A stretch of DNA of 64,000 nucleotides, taken from NCBI GenBank assembly GCA_000470535.1, contig CBRG010000109.1:1-64000 (forward strand), written 5' to 3'. Positions 1 through 64,000 of the stretch are shown one piece after another. The notes below the pieces were generated by a model, which had not been told where the DNA came from, ran no database searches, and saw only the letters and a list, made by a program, of their open reading frames with translations. The stretch is from Streptomyces sp. AW19M42 (lineage in GTDB: Bacteria; Actinomycetota; Actinomycetes; Streptomycetales; Streptomycetaceae). The translations under genes and the position numbers were made by a program. The number at the start of each line of letters is the position of its first letter. Position 1 is the first letter of the stretch.

Positions 1-220
1 GGCGCGGGCCCCCCGCGCGCACCCCCGCCGAGCCTCCGGTCGGCTCGGGCACGCCGCTGCCGGCCGCCGCCGCCAGCACCTCGGCCAGTTCGGGCAGGAC
101 CGGCAGCCCCGGGCCGGGCGCGGGCGGTCCGTACCGCACGGGGCCTCGGTCCTCCCGGATTCCCGGTGTGCCGCGCCCGGTCCGCCCGCGTCCGTGACGC
201 CCGGTCCGCTCCCGGCCCAT
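1..220 (-). CDS. Partial unknown protein, N-terminus only (runs off the window start)
   Basis: An open minus-strand frame starts at ATG 220-218 and stays open to the window edge for about 73 codons. A perfect Shine-Dalgarno (AAGGAGG) lies a few bases upstream, which fixes the start. The first 30 residues are Arg/Gly-rich and low in complexity. They are followed by a more ordered stretch containing the motifs RYGPPAP and LPVLPELAEVLAAAAG. It diverges from the sugar-acid operon that begins at 431. I do not recognise the family and the fragment is too short for a function. Confidence 0.5.
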   Translation of the reverse strand, partial: MGRERTGRHGRGRTGRGTPGIREDRGPVRYGPPAPGPGLPVLPELAEVLAAAAGSGVPEPTGGSAGVRAGGPR

Positions 221-383
221 CCGGGCCTCCTTCGCCGCCGCTCGGTCAGCCGCCCCGCTGTCCGGGCCGTGTGAGCCCCTTTATACGAGGGAATGGCGCG
301 GGCCGCCCGGTGGGCCGGGAACCGTAACCGCCGTCACGGACCCATTGACACCCGCCCCGCCGCGTCATTACGGTCACGCCAGG

Positions 384-404
384 ATTTCGAACGAGTGACG
401 AAAT
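384..404. promoter_or_regulatory. Inverted repeat upstream of the sugar-acid operon, candidate operator
   Basis: ATTTCG (384-389) and CGAAAT (399-404) form a perfect 6-bp inverted repeat with a 9-nt spacer. It lies about 27 bp before the TTG start at 431. The surrounding 40 bp are clearly more A/T-rich than the flanks. The IclR regulator encoded at 4609-5382 is the obvious candidate ligand. That link is inference from proximity only. Confidence 0.35.
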
Positions 405-430
405 ATCGAACACGTCGAGGGGCGACTGCC

Positions 431-1585
431 TTGCGCATCACCGGAATCAGTACACATGTGGTCGGAACGCCCTGGCGGAACCTCACGTATGTGCAGGTGC
501 ACACCGATGAGGGCCTCACCGGTGTGGGCGAGACCCGGATGCTCGGCCGTACCGATGCGCTGATCGGCTACCTGCGCGAGGCGGAGGCCAACCACATCGC
601 CGGTTCCGACCCGTTCGCCGTGGAGGACCTGGTACGCCGGATGAAGTACGGCGACTACGGACGGGCCGGCGAGATCGTGATGTCGGGCATCGCGGTCGTC
701 GAGACGGCCTGCTGGGACATCAAGGGCAAGGCGCTCGGCGTCCCGGTCTGGCAACTGCTCGGCGGAAAGGTCACCGACCGGGTCAAGGCGTACGCCAACG
801 GCTGGTACACCACGGAGCGCACCCCGGAGGCGTACCACGGGGCGGCGTCTGCGGTCGTCGCGCGCGGCTACCGGGCGCTGAAGATCGACCCGTTCGGGAC
901 GGGCCACTTCGAGCTGGGCCAGGAGGAGACCCGGTACGCGGTGTCACTCATCGAGGCGGTCCGGGACGCGATCGGCCCCGACACCGAACTGATGCTGGAG
1001 ATGCACGGCCGGTTCAGCCCCTCGACGGCGGTGCGCATCGCGCACGAGATGGCCCCGTTCCGCCCGGCCTGGCTGGAGGAGCCGGTACCGCCGGAGAACC
1101 TGAAGGCCCTCGCCAAGGTGGCCGGCAGGGTCGATGTGCCGATCGCGACGGGTGAGCGCATCCACGACCGGATCGAGTTCCGTGAGCTGTTCGAGTCACA
1201 GGCCGCCGACATCATCCAGCCGGACGTCGGCCACATCGGCGGCATCCTGGAGACGCGGAAGCTCGCCGCGACCGCCGAGACGCATTACACGCTGATCGCT
1301 CCGCACAACGTGGGCGGTTCGGTGCTGACCGCGGCCAGCCTCCAGGTCGCGGGCTGCACACCCAACTTCAAGATTCTCGAACACTTCAATGACTTCGCCG
1401 ACGCCGACATCAAGAAGGTCGTGAAGGGCGCCCCCCAGGTCGACCCCGCGACCGGCTGCTTCGAACTCTCCGACTCCCCCGGCCTCGGGGTGGAGCTCGA
1501 CGTGGACGCCGCCGCCGAGTTCCCGCAGCAGCGGGCCCGGTTCGACCTCTGGGCCGACGGCTGGGAGAAGAGGCAGCCCAAGTGA
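431..1585 (+). CDS. Enolase-superfamily acid-sugar dehydratase (galactonate dehydratase-like)
   Basis: 384 aa with the MR/MLE capping domain (about 1-120) and beta/alpha barrel. The TTG start at 431 is chosen because GAGGGG lies 8 nt upstream and residue 1 begins the usual N-terminal strand; a longer frame from 293 has no family support. Likely metal ligands are E190, E216 and E242; catalytic residues are H192 and the D265/H292 pair. Their spacing (+2, +26, +52, +75, +102 from E190) matches that of E. coli D-galactonate dehydratase as I remember it, with Glu for Asp at the first ligand. It should dehydrate a hexonate or pentonate to a 2-keto-3-deoxy acid in the cytoplasm. Its stop overlaps the next gene's GTG by 4 bp, so the two are coupled. 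Exact substrate unknown. Confidence 0.85.
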   Translation: MRITGISTHVVGTPWRNLTYVQVHTDEGLTGVGETRMLGRTDALIGYLREAEANHIAGSDPFAVEDLVRRMKYGDYGRAGEIVMSGIAVVETACWDIKGKALGVPVWQLLGGKVTDRVKAYANGWYTTERTPEAYHGAASAVVARGYRALKIDPFGTGHFELGQEETRYAVSLIEAVRDAIGPDTELMLEMHGRFSPSTAVRIAHEMAPFRPAWLEEPVPPENLKALAKVAGRVDVPIATGERIHDRIEFRELFESQAADIIQPDVGHIGGILETRKLAATAETHYTLIAPHNVGGSVLTAASLQVAGCTPNFKILEHFNDFADADIKKVVKGAPQVDPATGCFELSDSPGLGVELDVDAAAEFPQQRARFDLWADGWEKRQPK

Positions 1586-2610
1586 GCGGCGGAGCCGCCC
1601 GCTCACGGGCGATCACGATCGACCGGCCGGGCGGGCACCGGCTGACCGGGGGCCCCGTTCCGGAGCCCGGTCCCGGCGAGGTCCGGGTACGGGTCGCCGC
1701 GGCCGGGATCTGCATGAGTGACCGGGAGGTCTACGACGGCCACCGTGACCCGCGTTACGTGCGCTACCCGGTGGTGCCGGGACACGAGTGGTCCGGAGTG
1801 ATCGAGGCCGCGGGCGCGGGCGTCGACCCGGCCCTGACCGGGCGCCGCACGGTCGCCGAGGGGTTCCGCTCCTGCGGCAGCTGCGAGCGGTGCCGGGCCG
1901 GGGAGACCTCGCTGTGCTCGGCGGGTTACGACGAGACGGGGTTCACCCGGCCCGGCGCGTTCGCAGACCATGTCGTGGTGCCCGCACGGCTGTTGCACCC
2001 GCTGGCCGATGACGCGGACCTGCGCGCGGCGGCGCTGCTGGAGCCCGCCGCCGTGGTCGCCGCGGCGGTACGGGCCGGGGCGCCGGAACCCGGGGAGCGG
2101 ATCGCGGTGGTGGGCGCGGGGACGCTAGGGCTGCTCGCGGCGCAGCTGCTGGCCGCGGTGTCACCCGGCGAGCTGGCGGTGATCGACCCGAGGCGCGAAC
2201 GGGCCGGACTGGCACAGGCGTTCGGTGCGAGCGAGGCCCTGACCCCCGAGGGGGCCACAGGGGTCCGCGGCCGGTACGACCTGGTCGTGGAGACGGCGGG
2301 GGCCGCGACCACGGCCGCCGACGCCTGCCTGCTCGCACGGCGCGGCGGCCGGGTGGTGCTCACCGGGATGTTCGCCCCCGGGGCCACCGGCATCGACCCG
2401 GTGCATCTGTCGCTGAGCCAGCTCACCGTCCGCAGCGTGTTCGGGGCGTCCTCCGCGTCGTGGTCCTACGCGGTCCGGGCGTTTACCGCCGGGCTGCTCG
2501 ATCCGGCCGCGCTGATCACGCACGAGTTCCCGCTGGAGCGGTTCGCGGACGCCGTGGCACTGGTCGGGGGCGGCGCCCCCGGAACGGGCAAGGTGTTGAT
2601 GCGCCCCTGA
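1582..2610 (+). CDS. Zinc-dependent medium-chain alcohol/polyol dehydrogenase
   Basis: 342 aa, start GTG overlapping the preceding stop (GTGA). It is a classical zinc MDR enzyme. Catalytic zinc ligands are C44 and the H68-E69 pair; C98, C101, C104 and C112 form the structural zinc lobe with standard spacing. A GAGTLG nucleotide-binding loop sits near residue 178. It probably oxidises a sugar, polyol or sugar lactone using NAD(P). Together with the upstream dehydratase and the convergent SMP-30 lactonase it suggests a non-phosphorylative sugar oxidation route: dehydrogenase, lactonase, dehydratase. Substrate is not predictable from the sequence. Confidence 0.85.
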   Translation: MSGGAARSRAITIDRPGGHRLTGGPVPEPGPGEVRVRVAAAGICMSDREVYDGHRDPRYVRYPVVPGHEWSGVIEAAGAGVDPALTGRRTVAEGFRSCGSCERCRAGETSLCSAGYDETGFTRPGAFADHVVVPARLLHPLADDADLRAAALLEPAAVVAAAVRAGAPEPGERIAVVGAGTLGLLAAQLLAAVSPGELAVIDPRRERAGLAQAFGASEALTPEGATGVRGRYDLVVETAGAATTAADACLLARRGGRVVLTGMFAPGATGIDPVHLSLSQLTVRSVFGASSASWSYAVRAFTAGLLDPAALITHEFPLERFADAVALVGGGAPGTGKVLMRP

Positions 2611-2726
2611 GGGCCGCCGCACGCCCCTTGACGGGCGGCCGGCCGGCCCCGCCGCCCCCGCCCACCCGAACCGCGTCCGGTCCACCGAACACGCGAGTCC
2701 GCCCCACCGAACACGAAAGGTCGCTG

Positions 2727-3710
2727 ATGACCTCCGCATCCACCGCACCGTCCGGATCCCGCCCCGCTGTCCGGCGTCCGGGCGAGCCAGCGCTCACCGC
2801 TCTCGGGCTCGGCTCCCCGGCCGCGGACCCGGCCGACACCTCCCCGCACACCTTCCCCGACGGTGGCAGCTGGCGGACCGAGATCCCGTCGGTGGAGGGG
2901 CCGGAGGCGCTCTCCGTCGTACTGGAGGAGAGCGCGCGGCTCGACGTCCCCGTGCACCGGGTCAGCCAGGGCAGCGGGATCTGGATGCTCAGCGACGCCG
3001 AGATCACCGAGATGGCCGAGGGCTGCGCCGAACGCGGCGTCGAGCTCTGCCTGTTCACCGGTCCGCGCGGCAGCTGGGACACCGGGGCCTCGTACCGCAG
3101 CGACTCGGGCGGTGCCGGACTGCGCGCCCGCGGCCACGACGCCCTGGCCGGCTGCGTCGAGGACGCCTTGCGGGCCTCGGAGCTGGGCGTGAAATGCCTG
3201 CTCGTGGCCGACGAGGGAGTGCTCTGGACCCTGCACAGGCTGCGCGTCCAGGGCGTGCTGCCCGCCGACACGACGTTCAAGGTGTCGGCGCTGATCGGTC
3301 CGGTGAACCCGGCGTCCTACGCCGTCCACGAGCGGCTCGGCGCGGACTCGGTCAACATCCCGTCCGACCTGGCACTCGCTCACTTCACGGAGATCCGGCG
3401 GGTGTCGGCCGCGCCGATGGACCTGTACATCGAGGCTCCGGACGACCTCGGCGGCTACGTCCGGATGTACGAGGCGGCCGAGCTGATCCGGCGCGGCGCC
3501 CCGCTCTACCTGAAGTTCGGGCTGTCCAGGGCGCCCGGCATCTACCCGTACGGCGCCCATCTGCGCGATGTCGCCCTGGACACGGCCCGGGAGCGGGTCC
3601 GGCGCGGCCGGCTCGTGCTCGACCTGCTGGCCCGGCACGGGGCCGACGGGAACATGTCACCGCTGGGCTCCCGGCTGCCCGGCACGCTGCGCCGCTTCCC
3701 GACGGGGTGA
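2727..3710 (+). CDS. U32-peptidase-like TIM-barrel protein of a sugar-acid operon
   Basis: 327 aa. The ATG at 2727 is preceded by GAAAGG; an upstream frame extension from 2460 only shadows the dehydrogenase gene. An Ala/Pro-rich leader of about 45 residues precedes a predicted alpha/beta barrel. Recognisable segments are VHRVSQGSG, a CLLVADEG turn, LGADSVNIPSD and YLKFGLSRAPGIYPYG. The overall layout resembles the peptidase U32 group of barrels, but I see no proven catalytic signature, so proteolysis is not implied. Its place third in the dehydratase/dehydrogenase operon suggests a role in the same catabolic pathway, for example as an aldolase-like step. That is inference. Confidence 0.6.
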   Translation: MTSASTAPSGSRPAVRRPGEPALTALGLGSPAADPADTSPHTFPDGGSWRTEIPSVEGPEALSVVLEESARLDVPVHRVSQGSGIWMLSDAEITEMAEGCAERGVELCLFTGPRGSWDTGASYRSDSGGAGLRARGHDALAGCVEDALRASELGVKCLLVADEGVLWTLHRLRVQGVLPADTTFKVSALIGPVNPASYAVHERLGADSVNIPSDLALAHFTEIRRVSAAPMDLYIEAPDDLGGYVRMYEAAELIRRGAPLYLKFGLSRAPGIYPYGAHLRDVALDTARERVRRGRLVLDLLARHGADGNMSPLGSRLPGTLRRFPTG

Positions 3711-3747
3711 GCCGTCGCCGGGCGGGGCCGCGCCCGGAGCCGCCCGG

Positions 3748-3773
3748 CTTCGCGGGCCCGTCAGCCCGCGAAG
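3748..3773. terminator. Bidirectional hairpin between convergent genes
   Basis: A perfect 10-bp stem (3748-3757 with 3764-3773) and 6-nt loop lie between the convergent U32-like and SMP-30 genes. The stem overlaps the SMP-30 stop codon at 3761. There is no T-tract, which is usual for streptomycete intrinsic terminators. Confidence 0.6.
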
Positions 3774-4612
3774 GGGGTGCCGGGCACGCCCTGGCCCGCG
3801 TCCGGCAGGACCAGCAGCGAGCCGGCGAGCGGATGCGGGGCGTCCAGGCCGCCGCGGGCCGTGGAGATGTACAGGTCGCGCAGGTCCGGGCCGCCGAAGG
3901 CGCAGGATGTCGGCCGTCGCACCGGCAGCTCGACGACGTGCTCCAGCACACCGTCCGCCGTGTAGCGGCGCAGCGCGGCCCCGTCCCACAGGGCGACCCA
4001 GACGGCCCCCAGCGCGTCCACCATCAGCCCGTCGGGGAAGCCGGCCCCCTCCTCCACGGTGGCGAACGGGCGGCGGTCGAGGACCTTTTCACCCTCCACG
4101 TCGAAGACGTCGATCCGGCGGGTCGCTGTGTCGATGTAGTACATCAGCCGCCCGTCGGGGCTCCATCCGGTGCCGTTGCTGCAGGCCACCAGGGGCAGCA
4201 CCCGGGTGGCCGTGCCGTCGGGTGCGACGCGGGTGAGGCTCCCGCCCACCTCCGTCTCGTCGTAGCGCATGGTGCCCGCCCACAGCGCCCCGTCCGGCGC
4301 CACCGCCGCGTCGTTGCCGCGCCGTCCCGGTTCGGCGTCGTGGACCAGCCAGCGGAAGGCGCCGTCGGCGTCGTACAGGCCGATGCCGTCGCGCAGGTTG
4401 ACGACCAGGCCGCCGCCCGCGCGTGGTCTGGCCGCTCCGACGTGCTGTTCTGTGGCCATGACCGTACGGCGGCCGGTGGCCGGTTCGTAGGTGTGGATCC
4501 GGGCGGCGAGGATGTCGACCCAGATCAGCCGTCCGGTGGCCGGGTCCCAGGCCGGGCCCTCACCGAGTGCGGCGTGCTCGCGGACGGCGACTTCGAGGCG
4601 CGGACGGCTCAT
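3761..4612 (-). CDS. SMP-30/gluconolactonase-family sugar lactonase
   Basis: 283 aa with the six-bladed propeller signature of the SMP-30/gluconolactonase/LRE family. Visible motifs are GEGPAWD, GRGNDAAVAPDG, ACSNGTGWSPDG and FPDGLMVD, which supply the Glu, Asn and Asp ligands of the divalent metal. It should hydrolyse an aldonolactone to the aldonate, feeding the dehydratase at 431-1585. The ATG at 4612 overlaps the stop of the upstream IclR gene (ATGA), so the two are one transcript. Confidence 0.88.
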   Translation of the reverse strand: MSRPRLEVAVREHAALGEGPAWDPATGRLIWVDILAARIHTYEPATGRRTVMATEQHVGAARPRAGGGLVVNLRDGIGLYDADGAFRWLVHDAEPGRRGNDAAVAPDGALWAGTMRYDETEVGGSLTRVAPDGTATRVLPLVACSNGTGWSPDGRLMYYIDTATRRIDVFDVEGEKVLDRRPFATVEEGAGFPDGLMVDALGAVWVALWDGAALRRYTADGVLEHVVELPVRRPTSCAFGGPDLRDLYISTARGGLDAPHPLAGSLLVLPDAGQGVPGTPFAG

Positions 4613-5382
4613 GCGCGCCCCCCGTGGTGTCCGAGCCGGCCGGAGAGCGCCTCGGCTCCCTCTGCGGCGAGGGAGGCCAGTTCCTGTTCGCGCTCGTCGC
4701 TCCAGCGGATCATCGGGACGGAGATGGAGAGCGCCGCGACGACCCGGCCGGTCCGGTCCCGTACGGGCGCGGCCACACAGCTCACATCGGGGTTGGACTC
4801 GCGGTGCTCCACCGCGATGCCCCGCTCCCGCACGGCGTCGAGCGCGGTACGCAGCTCCGCCTCGTCCGTGATGCTGTCCGGGGTCATGCCGGTGAGTTCG
4901 AGGCCGTCGAGGCGGGCATCGAGCTCCCGGGCGGGCAGGGCAGCGAGCAGCATCTTGCCGACGGACGTGCAGTGGGCGGGGAGCTTGCGGCCGGCAGCGG
5001 AGACCATCCGGACCGCGTGGGTGGAGTCCACCTTGGCGATGTAGATGACGTCGGTCTCCTCCAGGATCGCCACGTGGACGGTCTCCCCGCACGTCTCGGC
5101 CACCCGCTGGGCCACCTGCCGGCCCTCGGCGGCGAGGTCGAGCTGCTCGGCGTACCGGCTGCCGAGCTGGTAGGTCCGGACGCCGAGGCGGTAGCGGCCG
5201 GGCTGGCCCGGGGCCGTGACCAGGTAGGAGCGGGCGGCCAGCGTGGTGAGCAGCTCATGGACGGTGGTGCGGGGGAGCTGGAGCTTGCGGGTGACCTCCG
5301 GCGCGGAGAGCGTACCGTCGCCGTCGAGGAACAGTTCGAGTACGTCCAGCGCCCTGGTCACCGCTGGGACAAGTCGCCCCAT
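4609..5382 (-). CDS. IclR-family transcriptional regulator
   Basis: 257 aa. The ATG at 5382 is preferred over the longer frame from 5412 because AGGAGG lies about 12 nt upstream of it. An N-terminal winged helix-turn-helix (about 8-70, with the recognition segment LPRTTVHELL) is followed by the IclR effector domain. That domain has the conserved HCTSVGKMLLA segment and SCVAAPVRD near the C-terminus. It is co-transcribed with the lactonase and is the likely regulator of both facing halves of the sugar-acid island, with a sugar acid as probable inducer (inference). Confidence 0.88.
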   Translation of the reverse strand: MGRLVPAVTRALDVLELFLDGDGTLSAPEVTRKLQLPRTTVHELLTTLAARSYLVTAPGQPGRYRLGVRTYQLGSRYAEQLDLAAEGRQVAQRVAETCGETVHVAILEETDVIYIAKVDSTHAVRMVSAAGRKLPAHCTSVGKMLLAALPARELDARLDGLELTGMTPDSITDEAELRTALDAVRERGIAVEHRESNPDVSCVAAPVRDRTGRVVAALSISVPMIRWSDEREQELASLAAEGAEALSGRLGHHGGRA

Positions 5383-5632
5383 GGTCGTGCACCACCCTCC
5401 TGCGTTCGGCATCCCGGTCAGTGACCGGCATCACGAACACAGGCTAAGGGCGTCGCGCTCGTCCGGGCAATGACGAGTGACGTCCGACACCGGGCCATGC
5501 GCGCTTTCGCGGCAATTCTCCGCTTGTGCCCTCGAACGGGGAGCGGCCTGAGCCGTCCGGCGGGCGGGCCGGATGCTCCCGTCCGGGCGCGCCACTTGAT
5601 TCGGAGTGGCCGGGCAGGGTATTCGGTGTCCC

Positions 5633-7138
5633 ATGTCGTCACCGAGCAACCCTTCACATCTGCCGAGCCCGGCCGGGCCGCGGAACCTGCTGCACCGATG
5701 CGATCTCGCCGTGTTCCAGGACCTGGCCCGACGGCACTGGCCGGCTGCCGCACCCGTGCTGCCGAGGCTCAGCCGCAGCGCCAATCACGGACTGCTGTGG
5801 GCGGGTGCCGCGGTGGGCATGGCCGCGTTCGGCGGCAGCGCCCGTGCCCGGCGGGCCGCGTTGCGCGGGATCGCCTCGATGGCCGTGGCCTCGGCCGCGA
5901 TCAACACGGTCGGCAAGGGGGCGGTCCGCAGGGAGCGGCCGATACTGGACGCCGTTCCGGTCATACGCCGGCTCAAGCGCCAGCCGTTGACCACGTCGTT
6001 CCCGTCCGGGCACGCCGCGTCCGCCGCCGCCTTCGCCACCGGCGTGGCCCTGGAGTCGAAGGGCTGGGGAGCGGTCGTCGCGCCGGTCGCGCTGTCCGTG
6101 GCGGCCTCCCGCGTCTACACGGGCGTCCACTATCCGAGCGATGTGCTGGCCGGGGCGGCGCTCGGCATAGGAGCGGCGTTCGCCCTGCGCGGTGTCGTAC
6201 CGACCCGGGGACAGTTGCCCGCACCGGGCAGGCCGCCCGCCCACGCGCCCGCACTGCGCGACGGCCAGAACCTGGTCGTCGTGGTGAACGAGGCGTCGGG
6301 GACGGCCACGGCCACGGCAGCGCTGGTCCGGGACGCGCTGCCGAAGGCCGAGGTGGTCGAGTGTCCCCCCGAGGAGGTCTCCGCCGAGCTGGAGAAGGCG
6401 GCGGGCCGGGGCCTCGCACTGGGTGTCTGCGGCGGCGACGGCACGGTCAACCGGGCGGCGGCGGTGGCTTCCGTGCACGGTCTGCCGCTCGCCGTGTTCC
6501 CCGGCGGGACGCTGAACCACTTCGCGTACGACCTGGGCATCGAGACCGTGGCCGACGCCTGCGCCGCGATCGCCGCGGGCGACGCGGTCCGGGTGGACCT
6601 GGGCCGCTTCCGGCCGGGTCCCGACGGGCCAGGCGGCGCCCACGGCTACTTCCTCAACGCCTTCAGCATGGGCGTCTATCCCGAGCTGGTCCGGACCCGC
6701 GAGCACTGGTCCCCCCGGATCGGCGGCTGGCCGGCCGGCGTGCTCGCCGCGTTGCAGGTGCTGCGCGGCCGGCGTCCACTGGAGGCCGAACTGCAGGGAC
6801 GTCGGCGCCCGCTGTGGCTGCTGTTCGTCGGCAACGGCCTGTTCCAGCGGATGGGCCCGGCACCCGGCCGACGGCACAACCTCGCCGACGGGCTGCTGGA
6901 CGTACGGGTGGTGCACGGCGGCCGGACCCCGGGGCTCCGGCTGCTCGCGGCGGCCGTAGCGGGGCCGCTGACCCGCTCCCCCATGCATGCCGCCGTCCGC
7001 CGCCACCGGGTCCGGATCGCCGGGCTGAAGCCGGGAACACCGTACGCGTACGACGGTGAAGTGGCCCACAGCGGACGTGAGTTGATGGTCGACAAGCTGC
7101 CGGAGGCGCTGACGGTGTACTGCCCGATGCAGTTCTGA
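5633..7138 (+). CDS. PAP2 phosphatase fused to a diacylglycerol/lipid kinase
   Basis: 501 aa. The ATG at 5633 is preferred to an upstream GTG at 5606. The N-terminal PAP2 domain (about 30-190) shows all three signature blocks: KGAVRRERP, SFPSGH with H127, and SRVYTGVHYPSD with H166. Two or three hydrophobic segments imply a membrane location. From about 212 a DAGK/LCB5-type kinase domain follows, with GGDGT (267-271) and PGGTLNHFA (290-298). The two halves could dephosphorylate and rephosphorylate isoprenoid or diacylglycerol lipids. This fusion is recurrent in Streptomyces and its substrate is not settled. It diverges from the IclR gene. Confidence 0.9.
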   Translation: MSSPSNPSHLPSPAGPRNLLHRCDLAVFQDLARRHWPAAAPVLPRLSRSANHGLLWAGAAVGMAAFGGSARARRAALRGIASMAVASAAINTVGKGAVRRERPILDAVPVIRRLKRQPLTTSFPSGHAASAAAFATGVALESKGWGAVVAPVALSVAASRVYTGVHYPSDVLAGAALGIGAAFALRGVVPTRGQLPAPGRPPAHAPALRDGQNLVVVVNEASGTATATAALVRDALPKAEVVECPPEEVSAELEKAAGRGLALGVCGGDGTVNRAAAVASVHGLPLAVFPGGTLNHFAYDLGIETVADACAAIAAGDAVRVDLGRFRPGPDGPGGAHGYFLNAFSMGVYPELVRTREHWSPRIGGWPAGVLAALQVLRGRRPLEAELQGRRRPLWLLFVGNGLFQRMGPAPGRRHNLADGLLDVRVVHGGRTPGLRLLAAAVAGPLTRSPMHAAVRRHRVRIAGLKPGTPYAYDGEVAHSGRELMVDKLPEALTVYCPMQF

Positions 7139-7163
7139 GACCGGCCCGGGGGCGGGCGAACGA

Positions 7164-7192
7164 GGGGCGGCCGACGCCGAGTCGGCCGCCCC
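7164..7192. terminator. Strong intrinsic terminator hairpin
   Basis: A perfect 12-bp G/C-rich stem (7164-7175 with 7181-7192) and 5-nt loop lie 25 bp after the PAP2-kinase stop. No U-tract follows. Confidence 0.8.
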
Positions 7193-7349
7193 TTCGCGCG
7201 TTCCGGCCACCGATCGGGCCGTCTCGCATCGCAAGATACCCATCTCATTATTCGGCATCCCGGCGTACCGTAGCCCTACCGATCAGCACTACGCGACTCA
7301 CGGTTCGCACGGTTCGCCGCATGTCGCATTCGAGAGAGGACGCACGGCC

Positions 7350-8159
7350 ATGTCGAAGGAGACCGCCGTCTACACCCACGGCCACCACGAGTCGGTGCTG
7401 CGCTCGCACCGCTGGCGCACCGCCGCCAATTCCGCGGGATACCTCCTCGGCGAACTGCGCCCCGGCATGACCGCGCTGGACGTGGGCTGCGGTCCCGGCA
7501 CCATCACCGCGGACATCGCCGCGCTGGTCGCCCCCGGCCAGGTGACCGCCGTCGACACCACCCGCGAGATCCTGGACCAGGCGGCCGAGGTGGCGGCGGA
7601 GCGCGGGCTGCAAAACCTGGAGTTCACCACCGCCGACGTGCACGCCCTGGACTTCCCCGACGACACCTTCGACGTGGTCCACGCCCACCAGGTGCTCCAG
7701 CATGTCGGGGACCCGGTGCAGGCACTGCGCGAGATGCGCCGCGTCTGCCGCCCCGGCGGTGTGGTCGCGGCCCGTGACAGCGACTACGCGGCGATGACCT
7801 GGTTCCCCGAGGTACCCGCCATGGGCGCCTGGCAGGACCTGTACCGCCGGGTGGCCCGCGCCAACGGCGGTGAGCCGGACGCGGGGCGCCGACTGCTCTC
7901 CTGGGCCCGGCGGGCCGGCTTCACCGACATCATCCCGACGGCCGCCGCCTGGTGTTTCGGCACCCCGGAGAGCCGGGACTGGTGGAGCGGCCTGTGGGCG
8001 GACCGTACCGTCGGCTCGGTCTACGCGAAGCTGGCGGTCGAGGGCGGCCACGCGACGCCCGAACAGCTGACCGCGATCGCCGAGGCATGGCGCACCTGGG
8101 GTGCGCAGGACGACGGCTGGTTCATGGTCCCGCACGGCGAGGTGCTCTGCCGCGCATGA
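7350..8159 (+). CDS. Class I SAM-dependent methyltransferase (UbiE/arsenite-methyltransferase-like fold)
   Basis: 269 aa, ATG preceded by GAGAGAGG. Motif I is LDVGCGPGTIT (about 49-59), followed by an acidic residue in TAVDTT, motif post-II FPDDTFDVVHAHQVLQH and motif III LREMRRVCRPGG. These are standard Rossmann methyltransferase features. No cysteine-rich arsenite site is visible, so the substrate is unknown. It is a single gene behind the terminator at 7164, and its stop is about 50 bp before the VOC gene, possibly the same transcript. Confidence 0.88.
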   Translation: MSKETAVYTHGHHESVLRSHRWRTAANSAGYLLGELRPGMTALDVGCGPGTITADIAALVAPGQVTAVDTTREILDQAAEVAAERGLQNLEFTTADVHALDFPDDTFDVVHAHQVLQHVGDPVQALREMRRVCRPGGVVAARDSDYAAMTWFPEVPAMGAWQDLYRRVARANGGEPDAGRRLLSWARRAGFTDIIPTAAAWCFGTPESRDWWSGLWADRTVGSVYAKLAVEGGHATPEQLTAIAEAWRTWGAQDDGWFMVPHGEVLCRA

Positions 8160-8210
8160 GCGCCGCCGAATCGATCACACACCGCTGACCGGCCAACTAC
8201 CCTGTTCGGC

Positions 8211-8573
8211 ATGGAAATCCTGGGAACCACGCTGCGGATCTGCGTCGACGACCTGGAGGCCGCGGTGGCCTTCTACGAGAACCTCACGGGCAGTTCAGCG
8301 CTGCGCTTCGAGCGCGGCGGGGTCTCGGTGGCCGCCATCAGTTGCTTCCTGCTGATGAGCGGCCCCGAGTCCGAGCTGGAGATCCTGCGCAAGGTGACGG
8401 CGACGATCGCGGTCAAGGACGTGGACGAGGCCAACACCTCGCTGGCCCGGGTGGGCGCCCGCGTCATCGCGGGCCCCGTCCACACGCCCGTCGGCCGCAA
8501 CCTGATCGCCGTGCACCCGGACGGGTCGGTGTTCGAGTACGTCGACCGGCACCTGTCCGCCGGATCCGCCTGA
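8211..8573 (+). CDS. VOC (glyoxalase/bleomycin-resistance fold) family protein
   Basis: 120 aa with the paired beta-alpha-beta-beta-beta modules of the vicinal oxygen chelate fold. It begins TLRICVDDLEAAVAFYENLTG and ends with a PVGRNLIAVHPDGSVFEYVD block typical of the family's C-terminal metal-binding strand. Single-domain members work as dimers. Metal and substrate cannot be assigned. It sits tail-to-tail with the DUF5107 gene, 16 bp apart. Confidence 0.82.
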   Translation: MEILGTTLRICVDDLEAAVAFYENLTGSSALRFERGGVSVAAISCFLLMSGPESELEILRKVTATIAVKDVDEANTSLARVGARVIAGPVHTPVGRNLIAVHPDGSVFEYVDRHLSAGSA

Positions 8574-8589
8574 CGCGCCTGCGTTTCCG

Positions 8590-10560
8590 TCAGGTGCGCG
8601 GGCGCATACGGTAGTTGTACCTGTCCGGCAGGGGCTCGTCCGTCAGCTCGGCCCACACCTCGTCGAGGATCTCCGCACCCTCGCGCAGGTCGGCGACCTC
8701 GAAGCCCTCGTCGAACAGTGCGCGGGCGGCCGCGCGGTCGCCCTCCGCGATCAGCAGCCGGGCCTCCAGCAGACGGAAGCGGCCACGGCTGCGGATCGCC
8801 GGGAGCAGTCCGTCCCAGACGGTGCGGGCCGGCCCCGGCCGGCCCGCCGTCAGCAGCGCCTCGATCGCCTCCCGGCCGAGAGCGGCGGTGGCAGCCTCCC
8901 AGGTGCCGCCGTCGTCCCGGCGTCCCGCGCACAGGTCGTCGAACGCCTCCGTGTAGTGGTCGGCCGCCCGCTCCCACTGGCGGCTCTCCTGGGCGGCGAC
9001 GGCGAGGCAGCGCAGCAGCGGCCAGCGGGACGGGGCCAGGGCCAGACCGCGTTCCCAGCTGCGGACCGCCTGGGCGCGGTCGTCGGCGTGCCACTGGGCG
9101 ATGCCCAGGTGGTATTCGGTGAGCGGTTCCGCGGAGGCCGTCTCCAGCATGTCGCGCCAGTGCGGGGAGACCAGCGAGGGACCGGGCGGCGTCGCCCCGT
9201 GCGGCTCGGGGAAGGTCCCCTGCTCCAGCAACTCCACCCAGGGAGCCTGCTGTTCACCCAGCGTGGATTCGGCGAAGGGGGTGCCCGGCAGCTTGTACCC
9301 GGCGCGCCGGACTTCGAGCGCGCCCCAGCCGGACCCGGTGGCGAGGACCTCGCCGGGTTCGGTGTCGGCGCAGCGGCGCCAGGCCTCGTACGCGGCGTCC
9401 ACATCGGCACGCGGCAGGGCGGCGGCGAGCCGCTGCTCGGCCTCCGCGCGGGCGGCCGGCCAGTCGTCGCCGTGCACGGCGGCGGGGTCCGCCGACAGGG
9501 GACCGTAGGACTCCAGCCAGCTGAACTCGCTGCCGGGCTCCAGCGGCACGTGTTCCAGCTGGGTGCGGGCCAGTCCGGCCTGGATCTCCGCGTAGCCGAC
9601 GGTGCCGGGGTCGGTGAGCCACTCCTGCCAGCGGCGTCCGCCGGGTCCGCTGCCCCAGAGGAACAGCTTGCGGCCCCGCAGCAGGTCGGTGGAGGTCTGG
9701 ACGAGCCCGTGGCCGTCCTCGTCGAGGGAGGCGATCCAGCGGCGGGCGCCGTCGGGCACCTCGTAGAAGTAGTCGGCGGGGAAGTCACTGCGCAGCGGGT
9801 ACGTCCGGTCGACCGAGCCGCTCTCGGGGACCGGGACCAGGTTCAGCGTACGTTCGTAGCCGAAGTGCCAGGCCTGGTCGGCCGGGGCCACCACCCGGGT
9901 GCGCTCGCCCTCCGGTACGGCGATGTTGGACCACCAGTAGACCGGTGCGGAGTGCTCGTGCGGATTGCGTATCCGTACGCCGACGTGCAGGAAGTCGGAG
10001 CCGTCGGGCAGCCACAGGTCCACCTGGAACGGCAGGTCGCGCAGCCTTTCCCACTCCCAGAGCCGGACCATCTCGCCGCCGTCGGGCGCGGTGACCCGGG
10101 CGGCGTGCACGGGGGCGCAGGACAGGGTGGTGTGGCCGGTCGCGCCGATGTTCCACTCGATGCCGCCGGAGAACCAGGCGCCGTTGAGAGCGAAGTCGGC
10201 GGGCTGGAGGACGGGGTTGGTGTAGACGAGATCCCGGCCGGTGGGCTTGTGGAAGAGGGAGTGGATACGGCCGCCGAATCCGGGCAGCACGGTGGCCCGG
10301 ACCCGGTCGTTCTCGATCACGATCACATCGAGGTCCGTGGGCGTGCGCTCGCGCCCGTACCCGTCGAGGACGGCCACGGGCAGGACGGTGGCCAGCGGCT
10401 CGTGGCCGATCTGGCGGGCCATGTCACGGGGCAGACCGGCCCGGTCACGCTCGTCGACGACATGCATCTCGTCGAGGGGGCGCAACGCGGGCAGCGGATT
10501 CTCCGGTCCCACCGGCGCTGCGGGCAGGGTCAGTACGGCACGTCGTACGGTGGTGGCCAA
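8590..10560 (-). CDS. Large DUF5107 protein with C-terminal TPR repeats
   Basis: About 656 aa. The proposed start is TTG at 10560, 5 nt after a GAGG Shine-Dalgarno; an ATG at 10617 (675 aa) is possible but lacks a good ribosome site. The N-terminal half is an all-beta, aldose-epimerase-like domain (DUF5107) with LPGFGGRIHSLFHKPTGRD, GIEWNIGATGH and a VYWWSNIAVPEG core. The C-terminal half (from about 430) is helical and fits several tetratricopeptide repeats, including LGIAQWHADDRAQAV. The beta-supersandwich fold suggests binding or modifying a carbohydrate. The function is unproven. It is monocistronic and divergent from the DUF6204 gene. Confidence 0.8.
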   Translation of the reverse strand: MATTVRRAVLTLPAAPVGPENPLPALRPLDEMHVVDERDRAGLPRDMARQIGHEPLATVLPVAVLDGYGRERTPTDLDVIVIENDRVRATVLPGFGGRIHSLFHKPTGRDLVYTNPVLQPADFALNGAWFSGGIEWNIGATGHTTLSCAPVHAARVTAPDGGEMVRLWEWERLRDLPFQVDLWLPDGSDFLHVGVRIRNPHEHSAPVYWWSNIAVPEGERTRVVAPADQAWHFGYERTLNLVPVPESGSVDRTYPLRSDFPADYFYEVPDGARRWIASLDEDGHGLVQTSTDLLRGRKLFLWGSGPGGRRWQEWLTDPGTVGYAEIQAGLARTQLEHVPLEPGSEFSWLESYGPLSADPAAVHGDDWPAARAEAEQRLAAALPRADVDAAYEAWRRCADTEPGEVLATGSGWGALEVRRAGYKLPGTPFAESTLGEQQAPWVELLEQGTFPEPHGATPPGPSLVSPHWRDMLETASAEPLTEYHLGIAQWHADDRAQAVRSWERGLALAPSRWPLLRCLAVAAQESRQWERAADHYTEAFDDLCAGRRDDGGTWEAATAALGREAIEALLTAGRPGPARTVWDGLLPAIRSRGRFRLLEARLLIAEGDRAAARALFDEGFEVADLREGAEILDEVWAELTDEPLPDRYNYRMRPRT

Positions 10561-10759
10561 GGCAACCTCGCTCCCTCGCACGGGCCGCCGCAGGTCCGGG
10601 CGCCCCCCGATGACCATCGAACACGCTGCGGGCCGCCCGGACCAGGGGACCAGCCGTCACTCTTCGGCAAAAGGCGCGACCACCAGGTCTCCACGCACGT
10701 CGAGCACCGGGGGCAATATTCCGGGTGGGCGCCGTCCTCCTGGCCATAGGCTTGCCGCT

Positions 10760-10769
10760 CAAGCGCTTG
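10760..10769. promoter_or_regulatory. LacI-type operator-like palindrome
   Basis: CAAGCGCTTG is a perfect 10-bp palindrome with the central CG of many LacI-family operators. It lies 28 bp before the ATG at 10798 and in the shared intergenic region with the DUF5107 gene. A LacI repressor acting on the carbohydrate-fold gene would make sense, but no such regulator is encoded in this window. Confidence 0.4.
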
Positions 10770-10797
10770 CGGGACGTTACGGAGACGGTGGATCACG

Positions 10798-11151
10798 ATG
10801 AGCACGCAGCACACCTACCGAGTGATCGTGCGCGGCACCTGGGACGGGCTGACGGACGCGGCGCGGGAGCGGATGCTGGCCGAGGTGGAGCAGCACGGCC
10901 TGGCGTCCATGGCGTTCAGCGAGGAGGGTTCGCTCACCTACGACCAGGTACTGAAGCACTTCAGCTTCCGCTACGTGGTGGTGTCGGACGCAGAGGACGG
11001 CGCGGAGATGGCGTGCGCGATCGCCGAGGACCGCGCCGAGACGGAGCTGCGCGAGCGCGGGTACGGGCACGGCGAACTACGCTCCACGGCAACGGACATG
11101 GACACCATGAAGATCAATTACAAGGGACGGCGGGGGCCGGGGGCGGGGTGA
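10798..11151 (+). CDS. DUF6204 family protein
   Basis: 117 aa, ATG preceded by GGAG. A compact alpha/beta protein with the family pattern: YRVIVRGTWDGLTDAARERMLAEV, then a FSFRYVVV strand and a C-terminal MDTMKINYKGRRG tail. Conserved in actinomycetes without assigned function. It is single-copy here, with the decayed transporter gene running toward its 3' end. Confidence 0.75.
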   Translation: MSTQHTYRVIVRGTWDGLTDAARERMLAEVEQHGLASMAFSEEGSLTYDQVLKHFSFRYVVVSDAEDGAEMACAIAEDRAETELRERGYGHGELRSTATDMDTMKINYKGRRGPGAG

Positions 11152-11165
11152 CGGCGGGCCGGGAT

Positions 11166-11615
11166 GGGGGCTCCGTACTGGGTGCCCTTCCAGCGGTAGA
11201 GGGAGACCAGGTCGGCCGGAAAGTCGGCGGGGCGCAGCACGGCTTCGGACCCCTGGGTCTCCAGCGGGAGGAGCTGCCCGGCATCGGCGTAGAGGCCGAA
11301 GTTGGGCCCGTTCATCCAGAAGACATCCGGTGCGGCGCCGCCGGTGCATGCCGTGCGCAGTTTGGTCCAGTACGTCCCGTTGGGGGTGAGCTACACATCG
11401 ACGGTGACGCCCGGCCGCGTGCGTTCGAACTCCCGGGCCGCCCGGTTCATGGCCGGCACCTGGTAGACGTCCCAGACGCCGTAGGTGAGGTGGCCACGCC
11501 GGGAGCCGCCACCGGAGGAGGGCGACGGCGGCGAGGAGGAACTGCGGCCGGACGCGAGCGGGGCCGCCGCGAGCGTCGTGGCGGCAGCCGCCGTCAGGAG
11601 GGAACGTCTGCGCAC
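11166..11615 (-). pseudogene. Decayed sugar ABC-transporter substrate-binding lipoprotein gene
   Basis: Reading from GTG 11615 (AGGAAGG upstream), the frame gives a signal peptide (VRRRSLLTAAAATTLA), a Ser/Pro-rich linker and the start of a family-1 extracellular solute-binding domain (MNRAAREFERTRPGVTVDV). Three lesions are visible. The lipobox reads LASGR where LASGC is expected, a TGC-to-CGC change. An in-frame TAG occurs at 11393-11391, between VTVDV and LTPNGTYWTKL. Homology stops near 11166 after WKGTQYGAPI, leaving about 150 residues of a protein normally over 400. No permease genes remain nearby. It was probably a carbohydrate uptake system. Confidence 0.8.
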
Positions 11616-11967
11616 GCGGAGCCTTCCTGGGGGTGGGGGCCGCAGCCTCGCCGTGCGGGTGAAGCCGTGGAGCCGACAGAGTTCGTTCCGCGGAGGGACA
11701 CTGTCCCCACAATCGGAATACCCAGACGCTATTTGCACAAAGTTGACGCGCCTAGGGCACTTTGAAATATTTTTGCGCACCCCGAGCTCGCCTGTGAGCA
11801 CCATTCACCCCGTCGGCACCCTGATCGCGCCCTCACCCCTGCCCGAATTCGGGCCCGGCGCAACAGGGTTGACGCCCCGGCCGGCGCGTCACGGGACCGC
11901 CACCGGAGCAGGGCGGACGGCGGCTCTCCCGCGCGAGGGACCGATACGGTTCCGGGGCAGCGGCGGC
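11616..11967. promoter_or_regulatory. Intergenic region with former transporter promoter and an inverted repeat
   Basis: No gene seen. An A/T-rich island at about 11725-11785 probably held the promoter of the decayed lipoprotein gene. It contains CAAAGT (11738-11743) and ACTTTG (11759-11764), a 6-bp inverted repeat with a 15-nt spacer that could be a relict operator. The rest up to the LuxR stop looks featureless. Confidence 0.4.
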
Positions 11968-13263
11968 TCAGGTGGAACTGAGGGGGTGGGTGGCCGTGAC
12001 GGAGCGCGGGGGCCAGGCCCGGGGCGCCAGAATGCCCAGTACGTAAGCGCGGGCGACGAGGGCCGGCCTGGTCGCGGCCCCGAGGATCTCCCGGAGCCGG
12101 CTGAGGTGGTAGTCGACCGTCTGCCGGGACAGCCTCAGCGACGTGGCGATCTCGCCGTTGCTGCTGCCCTCGGCGAGGAGGGACAGAATGCGGACCTGCG
12201 CGGCGGTGAGCGGCGGATAGGCCGCGTGGGCAAGGCTCTGGTGGGTGACGAGGGCCCACACGTGCCGGGCCCGCGCCGCGGAGCGCCCGACCGTCGTCAG
12301 GTGGAGCTGTACGCGGCGCTGCCGCCCCTGGAGGTCGACGAACACGGCGGACGTCTCCACTCGTCTCACCCTGCGGGCTATCAGCCCGTTCCATCTGCGG
12401 TGCAGCTGGCCGAGGTCGGGCGCGGGCGCGAGCAGGGTGTGCGCACGGCGGCCGACGAGATCGGCCAGGCTCGTCCGGAACAGCTCAGCGGCTGCCGCAC
12501 TCGCCTGCACGACCCGCCCGTTGGCCGACAGCAGCGCGCACGGCAGCCCGCTGTGGTCGCGCAGCGCCTGCAGGTTCTCCTCGGCCTCCCGGCGCTGGAC
12601 CATCGCGCGGGTGTGTTCCGTGATGTCCACGTAGATCCCGGCGACGCAGGTCTGCGCGTTCTCCTCCACGGGGAAGCGGTGGCCCGCCGCCTGCCCGGTG
12701 GTGCCGTCCGCGCGCTGATAGCCGAGCGTGTGGCGGACCGGCCTGCCGCGCGCGAGGATCTCATGGTCGAGCGCGCGGAACTGCACGGCGTCGGCCGGGG
12801 AGTCGAAGTCCTCGATGTGTTTGCCGACGACCTCCTGCGGGGTCGTGCCGTAGAGGTGCGCGTAGGCGTGGTTAGCCCACAGATAGCGTCCCTCCCGGTC
12901 CCGGATGAAGGCGGCGGCGGGCGCGAGGTCGGCGAAGTCCGCGAACGCGGCGTAACGGCGCGGCACTTCGGGCCGCGTGTCGGCCTCCACCGCGAGCCCG
13001 CGCCTGCGGCCCTGGCCACGTGCCCCGTCCAGTGACCAGGTCACGTCGAAGGTGCGGCCGTCGAACCGGGTCCGCCGGTGACCGTCCGCGGTCGAGGAGC
13101 CCGGATCCGAGAGTTCCTGCCGCAACCGGTCGAGGAACCGCTGCGCCGTACCCAGGTCGGCGAAGGCGCCGCCACCTCGTTCCAGAACGCGCCACTGCCC
13201 GTCAACCTCCCACCAGGACACGGGTAGATGTTCAAGCAGTGCCTTGAGCGCGTGATCGTCCAC
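11968..13263 (-). CDS. PAS-domain LuxR-type transcriptional regulator
   Basis: 431 aa. A first, weaker sensory segment occupies about 1-85. A clear PAS domain lies at about 90-210 (AAAFIRDREGRYLWANHAY, then VVGKHIEDFD and a PAC-like GIYVDITE). A second PAS-like segment follows at about 230-350. The C-terminus (about 350-410) is a LuxR/GerE helix-turn-helix with LTAAQVRILSLLAEGSSNGEIA and LSRQTVDYHLSRLREILGA. No receiver or ATPase domain is present, so it is a one-component sensor. It is divergent from the ATP-grasp/dikinase/exporter operon and is its likely regulator (inference from position). Confidence 0.88.
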   Translation of the reverse strand: MDDHALKALLEHLPVSWWEVDGQWRVLERGGGAFADLGTAQRFLDRLRQELSDPGSSTADGHRRTRFDGRTFDVTWSLDGARGQGRRRGLAVEADTRPEVPRRYAAFADFADLAPAAAFIRDREGRYLWANHAYAHLYGTTPQEVVGKHIEDFDSPADAVQFRALDHEILARGRPVRHTLGYQRADGTTGQAAGHRFPVEENAQTCVAGIYVDITEHTRAMVQRREAEENLQALRDHSGLPCALLSANGRVVQASAAAAELFRTSLADLVGRRAHTLLAPAPDLGQLHRRWNGLIARRVRRVETSAVFVDLQGRQRRVQLHLTTVGRSAARARHVWALVTHQSLAHAAYPPLTAAQVRILSLLAEGSSNGEIATSLRLSRQTVDYHLSRLREILGAATRPALVARAYVLGILAPRAWPPRSVTATHPLSST

Positions 13264-13654
13264 AGTGATGTTCCATCCTCGGTCGACTGACTGACACGGG
13301 TTGCCATCGCAAGGTGTATCCCGTCCCGATACGGCGCATGCTCGGTTCTCGGCCGACCTGAGGAGTGCGGGCGCCTCACCCGTGACGCGCCGGCGGGCCT
13401 CCCCGGAACTCTCACGATCTTTCTACGCGGCCTGCAACTCTGGCATTTGCCTGACCGGTACACGCCTTCACCGTCATTCCGGCCCCCTCTCGCCTGATTC
13501 CCTTGTGTGTGCGGGCAGACACGTCATGTCACGGGCGAGGTCTCCTTCCGATGATTCCCGGACGCACGCCTCCGGGGCCGGGCCCCGCAGCGGGTACGGG
13601 GCGAACCGCCCGGCCGCGACCTCTGACCACACGAACGAACGGAGACGAACTTCA
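13264..13654. promoter_or_regulatory. Divergent promoter region of the LuxR gene and the ATP-grasp operon
   Basis: A 391-bp gap with no coding potential that I can support; a frame running in from 13301 is only an extension of the ATP-grasp frame. It is locally A/T-richer around 13420-13510, where the operon promoter probably lies. I could not identify a convincing -35/-10 pair or a clean LuxR-type palindrome. Confidence 0.4.
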
Positions 13655-15028
13655 GTGAGCAAGGTGCTGTTGGTGCATGCCAAGGGTGGTCCGCCGCTCG
13701 GTCACGTCCTTTCCCGGGCGGCCGCGAGGTCGCAGGTGCACCTGCTGGCGCTCAGCGCCCTGCCGCCCTCGGTCGCCGGCTCCGCCGCGCGGCTGTGCGC
13801 CTCGGTCGAGACACCGGCCGACGCGGAGCGGGCGGACCTGGTCTCCCTGATCGTCTCTCGGGCGCGGGCCGTCAGGGCGGAGGCGGTGCTCACCTTCTCC
13901 GAGTACGCGGTGGTGGCAGTCGCCGAGGCCTGCGAGGAACTCGGACTCGCCGGGGCCGGCAGCGCCTCGGCCCTGGCCCGCGACAAGCGGCTGATGCGCC
14001 GCACCTGGCAGGAACACGGTCTGCCACAACCGGAGTTCCGCCCCGTCGCCACGGAGGCGGACCTCCACGCGGCCACCGAAGCCCTGACCTTCCCACTGCT
14101 GCTCAAGGCGGCCTGGAGCGCGGGCTCCACCGCGCACCAGATCATCCGCTCCCCCCACGAGGCCTCCGCCGCCTGGTCCCGCTCGCGGGAAGTAATGGCC
14201 GAATCAGCCCAGTTGGGATACGCGGAACTCCACGTGGCCGAGGCCCAGGCGGACTTCGTCGTCGAGGAGATCGTCACCGGACTGGCCACCGACTGGTTCG
14301 ACGATCCCGGCTGGGGCGACTACGTCAGCGTCGAGGGCGTCGTGGCCGACGGCGTCTTCCACCCGGTCTGCCTCAGCGGCCGGATGCCCACGGTCGAACC
14401 GTTCACCGAACGCGCGGGCATCACCCCCGCCCTGCTGCCGCCAGAGGCCCAGGAGCGTGTCGTGGCCCTCGCCCGGGAGGCCGTGGACGCCCTCGGGCTC
14501 AGCAACTGCGGTACGCACACCGAGATCAAGCTCGGGGCGGACGGCCGCATGTGGCTGATCGAGACGGCGGCCCGGCTGGGCGGCGCGATGACCGTCCCGC
14601 AGATCGAGGAGGTCTTCCACCTCGACCTCGTCGGCATGCTGGTCGACCACCTCCTCGGCCGCCCGGTCGACTGGCCTCAGCAGGCGCGTACCCCCGCGCA
14701 GGCCAGCGGCGCGGCCGGCTCCCTCGTCGTCCTCGCGGTCGACGGCAGCGGCGCAGCCTGGCAGGACCTGCGGGTCTGGGACTTCCCGGTGGTCTCCGCG
14801 GGCGTCCCGCTCAGCCGCGGCAGCGAGTTGTCCGTGGTCACGGAGAGCTCGCTCGCCGACGGCAGCGTCGTACCGGTCTACGACCCGGCCGCCGGGGCCA
14901 ACACCATGGCGGCACTGTGCCTGCTCTCCGCCGCCGACCCGCGCACCGTACTCCGCGACTTCGAGACCCTGGTCGACGCCCTGCCCCGGGTACTGCCCGC
15001 CGCGCTGCCCGAGGGAGCCGCCATATGA
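13655..15028 (+). CDS. ATP-grasp ligase (carboxylate-amine / L-amino-acid-ligase type)
   Basis: 457 aa; the GTG at 13655 has GGAGA 10 nt upstream and gives the typical first strand KVLLVHAKGGPP. An ATP-grasp fold follows: central domain with TFPLLLKAAWSAGST (K151), hinge VVEEIVTG (about 202-209), and the catalytic stretch HTEIKLGADGRMW (E290) and IETAARLGG (E303, R307). In most relatives the latter reads E-x-N-x-R; here the metal-binding Asn is Ala305. The C-terminal 115 residues form the extra lobe seen in BacD-type dipeptide ligases. It probably joins a carboxylate to an amine through an acyl phosphate. Its stop overlaps the next ATG (ATGA). Substrates unknown. Confidence 0.8.
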   Translation: MSKVLLVHAKGGPPLGHVLSRAAARSQVHLLALSALPPSVAGSAARLCASVETPADAERADLVSLIVSRARAVRAEAVLTFSEYAVVAVAEACEELGLAGAGSASALARDKRLMRRTWQEHGLPQPEFRPVATEADLHAATEALTFPLLLKAAWSAGSTAHQIIRSPHEASAAWSRSREVMAESAQLGYAELHVAEAQADFVVEEIVTGLATDWFDDPGWGDYVSVEGVVADGVFHPVCLSGRMPTVEPFTERAGITPALLPPEAQERVVALAREAVDALGLSNCGTHTEIKLGADGRMWLIETAARLGGAMTVPQIEEVFHLDLVGMLVDHLLGRPVDWPQQARTPAQASGAAGSLVVLAVDGSGAAWQDLRVWDFPVVSAGVPLSRGSELSVVTESSLADGSVVPVYDPAAGANTMAALCLLSAADPRTVLRDFETLVDALPRVLPAALPEGAAI

Positions 15029-17034
15029 CCGCCACGCTCTCCACCGACGCACCGGAACCGGCGACGGACCGTACGGTCGTCGGCGGGAACCTCTCGCTGC
15101 CGCTGTTCCGGACCCTTTCGGGGGTGCTGGCAGGTCACCCGTACCTCAAGGTCGTCGTCGACCGCACCGAGGACACCTGGCATCTGCTCGACACCGCCGC
15201 GCACCCCTTCCACGTCGACTACATCGCCACCCGGGTCCTGGGCATGGAACTGTCCGAGCTGGACGCCGGCCTGGACGCGTTCAACGCCTCCGTGTACACC
15301 GACCCCGGGCGCCGCTTCCTCCTCGGGGTGCTGTCCCTGCACACGGAGCAGGAGGCGGAGGGCCGCGAACGGGTCTTCCTCGTCCTGGAGACGACCGAGG
15401 CCGACACCATGCACGGCGCACTGCTGGAGTCCTTCTACGAGTTCGTCCGGGAGCGCGTCGACGGCAGGCTGCCGCTGCTGCTCAAGCCCGCGAACCACGG
15501 CCAGGAAGAAGAGCTGACGGCGATCAGCGAGCCGCGGGTACCGCGCATCCTCGGCCACGAGCTCTTCGGCACGCGGAACCGGACACCTCTGAATCCCGGC
15601 GACGCCACCGGGCGGCTGCGCTTCTTCCGGACCCGTGAGGAGTACGCCGCCGCCGAGGCCGGGCTCGGCTGGGCCGACATCGTCGCCATGCCCTGCCTGC
15701 CGGACGACGTACCGCGCGTGGCCGGATTCCTCAACACGGCACAGATCACGCCTCTTTCGCACACCAACGTCCTCGCCTCCGGCTGGGGCATCCCCAACGC
15801 CATCGTCCGCGACCTGGAACAGCTCGTCGAGAAGGACGGCCTGGACGGTGCGTGGGTCCGCTACCGGGTGCGCGAGGACGAGATCAGTCTGGAGCGGCTG
15901 GACCGGGAGCCCGCCCTGCAGGCCCCGGCCTGGCACCGGCAGCGCATCCGTCTGGAGCCGCCCCTGCTGGAGGACGCGCCCGTGCTGTCCCTGCACCGGC
16001 TGCGCAGCGACGACCGTGACCGGTACGGCACGAAGGCGGCCAATCTCGGCGAGCTGCACCACGTCCTGGACAGCCGCACGGCCGATCTCACCGCCTTCTA
16101 CGGACGTCCCCGCCCGCCGCGTGACGACCTCTACGGGCACCTCTCCGTCCGGCTCGGTCTGCACGCGCCCTCCACAGCCGAACTGCGCTCGGCAGCAGCC
16201 GCGTTCGTCGCGGCGACGGTCGGTGCGCCGGACGGCGTCGCGCTGCCCTTCGCGCTCCAGCACGCCTTCCTCACCTCCTCTCCGGCGCTCCAGCAGGGCA
16301 TCGGCAAGCTGAAGATGGCGCTGGAACTCGACGCCACCGACATGCTGGACGCGCTCTGTCTCCAGCTCCAGCACCTGATCCGCCACACGCCCATGCCCGA
16401 GACCGTCACCCGGCAGATCAGGCAGGCGTTCCCCGCGCCACTGGCCGCGGGCAGCCGCCTGGTGGTGCGCTCCTCCTCCAACGCCGAGGACCTCCCCGGC
16501 TTCTCCGCGGCCGGTGTCTACGACTCCGTCACCACCGTGCGCGGCACCGCCGAACTCCTCGATGCCGTAAGGCAGGTGTGGGCCTCGCTGCTGTCACCGC
16601 GCAGCGTCCGGCTGCGTCACCAGGTCGGCATCTCCCTGGACGACACGTACATGGGAGTGATCATCCAGGAGTACGTCCCCGCCTCCCTCGGCGGCGTCCT
16701 GGTGACCTGCAACCCGACCCGGCGCGAGGACTTCCGCAACGTCTACCTCAACTGCTCCCCCGGCTCCCCCGAGCAGGTCGTCGAGGGCTCCGTGCTGCCG
16801 CAGCAGTACCTGTACAACACGGTGGAGGGCGGGGGCCGCACCGTGGCCCTCGGCTCCTGGGGGGAGGGGCTGCCCGCCGCCACCCGCGCCCGGCTCGCCG
16901 ACCTGTCGCTGACGGGACGGCTCCTGCAGTCCCACTTCAGCGCGGACGACGTGGACCGGCCGCTGGACATCGAGTGGCTGATGAGCGACCGGGGCGAGCT
17001 CCGCCTGGTCCAGATCCGCCCCTACGCGCTGTGA
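15025..17034 (+). CDS. PEP-synthase/PPDK-like dikinase with swivel-before-ATP domain order
   Basis: 669 aa. Residues 1-170 form a domain I do not recognise. A phosphohistidine swivel segment follows, with TPLSHTNVLASGWGIPNA; H246 is the likely phosphorylated residue. The C-terminal half (about 325-669) is a PPDK_N/PEP-synthase ATP-binding domain. It has YGTKAANLGEL (334-344), RSSSNAEDLPGFSAAGVYDSV (482-502), VIIQEYVPASLGGVLVT and a final IEWLMSDRGELRLVQIRPYAL. The order swivel-then-ATP domain is that of glucan water dikinases, opposite to PEP synthase and rifampin phosphotransferase. No PEP-binding barrel is present, so it may phosphorylate an acceptor with the beta-phosphate of ATP. Overlaps both neighbours by 4 bp. 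Confidence 0.78.
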   Translation: MTATLSTDAPEPATDRTVVGGNLSLPLFRTLSGVLAGHPYLKVVVDRTEDTWHLLDTAAHPFHVDYIATRVLGMELSELDAGLDAFNASVYTDPGRRFLLGVLSLHTEQEAEGRERVFLVLETTEADTMHGALLESFYEFVRERVDGRLPLLLKPANHGQEEELTAISEPRVPRILGHELFGTRNRTPLNPGDATGRLRFFRTREEYAAAEAGLGWADIVAMPCLPDDVPRVAGFLNTAQITPLSHTNVLASGWGIPNAIVRDLEQLVEKDGLDGAWVRYRVREDEISLERLDREPALQAPAWHRQRIRLEPPLLEDAPVLSLHRLRSDDRDRYGTKAANLGELHHVLDSRTADLTAFYGRPRPPRDDLYGHLSVRLGLHAPSTAELRSAAAAFVAATVGAPDGVALPFALQHAFLTSSPALQQGIGKLKMALELDATDMLDALCLQLQHLIRHTPMPETVTRQIRQAFPAPLAAGSRLVVRSSSNAEDLPGFSAAGVYDSVTTVRGTAELLDAVRQVWASLLSPRSVRLRHQVGISLDDTYMGVIIQEYVPASLGGVLVTCNPTRREDFRNVYLNCSPGSPEQVVEGSVLPQQYLYNTVEGGGRTVALGSWGEGLPAATRARLADLSLTGRLLQSHFSADDVDRPLDIEWLMSDRGELRLVQIRPYAL

Positions 17035-18407
17035 GGGCCCGCCTGCCCTGGGCGCCCTCCACCGGCCGGACCGGCGGCGCCCTGACCGACACGGCCCGCC
17101 GGATCATCCGCCTGAACTACGGCTTCCAGCTGCTGTTCAACCTGCTGTGGTGGATGCCGGTGTTCTACGCCTACCAGAAGGCGGCCGGGCTCTCGGACGG
17201 GCAGATCTTCGGCATCCAGAGCATCTACTACGTGGCGTTCTGCCTGTTCGAGATCCCGACCGGGCTCATCGCCGACCGGATCGGCACCCGCAACTGCCTG
17301 CGGGCCGGGGCCGTCGTGATGACGGCGGCGAACCTGGCACCGGTGTTCAGCGCCTCGTACACCGGATTCCTGCTCCACTTCCTCGCGATCGCCGCGGGCC
17401 GCTCGCTCACCTCGGGAGCGGCGAGCGCCTATCTGTACGACGGGCTGCGGGCGGAGAAGTGCGACGAGCACTACCTGAAGGCGGAGGGCACGGCGCGGGC
17501 CCTGGGGCTGGCGGCCAAGGTCGTGTGCTGGCCGCTGGTCGGGCCGCTGATGACCCTCGCCCACACGGCCCCGTACGTGCTGAGCGCCGCCAGCGCGGCG
17601 GGCTCCCTGGCCTGTGCGGTGGCCCTGCCCCGGCTGACCGTCCCGGGGGACGCGGCCGGGGCCGGGAAGGCCGGCGGACGGGCGGGGGGCGGGCGCCGGG
17701 GCGGGGCGTTCCTGCGCGACGCGGGCTCCGCGCTGCGCTGCGTCGCCTCCTCGCCGTGGCTCGCCCTGGTGATGGTGCAGGGCGTGGCGGTGTTCACGCT
17801 CTCGCGGATCTGCCAGGTCAACCTCTTCCAGCCCATCCTGCTGGACCACGGCATCGGTGAGTCCTCGCACGGCGGGGTGCTGGCCGCCATGACGGTGGCG
17901 GAGGCCGTGGCATCGGCCAGGCCCCAGTGGCTGAGCCGCCGGCTGACGCCGGTGGCCTGGGTATCGATCCTGAGCCTGGCGCTCGCGGGCACCCTGGCCG
18001 GGCTCACCCTGGGCGGGCCCTGGGCGGTGGTCGTCCTGCTCTGCCTGTTCGCCGCCGCCACCGGCTTCGCCTACCCGGTCCAGCGCAAGCTGGTGAACGA
18101 CGCCGTGCCCGCCCACGCACCAAGGGCCACCCTGCTCTCGGTGGAGAGCATCGTGGACCGCGCGGTGTGCGCACTGGCAGCGGTGGCCGCGGGCGCGTAC
18201 CTGTCCGCCGGGCGCCTGGACGCCCTGCTCTGGCACAGCGCCCTGGCGACCGCGGTGCTGCTCGGGGTCTTCCAACTGGTGCTGCGCAGCGGGGTGGTGA
18301 AGCGTCCCTCCGACCGGACGGCCCCGGGCGTACGGCTGGATGCCGTCGCCGACGGTGCGGGCCGTCCGGCCGGAGGGGGGCGCCGGCAGGCGGACACACC
18401 TTCCTAG
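17031..18407 (+). CDS. MFS transporter, probable product exporter
   Basis: 458 aa from GTG 17031, which overlaps the dikinase stop (GTGA), so the third gene is translationally coupled. The fold shows about 12 hydrophobic segments in two halves with a basic Gly-rich cytoplasmic loop near 205-225. The motif A-like loop is LIADRIGTRNCLRAG between helices 2 and 3. The C-terminal 35 residues are hydrophilic and probably disordered. It is placed to export the product of the ATP-grasp and dikinase enzymes, or to confer self-resistance. Substrate unknown. Confidence 0.85.
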   Translation: MRARLPWAPSTGRTGGALTDTARRIIRLNYGFQLLFNLLWWMPVFYAYQKAAGLSDGQIFGIQSIYYVAFCLFEIPTGLIADRIGTRNCLRAGAVVMTAANLAPVFSASYTGFLLHFLAIAAGRSLTSGAASAYLYDGLRAEKCDEHYLKAEGTARALGLAAKVVCWPLVGPLMTLAHTAPYVLSAASAAGSLACAVALPRLTVPGDAAGAGKAGGRAGGGRRGGAFLRDAGSALRCVASSPWLALVMVQGVAVFTLSRICQVNLFQPILLDHGIGESSHGGVLAAMTVAEAVASARPQWLSRRLTPVAWVSILSLALAGTLAGLTLGGPWAVVVLLCLFAAATGFAYPVQRKLVNDAVPAHAPRATLLSVESIVDRAVCALAAVAAGAYLSAGRLDALLWHSALATAVLLGVFQLVLRSGVVKRPSDRTAPGVRLDAVADGAGRPAGGGRRQADTPS

Positions 18408-18431
18408 GAAGGCGCGCGTCGCCGGCGGGCG

Positions 18432-19067
18432 TCAGCCGGGCAGGTGGGCGAGCAGCTCGATCAGCGGGACCGGCAGGAAGGCGGGCCGGGCGGGCTGTCC
18501 GATCCGGTACGCCACGTAGCCGAGCGAGGCGGCGGTGTCGGTCTCCTCGGCCGTCTCGGCCTGGTAGACGAGACGGCAGCCACCGGACGCGTCCCGGGCG
18601 CGTTCCCAGAGTGCGGGCGCCGGCTTGCGCTCGGCCTCGGTGCGCGGGGTCAGGATCCGGTCACCGAAGTCGTCCCAGGCGAAGGGCGTGCTGCCCGTCC
18701 AGGTGCTGTCGACCTCCTTCTTGAGCACGGCCGCGCGCGCGGCGTCGGTCGTGCCCCAGGAGGACGGCACGTTGGTGATCAGCCCGACCTTGATGTGGCG
18801 TTTGCGCAGTGCGGCCAGGTGGGCGGCCGCGTCCTGCCGGTAGCCCGTGGTGTCGTCTTCGGCCGTGTGGACCAGGGTCTCGCCCAGGTCGAAGTACACG
18901 ACGACACAGCCGCGTTCGGTGCCGGTCCGAGGAGCGACGGGCGTTTCCGTGGACCCGGCGGTCACCGGTAGGGCCGCACTCGCCGTCGTGACCAGCGCGG
19001 TCGACGCCACGGCGGCACCCAGTGCGAGGCTCAGACGGACGAGGCCCCGGGAGGCGGTTCTTCTCAT
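18432..19067 (-). CDS. Secreted HAD-like hydrolase
   Basis: 211 aa. A Sec or Tat-like signal peptide is visible (MRRTASRGLVRLS, then a hydrophobic stretch to about A32). The mature part begins a HAD core: VVVYFDLGETLVH, with D60 as nucleophile and T64 in a DxGxT motif, then GLITNVPSS as motif II. KPAPALWERA supplies the motif III lysine. The usual terminal acidic pair appears as ETAEETD. Extracytoplasmic HAD proteins are uncommon; a phosphatase role is plausible. Monocistronic, with a palindromic site just upstream. Confidence 0.75.
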   Translation of the reverse strand: MRRTASRGLVRLSLALGAAVASTALVTTASAALPVTAGSTETPVAPRTGTERGCVVVYFDLGETLVHTAEDDTTGYRQDAAAHLAALRKRHIKVGLITNVPSSWGTTDAARAAVLKKEVDSTWTGSTPFAWDDFGDRILTPRTEAERKPAPALWERARDASGGCRLVYQAETAEETDTAASLGYVAYRIGQPARPAFLPVPLIELLAHLPG

Positions 19068-19089
19068 GGCGTCGGCGCCCTTCTCCTTG

Positions 19090-19108
19090 ACGCATCACAG
19101 CGATGCGT
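19090..19108. promoter_or_regulatory. 19-bp palindrome upstream of the HAD gene, candidate operator
   Basis: ACGCATC (19090-19096) and GATGCGT (19102-19108) are perfect 7-bp arms with a 5-nt spacer. The site lies 23 bp upstream of the HAD start and next to an A/T-rich promoter-like stretch at 19108-19140. The size and geometry suit a dimeric repressor. Confidence 0.5.
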
Positions 19109-19244
19109 AAATGTTCAGTACATGACACATGACGCCACACTTTTTCGTTCGGGGCACGCACATTCCGGGAAGATCTTTCCCGTGTCCTCCAATCCGGTCG
19201 TCCGACGGCTGACTTGCACGTGGACCGGTCCGCGCCCGGACGGC

Positions 19245-19400
19245 TCAGGCGTCCGGGCGTCGCCCGGCGAGCCAGGCGACGATCTCGGGGTCTCGGTGGT
19301 CGAAGAACAGTGAGGCGCCGGTCGAGCGTGGCGATCCGCGCCAGCTGCTCGTCGGTGAGCCGGAGGTCGAAGACGTCGAGGGTGGGCATCCGGATCGAGG
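19245..19400 (-). pseudogene. C-terminal remnant of an aldo/keto reductase
   Basis: Minus-strand reading gives LDVFDLRLTDEQLARIATLDR. After a one-base shift near 19317 it continues GASLFFDHRDPEIVAWLAG and ends at TGA 19245. This is the characteristic C-terminus of AKR5-type reductases split over two frames. Nothing of the barrel remains upstream. It is a relic, distinct from the intact aldo/keto reductases at 21154 and 39348. Confidence 0.75.
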
Positions 19401-19420
19401 ACGCCCACCACGACGAGGAC

Positions 19421-20161
19421 CGAGGCTGACCGCTCAGCGACGCGGCCCGGCAGCGGGCGCCGGTGGGCCTGTTACGGGCGCGGGAACAGCCGGGTCGGGC
19501 ACCTGGTTCAGGGCGTGCGGTGCGTGAGCTGAGCGGGCGACAGCGGCTGGGCCCGCCGGGCTGCAGGTGGCCGGTCCGCGGGTGCGGTGCCTTCACGCGC
19601 TTCGATTACGTAGCTGATGGCCCGTAGGGCGAGCTGGTTTCCAGCCTGTCCGACGCTTCCCGCTGTCTGCGCGGCTCCATCGCCCCTGCCCCCCTTGTGT
19701 TCCCGTGCGGCCCGTCGCCGCAACCCGATTACGACAAGGGGCCATGGCGATCCATTCCCCCGGCCATCGGCCGCTGACGGGCGGGAGTTCGCCCACGGCA
19801 GACGCCGCTCTCGGCAAAGGGGTACGCACCTCGGAATGCCGCATGCCAACGTACGGGGGTCGGGCAGAACCACAGGTCAACGAAGGGATCGTCCAACCGT
19901 GAACTCCTTCGCCGCCCTCCTTCCCGCCCTCGCCCGCCCAGCCGCACGGCCGGAGCAGGACGACGAGGGGTCGCAGCCATGGAGTCGTGGCTCGGCCAAG
20001 ACCACGGTCAATAAAGTCCCTGAGAAGTCCCTGGTCCTACCCGACAGACCCGTTTCCCTCGCTGCACAGCAGGTCAGAGCCCTAGCCGCCCTTCGCCGCC
20101 TGATACAGATCAATGACAGGGGGCGGCGGGGGCCCGGCGCCGGCTGACGCCGGAGCCGCTT
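19421..20161. other. Gene-poor stretch, no supportable gene
   Basis: About 740 bp between the aldo/keto reductase remnant and the LLM oxidoreductase stop. Frames of up to 176 codons exist on both strands but are Arg/Pro/Ala-rich, lack ribosome sites and match no family I know. A minus-strand frame ending at 19508 has a slightly protein-like end (NQLALRAISYVIEAREG) and might be another relic. GTCCCTG occurs twice 11 bp apart (20016, 20027). Confidence 0.4.
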
Positions 20162-21127
20162 TCACAGTTTTCGCAGCGCGGGCAGCAGCTTCTGCTGCGC
20201 CCACCCGAGATACGGCTCCTGGTGGTCGCCGCCGACCTGGATGAGCGCGACCTCGGTGAACCCGGCATCGACGTAGGGCCGAACCGCGTCGACGACCGCC
20301 CCGACGTCGTCGCCGCACGGGATGGACTCCGCGACGTCCTCGGGCCGTACGAACTGGGTGGCGCCCGCGAATCCCGCCGGGCCCGGCAGTTCCGAGTTGA
20401 CGGGCCAGCCGCCGCCGAACCAGCGGAACTGGTCGTGGGCGCGGGCGATCGCCGCGTCGCGGTCGGTGTCGTAGCAGATCGGCAGCTGCCCCACCTTGGG
20501 TTTGCCGCCACCACCGTGACGTTCGAACGCGGAGATCAGCTCCTGCCTGGGCTCGGTCGCGATCAGCAGGTCCGCGTGGTGCCCGGCGACTTCGCAGGAG
20601 CGGTCACCGGACACGGCGACGCCGATGGGCGGGGGCGAATCGGGAAGGTCCCAGATCTTGGCGTGTTCCACGTCGAAATGTGTGCCGTGGTGGGTCAGGG
20701 TCTCCCCGGAAAGAAGGGCACGGATGATTCCCACGGCCTCTTCCAGCATCTCCAGGCGGACCTGGGCGGCGGGCCAGCCGCCGCCCACGACGTGTTCGTT
20801 GAGGTTCTCCCCCGAGCCCAGTCCGAGACGGAAGCGTCCCTGCGAGAGGAGTTGCATCGTGGCGGCCTTCTGTGCGACGACCGCCGGATGATAGCGACGG
20901 GTCGGGCACGTCACATAGGTCATCAGCGGGATGCGCTCAGTGGCCTGAGCGGCGGCGCCGAGCACGCTCCAGGCGTATGAGGCGTGCCCCTGGGCTTCCA
21001 GCCAGGGGAAGTAGTGGTCCGACGTGACGGAGAAATCGAAACCGGCACGCTCCGCTCCGACCACATGCCCGACGAGCTCTCGCGGACCGGCCTGCTCGGT
21101 CATCATCGTGTAGCCGATGTCCACCAT
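20162..21127 (-). CDS. F420-dependent LLM-class oxidoreductase
   Basis: 321 aa luciferase-like barrel. Hallmarks are TSDHYFPW near residue 35, the LMTYVTCPTRRYHPAVVAQKAAT segment, and RFRLGLGSGENLNEHVVG. These closely fit the F420-dependent glucose-6-phosphate dehydrogenase-like subfamily. It would use reduced or oxidised F420 in hydride transfer; the real substrate is not evident. The ATG at 21127 lies 26 bp after the aldo/keto reductase stop, so the two form an operon with redox roles. Confidence 0.88.
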   Translation of the reverse strand: MVDIGYTMMTEQAGPRELVGHVVGAERAGFDFSVTSDHYFPWLEAQGHASYAWSVLGAAAQATERIPLMTYVTCPTRRYHPAVVAQKAATMQLLSQGRFRLGLGSGENLNEHVVGGGWPAAQVRLEMLEEAVGIIRALLSGETLTHHGTHFDVEHAKIWDLPDSPPPIGVAVSGDRSCEVAGHHADLLIATEPRQELISAFERHGGGGKPKVGQLPICYDTDRDAAIARAHDQFRWFGGGWPVNSELPGPAGFAGATQFVRPEDVAESIPCGDDVGAVVDAVRPYVDAGFTEVALIQVGGDHQEPYLGWAQQKLLPALRKL

Positions 21128-21153
21128 GTCGTCCCTCCAGGGTCTCGGTGAGT

Positions 21154-21981
21154 TCAGCCGTTGAAGCGGTCCGGGTCGAACCCGGTCCGCTCGTCACGGT
21201 TCAGCGCGGAGATCTCGCCGATGTCGCCCTCGCTGAGGTCGAAGTCGAAGAGGGCGAAGTTCTCCTCGACGCGCTTGCGCGTCACCGACTTGGGAAAGAC
21301 GATGTCCCCGCGTTGGATGTGCCAGCGCAGGGTCACCTGGGCAGGCGTCCTGCCCACCCGGTCCGCGATGCGGTTGATGGTCGGGTCGTCCAGCACCTTG
21401 CCCTGCGCGATGGGCGACCAGGCCTCTGTGGCGATTTCGTGCTCCGCGCCGAACGCCCTGACGTCGTCCTGCGTGAGGTAGGGGTGCACCTCGATCTGGT
21501 TGACCGCGGGCACCACCTCGCTGCTCTCCAGCAGCCGGCGCAGGTGGTGGGGCTGGAAGTTGGAGACGCCGATGGCCTTGGTCCGGCCGGAACGGTAGAT
21601 CTCCTCCAGGGCCTTCCAGGTCTCCACGAAGTCGCCCCTGCCGGGCAGCGGCCAGTGGATGAGAAAGAGGTCCAGGTGGTCGAGACCGAGCTCCTCCATG
21701 GTGCGTTCGAACGCCCTGAGGGCGTCGTCGTGCCCATGGGCGTCGTTGTTGAGCTTGCTGGTCACGAACACGTCGGCACGGTCCAGACCGGACTCCAGGA
21801 CCGCCTGGCCGACCTCCTTCTCGTTGCCGTACATCTGCGCCGTGTCGATGTGCCGGTAGCCGGTCTCCAGCGCGGCCAGTGTCGCCTCCCGGGTGTCGTC
21901 GGGCGGGATCTGGAAGGTGCCGAAGCCAAGTTGGGGGATCTGCACCGCGTTGTTGAGGGTGATGGCCGGTACTGAGGTCAC
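21154..21981 (-). CDS. Aldo/keto reductase (AKR5-like)
   Basis: 275 aa from GTG 21981, preceded by GGGAGGAA. Catalytic tetrad positions are visible: D in GYRHIDTAQMYGNE, Y in the same block, K in VTSKLNND and H in LFLIHWPLPG. The NADPH-binding end has FPKSVTRKRVEENF. It probably reduces a small dicarbonyl or aldehyde. First gene of a two-gene operon with the F420-linked enzyme. Confidence 0.92.
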   Translation of the reverse strand: MTSVPAITLNNAVQIPQLGFGTFQIPPDDTREATLAALETGYRHIDTAQMYGNEKEVGQAVLESGLDRADVFVTSKLNNDAHGHDDALRAFERTMEELGLDHLDLFLIHWPLPGRGDFVETWKALEEIYRSGRTKAIGVSNFQPHHLRRLLESSEVVPAVNQIEVHPYLTQDDVRAFGAEHEIATEAWSPIAQGKVLDDPTINRIADRVGRTPAQVTLRWHIQRGDIVFPKSVTRKRVEENFALFDFDLSEGDIGEISALNRDERTGFDPDRFNG

Positions 21982-22053
21982 AGTCGTTCCTCCCTGACGG
22001 GGCTCTCCGTGTGATGTTCCGGGTTTTCCCGACAGCCTTGGCCGGGGGACGTC

Positions 22054-22257
22054 TCAGCCGCCGGACCGCAGGTCGGGGGCGTCCGGATGGTGGGACCTGC
22101 GAGGCTTGACGGAGGTGTCGCTCTTCTCGTCCGCCGTACCGGCGGGCTTGTCGGCCGGTCCGCCGGAGGGCTTGTCGGAGCCCGTGTCGCGAGACCCCAT
22201 CGCCCCACGCTCCTCCTGCGGCTCTTCGTGGACCTCGGCACCCGTCCCGTCCGACAT
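22054..22257 (-). CDS. Small hydrophilic protein of unknown function
   Basis: 67 aa from ATG 22257 (GGGAAG upstream); an in-frame ATG at 22281 is the alternative. The N-terminus is acidic (EVHEEPQEE), the middle is rich in Gly, Pro, Ser and Lys, and the end is basic with a His pair (RRSHHPD). It looks intrinsically disordered. It sits upstream of the aldo/keto reductase on the same strand with a 72-bp gap. I do not recognise it; real coding status is moderately likely. Confidence 0.45.
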   Translation of the reverse strand: MSDGTGAEVHEEPQEERGAMGSRDTGSDKPSGGPADKPAGTADEKSDTSVKPRRSHHPDAPDLRSGG

Positions 22258-22785
22258 CGCAACCCACTTCCCTGCTCGCATCGCACATCCGCGGAGATTC
22301 GCGGGTGGCAGGCATCCTGCTGGCTGGAGCGTCGCCCCCTAGCCGAGAGCGCGGCACAGGGGCCCCTGTCAGACCATCCTTCACCCTCTTGTACCCGCCC
22401 CGCATCCGGAGCACGGCCTGTCGGACGGCACATCACTGTTCGTAGTGACGGCACGGCGCTCGGATTTCCACGAGGGCCATCCCGGACGCGGCCGCGGTCG
22501 TGACGTACATGAGCCGTCCGCACCTGACGCGCAGTGCCGGCACACCGTCGGCCTCGTCGGTGCGCGGGCGGAGCGCCTCGGTCCGGGCGGAGCGGACGGC
22601 GTCCCCGCGTCCGAACGGATCGGAACCTTTACGCAGGTCGGGCACCTGCCGCCGAAGAGCGCGGTCTGTCAATGTTTGGCACCATCCAGTCAGGGCTAGG
22701 CGCGTACTCGCGAGACGCCCATCGCATGCGTGATCCAACCAACGTCGCGCACCTGACAACGCAGCAGCAGCAGGAGGACAGCCCG
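22258..22785. other. Intergenic region carrying the catalase promoter
   Basis: 528 bp with no supportable gene; frames on the plus strand merely extend the catalase frame upstream. The stretch 22625-22780 is less G/C-rich and should contain the catalase promoter. I could not match a redox-regulator site with confidence. Confidence 0.4.
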
Positions 22786-24309
22786 ATGACCGACACCTCA
22801 CGCGAGGCGACCACCACGGACTCCGGCGCTCCGGTGGAGAGCGACGAACACTCGCTCACCGTCGGCCCCGGCGGACCGGTCCTGTTGCAGGACGCCTACC
22901 TGATCGAGCAGATGGCGCAGTTCAACCGGGAGCGGATTCCCGAGCGCCAGCCCCACGCCAAGGGGAGCGGTGCCTTCGGGAACTTCGAGGTGACCAACGA
23001 TGTCAGCGCCTACACCAAGGCCGCCGTCTTCCAGCCCGGCACCAGGACTGACCTCGTCGCCCGGTTCTCGACCGTCGCCGGCGAGCGTGGCAGCCCGGAC
23101 ACCTGGCGGGACCCGCGCGGCTTCGCGGTGAAGTTCTACACCAGCGAGGGCAACTACGACATGGTGGGCAACGACACCCCCGTGTTCTTCATCAAGGACC
23201 CGATGAAGTTCCAGCACTTCATCCGGTCCCAGAAGCGCCGCGCGGACAACAACCTGCGCGATCACGACATGCAGTGGGACTTCTGGACCCTCTCGCCCGA
23301 GTCGGCCCACCAGGTCGCATGGCTGATGGGCGACCGCGGCATCCCGCGTAGCTGGCGGCACATGAACGGCTACACCTCGCACACCTACATGTGGATCAAC
23401 GCGCAGGGCGAGCGCTTCTGGGTGAAGTACCACTTCAAGACCGACCAGGGCATCGAGTGCTTCACCCAGGACGAGGGCGACCAGATGGCCTCGGCCGACA
23501 CCGATTACCACACACGGGATCTCTTCGAACACATCCGTGACGGTGAGTGCCCGAGCTGGACGCTGCACGTGCAGGTCATGCCGTACGAGGACGCCGCTGG
23601 GTACCGCTTCAACCCGTTCGACCTGACCAAGGTGTGGCCGCACGGCGACTACCCGCTGATCGAGGTCGGCCGGATGACCCTGGACCGCAACCCCACCGAC
23701 AACCACGCCGAGATCGAGCAGGCGGCCTTCCAGCCGAACAACCTGGTCCCCGGCATCGGCCCGAGCCCGGACCGGATGCTGCTCGCGCGGCTGTTCTCGT
23801 ACGCGGACGCGCACCGCTACCGCATCGGAGCCAACTACCAGCAGCTGCCCGTCAACGCGCCTGTCGTTCCGGTGAACACGTACTCGAAGGACGGGGCGAT
23901 GGCGTACCGGAAGACCAGCGACCCCGTGTATGCCCCGAACTCCAAGGGCGGGCCCGCGGCCGACACCGCCCGGTACGGCTCCCCGCCGAGCTGGTACGCC
24001 GACGGGGAGATCACCCGAGCGGCCTATGTGGACCACGCGGAGGACGACGACTGGGGTCAGCCCGGCACCCTGGTGCGCGAGGTCATGGACGACGCGGCCC
24101 GCGACCGGCTGGTGGACAACGTCGTCGGCCATCTGCTCAACGGGGTCACCGAGCCCGTTCTGCGACGGGCTTTCGAGTACTGGTCGAACATCGACAAGTC
24201 GATCGGTGAACGCATCGAGCAGGGTGTTCACGCCAAGGCGAAAGAAAAGGACCCCAAGGCCGCGGAGCAGGGCAACCCCGCACGGCGGAACATGCAGGCA
24301 AAGGCCTGA
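22786..24309 (+). CDS. Monofunctional haem catalase
   Basis: 507 aa; the ATG at 22786 has AGGAGGA 7 nt upstream. It is a small-subunit (clade 3) haem catalase. The distal His is H57 in [10 protein letters not shown], and the distal Asn is N129 in MVGNDTPVF. The Ser/Thr/Arg pocket is [27 protein letters not shown]. The proximal tyrosine lies in [14 protein letters not shown]. It disproportionates hydrogen peroxide in the cytoplasm. It is a single-gene unit closed by the hairpin at 24378. Its neighbours (DJ-1-like, uracil glycosylase) fit a stress-defence stretch. Confidence 0.96.
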
Positions 24310-24377
24310 TCGTCGGGTAGCCGGGCTGCTGGGGGGGGCGGCCCGGTCCCGGCAGCCGCTGGCCCGGCGACGCCCGG

Positions 24378-24397
24378 CCACCGGGGCGCCCCGGTGG
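24378..24397. terminator. Bidirectional terminator between catalase and endonuclease-like gene
   Basis: A perfect 20-bp palindrome (CCACCGGGGC / GCCCCGGTGG) ends one base before the convergent gene's stop. As RNA it folds to an 8-bp stem with a 4-nt loop on either strand. Confidence 0.65.
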
Positions 24398-24398
24398 T

Positions 24399-25058
24399 CT
24401 ATGCGCGCGCCCGTAGGTCCGCGACGATGTCCTTGTCCAGGGCCGCGCGTACCAGCGCCGCCGCGAGGACCGCGGGACCGTGGTGGCCGGACGGGCGGGC
24501 CTGTTCCGCCAGTTCGGTCAGCTTCTCCGGTGAGGTCGGCAGCCCCAGCTTCTCCGCGCCCTGCAGTGCCTTCCTGTCGAGATATGGCGCCGTCTCGGGC
24601 CACACCGCCTGGGCCTCGCGCAGGAAGATGTCCGCACCGGCCGGACCCATGCCCGGTGTCCGGCGAAGCCCGCTCCGCAACGCGTCGAGATCACCGTCGG
24701 CCGACCGGCGAAGGCGCCGCAGGTCACCTCCGTACTCCTCAAGCAGCAGTTCAGCTCCATCGGCCAGCTGGGTAGCGGTCTTCTCGTCATAGCGCCGGTA
24801 GCCGCCCTCCCCGAGAGCGTCCACACGTCGCTGCCAGGTCGATTCGAGCATGTGACGGGGCGATCGCATGTCCTGCGCGAAGAGAGCCTGTGCGGCGGCC
24901 ACCGCGACGGAGCCCCTGATCCTGGCGCTCAGGAGGTGACTGAGCACCATCAGTTGGTACAGCGGCTGCGGAGTGTCACGCAACCGGATGCCCGACTCGT
25001 TGGCGAACGTCCGGCCGTGCTCGGTGAGCAGCGCCGCCATGATTCTTCGGTCGTTCAC
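24399..25058 (-). CDS. HhH-GPD-like endonuclease-family protein
   Basis: 219 aa from GTG 25058, with GGAGGAG 10 nt upstream. It is all-helical, with YQLMVLSHLLSARIRGSVAVAAAQALF in the position of the endonuclease III N-terminal helices. A helix-hairpin-helix segment reads LRRTPGMGPAGADIFLREAQ. The catalytic Lys/Asp pair of true endonuclease III and its C-terminal Fe-S cysteines are not visible. It may therefore be a non-lyase or inactive relative. DNA repair role is inferred. Confidence 0.7.
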   Translation of the reverse strand: MNDRRIMAALLTEHGRTFANESGIRLRDTPQPLYQLMVLSHLLSARIRGSVAVAAAQALFAQDMRSPRHMLESTWQRRVDALGEGGYRRYDEKTATQLADGAELLLEEYGGDLRRLRRSADGDLDALRSGLRRTPGMGPAGADIFLREAQAVWPETAPYLDRKALQGAEKLGLPTSPEKLTELAEQARPSGHHGPAVLAAALVRAALDKDIVADLRARA

Positions 25059-25090
25059 AACCGGTCATCTCCTCCGGGACGGGTGATCGG

Positions 25091-25242
25091 TCACCCGCGA
25101 CGGCGCGCCCGGACCGGATGCACGAACCAGCAGAGGACGAACCAGGTGACCATGGTTGCGCCACGTCAGCCCACTTACGGTCGGCGCGCTCCTCCAGAGT
25201 CTCGTCGCGCCCGTGGCCGTCCTCGTCGCCCAGCGCGTCGGG
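25091..25242 (-). pseudogene. Internally deleted DUF6328 membrane-protein remnant
   Basis: Two pieces of one family are joined out of frame. The first, from 25242 downward, reads GRDETLEERADRKWADV and matches the hydrophilic N-terminus of DUF6328 proteins. An in-frame TAG (25245-25243) precedes it and it lacks a start codon. The second, 25153-25091, reads MVTWFVLCWFVHPVRARRRG followed by TGA, like the last membrane helix of that family. About 100 residues containing the other helices are missing. Confidence 0.5.
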
Positions 25243-25528
25243 CTACCGACGACGGCAGAGGCAGAGAGGAACGGGTTCCCTCTGGTCTCAACCTAAACCT
25301 CATCCACCGAGTGGACACCTCGGCAGATGGAGGCCGGAACGGGCGGTTACAGAACATTCACCCGCAGCGGCGGATGCCTCGGACGGAGTGGGCAACCCGG
25401 ACAGTCACCCCCGGGTGGTCGCGCTCACGTCGCGGAGACCACGTTTCGGAAGTGGACTGAGGGAAAACCGAGTCCGAGTCCGAAGAAGAGACGCCGAGGA
25501 CGAGACACCGAGAAGCGAGGAGAGTTCC

Positions 25529-25855
25529 GTGCCCGCAGGATCCAGCCCGAAGCGCGAGCGTCAGTACGAGCACGTGAAGGAGAGCGCCGAGAAGCGCGGT
25601 ACGTCCGAGAAGCGGGCGAAGGAGATCGCGGCCCGCACCGTCAACAAGGAGCGCGCGCGGTCCGGCGAGGCGGAGACGGCGAGCAAGTCGTCGACGCGTG
25701 ACCCGAAGTCCGCCTCCCAGCGTGGTGGCCAGCGCTCCCACAGCGGCGCCCAGGGACGCACCAGGGACCAGCTCTACGAAGACGCCAAAAGGAAGAACAT
25801 CGAAGGCCGCTCGAAGATGAACAAGGAACAACTGCTCAAGGCCGTCGGCCGCTGA
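25529..25855 (+). CDS. Small basic Rho_N-like protein (often annotated plasmid stabilization)
   Basis: 108 aa from GTG 25529, with GAGGAG upstream. The highly charged N-terminus (SPKRERQYEHVKESAEKRG) is followed by TSEKRAKEIAARTVNKERA, a Ser/Arg-rich linker and a C-terminal Rho_N-like module (TRDQLYEDAKRKNIEGRSKM). That small helical domain binds nucleic acid in transcription terminator Rho. Homologues are common in streptomycetes. Nucleic-acid binding is a fair inference; the plasmid-stability label is only traditional. Confidence 0.75.
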   Translation: MPAGSSPKRERQYEHVKESAEKRGTSEKRAKEIAARTVNKERARSGEAETASKSSTRDPKSASQRGGQRSHSGAQGRTRDQLYEDAKRKNIEGRSKMNKEQLLKAVGR

Positions 25856-25868
25856 GCCGCTGGAGCAC

Positions 25869-25890
25869 CACACGGGAGTGTCTCCGTGTG
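25869..25890. terminator. Hairpin after the Rho_N-like gene
   Basis: CACACGG (25869-25875) pairs with CCGTGTG (25884-25890), plus two inner pairs and one bulged G. It lies 14 bp after the stop codon. A weak intrinsic terminator is likely. Confidence 0.5.
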
Positions 25891-25967
25891 CAGGCAGGTC
25901 CCACCCGTGATGTGAGGGCCGCGGTCGCGCACGCCGCGAGCCGCTCCCCGGGAAAGAGGTAGAGACG

Positions 25968-26531
25968 ATGAGCGCGACTGACGGAAGCAAGCGCAAGGTA
26001 CTGGTCGTTGTGACGAACTACGGCGTCGAGCAGGACGAACTCGTGGTGCCAGTCGAACATCTGCGCGGCTGGGGCGCCCACGTGGACATCGCGGCGCTGT
26101 CCACCGACGACATCCAGACGCTTGTCGGCGACAAGGACCCCGGAAAGACCGTGCGGCCCGACCTCACGCTGGACGCGGCCGACGCCGCCGCATACGACCT
26201 GCTCCTCGTGCCGGGCGGGACCCTGAACGCGGACAAGCTGCGCTGTCAGGACCCGGCGGTGGAACTCGTCCGCGCCTTCAAGGAGGCCGGGCGGCCGATC
26301 GCGGCGATCTGCCACGGGCCGTGGGCCCTGGTCGAGGCGGATGCCGTCGCGGGCAAGCGGCTCACGTCGTACTCCTCGCTGGCCACGGACATCCGCAACG
26401 CGGGCGGCACCTGGGCCGACGAGCCGGTGGTCGCCGATGACACGGGCGGCTGGACGCTCATCACCTCCCGTAACCCCGGAGACCTGGAGCCCTTCCTCCA
26501 CGAGATCGACGCCGCCCTCGCTGTCGTATGA
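25968..26531 (+). CDS. DJ-1/PfpI-family protein (type 1 glutamine amidotransferase fold)
   Basis: 187 aa. The nucleophile elbow AAICHGPWALVEA carries C115 and H116, as in PfpI/YhbO deglycase-like proteins. LLVPGGTLNADKLR supplies the preceding oxyanion strand, and DIRNAGGTWADEPVVADDTGGWTLITSRNP completes the fold. Members act as chaperones, glyoxalases or peptidases under stress. Which activity applies cannot be told here. RBS GAAAGAGG; transcribed with the uracil glycosylase gene 68 bp downstream, possibly as one unit. Confidence 0.9.
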   Translation: MSATDGSKRKVLVVVTNYGVEQDELVVPVEHLRGWGAHVDIAALSTDDIQTLVGDKDPGKTVRPDLTLDAADAAAYDLLLVPGGTLNADKLRCQDPAVELVRAFKEAGRPIAAICHGPWALVEADAVAGKRLTSYSSLATDIRNAGGTWADEPVVADDTGGWTLITSRNPGDLEPFLHEIDAALAVV

Positions 26532-26599
26532 GCCGCCGCACGGCCGCGTACAAGCCGCACAACCCCTGACGACCGGTGTGGGACAGAGGAGCGACCGGC

Positions 26600-27403
26600 A
26601 TGCCCGACACGACTCCCCCCACGCCGGAGGCGGCCGGTTTCCCGGCCGTGGCGGCCTCAGGGGCCCGTTCCGTGCCCGAGCTGGACACGACGCTGACCAC
26701 CTGCCGGGCCTGCCCACGTCTGGTGGCCTGGCGGGAGGAGACCGCCCGGGTCAAGCGTCCGGCGTTCCTGGACTGGGAGTACTGGGCACGACCGGTGCCC
26801 GGCTTCGGTCCCCCGGACGCCCCGCTGGCACTCGTCGGCCTGGCGCCGGCCGCGCACGGCGGCAACCGCACGGGCCGGATCTTCACCGGTGACGCCTCGG
26901 GGGACGCTCTGTTCGCCGCCCTGTACGACGTCGGGCTCGCCTCCCAGCCGACCGCCACGCACCGCGGGGACGGCCTACGACTGCACGGAGTACGCATCAC
27001 GATGCCGGTGCACTGCGCGCCGCCCGGCAACCTGCCCACCACCACCGAGCGGGACGCCTGCCGCCCATGGCTCGCCCGCGAGCTGGCACTGCTGAGCCCG
27101 GCGCTGCGCGCCATCGTGGTACTCGGCGGCTTCGCCTGGCAGACACTGCTGCCGGTGCTGGCCGACGCCGGCTGGCAACTGCCCCGCCCTCGCCCCGCCT
27201 TCGGACACGGCGCCGAATTGACCCTCACCAGCCCCGACGGGCATCGGCCCCTGCACCTGATCGGCTGCTACCACCCCAGCCTGCGCAACATGTCCACCCG
27301 CACCCTGACCCCCGCACAGCTGCGCGAGGTGCTGCTGCGGGGCGCCGTACTGGCCCGCCTGCCGGCGGAGCCACCCGGCAGGGACCAGCGGGAGGCGACC
27401 TAG
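26600..27403 (+). CDS. Uracil-DNA glycosylase, family 5 (UdgB) type
   Basis: 267 aa; the ATG at 26600 has GAGGAG 8 nt upstream. The first iron-sulfur ligands are C35 and C38 in TCRACPRL; further Cys occur in PVHCAPPGN and ERDACRPW. The active-site loop is GLAPAAHGGNRTGRIFTGD, where the Ala-rich motif A lacks the Asp of family 1 and Glu of family 4, as in UdgB. Motif B is CYHPSLRNMSTRTLT. It removes uracil, and in relatives hypoxanthine, from DNA. Confidence 0.9.
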   Translation: MPDTTPPTPEAAGFPAVAASGARSVPELDTTLTTCRACPRLVAWREETARVKRPAFLDWEYWARPVPGFGPPDAPLALVGLAPAAHGGNRTGRIFTGDASGDALFAALYDVGLASQPTATHRGDGLRLHGVRITMPVHCAPPGNLPTTTERDACRPWLARELALLSPALRAIVVLGGFAWQTLLPVLADAGWQLPRPRPAFGHGAELTLTSPDGHRPLHLIGCYHPSLRNMSTRTLTPAQLREVLLRGAVLARLPAEPPGRDQREAT

Positions 27404-27510
27404 GTGTTCCGCCCCCGGAGGTTGCCCAGCCCCGCTTCTTCCGCTTCTCCTTCCGCGCGACAACCCCATACAGGCCCAGGCCGGGAGGCGGCTCGGCAGG
27501 GCGCCCTTCC

Positions 27511-29031
27511 TCACACCGTCAGGTGGGCCAGCACCGCACGCATCCCGCGGTGCACCGCGTCGCGCGACTCCTCGGTCAGGTCGATGGTCTCGAAGCCGTG
27601 GCGGGCGTTCGGTACGTCGATCACCTCCACCGCCGCCCCGCAGTCCCGGGACGCGGTGAGGAACTCCTCCACCGTGGCGGCGATCTCCGGCCTCTCGCGG
27701 CCCACGCGGGTGATCACGAGAGGCAGGGCGCCGGCCTTCGGCACCGCGTCCGCCGGGCGGAAGCGGGCGTCGACCGGGCCCAGCACGGGCAGCGGTGCCA
27801 GCACCGGGTAACTGGCCGCCACGCAACGCAGCCAGGACGGGGGCTGCCGCAGCCAGTCCGCCATGAGCAGACCGCCGCCGGAGAGGAACCACAGGGCGAT
27901 CCGCTGCTCGTCCACCCGTGGATCGGCCCGGACCAGCTCCAGGGCGGCGGCCACGTCCTCTGCGGCGAGCGGGTAGTCGGAGACGTCGTGCAGGCGGTGA
28001 TCGAGGGTCACCCCGATGACGCCCTGTCCGGCCGCGTAGCGGGCGTACCCGGTCAGGGTCGGCCAGTCCCGCGGGGTCGGCCGGGCCTCGGCGGATACCG
28101 GTCCGCCGTGCACGAACACCACGGCCGGGCGCGGGTCTTCGGCGCCGGGCAGGTACAGGTCGGTGTGGCCGGTCCGCTCACGCGGGATGTCCGGTACGTC
28201 GAGCAGGAACGGCCGCAGGTGTGGGGGCGGCTGCGCAGCGTCGGGGGACACCAGCCGGTGCCCCTCGCCCGCGGCCGCCCGTCGCAGGACCTCCGCGAGC
28301 TCGGCCGGCAGGGACAGCATCGGCCAGTGGCCGGTGGGGAGTTCGAAGAACGTCACCTGTGGGCCGGTGAAGACCTGAAGGGTGGGCTCTTCGAAGTCCA
28401 CGCCCCGCTGGACCATCTCGATGCTGGAGCCGCTCGCGTTGCACAGCACCCCGGTGACGGGCAGCGAGGCCGCCGCGCCGGTCAGCCGCAGCGGCTGGAG
28501 CAGGGTGCCCAGCGGTTGCGGCGTGGCGGACGCGGTGAGCCGGTCCAGTGCCGCGTCGGGGATGCCCTCGGTGCTGCCCCAGCGCTGCCACGCGTCGCGG
28601 GCCGGTGCGGGCAGCTCCCCGTGGGCCCCGTCAGCACGGGCGCGGTCGGCGAGCTCCTCACGCAGGGACGGGTCGGGCACCGCGGCCAGGGCGGGAACGC
28701 CGTCCTGGGGCAGTCCCGAGTCCAGGTACACGATCCGGCCGACGCGCTCGGCCCTGCGGTCGGCGGCGCCCAGCACCGGGTGGATGCCGTAGTCGTGGCC
28801 GACCAGCACGATTCTCCGGCCGGGCGCGGCGCCGACCGAGTCGATCACCGCGAGCACGTCCGCGATGTGGGTCTCCAGGTCGACGGTGTCCGCCGCGGCG
28901 GGGCGGGCGCCACCGGTTCCGGTGAGGGCCACCGCGTGCACCTCGTCGCCCTCCGCGGCCAGTCGCGCGGCGGTCTCCCGCCACACGTGTGGGTCGGTGA
29001 ACATGCCCGGTACCAGGATGAATACGGTCAT
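27511..29031 (-). CDS. Tandem fusion of two alpha/beta hydrolases
   Basis: 506 aa; the ATG at 29031 has GAGGAGAG directly upstream. Domain 1 (about 1-250) starts FILVPGMFTDPHVW. Its nucleophile elbow is VGHDYGIHP, with Asp80 in place of Ser, as in epoxide hydrolases and haloalkane dehalogenases; H235 lies in PTGHWPMLS. Domain 2 (about 280-506) has the oxyanion motif VVFVHGGP, the elbow WFLSGGGLL (S384) and a histidine in NARHGFETIDL. Each domain alone equals a full-length protein. It is divergent from, and probably controlled by, the MerR regulator at 29126. Substrate unknown. Confidence 0.8.
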   Translation of the reverse strand: MTVFILVPGMFTDPHVWRETAARLAAEGDEVHAVALTGTGGARPAAADTVDLETHIADVLAVIDSVGAAPGRRIVLVGHDYGIHPVLGAADRRAERVGRIVYLDSGLPQDGVPALAAVPDPSLREELADRARADGAHGELPAPARDAWQRWGSTEGIPDAALDRLTASATPQPLGTLLQPLRLTGAAASLPVTGVLCNASGSSIEMVQRGVDFEEPTLQVFTGPQVTFFELPTGHWPMLSLPAELAEVLRRAAAGEGHRLVSPDAAQPPPHLRPFLLDVPDIPRERTGHTDLYLPGAEDPRPAVVFVHGGPVSAEARPTPRDWPTLTGYARYAAGQGVIGVTLDHRLHDVSDYPLAAEDVAAALELVRADPRVDEQRIALWFLSGGGLLMADWLRQPPSWLRCVAASYPVLAPLPVLGPVDARFRPADAVPKAGALPLVITRVGRERPEIAATVEEFLTASRDCGAAVEVIDVPNARHGFETIDLTEESRDAVHRGMRAVLAHLTV

Positions 29032-29100
29032 CGGTCTCTCCTCAGCGCTCCTCGCCGGCAACGCCGCCACGACTCTGCGGCAGCGCCCGCCGGTACGGTA

Positions 29101-29123
29101 GAAGCTCCCCCTGAGGGAGGTTC
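29101..29123. promoter_or_regulatory. MerR-type operator between the hydrolase and merR genes
   Basis: A 23-bp imperfect palindrome (18 of 23 positions symmetric) with core CTCCCCCTGAGGGAG is centred in the 94-bp divergent gap. It abuts the GTG start at 29126, and its right arm contains that gene's Shine-Dalgarno (GGGAGG). Spaced CTCCC/GGGAG dyads of this length are typical of MerR-family sites. Autoregulation and control of the hydrolase are likely. Confidence 0.7.
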
Positions 29124-29125
29124 AA

Positions 29126-30076
29126 GTGTTCCCGTCACCCGACGGCCTGTACGGCATCGGTGAACTCGCCGAGCGTGCGGGCGTCACCGTCAAGACCGTC
29201 CGCTTCTACTCCGACAGCGGCCTGCTGCCGGAGGCCCGCCGCAGCGCCGGCGGGCACCGCCGGTACGGCCCCGAGGCGCTCGGCCGGCTGCGTCTGGTCC
29301 GCTCCCTGCGTGCTCTGGGGCTTCCGGTGCGCGAGGTGCGCCGGGTCCTCGACGAGGAGGAGACCGGGGCGGGCAGCGTGCTGGAGGACGCCGTCGCGGG
29401 GCAGTTGCGCGACCTCGGCTCGCAGCTCCGGGCCCTGCGCTGGCGGGAGGCGGGGCTACGGCTGGTGCAGGAGTGCCGGCCGGGTGAGCGGGCGGACCGG
29501 CTCCGCCTGATCGGGGCGGTGTCAGCGCCTCCGGACACCGCCCCGCTGGCCCGGTTCTGGCGGGGCTGGCTGCCGCCTCGGATGCCGGCCGGGGCGACCG
29601 ACGCGTTCCTGGAGGCTGTGGTTCCGCAGCCGCCCGACGACCCGGAGCCCGCCCAGGTTCTCGCTTTCGCCCGGCTGTACGCCTTCGTGACCGGCCCGTG
29701 CACCGGCACCGAGCGACGTCAGCCGGCGGCGCACCGGGCCGAGGGGGCCGGCCGGCCGGCCGTGCTGTACGCCGGTCTGGCCGAGGCGTACGAGCTGGCC
29801 GGGGCCCAGATGCGCCGGGGCCGGCGGCCGTCTCCGGGCCCGGAGCTGGACAGTTTCGTGGACGCCTACGCGAGCGCGTACGGCAGCCGGGACACTCTTG
29901 CCTTCCGCCGGGTGCTGGCCGCGCAGCTGGCGGCCGATCCCCGGATCGACCGCTATTGGGAGCTGGTGTCCGAGGTGGTCACCCCGCCGGGCGGCACGCC
30001 GGAGCCGACCCCGGGGGCCGCGCACGACTGGCTGTTCGCGGCACTGGACGCGCAGCGGGTCGCCAGGATGGGCTGA
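29126..30076 (+). CDS. MerR-family transcriptional regulator
   Basis: 316 aa from GTG 29126. The N-terminal winged helix-turn-helix (about 8-75) reads GIGELAERAGVTVKTVRFYSDSGLLPEARR and HRRYGPEALGRLRLVRSLRALGL. A coiled-coil linker follows, then a C-terminal helical domain of about 200 residues with no conserved cysteines for metal or redox sensing. This suggests an organic effector. Confidence 0.9.
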   Translation: MFPSPDGLYGIGELAERAGVTVKTVRFYSDSGLLPEARRSAGGHRRYGPEALGRLRLVRSLRALGLPVREVRRVLDEEETGAGSVLEDAVAGQLRDLGSQLRALRWREAGLRLVQECRPGERADRLRLIGAVSAPPDTAPLARFWRGWLPPRMPAGATDAFLEAVVPQPPDDPEPAQVLAFARLYAFVTGPCTGTERRQPAAHRAEGAGRPAVLYAGLAEAYELAGAQMRRGRRPSPGPELDSFVDAYASAYGSRDTLAFRRVLAAQLAADPRIDRYWELVSEVVTPPGGTPEPTPGAAHDWLFAALDAQRVARMG

Positions 30077-30084
30077 GGCCGGGC

Positions 30085-30639
30085 TCAGCGCATGTCCGCG
30101 GTGATCGCCCAGCGCTCGTGGTCGCGCCAGGCCCCGTCGATGAACAGGAAGTCCGGCGAGAAGCCCTCCAGCCGGAATCCGGCCCGGCGCACCAGCGCGA
30201 GCGAGGCCTCGTTGCCCGGCTGGATGTTGGCTTCCAGGCGGTGCAGGCCTAGGGGGCCGAAGGCGTGCCGCAGGATCAGTCCGAGCCCCTCGGCCATCAC
30301 TCCGCGCCCGGCCGCGTGGGCGAAGGCGCCGTATCCGAGCGCGCCGCAGCGGAAGCCGCCGATGACGATGTTGTTGATGTTGATGAAGCCCGCGATGGCA
30401 CCGTCACCGCCGCCCCCGGCGCCGTGCCGCTCGCACACGAGGAAGCCCGCCTTCGACGGATCCTCGATGAGTACGGTCGCGTAGGCGGCGTACGTGTCCG
30501 GATCGGTCGGCGGGAACAGCCAGGGCCGATGCAGTTCGCGGCTCTCCCTGGCACGTGCGGTGAACTCGTCGGCATCCGCGAGGGTGAAGGGGCGGATCGC
30601 GGTGCGCGGCCCCTCGGCCAGGTAGGTGGTGTCGGACAT
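30085..30639 (-). CDS. GNAT acetyltransferase, RimJ/RimL-like
   Basis: 184 aa. It starts TAIRPFTLADADEF, as in ribosomal-protein N-acetyltransferases. The acetyl-CoA pyrophosphate loop region is YGAFAHAAGRGVMAEGLGLILRHAF, followed by LHRLEANIQPGNEASLALVRRAGFRLEGF. Likely acetylates a protein N-terminus or small amine. It converges with the merR gene, 9 bp apart. Confidence 0.9.
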   Translation of the reverse strand: MSDTTYLAEGPRTAIRPFTLADADEFTARARESRELHRPWLFPPTDPDTYAAYATVLIEDPSKAGFLVCERHGAGGGGDGAIAGFININNIVIGGFRCGALGYGAFAHAAGRGVMAEGLGLILRHAFGPLGLHRLEANIQPGNEASLALVRRAGFRLEGFSPDFLFIDGAWRDHERWAITADMR

Positions 30640-30673
30640 CGGCCCAGCGTATGTGGCGTGCGGGTCGCCAGTG

Positions 30674-30913
30674 CTACTTGGATCGCCTGCGGAAGAAGTA
30701 GGCGCCGCAGGCCATCCCGGCCACGAACATCACGGCCAGCGCCACGTAGAGCGGCATCGTCACCAGCGGGATCAGGAGGCGGACCGTCACGTCGTCGGTG
30801 TTCTCCGCGATGAACACCACCGACAGGACCGCGATGACGAGGATCAGAATGCGGGCCGGGGTGAAGGGACCGGTGCTGCGCGTACCGCCGCTCGACACGT
30901 CTTTCGGGCTCAT
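30674..30913 (-). CDS. LapA-domain (DUF1049) small membrane protein
   Basis: 79 aa with two membrane helices (about 20-41 and 50-73). Between them is the signature VVFIAENTDDVTVRLLIP of the LapA/DUF1049 family, and the C-terminus is basic (FFRRRSK). The E. coli relative LapA works with LapB in lipopolysaccharide control, which does not apply in a Gram-positive. It is on the same strand as the GNAT gene, 34 bp upstream. Confidence 0.85.
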   Translation of the reverse strand: MSPKDVSSGGTRSTGPFTPARILILVIAVLSVVFIAENTDDVTVRLLIPLVTMPLYVALAVMFVAGMACGAYFFRRRSK

Positions 30914-31064
30914 GAAACGGCCCCTTCCCTGTTCCTTTTGCGCCGCGCCCCCGGGGCACCAGGATGACTCCGTCCGGGTGCCGGGAGACCGTTCTGTACG
31001 CCCATCCGGGTGACCGCGGCGCGGTCGGGCGCCCGCAGTGTGCGCGAGTGCCGGTTCCTCCCGC

Positions 31065-32027
31065 TCAGAGCAGCGCCGCGACCTCGACCGTGAGGGTGGC
31101 CGGACCGCCGTCCGCGGGCGCGTCGAGCACGGCCGGGACCCCGAGCGGGATGGTCAGCCCGGTGGGGCCGTGGCCGAAACCCAGCTCCTCGACGACGGGG
31201 ACACCGAGGCCGCCGAGCCGGTCGGCGAGCACCGACCGCACCTTCGCGTACGGACCGCAGCCCGCCCAGGAGCCGCAGGCCACCCCGGCGACGCCGTCGA
31301 GCGCCCCGGCCCGCAGCAGCTGGGTGAGGATGCGGTCGAGGCCGTACGGGTCCTCGCCGGTGTCCTCGATGACGAGCAGCCCGCCGCGGGCCGACCGCCT
31401 GGCGTGCGGGGTGCCCAGTTCGGCGGCGAGCAGACTCACGCAGCCGCCGTAGGTGATCCCCCCGGCGCGGCCGGGCACCAGCACCCCCGCCCCGTCGAGG
31501 CCCAGGGCCCGCACGGCCTCCGGCTCGAACAGGGTGGAACGCAGGGACTCCTGGGTGCGCGGGTCCTTGAGGAAGGACTCCGTACCCACCATGGGACCGT
31601 GCAGGGTGGCGAAGCCCGTCCGCAGGGCGAACGCCTCGTGGAGCACGGTGATGTCGCTGTAGCCGACGAACACCTTGGGTCCGGCGGCCCGCACCGCCGC
31701 CCAGTCGACCAGGTCGACCATGCGGTGCGCCCCGTAGCCGCCCCGGGCGCAGACCACCGCGTCGACCGACGGATCGCACCAGGCGTCCTGGAGATCCCGG
31801 GCGCGCGCCTCGTCCGTACCACCGAGATAGCCGAGATCCGGGTGTACGTCCAGGAGATGAGGCATCGTCACGGGTTCGAGGCCCCAGCCGCGCAGGATGT
31901 CCAGGCCGGGCTCCAGGCGGTCGACGGGTACGGGCCCGCTCGGGGACACGACGGCGACCCTGGCGCCCGCGCGCAGCCGGGCGGGCCGGATCAGGGGGGC
32001 GAGGGGCGCGGAGGGCGCGAGCGTCAC
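31065..32027 (-). CDS. LD-carboxypeptidase (peptidase family S66)
   Basis: 320 aa from GTG 32027, overlapping the upstream S9 peptidase stop (GTGA). The S66 fold is evident: VAVVSPSGPV at the N-terminus, the nucleophile serine in KVFVGYSDITVLH, the catalytic Glu in LVIEDTGEDPYGLDR and the His in GFGHGPTGLTIPLG. It cleaves the L,D bond of tetrapeptides from peptidoglycan or a related peptide. There is no signal peptide, so it acts in the cytoplasm on imported peptides. Last of four coupled peptidase genes. Confidence 0.9.
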   Translation of the reverse strand: MTLAPSAPLAPLIRPARLRAGARVAVVSPSGPVPVDRLEPGLDILRGWGLEPVTMPHLLDVHPDLGYLGGTDEARARDLQDAWCDPSVDAVVCARGGYGAHRMVDLVDWAAVRAAGPKVFVGYSDITVLHEAFALRTGFATLHGPMVGTESFLKDPRTQESLRSTLFEPEAVRALGLDGAGVLVPGRAGGITYGGCVSLLAAELGTPHARRSARGGLLVIEDTGEDPYGLDRILTQLLRAGALDGVAGVACGSWAGCGPYAKVRSVLADRLGGLGVPVVEELGFGHGPTGLTIPLGVPAVLDAPADGGPATLTVEVAALL

Positions 32028-34009
32028 TTCCGCAGCTCCAGCCTCGGCACCTCGGGCCTCTCGATTCCGAAGGTCTGGGCGTAGAGGGAGAGTTCGGCCT
32101 CCAGCGCGCTGATCATGGTGCCGGCGCGGCGGAAGCCGTGGCCCTCGCCCGGGTAGGTGAGGTAGGCGTGCGGAATGCCGCGCCCCTCCACGGCGGCCAG
32201 GAAGCGCTCGCACTGCACGGGCGGGCAGATCGGGTCGTCCTCGCCCTGGAGCAGCAGGAACGGTGTGGTGAGCCGGTCGGTGCGGGTGCTCGGGGACCGT
32301 TCGCGGTAGCGCTCGGGGACCTCGGCCAGCGGGCCCACCAGCGATTCCAGGTACTGCGATTCGAAGTCGTGGGTCTCGCCGCTGCCCCAGCCGGTCAGGT
32401 CGAGGATGGGGTAGATGATCGTGCCGCAGGCGTAGACGTCGGTGCCGGTCAGCGAGGCGGCCGCGGTCCAGCCGCCGGCGCTGCCACCGCGGACGGCGAG
32501 CCGGTCCGGGTCCGCGGTGCCCTCGGCGGCGAGCGCGCCAGCGACGGCCGCGCAGTCCTCCACGTCGACGACGCCCCACTGTTCGCGCAGGCGGTTGCGG
32601 TACTCCCGTCCGTAACCGGTCGAGCCGCCGTAGTCGACCTCGGCCACACCGATGCCGCGCGAGGTGAAGTAGGCGATCTCCAGGTCGAGGACGAGGGCGG
32701 CATGCTCGGTGGGGCCGCCGTGCGCCCATACGACGTACGGCGGCAGTTCGTCGGCGGGGCCGGTCCGGTCGGGGCTGTGTGGCGGATAGATGTGCGCGTG
32801 GATCTCCCGGCCGCCGGGACCGGCGAAGGTACGCTCTGCGGGCCGCGGGTAGTACGCGGGGTCAACCGCGTCCTCGTGCTCCGCCGCGATGATCCGGGTG
32901 TGCCCGGTCGCTGTGTCCAGCTCCACGATCTCGTACGCGCTGTGCGGGCTCGCGGCGATGCCGATGACCCGGCCGCCCTGTACGGCGAGCGTCCCGGCCC
33001 ATTCGGTCCAGGGCCCGGCGATGTCGACGAGCGTTCCGGTCTCCGGGTCGAGGATGCCGAGCGTGGTGCCACCCCTGCCGTGCAGGGTGGCGATCAGCCC
33101 GTTCTCCAGCGGCCGGAACCAGCTGAGCCCGATCTTCCACAGCGGTCCGGCGAACTCCTCCTGCCTGGGGCAGAGTTCCACCGCGCTGCCGTCCGGCTCC
33201 GCGCGGTACAGGTTCCACCAACCGCTGCGGTCACTGGCGAAGAGCAGCCGGCCGTCGTCGGTCCACTGGATCTGCGGCACTGATTCCTCCGGACCGCCCA
33301 GCAGGGTCCGGGGGGCGTGGAACGTTCCGTCGGCACCGATGTCCGCGACGATCACCTCGGTGCCGTCCCACGGCATCCGAGGGTGGTCCCAGGCGATCCA
33401 GGCCACCCGTCGTCCGTCCGGCGAGAGCTCGGGCCCGGTGACGAACCGGTGCCGGTCGTCGGAGAGTTCGCGTACCGCGGAGCGGTCCTCGGCCGCCGAT
33501 CCGTCCAGCGGCACGGCGGCGATCAGCCTGCGCAGTTCGGCCGGCCCCTCGCCGGTGAACTCCTCCAGGACGCACCAGACCTCGCCCGAGGCGCCCCGGT
33601 CCGGATGCAGTCGCGGATCGACCCAGCGCAGTCCGCCGCCGACGGGCGAGACGGGGGTGAGCGGCCACGGCTCGCCGGGGCCGTCCGGCTCGTAGGCGTA
33701 CAGCCGCTGGTCGTCGAAGTGGACGAAGACGATCAGCGGGCCGCCCTCGGCGCGTTCGGTACCGGTCCAGGGCCGTCCGCCGTACTCGATGACCCGGCTG
33801 CGGACGTTCCAGGGCGCGGGCAGTTCCTCGGTGGTGCCGTCGGCCAGTCGCCGCACCAGGGCGCGCCGGCCTGCCTGGGCCGGGCGCGGTTCCGTCCACC
33901 ACAGTTCGTCGCCGACCGCTTCGACGTACTCCGGCCGGCCGTCCCGCGAGGCGGCCAGCGCGGCGTCGATCGGGGACGGCCAGCTTCCGTAGGCCTGCGT
34001 GGTTGCCAT
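32024..34009 (-). CDS. S9-family prolyl-oligopeptidase-like peptidase
   Basis: 661 aa; the ATG at 34009 has GGGGGAA upstream. The N-terminal beta-propeller (about 20-390) has WD40-like turns such as GPELSPDGRRVAWIAWDHP and WTDDGRLLFASDRSG. The C-terminal alpha/beta hydrolase domain has the elbow RGGSAGGWTAAA, Asp in LLLQGEDDPICPP and His in PGEGHGFRR. No signal peptide, so it acts in the cytoplasm as a dipeptidyl-peptidase or acylaminoacyl-peptidase-like enzyme. Part of the four-peptidase operon. Confidence 0.92.
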   Translation of the reverse strand: MATTQAYGSWPSPIDAALAASRDGRPEYVEAVGDELWWTEPRPAQAGRRALVRRLADGTTEELPAPWNVRSRVIEYGGRPWTGTERAEGGPLIVFVHFDDQRLYAYEPDGPGEPWPLTPVSPVGGGLRWVDPRLHPDRGASGEVWCVLEEFTGEGPAELRRLIAAVPLDGSAAEDRSAVRELSDDRHRFVTGPELSPDGRRVAWIAWDHPRMPWDGTEVIVADIGADGTFHAPRTLLGGPEESVPQIQWTDDGRLLFASDRSGWWNLYRAEPDGSAVELCPRQEEFAGPLWKIGLSWFRPLENGLIATLHGRGGTTLGILDPETGTLVDIAGPWTEWAGTLAVQGGRVIGIAASPHSAYEIVELDTATGHTRIIAAEHEDAVDPAYYPRPAERTFAGPGGREIHAHIYPPHSPDRTGPADELPPYVVWAHGGPTEHAALVLDLEIAYFTSRGIGVAEVDYGGSTGYGREYRNRLREQWGVVDVEDCAAVAGALAAEGTADPDRLAVRGGSAGGWTAAASLTGTDVYACGTIIYPILDLTGWGSGETHDFESQYLESLVGPLAEVPERYRERSPSTRTDRLTTPFLLLQGEDDPICPPVQCERFLAAVEGRGIPHAYLTYPGEGHGFRRAGTMISALEAELSLYAQTFGIERPEVPRLELRK

Positions 34010-34029
34010 GTTCGATTCCCCCGAGTGGT

Positions 34030-35373
34030 TCAGGCGGTGCGGAGATAGTGGTCCAGGACCCGGACGCCGAAGTGCAGCGCCTCGACGGGGACGCGTTCGT
34101 CCACGCCGTGGAAGAGGGCCTGGTAGTCGAAGCCGACGGGCAGCTTCAGCGGGGAGAAGCCGTAGCCGGTGATGCCGAGCCGGGAGAACTGCTTGGCGTC
34201 GGTGCCGCCCGACATGGAGTACGGCACCACATGGCCGTCCGGGTCGAACCGCTCGACGGCGGCCCGGAGTTTGGCGTACGTGGGCGAGTCGACCGGCGCC
34301 TGGAGCGCCACCTCGCGGTGGTGGAACTCCCAGTCGACCGAGGGCCCGGTCAGCCGGTCCATGGTGGTGCGGAACTCGTCCTCGCCGCCGGGCACCGTCC
34401 GGCCGTCGATGAACGCGGTGGCGTGCCCCGGGATCACGTTGACCTTGTACCCGGCGTCCAGCATCGTCGGGTTGGCGCTGTTGCGCACGGTCGGCTCGAT
34501 GAGGGCGGCGGCGGGTCCGATCTTGCCGAGGAGTTCGTCCACGTCGAAGCCGGGGGCGTCGAGGTCGGGGTGGATGCCGTGCAGTGCGGCGATCTCGGTG
34601 AGCGCGGCGCGGACCGTCGGGGTGAGGCGAACCGGCCATTCGTGGGCGCCGATCCGGGCGACGGCGGCGGCCAGCGTGCTGACCGCGTTGGCCTTGTTGA
34701 CCTTGGATCCGTGCCCCGCCTTGCCGTGCGCGGTCAGCTTGAGCCATCCGGTGCCGCGTTCACCCGCCGCGATGGGGTAGAGCGGCATCTTCGGTCCGGC
34801 GTGGAAGGTGAAGGCGCCGGATTCACTGATGCCCTCCGTGCAGCCCTCGAAGAGTCCGGGGTGCTGGTCGGCCAGGAAGCCCGAGCCGTCGTCGGCGCTG
34901 GCCTCCTCGTCGGCGGTGTACGCGATCACGATGTCGCGGCGGGGCCGGATGCCCGACCTGGCCCAGAACCGGACGACGGCGAGGACCATCGCGTCCATGT
35001 TCTTCATGTCGATGGCGCCCCGGCCCCAGACGACACCGTCGCGGACCTCGCCGGAGAAGGGGTGCACGGACCAGTCGTCGGCCTCCGCGGGCACCACGTC
35101 CAGGTGCCCGTGGACCAGCAGCGCGTCGGCGGACGGGTCGGTGCCGGCGATCCTGGCGACCACGTTGGTGCGGCCGGGGGTGCGCTCCAGGAGCGTCGGT
35201 TCGAGTCCGGCGGCGGCCAGCCGCTCGGCCACGTACTCGGCCGCCGGGCGTTCGCGGCAGTCGCCGCCGCCCCGGTTGGTGGTGTCGATGCGGATCAGTT
35301 CGGAGGTGAACGTCACCGATTCGTCGAGCGCGAGTGCGTCGACGCCGTTCCTGGGGTTGGTCACCTCAGCCAT
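34030..35373 (-). CDS. M20-family zinc peptidase
   Basis: 447 aa. Metal-binding motifs are in order: LLVHGHLDVVPA, GRGAIDMKNMDA and AYTADEEASA (catalytic Glu). A dimerisation lid (about 205-330) includes HGKAGHGSKVNKANAVS. The C-terminal metal ligand is in the FHGVDERVPV block. It belongs to the M20A/carboxypeptidase-like group and should release an amino acid or split a dipeptide. The start overlaps the M55 gene's stop by 8 bp. Confidence 0.92.
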   Translation of the reverse strand: MAEVTNPRNGVDALALDESVTFTSELIRIDTTNRGGGDCRERPAAEYVAERLAAAGLEPTLLERTPGRTNVVARIAGTDPSADALLVHGHLDVVPAEADDWSVHPFSGEVRDGVVWGRGAIDMKNMDAMVLAVVRFWARSGIRPRRDIVIAYTADEEASADDGSGFLADQHPGLFEGCTEGISESGAFTFHAGPKMPLYPIAAGERGTGWLKLTAHGKAGHGSKVNKANAVSTLAAAVARIGAHEWPVRLTPTVRAALTEIAALHGIHPDLDAPGFDVDELLGKIGPAAALIEPTVRNSANPTMLDAGYKVNVIPGHATAFIDGRTVPGGEDEFRTTMDRLTGPSVDWEFHHREVALQAPVDSPTYAKLRAAVERFDPDGHVVPYSMSGGTDAKQFSRLGITGYGFSPLKLPVGFDYQALFHGVDERVPVEALHFGVRVLDHYLRTA

Positions 35374-36199
35374 ACTGTTCCTCCACGGCGGACGACACGA
35401 TGGTCGTCACCGCCTTGAACGTGCGGATACCTTCGTACATCGTCTCGCTCGTGTAGGCGACACGCCTCTCGCCGGAGACCGCGACGCCCGGTACGACGGT
35501 GGCTGCCGCTGCCAGGTGCTCGGCGTCGAACTCCAGCTCCACGGTGAACGGCCCGCCCTCGACCGGCGGGTACCGCCCGGCGAGTCCGGCCGCCTCCTTG
35601 GCCGCCGCACGGATGTCGCCGGCGGTACGGGCCGGGGTGCGGCAGACCGCCGCGTAACGCGAGACGTAGTCCTTGACGGCGACCGTACGGGCGTCGGGCG
35701 CGTAGCCCGTCGCGTCGACACAGGTCAGGTCGTCCCCGGTGACCAGGACGACGGGGACCCCGTACTCGGCGGCGACATGTGCGTTGAGCAGCCCCTCGCT
35801 GGCCCTGACGCCGTTCAGCCAGACCCCGGTGATGGAGTTGGCCAGATAGGTGTGGGCCAGGACGCCTTCCGTACCGGCGCCCGTGTGGTAACCGACGAAG
35901 GCGACCGCGTCGACGTCCCCGTGCTGGATGCCCTCCACCATGCTGAGCGACTTGTGCTTGCCGGTGAGCATCTGGACCCGGTCGTCGAGCCGCTCCAGGA
36001 GCAGGTTGCGCATGGTCCAGTGGGCCTCGTTGATGAGCACCTCGTCAGCTCCCCCGTCGTAGAACCCGAGGGCCGCCGCGTTGACGTCGGAGGTGAACAG
36101 GGAACGGCATCGCTCCCACTGCGGCGTGCCGGGCAGCACATCGGCCGGCCAGGTCACGCCGGTGGCGCCTTCCATGTCGGCACTCACGAGGATCTTCAT
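35366..36199 (-). CDS. M55 D-aminopeptidase (DppA-like)
   Basis: 277 aa. It begins ILVSADMEGATGVT, the M55 zinc-binding signature (D8, E10), followed by NEAHWTMRNLL and AFVGYHTGAG with further ligands. The ATG at 36199 is taken from the family N-terminus, although no clear Shine-Dalgarno is visible and the mRNA may be leaderless. B. subtilis DppA hydrolyses D-Ala-D-Ala and similar D-peptides. As first gene of the four-peptidase operon it points to use of D-amino-acid-containing peptides such as cell-wall fragments. Confidence 0.92.
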   Translation of the reverse strand: MKILVSADMEGATGVTWPADVLPGTPQWERCRSLFTSDVNAAALGFYDGGADEVLINEAHWTMRNLLLERLDDRVQMLTGKHKSLSMVEGIQHGDVDAVAFVGYHTGAGTEGVLAHTYLANSITGVWLNGVRASEGLLNAHVAAEYGVPVVLVTGDDLTCVDATGYAPDARTVAVKDYVSRYAAVCRTPARTAGDIRAAAKEAAGLAGRYPPVEGGPFTVELEFDAEHLAAAATVVPGVAVSGERRVAYTSETMYEGIRTFKAVTTIVSSAVEEQYG

Positions 36200-36286
36200 G
36201 CGGCCACACGGTACGCGTCGCAGAACGGGCAGGCCAGGGCTGCCGAGACCTCCATTGGTCCATTCCTCTGACGGCTGCCGCACGGG

Positions 36287-36838
36287 TCAGCTCCGCGGGT
36301 AGTCACCGGTCCCGCCGTCGGTCCGCTCGCGCAGCAGGTCCGCGTGGCCGTTGTGCCGGGCGTACTCCTGGATCATGGCCAGGTAGACCCAGCGCAGCGT
36401 GCAGGGCCTGCCGCGCGAGGTCACGAAGGTCTCGTCGAGGGCCCGCCCCGCGACGGCCGCCTCAGCCGCGTCGACCTCGGCCAGATAAGCGGCGTAGTCG
36501 TGCTCCGCACGGGCCGCGTCAACACCTTCGAGACCTTCGTCACCGTCGGCCGGTCCGGTGAACACGTCACCGAGCGGCTCGGCGGCGAAGCTCCGGCGGA
36601 ACCACCAGCGTTCGATCTCGGCCAGGTGCCGCACCAGGCCGAGCAGGGTGAGTCCGGACGGTGCGGCGGTCGTGCGGGCCAGCTGCTCCTGGTCGAGTCC
36701 GGCGCACTTGACCAGGAGCGTCTCGCGGTGCCACTGCAGCCAGCCCGACAGCATGGTCCGTTCGGCCGCGGTGCAGGGCGCGTTGAGCTGGAGGTCGCCG
36801 TCGGTCGTTCGGGTGAGGTGGGGTGCCGTCCATGTCAT
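36287..36838 (-). CDS. DinB-family (DUF664) protein, possible mycothiol-dependent enzyme
   Basis: 183 aa four-helix bundle. Three metal-site histidines appear in LLGLVRHLAEIERWWFRR and IQEYARHNGHADLLRE, the pattern of DinB/mycothiol maleylpyruvate isomerase-like proteins. The N-terminus has the usual MLSGWLQWHRETLL helix. In actinobacteria many members are mycothiol-S-transferases; that activity is plausible here. Confidence 0.88.
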   Translation of the reverse strand: MTWTAPHLTRTTDGDLQLNAPCTAAERTMLSGWLQWHRETLLVKCAGLDQEQLARTTAAPSGLTLLGLVRHLAEIERWWFRRSFAAEPLGDVFTGPADGDEGLEGVDAARAEHDYAAYLAEVDAAEAAVAGRALDETFVTSRGRPCTLRWVYLAMIQEYARHNGHADLLRERTDGGTGDYPRS

Positions 36839-36863
36839 GGAGCCATCCTCACAGCCGTGGCGC

Positions 36864-37802
36864 TTACGGTCGGACGGTGGTGGTGGCGGCGATGCGGTGC
36901 TCGTGGACGCGCAGGCTCAGCGTGGCCAGCTCCAGCAGCGGGGTGTCGACGGACAGGAGCCGGGCGCGGTCCACCAGGTCACCGAAGACGTGCTCGACCT
37001 CGGTCGGGGCGCCCTGGACCACATCGCGGTACAGCGAGGCGGTGAGGGGCGATGCCTCCTTGGTCAGCATCGCCGCCACGGCGTCGAGTTCGCTCTTCGG
37101 TACCGGATGGCCCGCGGCCGCCGCGACACCGGCGGACTCGGCCAGCAGGGCGGCGACGAAGTCGCGTCCCCCGGGCACGGCCGCGACGTCTCCGGTGGTG
37201 CCACGCATCAGACAGGTCAGCCCTGCCAGGGTGCTGATGAGGACCCACTTGCTCCACATCGACGACAGGATGTCGGCCGGCATCTGTGTGTCGATGCCCG
37301 CGTCGGCGAGTTCGGCGGCGATGACCTCGACCCGCGGCGAGGGGCCGCCCCCCTGCTCACCGATGCTCAGGCTCGCGACCGGGGCGAGGCGGACGATGTC
37401 GCCCTCCTCGTTCAGCGTGGTGATGATCCTGGCGACGCCGCCGAGCACCGCACCCGCGCCGAACCGGTCGTTGAGCCGGTCCAGGTGGGCCATGCCGTTG
37501 AGCAGTGGCACGACCGCGCTGCCCGGCCCGACGGCCGGTGCGATGTCGTCGAGGGCCGCGTCCAGGGCCGTGGCCTTCACCGAGAGCAGCACGAGGTCAT
37601 AGTGGCCGGTGAGTTCCCCGGCGGTGACGAGTACGGGCGCGACCGTCTCGGTCTCCCCCGGCCCGGTGACGCGCAGGCCCCGTTCGCGCAGGACGGCGGC
37701 GCGGCGGGGGCGGACGAGGAAGGTGACGTCCTTGCCCGCCTGCGCGAGCCGGGCACCGAAGTAGCCGCCGGTGGCTCCGGCTCCTACGACCAGGATCTTC
37801 AT
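36864..37802 (-). CDS. Ketopantoate reductase family (PanE/ApbA) oxidoreductase
   Basis: 312 aa. The N-terminal Rossmann motif is ILVVGAGATGGYFGARLAQAGKDVTFLVR, followed by LLSVKATALDAALDDI. A helical C-terminal domain has SSMWSKWVLISTLAGLTCLMRG, where the lysine matches the catalytic Lys of PanE. It may make pantoate for CoA, or be one of the numerous paralogues reducing other 2-keto acids. Its start lies 55 bp downstream of the quinone-oxidoreductase stop. Confidence 0.9.
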   Translation of the reverse strand: MKILVVGAGATGGYFGARLAQAGKDVTFLVRPRRAAVLRERGLRVTGPGETETVAPVLVTAGELTGHYDLVLLSVKATALDAALDDIAPAVGPGSAVVPLLNGMAHLDRLNDRFGAGAVLGGVARIITTLNEEGDIVRLAPVASLSIGEQGGGPSPRVEVIAAELADAGIDTQMPADILSSMWSKWVLISTLAGLTCLMRGTTGDVAAVPGGRDFVAALLAESAGVAAAAGHPVPKSELDAVAAMLTKEASPLTASLYRDVVQGAPTEVEHVFGDLVDRARLLSVDTPLLELATLSLRVHEHRIAATTTVRP

Positions 37803-37857
37803 GGGGATGCGCCTTTCGGGGGTTCGTGGAGCTGTGCGCCGGACCGGAGCGGCCCGC

Positions 37858-38835
37858 TCAGCCGGCGATGCGCAGGACCAGCTTGCCCGTCGATGTGCGC
37901 CCCTCCATCAGCAGGTGGGCGTCGGCGGCGTCCGGCAGCGCGAATTCGGCGGTGACCGGAAGGACCGCCTGGCCTTCGGTCACCGTGCGGAAGGCGCGCT
38001 CCGCGAGGGCGCGGAGGGTGGCGGGGGCGTGCGCGGCCAGTTCCAGGATCGAGAAGCCGGCGACCGACCTGCCGCCCGGGTAGAGCTCGGGCTGTCCTAC
38101 GTGCCAGGGCCGCGCGCCGCCCGCGTTGCCGAAGGAGACGAGGCGCCCGAAGACGGCCAGCGCGTCGAGTCCGCGCCGCAGGGTTTCACCGCCCACCGGA
38201 TCCAGCACCAGGTCGACGCCCCGGCCCTCGGTGGCGCGGCGCACCCCGTCCGGGAAGGTGTCGCCGACGAAGACCTCGTCGTAGCCGTGCGCGAGCGCGT
38301 ACGCGGCCTTCTCGGCCGAGGACACCACGCCGTACACGGCACCGGCTCCCGCAGCCCTGGCCAGCTGCCCTGCCACGGTGCCGACACCGCCCGCCGCGCC
38401 CTGCACCAGCACGCTCTCCCCCGCCCGCAGGCGTCCGACCTCGTGCAGCACGGCGTGCGCGGTCGGCAGCACGGTGGGCAGAGTGGCGCCGGTGCGCAGG
38501 TCCACACCGTCCGGCAGCGGGAAGACCGTGGCGGAGGGCGCCGTCACCACCTCCGCGTACCCGCCGCTGTCGAGGAAGGCCGCGACCTCCTGCCCGGGGC
38601 GCAGGCCCTGAACGCCGTCACCGACGGCCCTGATGCGACCCGAGACCTCCAGGCCGGGCACGAAGGGCAGCCGGGGCACCCGGTATCCCTCGGACCGGGC
38701 CTTGACGTCGGCGAAGTTGACGCCCGCGTAGGCCGCGTCGATGGTGACCTGTCCGGGGCCGGGCTCGGGCGCGACCGTCTCGACGAGGGTGAGCACCTCG
38801 GGCCCGCCGTACTCCTTGAATTCGACCGTGCGCAT
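37858..38835 (-). CDS. Zinc-free quinone oxidoreductase (MDR superfamily)
   Basis: 325 aa; the ATG at 38835 has AGGGGG about 9 nt upstream and the family N-terminus (RTVEFKEYGGPEVLTLVE), so the longer frame to 38865 is rejected. The nucleotide site is VLVQGAAGGVGTVAGQLARAAGA. No zinc-lobe cysteines occur. It resembles NADPH:quinone reductases. It is divergent from an ArsR repressor, with paired operator-like repeats in the shared 104-bp gap. Confidence 0.9.
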   Translation of the reverse strand: MRTVEFKEYGGPEVLTLVETVAPEPGPGQVTIDAAYAGVNFADVKARSEGYRVPRLPFVPGLEVSGRIRAVGDGVQGLRPGQEVAAFLDSGGYAEVVTAPSATVFPLPDGVDLRTGATLPTVLPTAHAVLHEVGRLRAGESVLVQGAAGGVGTVAGQLARAAGAGAVYGVVSSAEKAAYALAHGYDEVFVGDTFPDGVRRATEGRGVDLVLDPVGGETLRRGLDALAVFGRLVSFGNAGGARPWHVGQPELYPGGRSVAGFSILELAAHAPATLRALAERAFRTVTEGQAVLPVTAEFALPDAADAHLLMEGRTSTGKLVLRIAG

Positions 38836-38857
38836 GGCGGACCGCCCCCTGGAGAGT

Positions 38858-38908
38858 GTGTTCAATAAAAATCGAACACCCGGAGTGTAAGATATTCATC
38901 GAACACTC
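38858..38908. promoter_or_regulatory. Two ATCGAACAC repeats, candidate ArsR operators
   Basis: GTGTTCAAT (38858-38866) and ATCGAACAC (38871-38879) form a 9-bp inverted repeat with one mismatch and a 4-nt A-tract. A second ATCGAACAC (38898-38906) lies 27 bp on, facing GAGTGT at 38883-38888. The gap is strikingly A/T-rich for this genome and holds both divergent promoters. The spacing suits an ArsR dimer controlling both genes. Confidence 0.7.
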
Positions 38909-38939
38909 AGCAAGAGGTCACGGACATCGGGAGCGGGAC

Positions 38940-39281
38940 ATGCCCAACCAGCCTGCGAGCAGCGGACACCGCGCCCCGCCGGTGCACACGGACCCGGCCG
39001 AGGTGTCCGTCCTCGGTGCCCTGTCCGCGCTGGCCGACCCGGTCCGCCTCCAGCTGGTCCGCGAGCTGGCCGGCTCCGAGGACTGGACGCGCAGCTGCGG
39101 CAGCTTCGACGTGCCGGTCGGCAAGGCGGCACTGAGCCACCACTTCTCGGTCCTGCGCGGCGCGGGCCTGGTCGAGCAGCGCGACTCGGGACCGAAGCGG
39201 TTCAATCGGCTGCGCCGCGAGGAGTTCGAGGCCCGCTTCCCCGGACTGCTGGACCTGCTGCTGCGCGGGGACGACGACTGA
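38940..39281 (+). CDS. ArsR-family winged-helix repressor
   Basis: 113 aa; the ATG at 38940 is preceded by GGGAGCGG. The winged helix-turn-helix covers about 25-105, with LSALADPVRLQLVRELAG, the recognition helix VGKAALSHHFSVLRGAGLV and an EQRDSGPKRFNRLRREE wing. The only cysteine lies in TRSCGSFD, so classical paired-cysteine metal sensing is unlikely. Probably autorepresses and represses the divergent quinone reductase. Confidence 0.9.
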   Translation: MPNQPASSGHRAPPVHTDPAEVSVLGALSALADPVRLQLVRELAGSEDWTRSCGSFDVPVGKAALSHHFSVLRGAGLVEQRDSGPKRFNRLRREEFEARFPGLLDLLLRGDDD

Positions 39282-39295
39282 GGCGGCACCTGCGT

Positions 39296-39344
39296 GCGCG
39301 ACGGGGCCGGCACCCCGCCCAGGGACGCCGGCGCCCCGTCGCGC
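39296..39344. terminator. Hairpin between convergent ArsR and aldo/keto reductase genes
   Basis: GCGCGACGGGGC (39296-39307) pairs perfectly with GCCCCGTCGCGC (39333-39344); CCGGC and GCCGG extend the stem internally. It ends 3 bp before the convergent stop, so it should serve both strands. Confidence 0.7.
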
Positions 39345-39347
39345 GCC

Positions 39348-40349
39348 TCAGCGGCGCTTCGCGCCCTTCAGCAGCTTCTCGATCCGGCTGAGTTCCTTGT
39401 CGCTGAACTCCAGGTTGCGGACCGCCTGGACGCTGCTCTCCAACTGGGCGACGCTGCTCGCCCCGACCACGGCGGAGGTGACGCGGCCGCCGCGCAGCAC
39501 CCAGGCCAGCGCCAGCTGGGCCAGCGACTGGCCGCGCTCCGAGGCCAGTTCGTCGAGCCGGCGGAGCCGCTCGACCAGCTCAGGGGTGACGGAGTCGGCC
39601 GACAGGAACGGGCTGCTGCCCGCCGCCCGTGAGCCCTCCGGGATGCCCCGGAGGTAACGGTCGGAGAGGATGCCCTGCTCCAGCGGTGAGTACGCGGTGG
39701 AGCCGGCGCCCAGCTCGTCGAGGGCGGTGAGCAGACCGTCCTCGACCCCGCGGTCCAGCATCGAGTAGCGCGGCTGGTGGACGAGCAGCGGGGTGCCGAG
39801 GTCCTTCAGGATCCGGGCGGCCTCCCGGGTCTGCTCGACGGAGTAGTTGGAGACGCCCACGTAGAGCGCCTTGCCCTGCTGCACCGCCGAGTGGAGGGCG
39901 CCCATCGTCTCTTCGAACGGGGTCTCGGGGTCGGGCCGGTGGGAGTAGAAGATGTCGACGTAGTCGAGCCCGAGCCGGCCGAGGCTCTGGTCGAGCGAGG
40001 AGAGCAGGTTCTTGCGCGAGCCCCACTCGCCGTAGGGGCCGTCCCACATCAGGTAGCCGGCCTTGGTGGAGACGATGATCTCGTCCCGGTGCCGGGCGAA
40101 GTCCGTGGCCAGCGCGCGGCCCATCGCCGTCTCGGCGGAGCCGGCCGGCGGACCGTAGTTGTTGGCCAGGTCGAAGTGGGTGATGCCGAGGTCGAAAGCC
40201 CGGCGGAGGATCTGCCCCTGGGCCTCCGGCGTCCGGTCCGCGCCGAAGTTGTGCCACAGGCCGAGCGAGAGGGCCGGCAGCTTCAGGCCGCTGCGCCCGG
40301 TGCGCCGGTAGGGCATGTCCTGGTAGCGGTCGGCGGACGGGATGTACAT
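39348..40349 (-). CDS. Aldo/keto reductase, L-glyceraldehyde-3-phosphate reductase (YghZ) type
   Basis: 333 aa; the ATG at 40349 has GGAG 6 nt upstream. The N-terminal region YIPSADRYQDMPYRRTGRSG and LSLGLWHNFG, plus THFDLANNYGPPAGSAE, are hallmarks of the YghZ subfamily. Catalytic D/Y lie there, with K in VSTKAGYLMW and H in DIFYSHRPDPET. Relatives detoxify L-glyceraldehyde-3-phosphate or methylglyoxal with NADPH. Divergent from a LysR regulator, a common arrangement for regulated detoxification genes. Confidence 0.92.
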   Translation of the reverse strand: MYIPSADRYQDMPYRRTGRSGLKLPALSLGLWHNFGADRTPEAQGQILRRAFDLGITHFDLANNYGPPAGSAETAMGRALATDFARHRDEIIVSTKAGYLMWDGPYGEWGSRKNLLSSLDQSLGRLGLDYVDIFYSHRPDPETPFEETMGALHSAVQQGKALYVGVSNYSVEQTREAARILKDLGTPLLVHQPRYSMLDRGVEDGLLTALDELGAGSTAYSPLEQGILSDRYLRGIPEGSRAAGSSPFLSADSVTPELVERLRRLDELASERGQSLAQLALAWVLRGGRVTSAVVGASSVAQLESSVQAVRNLEFSDKELSRIEKLLKGAKRR

Positions 40350-40432
40350 GCGGGGCTCCACGGGAGAGGTCGTTCCGGTTCGCGACGGGGTACGCCGTGC
40401 GGGCTCCAGGCTCGCGCAGAACGATCCAGCAG

Positions 40433-40470
40433 TCCAACAGAAGATTCCGCTTGGATTCAGCGTCTATATT
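40433..40470. promoter_or_regulatory. Candidate LysR site and promoter of the lysR gene
   Basis: TCCAA (40433-40437) and TTGGA (40451-40455) form an interrupted dyad with a 13-nt spacer, compatible with a LysR box. A TATATT hexamer (40465-40470) lies just 8 bp before the ATG at 40479, with no Shine-Dalgarno in between. If it is the -10 box, the lysR message would be leaderless or nearly so. Confidence 0.45.
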
Positions 40471-40478
40471 TCTCAATC

Positions 40479-41369
40479 ATGGAGTTGCGGCAGCTGGAAC
40501 ATTTCGTCGCGGTCGCCGAAGAACAGCACTTCACCCGGGCCGCAGAGCGCCTCGCCGTGTCGCAGTCCGGCCTCTCCGCCTCCGTCCGGGCGCTGGAGCA
40601 GGAGCTGCGGACCCCGCTGTTCAGCCGGACCACCCGCAGCGTGCGGCTGACAGAGGCCGGGCGCGCCCTGCTGGTGGAGGCCGAGCGCACCCTGGCGGGC
40701 GCGCGGGCGGCGAAGGACGCCGTCGATGCCGTACGGGGGCTGCTGCGCGGCACCCTGTCGGTGGGGGTCGAGCAGTGCGTGGCCGGGGTGAGCCTGCCCC
40801 GGCTGCTGGCCGCCTTCCACCGTGCGCATCCGCACATGGAGATCCGGCTCCGCCAGGAGGGCACGACGAGCCTGGTGGACGGGGTGGCCGGCGGGCGGCT
40901 CGACATCGCCTTCGCCGCCACGGTCAGCTCCGTGGAGTGGCGCGGCGAGCTGGTCCCGCTGGCCCGTGAGCCCATGGTCCTGCTGTGCGCCCCCGGCCAC
41001 CGGCTGGCCGCGAAGGACCGGGCCGGGTGGGACGAGCTGCCGGGCGAGCCGTTCATCGACTTCCACCCGGACTGGGGTCCGCGCCGTGCGGCCGACGGGG
41101 CGTTCACGGCCGCGCGGGTCCGCCGCACGGTGGCGCTTGAGGTGAACGACGTGCACAGCCTGCTTGAGCTGGTCCAGGAAGGGCTCGGCATCGCGGTGGT
41201 GCCGCACCACTTCACCCGCAAGCCCGAGGCGCGGGGCCTGGCGACGGTACGGCTGGACGGGCCCGTCCAGCCGTACTACGAGAGCGTCGTGGTGCTTCCG
41301 GACGCGCGGGTCATGAGCCCCGGGGCGCGGGCGCTCATGTCCCTGGTGCGGGGGCAGGACGCGCCCTGA
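40479..41369 (+). CDS. LysR-family transcriptional regulator
   Basis: 296 aa. The helix-turn-helix (about 1-65) reads MELRQLEHFVAVAEEQHFTRA and LAVSQSGLSASVRALEQELRTPLF. The two-lobed effector domain follows, with GTLSVGVEQCVAGVSLPRLL. Two residues, C in VEQC and C in LLCAP, might confer redox sensitivity, but this is not established. Likely activator of the divergent aldo/keto reductase. No Shine-Dalgarno upstream; a -10-like TATATT nearly touches the start. Confidence 0.93.
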   Translation: MELRQLEHFVAVAEEQHFTRAAERLAVSQSGLSASVRALEQELRTPLFSRTTRSVRLTEAGRALLVEAERTLAGARAAKDAVDAVRGLLRGTLSVGVEQCVAGVSLPRLLAAFHRAHPHMEIRLRQEGTTSLVDGVAGGRLDIAFAATVSSVEWRGELVPLAREPMVLLCAPGHRLAAKDRAGWDELPGEPFIDFHPDWGPRRAADGAFTAARVRRTVALEVNDVHSLLELVQEGLGIAVVPHHFTRKPEARGLATVRLDGPVQPYYESVVVLPDARVMSPGARALMSLVRGQDAP

Positions 41370-41447
41370 GGTTTCCCCTGGCCCACGGGCCCGGGTTCCG
41401 CTTGCTCACGGGCCCGCCCGGACCCTCGGCGCGCTCGTGGGCCCGGT

Positions 41448-42167
41448 TCAGCCGACGGCCAGCACGAACCACCTGGCCGGCAGGTCGATCCGGGTCCCGT
41501 CGGACAGCCGCTCGGTCTGCGGCAGGGCCGTGTGACCGCTGTCGAGTGTGGTCAGCCCGGCCGCCCGCAGGAGGTCGGGCACCTCCTCCTCTGCGGCATC
41601 AGCCGGTTTGAGCCCGTGGTCGTAGACCCGGCGCAGCTTCTTGGGCGGGCCGTCCGGCCCCTGTGCCGCCAGCCGGAGCACGTCCTTGGAGGCCGGGGTC
41701 AGCTCCGCGACGAAGGCACGGCCGCGCGCGCCGAGCATCGTCGCCACGGCCGCGGCCACCGCGGGCCTGGCCTCGGCCTCGCCCTGGTGGATCACCGCCC
41801 GCATGTAGACGTTGGCGTCCCCGATCCGCTCGTGCAGGGCGCGTACCGCGTCGCCGTCGGTCAGGTCGAGCTGGGCGAACTCGGCGACGCCCTCGGTGTC
41901 CGCCCGGCGGGCATGGCCGATCGCGGCGTGCGAGAGGTCCACGCCGATGGCGTGGGCGAACCGGGTGGCGAGGTAGCGGGTCTGGGTGCCGTTGCCGCAG
42001 CCGAGGTCGACGACGGGCAGTGAGGCATCCGCGTACGGCAGAAGCAGTTCGCTGTGCGGTACGGCGCTCAGCGAGGGATCGGCGTCCCAGATCGCCTCGC
42101 CCGGCTCGTCCGACGTCGCTTCCCAGTAGCCTTCCCACGCCTCGCGGTACCGCTGTGGATCATTCAT
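41448..42167 (-). CDS. Class I SAM-dependent methyltransferase
   Basis: 239 aa; the ATG at 42167 is favoured by GGGAG 5 nt upstream over an ATG 12 bp earlier. Motif I is VVDLGCGNGTQTRYLA, then IGVDLSHAAIGHAR and a FAQLDLTDGDAV motif II region. C-terminal KKLRRVYDHGLKP is unusual. N-terminal QRYREAWEGYWEATSDEPGEAIWDADP resembles a group of streptomycete methyltransferases of unknown substrate. Confidence 0.88.
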   Translation of the reverse strand: MNDPQRYREAWEGYWEATSDEPGEAIWDADPSLSAVPHSELLLPYADASLPVVDLGCGNGTQTRYLATRFAHAIGVDLSHAAIGHARRADTEGVAEFAQLDLTDGDAVRALHERIGDANVYMRAVIHQGEAEARPAVAAAVATMLGARGRAFVAELTPASKDVLRLAAQGPDGPPKKLRRVYDHGLKPADAAEEEVPDLLRAAGLTTLDSGHTALPQTERLSDGTRIDLPARWFVLAVG

Positions 42168-42386
42168 GCGCACTCCCATGTCCCGTCACGCTGAGGCACC
42201 TCGCATCACAAGGGACTACCGCGCGCAGTGGATCAGGGCAAGTGCGCGCCCGTAGCCGGAAGCCGGGAGAGCGCCAGCTCGAACCAGACGGTCCGGCGCC
42301 CGCCGGTCATCGACGGAATCACCCGCGAAGGGGGTGCGCCCCGCGCACCCGGGGGGCGCACTACCCTCGCCACCGCTGCCGCGGGG

Positions 42387-44852
42387 TCAGTCCTCGTGGC
42401 CCAGCTGGAGGTCCCGTTCGGTGCGCCCGCCGCCCGCGACCTGGAGGACCGTGGCCACCGGCGGGTAGCCGGCGGCGATCACGGTGTACTCGCCGGTGGA
42501 CAGATCGACGAACCGGAAGGCTCCGTCGGGCCCGGTGGTCACGGTGTCGACCACGTTGCCGGCCGCGTCCAGCAGTGTGACCCGGGCGTCCTCGACGAGC
42601 CGCCCGCCGCTGGCGCGTACGACGCCGCGCAGCACGGCGCCGCCTGCCAGTTCGATGTCCTGCCGGGTCTCCCGGGCCGCCTGCACACTGACCGGCAACG
42701 CGGCGGGCCGGAAGGCGGGCGCGCTGGCCGCGAGGGTGTACTCCCCCGCCACCAGTTCCGAGATCACATAGCCGCCCTCACGGCCGCTGCGGGTGGAGGA
42801 GACCACCTCGCCGCGTACGTCGGTGAGCGTGACGGCGGCGTCCCGCACCGGAACGCCGTCCGCCGTCAGGACGGTCCCCGCCAGCCGGCCGGCCCCGCCG
42901 AGCACCACGTCGAGCTCCACCGGCCGCTCGCCCACGGTGACGCTGACCGCCTGCGGCTGGTGGCCCCCGGCGGCCGCGATGAGGACGTACGAACCGGCGC
43001 CGGGGACGCTCAGCGCGTACCGTCCCTCCTCACCGCTGGCGCCCCTGCCGACCTGCTGCCCCTGGACGTCGATGAGGGTGAGGGCGGCGCGCGGGACCTT
43101 GGTGCCGTCGGGGTGCTGGACGCTGCCGCAGACGGGCACCCCTGCGAGGTGCCCGGCGGGCTGGGGGCCGGGGTCGACGCGAGCGGAGGGGATCGTCGCG
43201 GGCTCGGCTGCGGTTTCGGGGCTGTGGTGGGACACCAGCGGTTTCTCCTTGAGGAAGAAGGCGAGGAACAGGCCGAGCACGAGGACCGGCACAAGGTAGA
43301 GGAAGATCCGGGGCATCGCGTCGGCGTACGCCTGGATGTAGCTGTCACGCAGCGCCGGCTCCATGGCGTGGACCAGCTGCGGGGTGATCGACTCGGGGTC
43401 GGGCAGACCGGCTCCGGACGGCAGGCGCACCGCGAGCGCGTCGGCGAGGCGTCCGGCGAAGAGCGTGCCGAACACGGCCGCGCCGACACTGCCGCCGATC
43501 TGCCGGAAGTAGTTGTTGGCGCTGGTGGCGGTGCCGAGGTCGGCGGGCCGTACGGAGTTCTGCACGGCGAGCACCAGCACCGGCATGATCAGTCCGATGC
43601 CGAGACCGAGCACCGCCTGCGCGATGCTGTACTCCAGCCGCGGGGTGTCCGTTTCGAGCCGGGACAGGAGCCACATGCCGATCGCCGCCAGCGCGCTGCC
43701 TGCGATCGGGTAGACGCGGTATCTGCCGGTACGGGAGATCAGCTGGCCGGAGATGACCGAAGCGGCGACGATGCCGCCCATCATCGGAAGCATCAGCAGG
43801 CCGGACTCGGTGGCGGTGGCCCCGTCGACCATCTGCAGGAAGGTCGGCAGGTAGCTGGCCGCGCCGAACAGGGCGACTCCTACCACCGCGCCGACGAGCG
43901 CGCTGATGTTGAAGATCGAGTCGCGGAACAGCCGCAGGGGGATGATCGGTTCGGGCGCGCGGTGCTCGACGGCGATGAAGAGCAGTGTCGTTCCGACGGC
44001 TCCTACGGCCAGTCCCAGGATGGTGCGGGAGCCCCAGGCGTACTCCGTACCGCCCCAGCTGGTCAGCAGCACCACGCAGGTGGAGGCGGCGGCCAGCAGC
44101 AGGGCGCCGAGGATGTCGAGCCGGGGCCGGACGGTCGGCTTCGGCAGCTTCAGCACGACGGTGATGACGGCGAAGGTGACCAGGCCGAACGGGATGTTGA
44201 TGTAGAAGCACCAGCGCCAGGAGGCGTGGTCGGTGAAGAAGCCGCCGAGCAACGGGCCCGCCACGGAGGCGAGTCCGAAGGCCGCACCGATGAGCCCCAT
44301 GAACCGGCCGCGCTCCCGGGGCGGCACGACGTCCGCGATGATCGCCTGGACGCCGATCATCAGCCCGCCGCCGCCGACGCCCTGGAGGGCACGGAAGGCG
44401 ATCAGCTCGTCCATGGTGCGCGACCAGCCGGCCAGCGCGGAGCCGACGACGAACACGACGATCGCGAACTGGAAGACGCCCTTACGCCCGAAGAGGTCAC
44501 CGAGCTTTCCGTAGACCGGGAGCCCGATGGTGGAGGCGAGCAGATAGGCGGTGACCGCCCAGGACATCTTCTCCAGGCCGTGCAGCTCACCGACGATCTT
44601 CGGGAGCGCGGTGGCGACGATCATCTGGTCGAGCGCCGCGAGCAGCAGCGTGAGCATCAGCCCGATGAAGATGAGCCGGATGCGGCGCGGGTCCGTCTCG
44701 AAGCCGGGGAGCATGTCCGCCGGTTCCGTCACGGGTGGAGCGGGTGGCGCGGGTGCAGCGGGCGGCGGCGGGGGTGGTGCGGACGTCCGCGCCGTCGCGG
44801 TGTCGCCCGGACCGTCGGGCTCGTCCTTCACCAGAGTGATCCCACCCACCAC
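42387..44852 (-). CDS. DHA2-type MFS exporter with three C-terminal carboxypeptidase-regulatory-like repeats
   Basis: About 821 aa; GTG 44852 is proposed because GGGGAG lies 6 nt upstream (GTG 44831 is an alternative). After a Pro/Ala-rich leader come 14 hydrophobic segments of a drug:H+ antiporter-2. They include [33 protein letters not shown] (motif A) and the antiporter helix-5 region. From about residue 545 a linker leads to three beta-sandwich repeats of about 75-80 residues, each opening like [20 protein letters not shown] and closing with G.Y.L or GEYT strands. Such prealbumin-like domains are common on extracellular proteins. In a 14-TM protein both ends should be cytoplasmic, so their job is unclear. 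Confidence 0.9.
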
Positions 44853-45041
44853 GTGCCGCTCCCCTCGTCGCATCTGCGCCGCCCAATTTCTCGCATCGCG
44901 ATACAAGGGAGGGCAAACGCGGCGGGGGGCGCTGACGGCGCACTCGGAGGACTTAGCCCCCGGTGGGAGCCACTACGGCGCGCGACCGGGCGGGCGGAAA
45001 GACCACCCGAACCGGTGAGGCGGGAAAGCGGAACCGGGGAG

Positions 45042-45485
45042 TTACTTCTCCACCTCGGTGGCGAGGTTCTGCAGCAGCTCGTCGTAGATGCGGGCAAGCC
45101 CCTTGGGCGCGAAGGTCCTCTCGAAGAATCCGCCGATGCCGCCGGCACCGTTCCACACGGTCGAGACGACGGCCTTGGACTTGCCCTCGCCAGCCGGGGT
45201 GACGGTCCAGGTCGTGACCATCGAGGAGTTGCGGTCCTTCTCCACGAGCTGCCCATCGGTCAGCTCGCCGACCTCCAGCAGGCAGTCGCGCACCCGCTTG
45301 CTGGTGGCCTGGAGCTTCCAGTGGACGAGGGTGCCCTCTCCGTCGCCGCCCTCACGCACCTCGTACTCGCTGAACTGGCCGGGCAGCACCTTGCCGCGGA
45401 CGTCCTTGTAGTCGGCCAGCGCATCGAACACCGCTTCCGGGTCCGCCGCGATGATCCGCTCTGTCGTGGCCTCGACCTGCGCCAT
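45042..45485 (-). CDS. SRPBCC (START/polyketide-cyclase-like) family protein
   Basis: 147 aa; the ATG at 45485 has GGAGGAA 6 nt upstream. Helix-grip fold with the N-terminal strand VEATTERIIAADPEAVFDALADY and a C-terminal helix KGLARIYDELLQNLATEVEK. It binds a hydrophobic ligand in a cavity; no catalytic residues are evident. Monocistronic, divergent from the radical SAM gene. Confidence 0.88.
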   Translation of the reverse strand: MAQVEATTERIIAADPEAVFDALADYKDVRGKVLPGQFSEYEVREGGDGEGTLVHWKLQATSKRVRDCLLEVGELTDGQLVEKDRNSSMVTTWTVTPAGEGKSKAVVSTVWNGAGGIGGFFERTFAPKGLARIYDELLQNLATEVEK

Positions 45486-45588
45486 GGCTGTTCCTCCAGC
45501 ACTCGGTTGTTCGGGGTGTGCTGAGCCAACCACCTCCGGCACCCGGCTCAAAATCCGGTCGGGGGCGAAGGGGAGAAAACGATCAAGG

Positions 45589-45600
45589 GAACAAGTGTTC
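45589..45600. promoter_or_regulatory. GAAC-N4-GTTC site, candidate LexA box
   Basis: GAACAAGTGTTC is a near-perfect dyad with the GAAC-N4-GTTC core of actinobacterial SOS boxes. It lies 33 bp before the radical SAM start, directly before a TATTCT hexamer that could be the -10 element. Outer positions differ from the full TCGAAC-N4-GTTCGA consensus, so the assignment is tentative. Confidence 0.4.
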
Positions 45601-45633
45601 TATTCTCTGGTCAGTGCTACCTAGGAGGCGTCC

Positions 45634-46683
45634 ATGCGCTGGGACAATCTGGCAGATACCACCGCCAAGACCACCAAGAGCGGGGAGGCCGCGCTCTTCG
45701 CCGCGGACGCGGTGACGACGCGTACCTTCGACACTCCGGAGTTTCGCGGCATCACCTTCCACGAGGTCCGGGCCCGCTCGGCGCTGAACCGGGTGCCCGG
45801 CGCGTCCCGGATGCCCTTCGAATGGACGGTGAACCCCTACCGCGGCTGTTCGCACGCCTGTGTCTACTGCTTCGCCCGCAAGACCCACAGCTATCTGGAC
45901 CTCGACACCGGGCTCGGCTTCGACTCCCAGATCGTCGTCAAGGTCAACGCCCCGGAGCTGGTACGCCGCGAAGTCGCCTCCCCGCGCTGGCACGGCGCGC
46001 ACATAGCGATGGGGACCAATGTCGACTGCTACCAGCGGGCCGAGGGCCGCTACCGGCTGATGCCCGGCATCCTCGCGGCCCTGCGCGACCACGCGAACCC
46101 CTTCTCGATCCTGACCAAGGGCACACTGATCCTGCGCGACCTGGAACTGCTGCGGCAGGCCGCCGAGGTCACCGAGGTGGGCGTCTCGGTCTCCGTCGGC
46201 TTCGTCGACCCCGAGCTGTGGCGCACCGTGGAGCCCGGCACTCCCTCCCCCGAGCGCCGCCTCGACGTCGTACGCGCCCTCAGCGGGCACGGCATCGGCT
46301 GCGGGGTCCTGATGGCGCCCGTCATCCCGTTCCTCGGGGACCGGCCGGAGCAGCTGCGGGCGACCGTCCGCGCGATCGCCGCCGCCGGCGCGACCTCGGT
46401 GACCCCGCTCGTCCTGCATCTGCGGCCCGGCGCCCGGGAGTGGTTCATGGAGTGGCTCGGCCGGCACCACCCGCGGCTGGTGGGCCGTTACGAGCGTCTG
46501 TACGCGGACGGGGCGTACGCGCCCACCTGGTACCAGCGCCGGATCACCCGCCGTGTGCACGAGCTGGCGACCGAGTACGGCATCGGGCCCTCGCGCCGGG
46601 GCGCCTCCCGCGCGCTCCCCGCGCGGGGCGAGCCGCACCCCCCGCCGGGCGGCTCCGAGCCCACCCAGCTGACCCTGCTCTGA
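45634..46683 (+). CDS. Rv2578c-family radical SAM protein
   Basis: 349 aa. The cluster motif is C72-x3-C76-x2-C79 in NPYRGCSHACVYCF, the spore photoproduct lyase/Rv2578c variant of the radical SAM signature. KVNAPELVRRE and MGTNVDCYQRAEGRYRL follow. The C-terminus (from about 305) is Pro/Arg-rich and ends in TQLTLL. The spore-photoproduct-lyase resemblance suggests nucleic-acid chemistry, but no reaction is established for this family. The LexA-like site upstream would fit a DNA-damage role (inference). Confidence 0.88.
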   Translation: MRWDNLADTTAKTTKSGEAALFAADAVTTRTFDTPEFRGITFHEVRARSALNRVPGASRMPFEWTVNPYRGCSHACVYCFARKTHSYLDLDTGLGFDSQIVVKVNAPELVRREVASPRWHGAHIAMGTNVDCYQRAEGRYRLMPGILAALRDHANPFSILTKGTLILRDLELLRQAAEVTEVGVSVSVGFVDPELWRTVEPGTPSPERRLDVVRALSGHGIGCGVLMAPVIPFLGDRPEQLRATVRAIAAAGATSVTPLVLHLRPGAREWFMEWLGRHHPRLVGRYERLYADGAYAPTWYQRRITRRVHELATEYGIGPSRRGASRALPARGEPHPPPGGSEPTQLTLL

Positions 46684-46841
46684 CCGGGCCGCCGCGGCTG
46701 CGATGGCTGCGGCGCACCGGGTCCCCGCAGGCAAACGGGTCATCTCTCAACAGAACAGGTCCTCCCGGTCCCGAATGCGGGGAGCATCCCGCGGGGGCTG
46801 CCGCCACGCGCAGCCGTGTTCCCCCCACCACGGGAGGCCAT

Positions 46842-48434
46842 ATGACGAAACGTTCAGGGATTCTGTTCGCCGTCGGGGCGACGGTCGCCGGTCTGGTGAC
46901 CGTCGCCCCGTCACCGGCGACCGCCGACACGGGCGCGCAGCGCGTCGCGGCGCTCAAGTGGACCGACTGCGCCACCGAGGCGTCCCCGACGCTCCAGTGC
47001 TCGTCGGTGAGCGCCCCGCTCGACCATGACGACCCGTCGGGCCGGAAGGTCACCCTCGCCCTGACCCGGGTGCCGCACACCTCGAAGACCTTCCAGGGCC
47101 CGCTGCTGGTCAACCCCGGCGGTCCCGGCGGCAGCGGACTGTCGATGGCCGGTTTCGTCGCCGCCTCGCTGCCGAAGGCGGTGGCCGCCCAGTACGACGT
47201 GATCGGCTTCGATCCGCGCGGCGTGGGCGAGAGCCGGCCGGCCCTGGACTGCGTGCCGAAGTACTCCGATCCGGTGCGGCCCGACTCGGTGCCGAACTCG
47301 CTCGGGGGCGAGCGGGTCAACCGGGACCGCGCCCGGTCCTTCGCGGCCGCCTGCGGCGAGAAGTACCCGGACCTGCTGCCTTACATGGACACGGTCAGCG
47401 CGGCCGAGGACCTCGACGTGATCCGCCGGGCGGCCGGCGCGGCCAGGCTCAACTACCTCGGGTACTCCTACGGCACCTATCTGGGTTCGGTGTACGCCAA
47501 GCTCTTCCCGGACCGCGTGCGGCGTCTGGTGCTCGACTCGAACGTCGACCCGGACGGCGTCTGGTACGACGACAACATCAGCCAGGACTACGCGTTCGAC
47601 ACCCGCCACAAGGCGTTCATGGCCTGGGTGGCGAAGTACGACAGCACGTACGGGCTGGGCAGCGACCCCGCGAAGGTCGAGGCCGTCTGGTACCGGATGC
47701 GGAACGCCGTCAAGAAGCATCCCGCGGGCGAGAAGGTCGGCGCGAGCGAGCTGGACGACACGTTCCTGCCGGGCGGCTACTACAACGGCTACTGGCCCGT
47801 CCTGGCCGAGGCGTTCGCCGGTTACGTGAACCACAAGGACGAGAAGCAGCTGGTCAAGGCCTACGAGCGGTTCGCCGTGGTCGACGCGGAGGATGACAAC
47901 GGGTACTCGGTCTACACCGCCGTGCAGTGCCGTGACGCCCAGTGGCCGCGCGACTGGAACACCTGGCGCAACGACGCCTGGCGCGTGCACGGCAAGGCGC
48001 CCTTCATGGCCTGGAGCAACACCTGGTACAACGCGCCGTGCGCCGACTGGCCGGTGGAGCCGCTGAACCCGGTCCGGGTCTCCAACCACGCCCTGCCGCC
48101 CGCGCTGCTCTTCCAGGCCACGGACGACGCGGCCACACCGTACGAGGGCGGGGTCACCCTGCACCGCAAGCTCCGCGGCTCCAGCCTGGTCGTCGAGCAG
48201 GGCGGCGGCAACCACGGCGTCACCCTGAGCGGCAACGACTGCCTGGACACGTACCTGGCGGACTATCTCGCCAAGGGCACCGTGCCGCGCGGAAAGGGCG
48301 GCGACGTGGACGCGGTCTGCGCCAAGTCGCCGGACCCGAAGCCCACCACCGGCAAGACCGCGGAGGCGGCAGCCCGCGCGGACGTCGGGGGCCGGGGCAG
48401 CGCGCTGCACGGGATGCTCGGCTTCCGGGGCTGA
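46842..48434 (+). CDS. Secreted tripeptidyl aminopeptidase-type alpha/beta hydrolase
   Basis: 530 aa; ATG preceded by GGGAGG. A Sec signal peptide spans about 1-28 with an Ala-x-Ala site near 26-28. The mature enzyme has the family entry TDCATEASPTLQCSSVSAPLDHDDP, the oxyanion loop NPGGPGGSG, the elbow LGYSYGTYLG (S209), the Asp in FQATDDAATPY and the His in GGGNHGVTL. The last domain is the TAP-like C-terminal module. It removes N-terminal tripeptides from extracellular proteins, as Tap and SlpD/SlpE do in other streptomycetes. Confidence 0.92.
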   Translation: MTKRSGILFAVGATVAGLVTVAPSPATADTGAQRVAALKWTDCATEASPTLQCSSVSAPLDHDDPSGRKVTLALTRVPHTSKTFQGPLLVNPGGPGGSGLSMAGFVAASLPKAVAAQYDVIGFDPRGVGESRPALDCVPKYSDPVRPDSVPNSLGGERVNRDRARSFAAACGEKYPDLLPYMDTVSAAEDLDVIRRAAGAARLNYLGYSYGTYLGSVYAKLFPDRVRRLVLDSNVDPDGVWYDDNISQDYAFDTRHKAFMAWVAKYDSTYGLGSDPAKVEAVWYRMRNAVKKHPAGEKVGASELDDTFLPGGYYNGYWPVLAEAFAGYVNHKDEKQLVKAYERFAVVDAEDDNGYSVYTAVQCRDAQWPRDWNTWRNDAWRVHGKAPFMAWSNTWYNAPCADWPVEPLNPVRVSNHALPPALLFQATDDAATPYEGGVTLHRKLRGSSLVVEQGGGNHGVTLSGNDCLDTYLADYLAKGTVPRGKGGDVDAVCAKSPDPKPTTGKTAEAAARADVGGRGSALHGMLGFRG

Positions 48435-48484
48435 CGGGCCGAGACCGCGTTTCCCATCGGGGGCGTGCGCGAGAGGATGGGCGG

Positions 48485-49081
48485 ATGACCACCCGCCCCA
48501 CTCCGGCGCACGGCCCCGAACCACTGGTGCGGGACATGACCATCGACGACTGTGAGGCCGTGGCGACGGTGCGGGTGCGCGGCTGGCGGAGCGCGTACGC
48601 CGGGCTGATACCGCAGGCGTATCTGGACGCGATGAGCGTCGCAGAGGACGCGGAACGGCGCCGCGGGTTCTTCACCGAGGGCGACGAGGTCGTCAACGTG
48701 GTGGCCGAGCGGGCGGGCCTCGGCGTCATCGGCTGGGCGGCGTTCGGGCCGTACCGCGAGAACGGCGCACGGCTCGCGCGCGGTGAGCTGTACGCGATCT
48801 ACGTGCTGCCGGAGCTGACGGGGACGGGGGTGGGCCGTGCCCTGATGTCCGAGGCGCTGGTGCGCGCCGCCGCGGCCGGCCATCCGGATCTCGCGCTCTG
48901 GGTACTCAGGGAGAACGCGTCGGCCCGCCGCTTCTACGCCCGCGCGGGCTTCCGGCCGGACGGCGCCGAGGAATCCTTCGAGGTGGACGGGGTGCCGGTG
49001 CCCGAGGTGCGTTACGTACGCCCGCTCGCCGGGTCCCAGGGCCGCTGTCCGCAAGCCCTCAGGGCGCCGGCAGCCTGCTGA
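48485..49081 (+). CDS. GNAT-family N-acetyltransferase
   Basis: 198 aa. N-terminal strand VRDMTIDDCEAVATVRVRGWRSAYAGLIPQAYLD is typical of small-molecule or protein GNATs. The acetyl-CoA site is LPELTGTGVGRALM, followed by LALWVLRENASARRFYARAGFRPDG. Its 3' end overlaps the convergent HEAT-repeat gene by 23 bp, and the C-terminal tail GSQGRCPQALRAPAAC is probably unstructured. Confidence 0.9.
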   Translation: MTTRPTPAHGPEPLVRDMTIDDCEAVATVRVRGWRSAYAGLIPQAYLDAMSVAEDAERRRGFFTEGDEVVNVVAERAGLGVIGWAAFGPYRENGARLARGELYAIYVLPELTGTGVGRALMSEALVRAAAAGHPDLALWVLRENASARRFYARAGFRPDGAEESFEVDGVPVPEVRYVRPLAGSQGRCPQALRAPAAC

Positions 49082-49640
49082 GCGCCTCCCCCGCCGCGTC
49101 GCCCAGCCGGGGGTGCGGCAGAGCCGCCTCCAGCAGCGGGCGGGCCCGTACGTCACCGAGCGCCCCCAGCTCCTCGACGCAGGCGAGCGCCACCCTCCAG
49201 TGCGGTTCGTCCGGCCCGAGGAGCCCGCGCAGCGTGGTCATCAGGGCCGGTACGGACTCCGGGGCGCGCAGCCCACCGAGTAGCCGGACCGGGTACAACG
49301 CGTAGGCCGTGCGCAGGGAGTTGGTGGCAAGCGCCGCGGCGGCGCGCGGGGTGCGCGGGTCACCGAGTCGGGCCAGGGCGTGCGCGGCACCGGCGCAGCG
49401 CTGAGGGTCTCGGTGGTTGAGCAGCAGCACCAGGGTCTCGAAAGCCCGCCGGTCGCCGCCGCAGCCCAGCCGGAACGCCGCGATCTCGCGGGCCCACAGC
49501 GGGCGTTCGCGCTCGATGAGGACCTGTGCCAGCTCCTCGTCGTCCTCGGTGGCGACCAGTCGGTGGTAGGCGGCTGTCTCTCCGGCCTCTCCCGCCTCTT
49601 CGGCCAGCCGGTGCGTCAGCGACCGCAGCTCCTCGTCCAT
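49059..49640 (-). CDS. HEAT/PBS-lyase-like repeat protein
   Basis: 193 aa from ATG 49640; the AGGG before it is unusually close, so initiation may be weak. All-helical with about four to five HEAT-type repeats, for example ALARLGDPRTPRAAAALA and LGALGDVRARPLLEAALPHPRLGDAAGEAL. Such solenoids mediate protein contacts. No catalytic residues. It faces the 3-hydroxyacyl-CoA dehydrogenase gene across a 376-bp divergent region. Confidence 0.8.
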   Translation of the reverse strand: MDEELRSLTHRLAEEAGEAGETAAYHRLVATEDDEELAQVLIERERPLWAREIAAFRLGCGGDRRAFETLVLLLNHRDPQRCAGAAHALARLGDPRTPRAAAALATNSLRTAYALYPVRLLGGLRAPESVPALMTTLRGLLGPDEPHWRVALACVEELGALGDVRARPLLEAALPHPRLGDAAGEALSRLPAP

Positions 49641-49727
49641 AACCCTCAGTGTATCGATGGGCACACAGCGTGCAGAAGGGTGCGACGAATGTGAGGGGGG
49701 CCACAACAATCCAGGGCTGGCGCGCTC

Positions 49728-49744
49728 GTTACTCGCCGGTTAAC
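49728..49744. promoter_or_regulatory. GTTAC-N7-TTAAC dyad, candidate fatty-acid-regulator operator
   Basis: A 17-bp imperfect palindrome with GTTAC and GTTAAC arms lies in the HEAT/dehydrogenase divergent region. Its pattern resembles TetR-family acyl-CoA regulator sites in streptomycetes. The nearby TetR gene (51890) is a candidate ligand. Confidence 0.45.
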
Positions 49745-49777
49745 CTCATGTGAGCGGGACACTCCCCCGCCGGCTCC

Positions 49778-49901
49778 GGTGGCCTGGTGACGCAGCCACC
49801 CGGAGTGGATGTCGGTTCGGCAGCTTTGCGAGGCGTGACTCCGGGACAGAGTCCGCCGCCCCTTCCCGGTCCGGGCATGCCCTCAGGGCCTGTACCCGGA
49901 C
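49778..49901 (+). ncRNA. Structured 5' leader of the 3-hydroxyacyl-CoA dehydrogenase gene, unassigned
   Basis: Three consecutive hairpins precede the gene. The first is GGTGGC (49778-49783) with GCCACC (49795-49800). The second is a 7-bp stem, CCGGAGT (49800-49806) with ACTCCGG (49838-49844), enclosing a 31-nt region. The third is a 7-bp stem, GTCCGGG (49869-49875) with CCCGGAC (49895-49901), enclosing CCCT-CA-AGGG-like pairing. No known riboswitch signature fits. It may be a cis-regulatory RNA, or G/C-rich sequence folding by chance. Confidence 0.35.
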
Positions 49902-50016
49902 GTGAGCACCACGACAGCCAACTCCCGCACGCCGCGCCCGGCCAGGCTCTTCTGGTCCCTCTCATCGGCCGCGCGCCGTGCGTCCCTCAGTCGTCACTCA
50001 TCCCTGGAGTCCCGTG

Positions 50017-51798
50017 ATGGACACCCCGCTCAGCACCATCGCCGTCGTCGGCCTCGGCACGATGGGCACCGGCATCGCCGAGGTCCTCGCCCGCTCCGGC
50101 CGCGAGGTCATCGGTATCGACATCAGCGACGTGGCCGCCCGTCAGGCCGTCGCCGCCCTGGAGGCCTCCACCGCGCGCGCCGTGCGGCGCGAGCGGATCA
50201 CCGAGGAGGAGCGGCGCGACGTCCTCGCCCGGTTCCGTACCTTCTCCGACGTCCAGGCCGCCGCGGACGCGGAGCTGGTCATCGAGGTCGTGCCCGAGTC
50301 GTACGAGATCAAGCAGCAGGTGTTCCGGGAGCTCGACGCGGTCGTCTCGCCCACCGCGATCCTCGCGACGGGTACCAACGCGCTGTCCGTGACCCGGCTC
50401 GCCGCGGAGTCGCAGCACCCGGAGCGCGTGCTCGGCCTGCACTTCTTCAACCCGGCACCCGCGATGAAGCTGGTCGAGGTGGTCTCGTCGGTGCTGACCG
50501 CGCCGCCGGCCGTGGAGGCCGTCACCTCGCTCGCCCGGCACCTGGGCAAGGAGCCGGTCGCGGTCGGCGACCGCCCGGGGTTCGTGGCCGACGGGCTGCT
50601 GTTCGGCTACCTCAACCAGGCCGCGGCGATGTACGAGGCGAACTACGCGTCGCGCGAGGACATCGACGCGGCGATGAAGCTGGGCTGCGGGCTGCCGATG
50701 GGCCCACTCGCCCTGCTGGACCTGATCGGCGTCGACACCGCCCGTACCGTCCTGGAGGCGATGTACTGCGCCTCGCACGACCGGCTGCACGCCCCCGCGC
50801 CGATCCTCGGCCAGCTCAGCGAGGCCGGGCTGACCGGCCGCAAGGCGGGTCGCGGCTTCTACACGTACGCGGAGCCGGGCAGCCAGGACGTGGTCCCGGA
50901 CGCGCTGACGCCGTCGCCGGACAGCGGTACGGGCGCCGGGCGGACCGTGCGCTCGGTGGGCGTCGCCGGCTCCGGGACGATGGCGTCGGGGATCGCGGAG
51001 GTCTTCGCGAAGGCCGGTTACGGCGTCGTGCTCGCCGCACGCGGCCAGGAGAAGGCGGAGACGGCCAGGGGCCGGATCGCGAAGTCGCTCGAACGGTCGG
51101 TCGCCAAGGGACGGCTGACGGCAGCGGAACGGGACGAGACGCTGGCCCGGATCACCGCGGCCGGTTCGCTGGACGCCTTCGCGGAGGTCGATCTCGCCGT
51201 CGAGGCCGTGGCCGAGGACCTGCTGGTGAAGCAGCAGCTGTTCGCCACCCTGGACAAGGTGTGCAAGCCCGGCGCGGTGCTCGCCACCACCACGTCCTCC
51301 CTCCCCGTGGTCTCGGTCGCGCGGGCCACCTCGCGGCCCCAGGACGTCATCGGGATGCACTTCTTCAACCCGGCGCCCGCGATGAAGCTGGTCGAGGTGG
51401 TCCGCACGGTGCTGACGGCCGACGACGTGCACGCCACGGTCCGCGAGGTCTGCGTGAAGGTGCGCAAGCACCCGGTGGACTGCGGGGACCGGGCCGGGTT
51501 CATCGTGAACGCGCTGCTGTTCCCGTACCTGAACAACGCGATCAAGATGGTCGAGGAGCACTACGCGACCCTGGACGACATCGACGCCGCGATGAAGCTG
51601 GGCGGCGGCTATCCGATGGGCCCGTTCGAACTCCTGGACGTCGTGGGCCTCGATGTCTCGCTCGCCATCGAGAAGGTGCTGCACAGCGAATTCCGTGACC
51701 CCGGGCTCGCCCCGGCGCCGCTGCTGGAGCATCTGGTGGCCGCCGGCTGCCTCGGCCGCAAGACAGGGCGCGGCTTCCGCGAACATGCCCGCCGCTGA
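50017..51798 (+). CDS. Duplicated 3-hydroxyacyl-CoA (3-hydroxybutyryl-CoA) dehydrogenase
   Basis: 593 aa consisting of two complete dehydrogenase units in tandem (about 1-290 and 310-593). Each has a Rossmann motif (VVGLGTMGTGIAEVLA and VAGSGTMASGIAEVFA), the catalytic-site strand LGLHFFNPAPAMKLVEVV or its near copy, and the substrate domain with PMGPLALLDLIG or PMGPFELLDVVG. ATG 50017 follows CTGGAG. It interconverts acetoacetyl-CoA and 3-hydroxybutyryl-CoA, the entry to the crotonyl-CoA used by the ccr operon 3 kb downstream. Confidence 0.92.
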   Translation: MDTPLSTIAVVGLGTMGTGIAEVLARSGREVIGIDISDVAARQAVAALEASTARAVRRERITEEERRDVLARFRTFSDVQAAADAELVIEVVPESYEIKQQVFRELDAVVSPTAILATGTNALSVTRLAAESQHPERVLGLHFFNPAPAMKLVEVVSSVLTAPPAVEAVTSLARHLGKEPVAVGDRPGFVADGLLFGYLNQAAAMYEANYASREDIDAAMKLGCGLPMGPLALLDLIGVDTARTVLEAMYCASHDRLHAPAPILGQLSEAGLTGRKAGRGFYTYAEPGSQDVVPDALTPSPDSGTGAGRTVRSVGVAGSGTMASGIAEVFAKAGYGVVLAARGQEKAETARGRIAKSLERSVAKGRLTAAERDETLARITAAGSLDAFAEVDLAVEAVAEDLLVKQQLFATLDKVCKPGAVLATTTSSLPVVSVARATSRPQDVIGMHFFNPAPAMKLVEVVRTVLTADDVHATVREVCVKVRKHPVDCGDRAGFIVNALLFPYLNNAIKMVEEHYATLDDIDAAMKLGGGYPMGPFELLDVVGLDVSLAIEKVLHSEFRDPGLAPAPLLEHLVAAGCLGRKTGRGFREHARR

Positions 51799-51889
51799 CG
51801 GGAGCGGCGGCTGGGGCGGGCTGCTCGGCCCTGCGGGCGGCCCGCCCCCACAGACGCACTCCCCCGCACCGATGCAGTACGTTCACACC

Positions 51890-52705
51890 ATGCCCCAGCC
51901 CGCCAGGTCCCCCCGTGTGTCCGCCGCGCCCGACGCCCCGGAGAGTGCCGCGGGCACGCGTGCCGCCGCCCAACGGCTCAAAATGCGGCGTGAACTGGCC
52001 GCCGCGGCGATGGAGCTCTTCGCCACGAAGGGGTACGAGGCGACGACGGTCGACGAGATCGCGGGCGCCGCGGGCGTCGCCAGGCGCACCTTCTTCCGGC
52101 ACTTCCGCTCCAAGGAAGAGGCCATCTTCCCGGACCACGACGACACTCTCGTACGCGCGGAGGCGGTCCTGAACGCCGCTCCGGCGCACGAGCACCCGCT
52201 CGACACGGTCTGCCGGGGCATCAAGGAAGTCATGAAGATGTACGCGGCGAAGCCCGCGGTCTCGGTGGCCCGCTACAAGCTGACCCGTGAGGTGCCCACC
52301 CTGCGGGAGGCGGAGATCGCCTCGGTGGCCCGCTACGAGCGGCTGTTCACGCGTTATCTGCTGGGCCACTTCGACGAGCGCGACCACCATGTCGGCAACG
52401 ACGACCCGCTCCTGGCGGAAGTCGCGGCGTCCGCCGTGGTCACCGCGCACAACCACGTACTGCGCCGGTGGCTGCGGGTGGACGGCCAGGGGGACGTGGA
52501 GGCGCAGCTGGACCACGCGTTCGCCATCGTCCGCGACACCTTCGGCACCGGGATCGGCGCGGGCCGCACCGCGGGCACCGAGCCGGCGAAGCCGCCCGCC
52601 GCCTCGGTGAGCACCGAGGCAGAGGTGCTGGTCGCCGTGGCGCGCACGGACGCGCCGCTGGACGAAGTGATGCGGACGATCCAGCAGGCGCTCAAGGAGC
52701 GCTGA
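51890..52705 (+). CDS. TetR-family regulator, likely controller of the ethylmalonyl-CoA locus
   Basis: 271 aa from ATG 51890, 91 bp after the dehydrogenase. The TetR helix-turn-helix (about 30-85) reads AAMELFATKGYEATTVDEIAGAAGVARRTFFRHFRSKEE. The ligand domain has the segment SVARYKLTREVPTLREAEIASVARYERLFTRYL, seen in acyl-CoA-sensing TetR proteins. A TetR repressor, AccR, that controls ethylmalonyl-CoA genes is known in S. avermitilis. This gene could be its counterpart, but that needs alignment. Confidence 0.85.
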   Translation: MPQPARSPRVSAAPDAPESAAGTRAAAQRLKMRRELAAAAMELFATKGYEATTVDEIAGAAGVARRTFFRHFRSKEEAIFPDHDDTLVRAEAVLNAAPAHEHPLDTVCRGIKEVMKMYAAKPAVSVARYKLTREVPTLREAEIASVARYERLFTRYLLGHFDERDHHVGNDDPLLAEVAASAVVTAHNHVLRRWLRVDGQGDVEAQLDHAFAIVRDTFGTGIGAGRTAGTEPAKPPAASVSTEAEVLVAVARTDAPLDEVMRTIQQALKER

Positions 52706-52732
52706 GCGGCGCCGCACGGCTCCCGGCGGCGG

Positions 52733-53563
52733 TCAGCGCCACGGCGGCGGTGCGGTCCCGTCGTTCCAGGCCACGAGCGCCTCGCCGTCCACGCAGAGGA
52801 TCGCGCACTGCTCCGCGTACTCCAGGGCCGGGGTGGTGTAGGCGCTGGTGGTGACGCAGACGGCGATCTCGGCCTCGTGCACGGCGTAGCAGGTTCCGCC
52901 GAATCGCTGGAGGTCCTGTGAGCCGACCTTGTTGTCCGGCCCGTAGTACTTGCACTGGACGACCAGGCGCCGCCCGTCGGGGGCGGTCGCGACCACATCC
53001 GCCCCCAGGTCACCCGCTCCGCCGACGGCCTGCACGTCGGAGCAGCCGTCCCGCTCGCAGAGCGCGGCGATCGCGTCCTCGAACCCGTCGGCGTCCAGGG
53101 CCTCGTGGTCCTGCGCCTCCTCCTCGGGCTCAGCCGGTTCCCACTCCTGTTCCGGCAGCGGTCCCCATTCCTGTTCCGGCAGCAGTTCCGGCAGCGGTTC
53201 CGGCAGGACTGCCGTGCGCGCCATGTCGTCGTCGTGGCGGGGCCGGAATTCCGGGCTCGGGGAGTCCCAGGGCTCCTGGGGCGGGTCGAAGAGCTCCTGC
53301 ACGGCCTCGGAGAGCGGGCCGGGGCCGCCGCGCGGGCGTCGACGCGTCCGGCGGAGGTGCAGGAGAAGGACGCCCGCCGCAACGATCGCGGCGGCCGGCA
53401 CGACGGCGGCCGGATGCCTGAGCACCCCCTCCCAGGCGATGCGCACCATCAGTCCTCCACCGCAGATCAGCAGAGCCACGGCCCCGAATCCGCAGGCGGT
53501 CGTGCGCACGCTGAAAGCCCTCGGGGAGCCGCCGGAACCCCGCCCTCGTACCGGTACCGTCAT
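52733..53563 (-). CDS. Membrane-anchored Mrr-type restriction endonuclease-like protein
   Basis: 276 aa. Two hydrophobic helices (about 24-42 and 50-70) anchor the N-terminus. A long Pro/Glu-rich linker follows, with repeated LPEQEW units (127-142). The C-terminal Mrr_cat nuclease domain (about 155-265) has E162 in DGFEDAIAAL, D189 in GDLGADVV and Q203-x-K205 in VVQCKYY, the PD-(D/E)xK-type catalytic set. Mrr relatives cut modified DNA. Membrane-tethered versions are widespread in actinobacteria with unknown purpose. It lies tail-to-tail with the TetR gene. Confidence 0.85.
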   Translation of the reverse strand: MTVPVRGRGSGGSPRAFSVRTTACGFGAVALLICGGGLMVRIAWEGVLRHPAAVVPAAAIVAAGVLLLHLRRTRRRPRGGPGPLSEAVQELFDPPQEPWDSPSPEFRPRHDDDMARTAVLPEPLPELLPEQEWGPLPEQEWEPAEPEEEAQDHEALDADGFEDAIAALCERDGCSDVQAVGGAGDLGADVVATAPDGRRLVVQCKYYGPDNKVGSQDLQRFGGTCYAVHEAEIAVCVTTSAYTTPALEYAEQCAILCVDGEALVAWNDGTAPPPWR

Positions 53564-53683
53564 GCGCGCCGCTCCGATATGCCTCTTCCAAGATCATTCA
53601 TGTCTGCCGTCTGCCCCGGCCGGCCCGATCCAACGGCGGTGAATACAGTTGCCGGTGATCCGGCCCGGTGCTGTGGTGTGCGG

Positions 53684-54484
53684 ATGACCAAGAACCAGGA
53701 CCACCACCTGCTGGCCGTCTTCGACCGGGAGATGCGCGAGTTCGCCCGCCCCGACGGCCCCGGCGTGCGCGTCGAGCGCACCGGTGACGTCGTACGCCAG
53801 ACCGGCGCGGCCCACGACTGGAACGGGGTCGTGTGGTCGTCCCCGGACCTGGACGGCGCACGGGCCGACGCGGCGATCGCCGCCCAGGTGGCCCACTGCG
53901 TGGAGCGCGGGTACGACGAGTTCGAGTGGAAGCTGTACGCACACGACCGCCCGGCCGATCTGGGGGCCCGGCTGCTGGCGGCCGGTTTCGAGGCGGAGGA
54001 GCCGGAGACCCTGCTGGTGGCGCCGGTCGCGGACCTTCCCACGGAGGCCGTGCTCCCCGAAGGCGTCCGGCTGCGCACCGTACGTGACGAGGCCGATGTG
54101 GAGCTGATGGCCCGCGCCCACGAGCAGGCGTTCGGCTCGGACTGGACCCGGCTGCGGCACCAGGTGCTGGCCCGGCTGAAGGAGGACCCGGACCACTTCG
54201 TGGGGGTGCTCGCCATGGCGGGCGAGGAGCCGGTCAGCTCGGCCCGGATGGAGCTGTACCCCGGCACCGGCTTCGCCGGGCTGTGGGGCGGCGGCACGGT
54301 GGAGGCGTGGCGCGGCAGGGGCGTCTACCGGGCACTGATCGCCTTCCGGGCCCGGATCGCCGCGGAGCGCGGCTTCCGGTACCTCCAGGTCGACGCGACC
54401 GAGCAGAGCCGCCCGATCCTGCAGCGCCTCGGGTTCACGGCCCTGACCACGACGACCCCGTACCTCTACCGCTCCACCTCCTGA
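53684..54484 (+). CDS. GNAT-family acetyltransferase with an N-terminal extension
   Basis: 266 aa. The C-terminal half (about 125-262) is a GNAT domain: VRLRTVRDEADVELMARAHEQAFG, then WGGGTVEAWRGRGVYRALIAFRARIAAERG and VDATEQSRPILQRLGF. The first 120 residues resemble a degenerate GNAT half (VAHCVERGYDEFEWKLYAHD and LLAAGFEAEEPETLLV), as in tandem GNATs. Product and substrate unknown. Confidence 0.85.
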   Translation: MTKNQDHHLLAVFDREMREFARPDGPGVRVERTGDVVRQTGAAHDWNGVVWSSPDLDGARADAAIAAQVAHCVERGYDEFEWKLYAHDRPADLGARLLAAGFEAEEPETLLVAPVADLPTEAVLPEGVRLRTVRDEADVELMARAHEQAFGSDWTRLRHQVLARLKEDPDHFVGVLAMAGEEPVSSARMELYPGTGFAGLWGGGTVEAWRGRGVYRALIAFRARIAAERGFRYLQVDATEQSRPILQRLGFTALTTTTPYLYRSTS

Positions 54485-54844
54485 ACTCCCGTTACGGGGC
54501 GCAACCCATCAAAAAAAGCCCCTCCTGTTGCTCATGCGTGGCACCCGGACGACAATTGAGGGAAATTACTGGCACCCAGTGCCTTGCCAGCTGTCACGGA
54601 GTGCCATACGTTGAAGTCGTCCGGGCGGCCGGCGTACTGAGACCTCACGTACGCCGGCTGTCCCCGCAAGCCAGGTGCCTGCGTGCCCGGACGCCTGCGT
54701 CACAGGCAAACCCTTCTGCTCCACAGAGCAGGCAGCCGAAGCATCACCAGCCGAACCGACGGCACACCTCCACGCAACACCGCTCCCCCTGCTTCGCAGG
54801 ACCCTCAAGCGTTCCCTCAGACGCAGCTCCATCGGAGGCACACC
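54485..54844. promoter_or_regulatory. ccr operon leader with a CTGGCA-N10-TGCCAG operator candidate
   Basis: This 360-bp gap carries no gene. CTGGCA (54569-54574) and TGCCAG (54585-54590) form a 6-bp inverted repeat; nested within is GGCAC-CCA-GTGCC (54571-54583). A further GAGTGCC at 54599-54605 repeats the half-site. Sequence just upstream (54508-54568) is A/T-rich and suits a promoter. The repeat cluster probably binds the regulator of the ethylmalonyl-CoA operon. GGAGG (54835-54839) serves the ccr GTG start at 54845. Confidence 0.6.
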
Positions 54845-56182
54845 GTGAAGGAAATCCTGGACGCGATCCAATCGCAGGACAGCACGGCCGCGGACTTCGC
54901 GGCGCTGCCCATCCCCGAGTCGTACCGCGCGGTGACCGTGCACAAGGACGAGGCCGAGATGTTCGCCGGCGTCGACAGCCGCGACAAGGACCCCCGCAAG
55001 TCCCTCCACATCGAGGACGTGCCGGTGCCCGAGCTGGGTCCGGGCGAGGCGCTGGTGGCGGTCATGGCCAGCTCGGTCAACTACAACTCCGTGTGGACGT
55101 CGATCTTCGAGCCCGTCTCGACCTTCGGCTTCCTGGAGCGGTACGGAAAGCTCAGCGACCTCAGCAAGCGCCACGACCTGCCGTACCACGTCATCGGCTC
55201 CGACCTGGCGGGCGTCGTCCTGCGCACCGGTCCAGGCGTCAACGCCTGGAAGCCCGGTGACGAGGTCGTCGCGCACTGCCTCTCGGTCGAACTGGAGTCC
55301 TCGGACGGCCACAACGACACGATGCTCGACCCCGAGCAGCGCATCTGGGGCTTCGAGACCAACTTCGGCGGGCTGGCCGAGGTCGCCCTGGTGAAGTCGA
55401 ACCAGCTGATGCCGAAGCCGGACCACCTCAGCTGGGAGGAGGCCGCGTCTCCCGGACTGGTCAACTCCACCGCGTACCGCCAGCTCGTCTCGCGCAACGG
55501 CGCGGGCATGAAGCAGGGCGACAACGTGCTGATCTGGGGCGCCAGCGGCGGACTCGGCTCCTACGCCACGCAGTTCGCGCTGGCCGGCGGCGCCAACCCG
55601 ATCTGTGTCGTCTCCAGCGACCAGAAGGCGGAGATCTGCCGGAAGATGGGCGCCGAGGCGATCATCGACCGCAACGCCGAGGGCTACAAGTTCTGGAAGG
55701 ACGAGCACAACCAGGACCCGCGCGAGTGGAAGCGCTTCGGCAAGCGCATCCGCGAACTGACCGGCGGCGAGGACGTGGACATCGTCTTCGAGCACCCGGG
55801 CCGCGAGACCTTCGGCGCCAGCGTCTACGTGACCCGCAAGGGCGGCACGATCGTCACCTGCGCCTCGACCTCGGGCTACACCCACGAGTACGACAACCGC
55901 TACCTGTGGATGTCGCTGAAGAAGATCGTGGGCTCGCACTTCGCCAACTACCGCGAGGCGTGGGAGGCGAACCGCCTGGTCGCCAAGGGGAAGATCCACC
56001 CGACGCTGTCGAAGGTCTACTCCCTGGAGGACACCGGCCAGGCCGCGTACGACGTGCACCGCAACCTCCACCAGGGCAAGGTCGGCGTCCTGGCGCTGGC
56101 GCCGCGCGAGGGCCTGGGTGTGCGCGACGAGGCCATGCGCGAGCAGCACATCGACGCCATCAACCGCTTCAGGGACGTCTGA
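54845..56182 (+). CDS. ccr: Crotonyl-CoA carboxylase/reductase
   Basis: 445 aa from GTG 54845. MDR-fold enzyme with the long ccr-specific insert: YNSVWTSIFEPVSTF in the GroES-like domain, VVAHCLSVELESSDGHNDTMLDPEQRIWGFETNFGG, NADPH site LIWGASGGLGSYATQFALAGGANPI, and the CO2-pocket segment FEHPGRETFG. Carboxylates and reduces crotonyl-CoA to ethylmalonyl-CoA, the committing step of the ethylmalonyl-CoA pathway and a source of polyketide extender units. First gene of a five-gene operon; ecm starts one base after its stop. Confidence 0.96.
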   Translation: MKEILDAIQSQDSTAADFAALPIPESYRAVTVHKDEAEMFAGVDSRDKDPRKSLHIEDVPVPELGPGEALVAVMASSVNYNSVWTSIFEPVSTFGFLERYGKLSDLSKRHDLPYHVIGSDLAGVVLRTGPGVNAWKPGDEVVAHCLSVELESSDGHNDTMLDPEQRIWGFETNFGGLAEVALVKSNQLMPKPDHLSWEEAASPGLVNSTAYRQLVSRNGAGMKQGDNVLIWGASGGLGSYATQFALAGGANPICVVSSDQKAEICRKMGAEAIIDRNAEGYKFWKDEHNQDPREWKRFGKRIRELTGGEDVDIVFEHPGRETFGASVYVTRKGGTIVTCASTSGYTHEYDNRYLWMSLKKIVGSHFANYREAWEANRLVAKGKIHPTLSKVYSLEDTGQAAYDVHRNLHQGKVGVLALAPREGLGVRDEAMREQHIDAINRFRDV

Positions 56183-56183
56183 T

Positions 56184-58205
56184 ATGAGTGGCCGTCAGAA
56201 GGACCGCCCCTGGCTCATGCGGACGTACGCCGGTCACTCGACCGCCGAGGCGTCCAACGAGCTCTACCGGCGCAACCTCGCCAAGGGCCAGACGGGCCTG
56301 TCGGTCGCCTTCGACCTGCCCACCCAGACCGGGTACGACCCCGACCACATCCTCGCCCGCGGCGAGGTGGGCCGGGTCGGCGTGCCCGTCTCGCACCTCG
56401 GTGACATGCGCCGGCTGTTCCAGGACATCCCGCTGGAGCAGATGAACACCTCGATGACGATCAACGCCACCGCGATGTGGCTGCTGGCGCTCTACCAGGT
56501 GGTCGCGGAGGAGCAAGGTCTTGACGGGGACGCGCTCGACAAGCTCCAGGGCACCACGCAGAACGACATCGTGAAGGAGTACCTCTCGCGCGGGACGCAC
56601 GTCTTCCCGCCGGGCCCCTCACTGCGGCTGACCACCGACATGATCACGTACACGGTCAACCGCATCCCCAAGTGGAACCCGATCAACATCTGCAGCTACC
56701 ACCTCCAGGAGGCCGGGGCCACCCCGGTCCAGGAGATCGCGTACGCCATGTCGACGGCCATCGCGGTCCTCGACGCCGTGCGCGACTCCGGGCAGGTGCC
56801 GCAGGAGAAGTTCGGCGCCGTCGTCGCCCGGATCTCCTTCTTCGTGAACGCGGGCGTCCGGTTCATCGAGGAGATGTGCAAGATGCGCGCCTTCGGCCGC
56901 ATCTGGGACCGGATCACCCAGGAGCGCTACGGCATCACCGAGGCCAAGCAGCGCCGCTTCCGCTACGGCGTCCAGGTCAACTCGCTCGGTCTGACCGAGG
57001 CCCAGCCGGAGAACAACGTCCAGCGCATCGTGCTGGAGATGCTGGCCGTCACCCTCTCCAAGGACGCCCGCGCCCGCGCGGTGCAGCTGCCCGCCTGGAA
57101 CGAGGCGCTGGGGCTGCCGCGCCCCTGGGACCAGCAGTGGTCGCTCCGTATCCAGCAGGTGCTCGCCCACGAGAGCGATCTGCTGGAGTACGAGGACATC
57201 TTCGCCGGGTCCCACGTCATCGAGGCCAAGGTGGCCGAACTGGTCACCGAATCGCTCGCGGAGATCGACCGGATCCAGCGGATGGGCGGCGCCATGGCGG
57301 CCGTCGAGTCCGGCTACCTCAAGTCCGAGCTGGTCTCCTCGCACGCCGCCCGGCGGGCCCGGATCGAGGGCGGCGACGAGAAGATCGTCGGCGTCAACAT
57401 CCACGAGGCCACCGAGCCCAACCCGCTCACCGCCGACCTCGACGCCGCGATCATGACGGTCGACCCGGCCAACGAGGCCAAGGTCGTCACCGCGCTCCAC
57501 GAGTGGCGCGACAACCGCGACGAGGCCCGCGCCACCGAGGCCCTGTCCGTCCTGAAGAAGGCCGCCGCGGGCACCGAGAACATGATGGAGGCCACCGTCG
57601 AGTGCGCCCGCGCGGGCGTCACCACGGGCGAGTGGTCCTGGGCGCTGCGCGATGTCTTCGGTGAGTTCCGCGCCCCGACCGGAGTGTCGTCCGCACCGGT
57701 CGCGGTGACCGCGCAGGAGGGCACCCCGCTGGCCCTGGTACGCGAGAAGGTCGCCCGGACCGCCGCGGACCTGGACGTGGGCCGGCTGCGGCTGCTCGTC
57801 GGCAAGCCCGGCCTGGACGGGCACTCCAACGGCGCCGAGCAGATCGCGGTACGCGCCCGCGACGCCGGCTTCGAGGTCGTCTACCAGGGCATCCGCCTGA
57901 CGCCCGAACAGATCGTCTCGGCCGCCGTCGCCGAGGACGTGCACTGCGTCGGCCTCTCGATCCTGTCCGGCTCGCACGCCGAGCTGGTGCCCGACGTGCT
58001 GACCCGGCTCCGCCGCACCGGCGCCGGCGACATCCCGGTGATCGCCGGCGGGATCATCCCGCCCGCCGATGCCGCGGACCTGATCAAAGCCGGCGTCGCC
58101 GCCGTATTCACCCCGAAGGACTTCGGTATCACGGAGATCATCGGCCGTATCGTCGACGAGATCCGGAAAGCGAACAAGCTCGACCCTCTGGAGGTCCCCG
58201 CATGA
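56184..58205 (+). CDS. ecm: Ethylmalonyl-CoA mutase (MeaA/Ecm), B12-dependent
   Basis: 673 aa. The N-terminal barrel (about 1-510) carries RPWLMRTYAGHSTAEASNELY and SVAFDLPTQTGYDPDH. The C-terminal cobalamin domain has PGLDGHSNGAEQIA with the lower-ligand H547, then LSILSGSHAELV and VIAGGIIPPADA. Single-chain mutases of this length that follow ccr convert (2R)-ethylmalonyl-CoA to methylsuccinyl-CoA, rather than methylmalonyl-CoA to succinyl-CoA. The stop overlaps the next ATG (ATGA). Confidence 0.95.
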   Translation: MSGRQKDRPWLMRTYAGHSTAEASNELYRRNLAKGQTGLSVAFDLPTQTGYDPDHILARGEVGRVGVPVSHLGDMRRLFQDIPLEQMNTSMTINATAMWLLALYQVVAEEQGLDGDALDKLQGTTQNDIVKEYLSRGTHVFPPGPSLRLTTDMITYTVNRIPKWNPINICSYHLQEAGATPVQEIAYAMSTAIAVLDAVRDSGQVPQEKFGAVVARISFFVNAGVRFIEEMCKMRAFGRIWDRITQERYGITEAKQRRFRYGVQVNSLGLTEAQPENNVQRIVLEMLAVTLSKDARARAVQLPAWNEALGLPRPWDQQWSLRIQQVLAHESDLLEYEDIFAGSHVIEAKVAELVTESLAEIDRIQRMGGAMAAVESGYLKSELVSSHAARRARIEGGDEKIVGVNIHEATEPNPLTADLDAAIMTVDPANEAKVVTALHEWRDNRDEARATEALSVLKKAAAGTENMMEATVECARAGVTTGEWSWALRDVFGEFRAPTGVSSAPVAVTAQEGTPLALVREKVARTAADLDVGRLRLLVGKPGLDGHSNGAEQIAVRARDAGFEVVYQGIRLTPEQIVSAAVAEDVHCVGLSILSGSHAELVPDVLTRLRRTGAGDIPVIAGGIIPPADAADLIKAGVAAVFTPKDFGITEIIGRIVDEIRKANKLDPLEVPA

Positions 58206-59218
58206 CCACGCCCGACCCGTCGCCCGTCACCACCCCGAACTCGGGCGGCTCCGCCGCGCACCCCTTGAACCGGCTACGCCCCCGACGCTCCTGCCTGGCC
58301 GTCCCGGGCTCGAACCCCCGCTTCCTGGAGAAGGCCCAGGGCCTCCCCGCGGACCAGGTGTTCCTGGACCTGGAGGACGCGTGTGCGCCGCTCGCCAAGG
58401 AGGGCGCCCGGCACCACATCGTCGACGCGCTGAACAACGGTGACTGGACGGGCAAGACCCGGGTCGTGCGGGTCAACGACTGGACGACGCACTGGACGTA
58501 CCGCGACGTCATCACGGTCGTCGAGGGCGCGGGCCCCCACCTCGACTGCATCATGCTGCCGAAGGTCCAGGACGCCCAGCAGGTCGTCGCGCTGGACCTG
58601 CTGCTGACCCAGATCGAGAAGACGATGGGCTTCGAGGTCGGGAGGATCGGCATCGAGGCGCAGATCGAGAACGCCAAGGGCCTGGTGAACATCGACGCCA
58701 TCGCCGCCGCCTCGCCCCGCCTGGAGACCCTGATCTTCGGCCCGGCCGACTTCATGGCCTCGATCAACATGAAGACCCTGGTCGTCGGCCAGCAGCCGCC
58801 CGGGTACGGCGCGGACGCCTACCACTACATCCTGATGCGCATTCTGATGGCGGCCCGCACGCACGATCTCCAGGCGATCGACGGCCCGTTCCTCCAGATC
58901 CGCGACGTGGACGCCTACCGCGAGGTCGCGGGCCGTGCGGCGGCGCTCGGCTTCGACGGCAAGTGGGTGCTGCACCCCGGCCAGGTCGACGCGGCGAACG
59001 AGGTGTTCTCGCCCTCCCAGGAGGACTACGACCACGCCGAGCTGATCCTCGACGCCTACGACTGGTGCACCTCGGAGGAGGGCGGCAAGAAGGGTTCGGC
59101 GATGCTCGGCGACGAGATGATCGACGAGGCCAGCCGCAAGATGGCCCTGGTCATCGCCGGCAAGGGCCGCGCGGCCGGCATGGAGCGCACGTCCAAGTTC
59201 GAAGCCCCGGAGGCCTGA
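58202..59218 (+). CDS. HpcH/HpaI-family malyl-CoA/beta-methylmalyl-CoA lyase
   Basis: 338 aa. CitE-like TIM barrel with RSCLAVPGSNPRFLEKA, VFLDLEDACAPLAKEGAR (metal-binding Glu/Asp), IMLPKVQDAQQV and FGPADFMASI. The C-terminal GFDGKWVLHPGQVDAANEVF is diagnostic. In this operon it should cleave beta-methylmalyl-CoA to glyoxylate and propionyl-CoA. Coupled to ecm by a 4-bp overlap and one base before the MaoC gene. Confidence 0.93.
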   Translation: MTTPDPSPVTTPNSGGSAAHPLNRLRPRRSCLAVPGSNPRFLEKAQGLPADQVFLDLEDACAPLAKEGARHHIVDALNNGDWTGKTRVVRVNDWTTHWTYRDVITVVEGAGPHLDCIMLPKVQDAQQVVALDLLLTQIEKTMGFEVGRIGIEAQIENAKGLVNIDAIAAASPRLETLIFGPADFMASINMKTLVVGQQPPGYGADAYHYILMRILMAARTHDLQAIDGPFLQIRDVDAYREVAGRAAALGFDGKWVLHPGQVDAANEVFSPSQEDYDHAELILDAYDWCTSEEGGKKGSAMLGDEMIDEASRKMALVIAGKGRAAGMERTSKFEAPEA

Positions 59219-59219
59219 T

Positions 59220-59747
59220 ATGCAGTTCGGGCGCACCTATGAGGAATTCGAGATCGGTGCTGTCTACAAGCACTGGCCCGGAAAGACCGTCACCGAATAC
59301 GACGACCACCTCTTCTGCCTGCTGACCATGAATCACCACCCGCTGCACATGGACAGCAACTACGCGGAGAGCACAACGGATTTCGGTAAGAACGTTGTCG
59401 TCGGCAACTACATCTACTCGTTGCTGCTCGGCATGTCGGTGCCGGACGTCTCCGGAAAGGCGATCGCCAACCTGGAGGTCGAATCGCTGAAGCATGTCGC
59501 ACCGACGTTCCACGGTGACACGGTCTACGGCGAGACGACCGTTCTGGACAAGACGCCGTCGAAGTCCAAGAGCGACCGCGGAATCGTTTACGTGGAGACC
59601 AGGGGATACAAGCAGGACGGGACACTGATCTGTGTGTTCCGTCGCAAGGTGATGGTCCCCACGGAGACGTACATCAAGGAGCGGGGCGGGGAGCAGCCCG
59701 GCCGCCCCGAGCCGAAGCAGCCTTCGCAGAAGAACGTGGAGAAGTAG
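59220..59747 (+). CDS. mch: MaoC-family mesaconyl-CoA hydratase
   Basis: 175 aa hot-dog fold. The hydratase 2 motif is TEYDDHLFCLLTMNHHPLHMD, with the Asp/His pair. Also seen are NVVVGNYIYSLLLGMSVPDVSG and the acyl-CoA edge LKHVAPTFHGDTVYGET. By operon position it hydrates mesaconyl-CoA to beta-methylmalyl-CoA. The C-terminal 25 residues are a Pro/Gln-rich hydrophilic tail. It starts one base after the lyase stop. Confidence 0.9.
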   Translation: MQFGRTYEEFEIGAVYKHWPGKTVTEYDDHLFCLLTMNHHPLHMDSNYAESTTDFGKNVVVGNYIYSLLLGMSVPDVSGKAIANLEVESLKHVAPTFHGDTVYGETTVLDKTPSKSKSDRGIVYVETRGYKQDGTLICVFRRKVMVPTETYIKERGGEQPGRPEPKQPSQKNVEK

Positions 59748-59749
59748 CC

Positions 59750-60955
59750 ATGGCCCGACTCGCCCAGACTGCCGGCCTCAGCGATGTCCAGCAGGAAATT
59801 CTCTCCACGGTCCGTGCTTTCGTCGACAAAGAGATCATTCCGGTCGCCACCCAGCTGGAGCACCGCGACGAGTACCCGGCCGAGATCGTCGAGGGCCTCA
59901 AGGAACTCGGACTCTTCGGGCTGATGATCCCGGAGGAATACGGCGGGCTGGGCGAGTCCCTCCTCACGTACGCGCTGTGCGTGGAGGAGATCGCCCGCGG
60001 CTGGATGAGCGTGTCCGGGATCATCAACACGCACTTCATCGTCGCGTACATGCTCAAGCAGCACGGCACGCAGGAGCAGAAGGACACCTTCCTGCCCCGG
60101 ATGGCGCTGGGCGAGGTACGCGGCGCGTTCTCGATGTCGGAGCCGGCCCTGGGCTCCGACGTCGCGGCGATCACCTCGAAGGGCGTCAGGGACGGCGACG
60201 AGTACGTACTCAACGGCCAGAAGATGTGGCTGACGAACGGCGGCACGTCCACGCTCGTCGCCGTTCTGTGCCGGAGTGACGAAGGCCACCCCGAGGGCAC
60301 CCCGGCGCACAAGTCGATGACCACGTTCCTGGTGGAGAAGGAGCCCGGATTCGGCGAGGTCCGGCCCGGCCTCACCATCCCCGGGAAGATCGACAAAATG
60401 GGCTACAAGGGCGTCGACACGACCGAACTCATCATGGACGGGCTACACATTCCAGCCAATCGTGTACTCGGTGGCGCCACCGGCCGAGGGTTTTACCAAA
60501 TGATGGACGGAGTGGAGGTGGGCCGGGTAAATGTCGCCGCACGTGGCTGTGGCGTCGCACAGCGTGCATTCGAGCTGGGCGTTTCCTACGCACAGCAGCG
60601 CCACACCTTCGGAAAACCGATCGCCCAGCACCAGGCGATCCAGTTCAAGCTGGCCGAAATGGCCACCAAGGTCGAGGCCGCGCATGCGATGATGGTAAAT
60701 GCAGCGCGCAAAAAGGACTCCGGGGAGCGGAACGACCTGGAGGCAGGGATGGCGAAGTACCTCGCCTCCGAGTACTGCAAGGAAGTCGTCGAGGACGCCT
60801 TCCGGATCCATGGCGGTTACGGCTTCTCCAAGGAGTACGAGATCGAGCGCCTCTACCGGGAGGCCCCGATGCTGCTGATCGGCGAAGGTACCGCCGAGAT
60901 CCAGAAAATGATCATCGGGCGCCGACTCCTTGAGGAGTACCGGTTCCAGGGTTGA
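59750..60955 (+). CDS. mcd: Methylsuccinyl-CoA dehydrogenase (acyl-CoA dehydrogenase family)
   Basis: 401 aa flavoenzyme. Typical blocks are FGLMIPEEYGGLG, AFSMSEPALGSDVAAI (FAD), LNGQKMWLTNGG, RHTFGKPIAQHQAIQF and the C-terminal HGGYGFSKEYEIERLYREAPMLLIGEGTAEIQ. In the ccr operon the substrate is methylsuccinyl-CoA, oxidised to mesaconyl-CoA. It lacks the N-terminal extension of the longer proteobacterial enzyme, as I recall for streptomycete homologues. Two bp after the MaoC stop; the operon ends at the hairpin 60964-60985. Confidence 0.92.
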   Translation: MARLAQTAGLSDVQQEILSTVRAFVDKEIIPVATQLEHRDEYPAEIVEGLKELGLFGLMIPEEYGGLGESLLTYALCVEEIARGWMSVSGIINTHFIVAYMLKQHGTQEQKDTFLPRMALGEVRGAFSMSEPALGSDVAAITSKGVRDGDEYVLNGQKMWLTNGGTSTLVAVLCRSDEGHPEGTPAHKSMTTFLVEKEPGFGEVRPGLTIPGKIDKMGYKGVDTTELIMDGLHIPANRVLGGATGRGFYQMMDGVEVGRVNVAARGCGVAQRAFELGVSYAQQRHTFGKPIAQHQAIQFKLAEMATKVEAAHAMMVNAARKKDSGERNDLEAGMAKYLASEYCKEVVEDAFRIHGGYGFSKEYEIERLYREAPMLLIGEGTAEIQKMIIGRRLLEEYRFQG

Positions 60956-60963
60956 TTGCCCCA

Positions 60964-60985
60964 TTCGCGGTGATTTAACCGCGAA
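60964..60985 (+). terminator. Terminator of the ethylmalonyl-CoA operon
   Basis: TTCGCGGT (60964-60971) pairs perfectly with ACCGCGAA (60978-60985) around a 6-nt loop, 9 bp after the dehydrogenase stop. The following sequence is purine-rich, not a T-tract. Confidence 0.75.
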
Positions 60986-61052
60986 GAAGATCACACCCTG
61001 TCATCCTCATGCGGTGCCTTCCAGACGTCCGACTCGGCTGCTGGCTTGCCCA

Positions 61053-61067
61053 GTTGCGGTCCGCAAC
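61053..61067. promoter_or_regulatory. 15-bp perfect palindrome in the psd promoter region
   Basis: GTTGCGG-T-CCGCAAC is a perfect palindrome between a TTGCCC (61046-61051) and a GATAAC/TAACAT stretch (61069-61076), which could be the -35 and -10 of psd-pssA. A repressor bound here would block the promoter. The regulator is unknown. Confidence 0.5.
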
Positions 61068-61136
61068 CGATAACATCGCCGGAAAAGCCGCCGTCCCCCG
61101 TTGCCAGCGCGGCATCATCCGCTACGAAGGTCATCC

Positions 61137-61784
61137 ATGCCCGACAGCCATACCTCTGCACCACGCGGCGGGGTCCGCCTTGCACGCGGAGCTTCGCCGT
61201 GGCTCCTCCCGACCGTCGCCACCGCCGCACTCAGCCTGTCCCGGGCCCGCAGGTCCGGGCGCTGGGCGGCCGTGGCCGTGCCCACCACCGCGCTCGCGGC
61301 GGGCATGCTGTGGTTCTTCCGCGACCCCGAGCGCGAGATCACCCAGGGGCGCGTCATCTCACCGGCCGACGGCGTGGTGCAGAGCATCATGCCGTGGAAG
61401 GACGGGCGCACCCGCGTCGCGATCTTCATGAGCCCGCTCAACGTCCATGTCAACCGCGCGCCTCTGGCCGGCACGGTGACATCGGTCGAGCACATCCCCG
61501 GCGGCTTCGTTCCGGCGTTCAACAAGGAGAGCGAGAACAACGAGCGCGTTGTCTGGCACTTCGACACCGAGCTCGGCGACATCGAGATGGTGCAGATCGC
61601 GGGTGCCGTCGCCCGCCGCATCGTCCCGTACGTCCCGCAGGGCACGAAAGTGGACCAGGGCGAGCGGATTGGCCTGATCCGTTTCGGCTCCCGGGTCGAC
61701 ATCTACCTTCCGGAAGGTATCGATGTCGCGGTCGAGGTCGGCCAGGCCACCACCGCGGGGGTGACTCGAATTGACCGTGATTGA
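61137..61784 (+). CDS. psd: Phosphatidylserine decarboxylase (short, pyruvoyl-dependent)
   Basis: 215 aa; the ATG at 61137 has GAAGG upstream, so the longer frame from 61101 is rejected. One or two membrane segments (about 25-62) precede FRDPER and VISPADGVVQSI. The core is FMSPLNVHVNRAPLAGTV. The self-cleavage site is RFGSRVDIYLP: cleavage between G184 and S185 would generate the pyruvoyl group. It converts phosphatidylserine to phosphatidylethanolamine at the membrane. It overlaps pssA by 14 bp. Confidence 0.93.
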   Translation: MPDSHTSAPRGGVRLARGASPWLLPTVATAALSLSRARRSGRWAAVAVPTTALAAGMLWFFRDPEREITQGRVISPADGVVQSIMPWKDGRTRVAIFMSPLNVHVNRAPLAGTVTSVEHIPGGFVPAFNKESENNERVVWHFDTELGDIEMVQIAGAVARRIVPYVPQGTKVDQGERIGLIRFGSRVDIYLPEGIDVAVEVGQATTAGVTRIDRD

Positions 61785-62625
61785 TCCTGAGACACAGGCG
61801 GGCTGGGTACCCGAGGCGGAAGCCGAGGACGACACCGAGGACATGCCGCTCTCAATGCGGCTGTCGATAGCGGACACCCTCACTCTCGGCAACGCCACGT
61901 GCGGCTTCATGGCGGTGTACTTCACCACCACGGGCATCCTCATCCCGCACCTCACGGGCAGCGACGAGAGCGGCATGGCACGGCACTCCGCCGCCACCGC
62001 CGTGATCCTGATGCTCATGGCCGCGATCTTCGACCTGTTCGACGGACTCGTGGCCCGCAAGCTGCGCTCCTCCCCGATGGGTGCCGAGCTGGACAACCTC
62101 TCGGACCTCGTTAGCTTCGGGCTCGCCCCGGCGTACTTCGTCCTCGTGTACGGCATGGTCGCGGACGACGCACACCAGCGGGTCTCGGCACTGGCGGCGA
62201 TCGTCGTACTGCTGGCGGTGGTGCTCAGGCTTGCGAGATTCTCCTGCGTGACCTTGAAGGACGGCATGTTCCAGGGCATGCCGAGCCCCTTCGGAGCGCT
62301 TACGGTCATCTCGATCGTGCTCCTGGAGCTGCCCTTCGTGCCGACGCTGCTCGCGATCGTCGGAGTGGCGTGGCTGATGGTCAGCCGGGTCGAGTACCCC
62401 AAGCCGCGAGGTGTCCTCGCGGTGGCGATGCTCGGCTGGATCGTGGCCGCGATGGGCCTCCTGGCCGCTTGGGCGTTCGATGCCCCCGGCGGTCAGCTGC
62501 TGCTCCAGACCGGCTGTGCGCTCCAGGTGGTCCTGGGTGCGGTCATCCCGCTGTTCGCGACCGCCCGACGGGTGAACACCTTCCGCGACAACCGGCGCGA
62601 GGCTCGGGCGGCGCAGCTGCCGTAG
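61771..62625 (+). CDS. pssA: CDP-diacylglycerol-serine O-phosphatidyltransferase
   Basis: 284 aa from TTG 61771 (GTG 61777 is the alternative); both lie inside the psd 3' end. An acidic cytoplasmic leader of about 25 residues precedes the CDP-alcohol phosphotransferase motif D-G-x2-A-R-x8-G-x3-D-x3-D, visible as FDGLVARKLRSSPMGAELDN followed by LSD. About six to seven membrane helices follow. It makes phosphatidylserine, the substrate of the preceding psd product. The pair encodes the two steps to phosphatidylethanolamine. Confidence 0.94.
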   Translation: MTVIDPETQAGWVPEAEAEDDTEDMPLSMRLSIADTLTLGNATCGFMAVYFTTTGILIPHLTGSDESGMARHSAATAVILMLMAAIFDLFDGLVARKLRSSPMGAELDNLSDLVSFGLAPAYFVLVYGMVADDAHQRVSALAAIVVLLAVVLRLARFSCVTLKDGMFQGMPSPFGALTVISIVLLELPFVPTLLAIVGVAWLMVSRVEYPKPRGVLAVAMLGWIVAAMGLLAAWAFDAPGGQLLLQTGCALQVVLGAVIPLFATARRVNTFRDNRREARAAQLP

Positions 62626-62637
62626 CGGCTCACGCAC

Positions 62638-62689
62638 GTCATGCACGAGGGCCCGGATGCTCCCCAGCATCCGGGCCCTCGTGCATGAC
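62638..62689. terminator. 24-bp perfect stem, bidirectional terminator
   Basis: 62638-62661 and 62666-62689 are perfectly complementary around a CCCC loop. The structure lies between convergent pssA and the protease gene, ending 4 bp before the protease stop. It is the strongest hairpin in the window. Confidence 0.85.
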
Positions 62690-62693
62690 CGGG

Positions 62694-63431
62694 CTATCCC
62701 CTGATGACCGAGCGAATCCAGTCGAGCTGCCGGGAGATCTCGCCTGCCCCCGCCGTCCGCTCCCGGTCGGAGCCGTCGAAGACGCCGAGGAGGGTCTCGG
62801 TGCCGCGGGGGCCGATGCTCATCACCGGGCCGCCGGAGTCGCCGCCCGCGGGGATCCCGGACACCCTCGCCATGCAGAAGTCCGATCCGCCCGGCACGGT
62901 GTAGCCCTCGCAGCGCGGGGCGGCCGGGCGCAGGACTCGCAGGACCGACTGCTTGAGCACGGGGGACTGACAGCTGTTCTCGTCCCCGGTGCAGGTGGCG
63001 CCCCAGCCGTACTGCCGCACGAGCCGGCCCGGGTGGACACCGGCGGTCGCGAGCCGCGCGGTGCGGATCCTCATCGGCGGGACCTTGACGAGCATCATGT
63101 CGGCCCGCGCGCTTCCCACCCGGCCGCGCGGCACCGGGTGCAGCGTGGTGCCCCTGCGCACGTCGAGGCTGCCGGCCCGGAACGAGATCCGCTTGTCCGC
63201 GATGGGCTGCGCCTGCTCGAAGAAGCAGTGCGAGGCCGTGATGATCCACCGGCGGGCGATCGCGGTGCCGGTGCACGCCGGGGCGCCGTCGACGAACATG
63301 CGCACCGCCCACGGACCGTAGGCGCTCCTCGATCCGCCGATCACGGCGGACGCGGGTGCGGACGACATCACCGAAGCCGTCACCACCAGTAAGGCGGTCA
63401 CCAGCAGTACACGAACACGACGACGAACCAT
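62694..63431 (-). CDS. Secreted trypsin-like serine protease (S1 family)
   Basis: 245 aa. The signal peptide spans about 1-29 (Arg-rich start, hydrophobic core, APASA cleavage). The mature chain begins VIGGSRS, close to the activation site of chymotrypsin-like enzymes, so there is no long propeptide. Catalytic triad: H68 in TASHCF, D111 in ARADMMLVKV and S199 in GGDSGGPV. D193-equivalent specificity is not clear. Six cysteines could form three disulfides. It probably degrades extracellular proteins. Confidence 0.93.
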   Translation of the reverse strand: MVRRRVRVLLVTALLVVTASVMSSAPASAVIGGSRSAYGPWAVRMFVDGAPACTGTAIARRWIITASHCFFEQAQPIADKRISFRAGSLDVRRGTTLHPVPRGRVGSARADMMLVKVPPMRIRTARLATAGVHPGRLVRQYGWGATCTGDENSCQSPVLKQSVLRVLRPAAPRCEGYTVPGGSDFCMARVSGIPAGGDSGGPVMSIGPRGTETLLGVFDGSDRERTAGAGEISRQLDWIRSVIRG

Positions 63432-63538
63432 TCGGAACAGCTCCTCTGATCAGGGCATGGGCCGTACGGCTGATCAGATACCCGGCCGGGACGAAAGGTT
63501 CCGATTGGAACGAATGAATCGAATGAAGTGAATGGCCC

Positions 63539-63569
63539 GATTGAACTTTCACGTTCAATCTCCTATGCG
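63539..63569. promoter_or_regulatory. Palindrome and promoter ahead of the last gene; 302-bp gap
   Basis: GATTGAAC (63539-63546) and GTTCAATC (63553-63560) are perfect 8-bp arms around a 6-nt spacer. The left arm supplies TTGAAC (63541-63546), a -35-like hexamer, 17 bp from TATGCG (63564-63569). The site is therefore placed to repress this promoter. The rest of the gap (63432-63733) has an A/T-rich stretch with short GAATGAA-type repeats (63511-63535) and no gene. Confidence 0.6.
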
Positions 63570-63733
63570 AAACGCTCGCTTCCGATTACGAACATGCGGC
63601 CGAATATCGCCCCTCATTGCGACAGTCCCATACGGGATTTTCTCCGCTTTCCCGCTGGACCGGGGGTACGGTGCCATCGCGGAAGCACCGTCGTCGTGAC
63701 CCGGCGGGACGGGAAAGAGGGGGAGTTCAGCGG

Positions 63734-64000
63734 ATGTCGGACTGGCCACTGGCGATCGGTGTACTCGGCACATTGACGATGCTGTTCTTCTTCTGCGCCG
63801 GTGACCGGCTCATCGGCGCCGCGGGCGGGCGCACCCCCTGGGGAATCCTCGGATTTACCGTCTCGCAGATGGTGGAGAAAGGGATCTGGTTCTTCCCCGG
63901 CTCCACCCCCGCCTGGTACGGGCCCTCGACCTACGTCTCCGCCATGGTGGCCGGTTTCGTGGGCGCGGCACGCATCCTGCTGACCAACGCGGAGCAGCGC
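63734..64000 (+). CDS. Partial unknown membrane protein (runs off the window end)
   Basis: 89 codons from ATG 63734, preceded by GAGGGGGAG, open to the window edge. Helix 1 (about 4-22) includes GVLGTLTMLFFFCAG. An amphipathic stretch with TPWGILGFTVSQMVEKGIWFFPG follows, then STYVSAMVAGFVGAARILL. It ends on a charged segment (NAEQR). The family is not recognised. At least two membrane segments are evident. Confidence 0.7.
   Translation, partial: MSDWPLAIGVLGTLTMLFFFCAGDRLIGAAGGRTPWGILGFTVSQMVEKGIWFFPGSTPAWYGPSTYVSAMVAGFVGAARILLTNAEQR

Follow-up and report, generated by a model that had tools for sequence, protein, structure and literature searches.

To our knowledge, natural products seldom contain N–P bonds, and only a handful of enzymes have been shown to make them. 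The N-phosphoryl dipeptides phosphoramidon and FMPI, the latter known since about 1982, have thermolysin as their classic target. According to its title, a 2019 paper by Baulig et al. reportedly deals with an N–P-bond-forming kinase in phosphoramidon biosynthesis; the phosphoramidon kinase of the tal cluster is TalE. In bacilysin biosynthesis, BacE is the MFS exporter paired with BacD. Phosphoramidon inhibits thermolysin with a Ki of 30 nM (PMC9404851) and FMPI, or phospho-Phe-Arg, is a metalloprotease inhibitor from Streptomyces rishiriensis NK-122 (PMC6429109). Furthermore, the L-glutamine kinase Cj1418 is a PEP-synthase-like enzyme that makes an N–P bond (PMC10971088) and, in phaseolotoxin biosynthesis, PhtL, found beside two ATP-grasp ligases, is tied by the authors to N–P bonds (PMC4530439).

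The locus analysed here lies in a 64,000-nucleotide stretch of Streptomyces sp. AW19M42 (hereafter the window) and its features are collected in Table 1. A sequence-only reading had described three overlapping genes, encoding an ATP-grasp ligase, a dikinase and an MFS exporter, with a divergent PAS-LuxR regulator. Both points hold, since the 4-bp overlaps are read directly from the sequence (ATGA at 15025-15028, GTGA at 17031-17034) and the PAS_4 and GerE domains of the regulator are recognized by Pfam. An overlap of -4 is found in 70 of the 80 named loci described below at the ATP-grasp/dikinase junction and in 58 at the dikinase/MFS junction, the MFS start being less certain because the nearest in-frame start was used for the counts. 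For all three genes alike, dN is lower than dS against the three relatives tried.

Table 1. Coordinates in the window of the operon, its regulator and associated features
Feature	Position	Strand	Details and evidence
BacD-like ATP-grasp L-amino-acid (dipeptide) ligase gene	13655..15028	+	457 aa; NCBIfam, PDB and fold matches
Dikinase gene, PEP/pyruvate barrel absent	15025..17034	+	669 aa; PPDK_N, fold matches, dN < dS
MFS transporter gene, presumed product exporter	17031..18407	+	Pfam MFS_1; third gene in 80/80 loci
PAS-LuxR regulator gene, divergent from the operon	11968..13263	-	Pfam PAS_4, PAS_9, GerE; same place in 80/80 loci
Putative operator, imperfect palindrome CTCtGGCATTTGCCTGAc	13438..13455	.	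Core GGCATTTGCC at 13442-13451
Swivelling phosphohistidine domain of the dikinase	15565..15903	+	Residues 181-293; VIA-align matches
ATP-binding (PPDK_N-type) domain of the dikinase	15970..17031	+	Residues 316-669; VIA-align match
HAD-like accessory gene, convergent	18432..19067	-	PF00702 below cut-off; tblastn homologues in 34/80 loci

A failure of these genes to be co-conserved had been named as what would refute the sequence-only reading, and the genomes surveyed speak clearly against such a failure. In a scan of named Streptomyces loci based on two peptide motifs (LAGHPYLK and [AV]HPFHV[ND]Y; 84 loci found, 80 kept), the PAS-LuxR, ATP-grasp, dikinase and MFS genes keep the same order and orientation in all 80 loci, a pattern that is not due to chance. 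All four genes meet the length thresholds (300, 400, 640 and 350 aligned residues, respectively) in 78 loci; the two others carry broken genes, the match being short for MFS in L093 and for PAS, ATP-grasp and MFS in L116. The scan relies on only two motifs and therefore favours close relatives. In the same genus, a full-length dikinase is encoded by 46 of 392 genomes and the ATP-grasp gene, in one case a fragment, adjoins it in all 46; five divergent copies (44–62% identity) are co-conserved as well, one of them with a different gene order. Among 296 genomes drawn from the class, the full-length dikinase was found only in five same-genus genomes, including the source genome itself. Among 396 drawn from the phylum, it was found in three same-genus genomes, with five weak partial matches elsewhere, of which L044 is an ordinary PEP-utilising enzyme and L041 and L042 are barrel-less proteins with the domain order of the window dikinase. 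Only three to five candidates were scored per genome in these three draws, so that misses are possible. Besides L093 and L116, L167 is broken or truncated and L128 carries an insert; alignment A4 omits L167 and L128.

The first protein of the operon belongs to Pfam ATP-grasp_4. BacD is both its best NCBIfam match and its best PDB sequence match, and the first three Foldseek matches of its AF2 model (pLDDT 90.6) are BacD/YwfE (E 2e-38 to 4e-37), which bears out the earlier description of an amino-acid-ligase-like enzyme. The ATP-grasp residues K111, K151, E204, E290, E303 and R307 are kept in 80 of 81 aligned sequences, with one gap, and are present in the BacD alignment. Judging from these sequence and model matches, the protein looks like a BacD-type dipeptide ligase whose closest characterised relative is BacD, its substrates and activity being inferred. 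Alanine (A311) stands at the position of BacD W332, again in 80 of 81 aligned sequences with one gap. This position is linked to the pocket for the N-terminal residue (PMC6920838), and the replacement suggests a roomier pocket for this residue.

The dikinase had been described as GWD-ordered and devoid of a PEP/pyruvate barrel. Indeed, Pfam finds no match to PEP-utilizers_C in the whole protein at E 0.01 or in residues 1-392 searched alone at E 1, and a PEP synthase was therefore rejected. The domains observed are an ATP domain, detected as PPDK_N at residues 396-598 (139.6 bits) and matching 5hv1 over residues 316-669 (Z 26.6, rmsd 2.9, 285 residues; VIA-align), and a preceding phosphohistidine domain, residues 181-293 matching 5fbu (Z 11.4, rmsd 2.2, 100 residues) and Enzyme I 2wqd (Z 10.3) by the same method. 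In GWD too, the phosphohistidine domain precedes the ATP domain, so this part of the description stands. GWD in the starch sense was rejected, as no starch-binding domain was matched by Pfam in the N-terminal 392 residues at E 1. The absence of GWD from the fold-match lists says nothing either way, and the literature search returned no paper that brings Streptomyces gene clusters together with glucan water dikinase. The fold of the N-terminal part, which the sequence-only reading had proposed to predict, is only partly settled: residues 181-293 are assigned, and residues 1-180, hardly covered by the fold search and without an assigned fold, are likely a substrate domain. Eight positions are invariant in all 81 sequences, namely S245 and H246 (codon at 15760-15762) in the phosphohistidine domain and R482, E488, D489, E650, Q663 and R665 in the ATP domain.

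Upstream of the operon, the 80 loci contain 64 copies of the putative operator core GGCATTTGCC, in either orientation, all of them in, or at most 30 bp from, the PAS/ATP-grasp intergenic region. The consensus CTCAGGCATTTGCCTGAG, derived from the very loci in which it was counted, is matched with at most three mismatches in 75 of the 79 loci measured.

These observations fit, and narrow, the earlier suggestion of a compact pathway that produces a phosphorylated or ligated small molecule and exports it. In the absence of product, activity or expression data, the operon is considered here to be, probably, a minimal N-phosphoryl dipeptide (phosphoramidate) pathway exporting a metalloprotease inhibitor of the FMPI/phosphoramidon type without the sugar. 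The BacD-like ligase would join two free amino acids, the first of them probably bulky and hydrophobic, and the dikinase would move a phosphate from ATP onto H246 of its swivelling domain and then to the free amino group of the dipeptide. The MFS protein would export the phosphorylated dipeptide, and the PAS-LuxR protein would turn the operon on through the palindrome in the shared promoter. Once outside the cell, the phosphoryl group would bind the zinc of thermolysin-type (M4) metalloproteases, either those of the producer or those of competitors. The conserved unit, its domains, the invariant residues and the M4 genes nearby (see below) are observed; the substrates, the preference for N- over O-phosphorylation, the export, the regulation and the target are inferred.

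The flanks of the cassette were compared by clustering their ORFs, first for the window and 20 of the loci, then for all 80. Besides a HAD-like cluster (25 loci), a function-blind ranking of 1332 flank ORFs brought out an M4 cluster in 10 loci, only just above LysR (9 loci) and MFS (8), with a protein kinase in 6. Within 2.6 kb of the cassette, however, LysR and MFS remain in 4 and 6 loci versus 10 of 10 for M4; the LysR, MFS and protein kinase clusters are common families located further out. Apart from HAD and M4, the scan covered ten clusters and left out others of three or four loci. The comparison gives no support to a larger pathway that would involve conserved genes in the flanks, as only the HAD-like and M4 genes recur right at the cassette across the 80 loci. 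The 12 recurrent clusters scanned include a single glycosyltransferase (a GT2/polysaccharide-deacetylase protein, 4 loci), and neither of the two most recurrent families is one. No glycosyltransferase was found among six neighbours and ten further proteins scanned in the window, and no glycosyltransferase or deoxysugar gene among 30 proteins scanned for the divergent loci L162-L166. An SSI-type protease-inhibitor gene adjoins one of these divergent copies, L163.

By tblastn, 12 of the 80 loci have a thermolysin-family (M4) gene at a distance of 85–438 bp from the cassette, on either side and in four clade groups; HExxH is present in 11 of the 12 proteins, the twelfth being cut by a contig end. 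These genes could be unrelated neighbours, the phosphorylated dipeptide having another role such as signalling or antibiosis, an explanation that is judged unlikely without being negligible. It is favoured by the abundance of M4 genes in Streptomyces genomes (about 0.53 per Mb) and by the absence of an M4 match in the 68 other loci and in the 64-kb window (7 of the 80 loci have less than 2.6 kb on one side). However, only about 0.6 M4 genes would be expected by chance in all flanks, every one of the 12 observed is less than 0.5 kb from the cassette, and the family surfaced without regard to function; the protease-inhibitor gene beside L163 also speaks against mere coincidence. The expectation comes from 276 M4_C matches in 61 same-genus genomes, which are only partly those of the 80 loci. 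As this Poisson figure ignores relatedness, a tree count was added, in which the M4 label changes seven times, at least five of these changes being forced by starred branches. The 12 loci fall in few clades, so that the number of independent events is nearer 4–7 than 12. The tree was built by a quick method, carries a long-branch warning (e.g. L162, L166) and includes under the label 'none' L071 and L099, whose contigs end less than 1 kb from the cassette. The N-phosphoryl dipeptide idea predates the discovery of the M4 genes, which had not been recorded as a prediction.

Other explanations concern the chemistry of the dikinase. Within this superfamily, there are dikinases that act on oxygen as well, and the target might be the tyrosine phenol or serine hydroxyl of a dipeptide, or another small molecule. 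The ATP domain does match HpeI of Rhodococcus (9goj, Z 19.7), which is part of a phenol-phosphorylating enzyme, but O-phosphorylation appears improbable: the M4 neighbour suits a zinc-binding N-phosphoryl group and phaseolotoxin, an N–P peptide, pairs ATP-grasp ligases with a dikinase-like protein. In prodigiosin biosynthesis, RedH and PigC activate a substrate for condensation, and a comparable role here would give a product without phosphate. The ATP domain is hit by the models of both (75 bits for RedH, 69 bits for PigC), yet these are outscored by the best PEP synthase model (109.7 bits) and by that of Rph (101.2 bits), all of them falling far below their cut-offs, and the ligase already forms the bond; condensation is thus very hard to credit. 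Finally, the ligase might make a toxic dipeptide that the dikinase phosphorylates for self-protection before export by the MFS protein, a secreted HAD protein removing the phosphate outside. Rifampin phosphotransferase, which phosphorylates rifampin, is among the best fold matches of the dikinase, and the HAD-like protein has an N-terminus resembling, by eye, a signal peptide. Its residues D60, T98, K148 and E171 are found in 35/35 sequences, with DLGE instead of DxDx as motif I. In 33 of the 80 loci its gene comes immediately after the MFS gene (about 5 kb off in L090). This pro-drug scheme nevertheless seems quite improbable. The HAD gene was not found by tblastn in 46 of the 80 loci, the cassette encodes no enzyme for an unusual (toxic) amino acid and nothing but HAD and M4 is conserved in the flanks, so that an ordinary dipeptide would be expected; moreover, the M4 genes would be left unexplained.

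If the N-phosphoryl dipeptide pathway is retained, a broader proposal can be put forward, although only tentatively. The operon might represent an unrecognised genus-wide phosphoramidate pathway, present in about one in nine Streptomyces species, in which two enzymes and one exporter suffice for sugar-free N-phosphoryl dipeptides that inhibit thermolysin-type proteases. The dikinases might then form a separate clade of N–P dikinases with reversed domain order, the operon might be the source of FMPI, the HAD protein might be a P–N-cleaving off-switch and the M4 protease might be the target in the producer itself. If true, few peptide-inhibitor pathways would be simpler than this two-enzyme route, FMPI would gain genes, and a kinase family would become available for making metalloprotease inhibitors with varied side chains. 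It would also suggest that, in many streptomycetes, the secretion of thermolysin-like proteases goes together with a small-molecule brake made by the producer itself.

The sequence-only reading knew of no described system with this content. This has to be tempered, since pieces of the pathway are already in print (Cj1418, the ATP-grasp ligases and dikinase-like protein of phaseolotoxin, the N–P kinase of phosphoramidon) and the operon is therefore not without precedent. Like the operon dikinase, rifampin phosphotransferase and PEP synthase combine ATP and swivelling phosphohistidine domains; Rph, however, starts with the ATP domain (5hv1 1-315) and has the swivel match further on (5fbu 393-867), the reverse of the operon dikinase. 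Cj1418 acts on the glutamine amide, for a capsule. The phaseolotoxin system (PhtL, PhtQ, PhtU, PhtP) likewise has a dikinase-like protein, two ATP-grasp ligases, a HAD-family protein and an N–P product, but it comprises 23 genes and makes a sulfodiaminophosphinyl tripeptide; a regulatory role has been put forward for PhtL as well, which makes it a weaker precedent. Bacilysin biosynthesis shares with the operon a BacD-like dipeptide ligase and an MFS exporter (BacD/BacE), whereas in the operon the anticapsin genes are absent, a dikinase is added and A311 replaces W332. Phosphoramidon and talopeptin (tal) are, like the product proposed here, Streptomyces N-phosphoryl dipeptide inhibitors of thermolysin made with a dedicated N–P kinase, but phosphoramidon carries a deoxysugar and no glycosyltransferase was seen among the scanned window neighbours. 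For FMPI, no gene assignment was found in the literature searched. S. rishiriensis NBRC 13407 (L079), which is not the FMPI strain NK-122, has the operon, without HAD and without M4; with the operon in 46 of 392 genomes, such a match amounts to a coincidence of about 1 in 9. As a bare N-phosphoryl dipeptide, FMPI is the kind of compound that would be expected from the operon.

The product of the operon is most likely an N-phosphoryl dipeptide that inhibits thermolysin-type proteases, a reading to which only moderate confidence can be attached. The sequence-only reading had described the genes for an ATP-grasp ligase, a dikinase and an MFS transporter as a coupled unit with a divergent PAS-LuxR gene, and the coordinates and both 4-bp overlaps (ATGA and GTGA) are indeed present in the window, where 391 bp separate the start of the PAS-LuxR gene from the ATP-grasp gene.

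Genes of the operon and the adjacent HAD-like gene in the window
Feature	Position	Strand or orientation
PAS-LuxR gene	11968-13263	minus strand, divergent from ATP-grasp gene
ATP-grasp gene	13655-15028	same direction as dikinase and MFS genes
Dikinase gene (669-aa protein)	15025-17034	same direction as ATP-grasp and MFS genes
MFS gene	17031-18407	same direction as ATP-grasp and dikinase genes
HAD-like gene	18432-19067	behind MFS gene

Elsewhere in the window, one protein (5606-7135) combines a PAP2 phosphatase domain with a diacylglycerol-kinase catalytic domain. An unusual fusion of an MFS transporter to several carboxypeptidase-regulatory-like repeats is found at 42390-44906 and near a divergent cassette copy (L165 16339-18933). 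The block at 54683-62625, which encodes a zinc-type dehydrogenase/reductase, a methylmalonyl-CoA-mutase-like protein, an HpcH/CitE-like lyase and an acyl-CoA dehydrogenase, resembles an ethylmalonyl-CoA pathway block.

The unit is real, widespread and self-contained, and it consists of four genes. A motif-based scan with the N-terminal half of the dikinase covered 84,980 named species genomes and found 84 relatives; the 80 retained for analysis are all from Streptomyces. The order and orientation of the four genes are identical in all 80 loci, and 78 satisfy the length thresholds for every gene, the exceptions being L093, with a short MFS match, and L116, where the matches to PAS, ATP-grasp and MFS are all short. 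The 4-bp overlap is present at the ATP-grasp/dikinase junction in 70 of the 80 loci and at the dikinase/MFS junction in 58. Among 392 genomes of the genus, the strain's own included, 46 carry a full-length dikinase (one copy split in two), always beside an ATP-grasp gene (46/46), which in G749 is only a C-terminal fragment and in G517 is separated from the dikinase gene by the MFS gene. Wider draws, of 296 genomes from the class and 396 from the phylum, yielded no full-length dikinase outside Streptomyces. In five divergent copies, with identities of 44-62%, none of the three genes is missing. One of them, L166 (the G517 copy), has the order dikinase, MFS, ATP-grasp, and no PAS gene was matched within the 19-20 kb taken at L162, L164 and L166, so that the bond between the three genes persists beyond gene order and regulator.

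Two linear plasmids of about 0.55 Mb, from Streptomyces sp. NBC_00080 and NBC_01471 (L031 and L032), bear this four-gene set among different neighbours. The most divergent copy (L166 4529-19976) lies in a place rich in mobile elements, surrounded by transposase genes, some of IS110 type, and a gene for a group II intron reverse transcriptase, with a pPIWI_RE domain gene nearby. The dikinase frame is enlarged at L128 9953-12394 and cassette genes are broken or truncated at L116, L093 and L167; judged by these copies, the operon may be undergoing decay at some loci as well.

The PAS/ATP-grasp intergenic region contains a palindrome whose core, GGCATTTGCC, lies at 13442-13451. Across the 80 loci there are 64 occurrences of this core in either orientation, each of them inside that region or at most 30 bp from it, and the consensus CTCAGGCATTTGCCTGAG, with up to three mismatches allowed, is matched by 75 of 79 measured loci; the palindrome was not found in the divergent copies (best match 5-6 mismatches). 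As it resembles the operators bound by PimM and other regulators of the PAS-LuxR type, regulation is likely self-contained, through this putative operator and the PAS-LuxR protein.

When 1332 flank ORFs from the 80 loci were clustered, only two genes recurred directly at the cassette edge. One, HAD-like, follows the MFS gene and was found at 25 loci by this method and at 34 by tblastn, adjacent to the cassette at 33 of the latter; the other encodes an M4 metalloprotease (10 and 12 loci, respectively). The next clusters are common families: LysR regulators at 9 loci, MFS proteins at 8 and protein kinases at 6, of which 4, 6 and 4, respectively, lie within 2.6 kb. The core is therefore limited to four genes.

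The only Pfam match in the dikinase is PPDK_N. Fold comparison of a moderate AF2 model (pLDDT 76, pTM 0.66) matched residues 316-669 to the type of ATP domain found in rifampin phosphotransferase, PEP synthase and PPDK (5hv1, Z 26.6, 285 residues, 2.9 A). Residues 181-293 matched phosphohistidine domains of the swivelling type, with Z 11.4 over 100 residues at 2.2 A for 5fbu and Z 10.3 for Enzyme I (2wqd). The phosphohistidine domain thus precedes the ATP domain, whereas Rph has the opposite order. Eight residues, namely S245, H246 and six in the ATP domain, are invariant in 81/81 sequences, and L041 and L042, although distant relatives, still have H246; dN/dS is about 0.15-0.34 for the ligase, dikinase and MFS genes (nine pairs tried). 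From these domain matches, invariant residues and dN/dS values, the protein is probably an active dikinase that transfers phosphate to an acceptor other than pyruvate.

For the ligase, BacD (YwfE), a dipeptide ligase, ranks first in NCBIfam (183.6 bits), in a PDB sequence search (E 6e-50) and in a Foldseek search (E 2e-38, TM about 0.8; model pLDDT 90.6). BacD that has lost W332 is said to admit bulkier residues (reportedly the result of Tsuda et al. 2014). The position of this residue of wild-type BacD is A311 in the ligase, with alanine in 80 of 81 aligned sequences and one gap. According to a review, the N-terminal residues accepted by BacD are small, and Trp332 is a key residue of the pocket (PMC6920838). 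Sister ligases of 41-46% identity that have no dikinase nearby are encoded in small clusters of other kinds, together with methyltransferases, PLP enzymes, an asparagine-synthase-like enzyme or a TauD dioxygenase, a spread to be expected of a natural-product ligase family. At L172 (9886-11280) and L173 (9969-11339, both with flanks), a sister at 41-43% identity belongs to a compact four-gene set with a methyltransferase, an asparagine-synthase-like protein and an MFS protein, possibly another small-peptide pathway. Another small cluster around the family is found at L170 (9057-14490) and L171 (5137-13638), both of which combine an AraC regulator with PLP-dependent enzymes; L170 adds a TauD dioxygenase and an O-methyltransferase, L171 an HpcH aldolase and an MFS protein.

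The thermolysin-family gene lies 85-438 bp from the cassette in 12 of the 80 loci. Five of these genes follow the cassette and share its direction (L113, L117, L131, and L094 and L102 from a 52%-identical subfamily), three are downstream and convergent (L103, L105, L107), and four sit on the upstream side, beyond the PAS gene (L106, L114, L115, L120). The HExxH and NExxSD motifs are present in 11 of the 12 proteins, the twelfth (L120) being cut by a contig end; no M4 match was obtained at the other 68 loci or in the window. Given a background of 276 M4_C matches across 61 genomes totalling 516.8 Mb, chance would place 0.59 in the flanks, which amount to 1.11 Mb, and 0.29 close to the cassette, against 12 observed. 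As the M4 label changes 7 times on the tree, at least 5 of them forced by well-supported branches, a fair count is about four groups, and the chance of at least four is 2e-4 at an expectation of 0.29 and 3e-3 at 0.59. The gene surfaced from a ranking blind to the N-phosphoryl dipeptide hypothesis, which preceded it, and had not been predicted in writing. Phosphoramidon inhibits thermolysin (Ki 30 nM) with its phosphoramidate as zinc-binding group (PMC9404851). Directly upstream of one divergent copy, on the same strand, is an SSI-type (subtilisin inhibitor-like) protease-inhibitor gene (L163 12762-13376), without homologue in the other loci searched.

FMPI, or phosphophenylalanylarginine, is described in PMC6429109 as a metalloprotease inhibitor from S. 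rishiriensis with an IC50 at the nM level. One of the 80 loci (L079, where neither a HAD homologue nor an M4 gene was found) belongs to S. rishiriensis NBRC 13407, but the producer is another strain, NK-122; as 46 of 392 genomes carry the operon, this agreement is weak on its own.

The HAD-like protein has an N-terminus that, judged by eye, resembles that of a secreted protein, and D60, T98, K148 and E171 are kept in 35/35 such proteins, but motif I is DLGE instead of DxDx. It is conjectured that it may cleave a P-N bond extracellularly; LHPP, reportedly a HAD enzyme active on P-N bonds, would be a precedent.

Three lines point to the amino group of a dipeptide as phosphate acceptor: judged by homology, the sole other enzyme of the unit is a ligase for dipeptides; M4 genes are neighbours; and Cj1418 and phtL offer precedents. 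Cj1418, whose earlier annotation was PEP synthase or PPDK, acts as a kinase on the amide of glutamine (PMC10971088). The PPDK/PEP-synthase-like gene phtL is required for phaseolotoxin and lies beside two ATP-grasp ligase genes in a cluster that also holds a HAD gene; its role in the N-P bond is assumed by the authors, and a regulatory role is proposed too (PMC4530439, PMC3927611), which weakens this precedent. No publication on the operon or on FMPI genes was found in literature that omits most subscription papers. A kinase that forms the N-P bond of phosphoramidon-type inhibitors, TalE, was reportedly described by Baulig et al. in 2019. If TalE falls inside the dikinase clade, the operon would be a sugar-free version of the phosphoramidon-type pathway; if it falls outside, the operon would be an independent solution.
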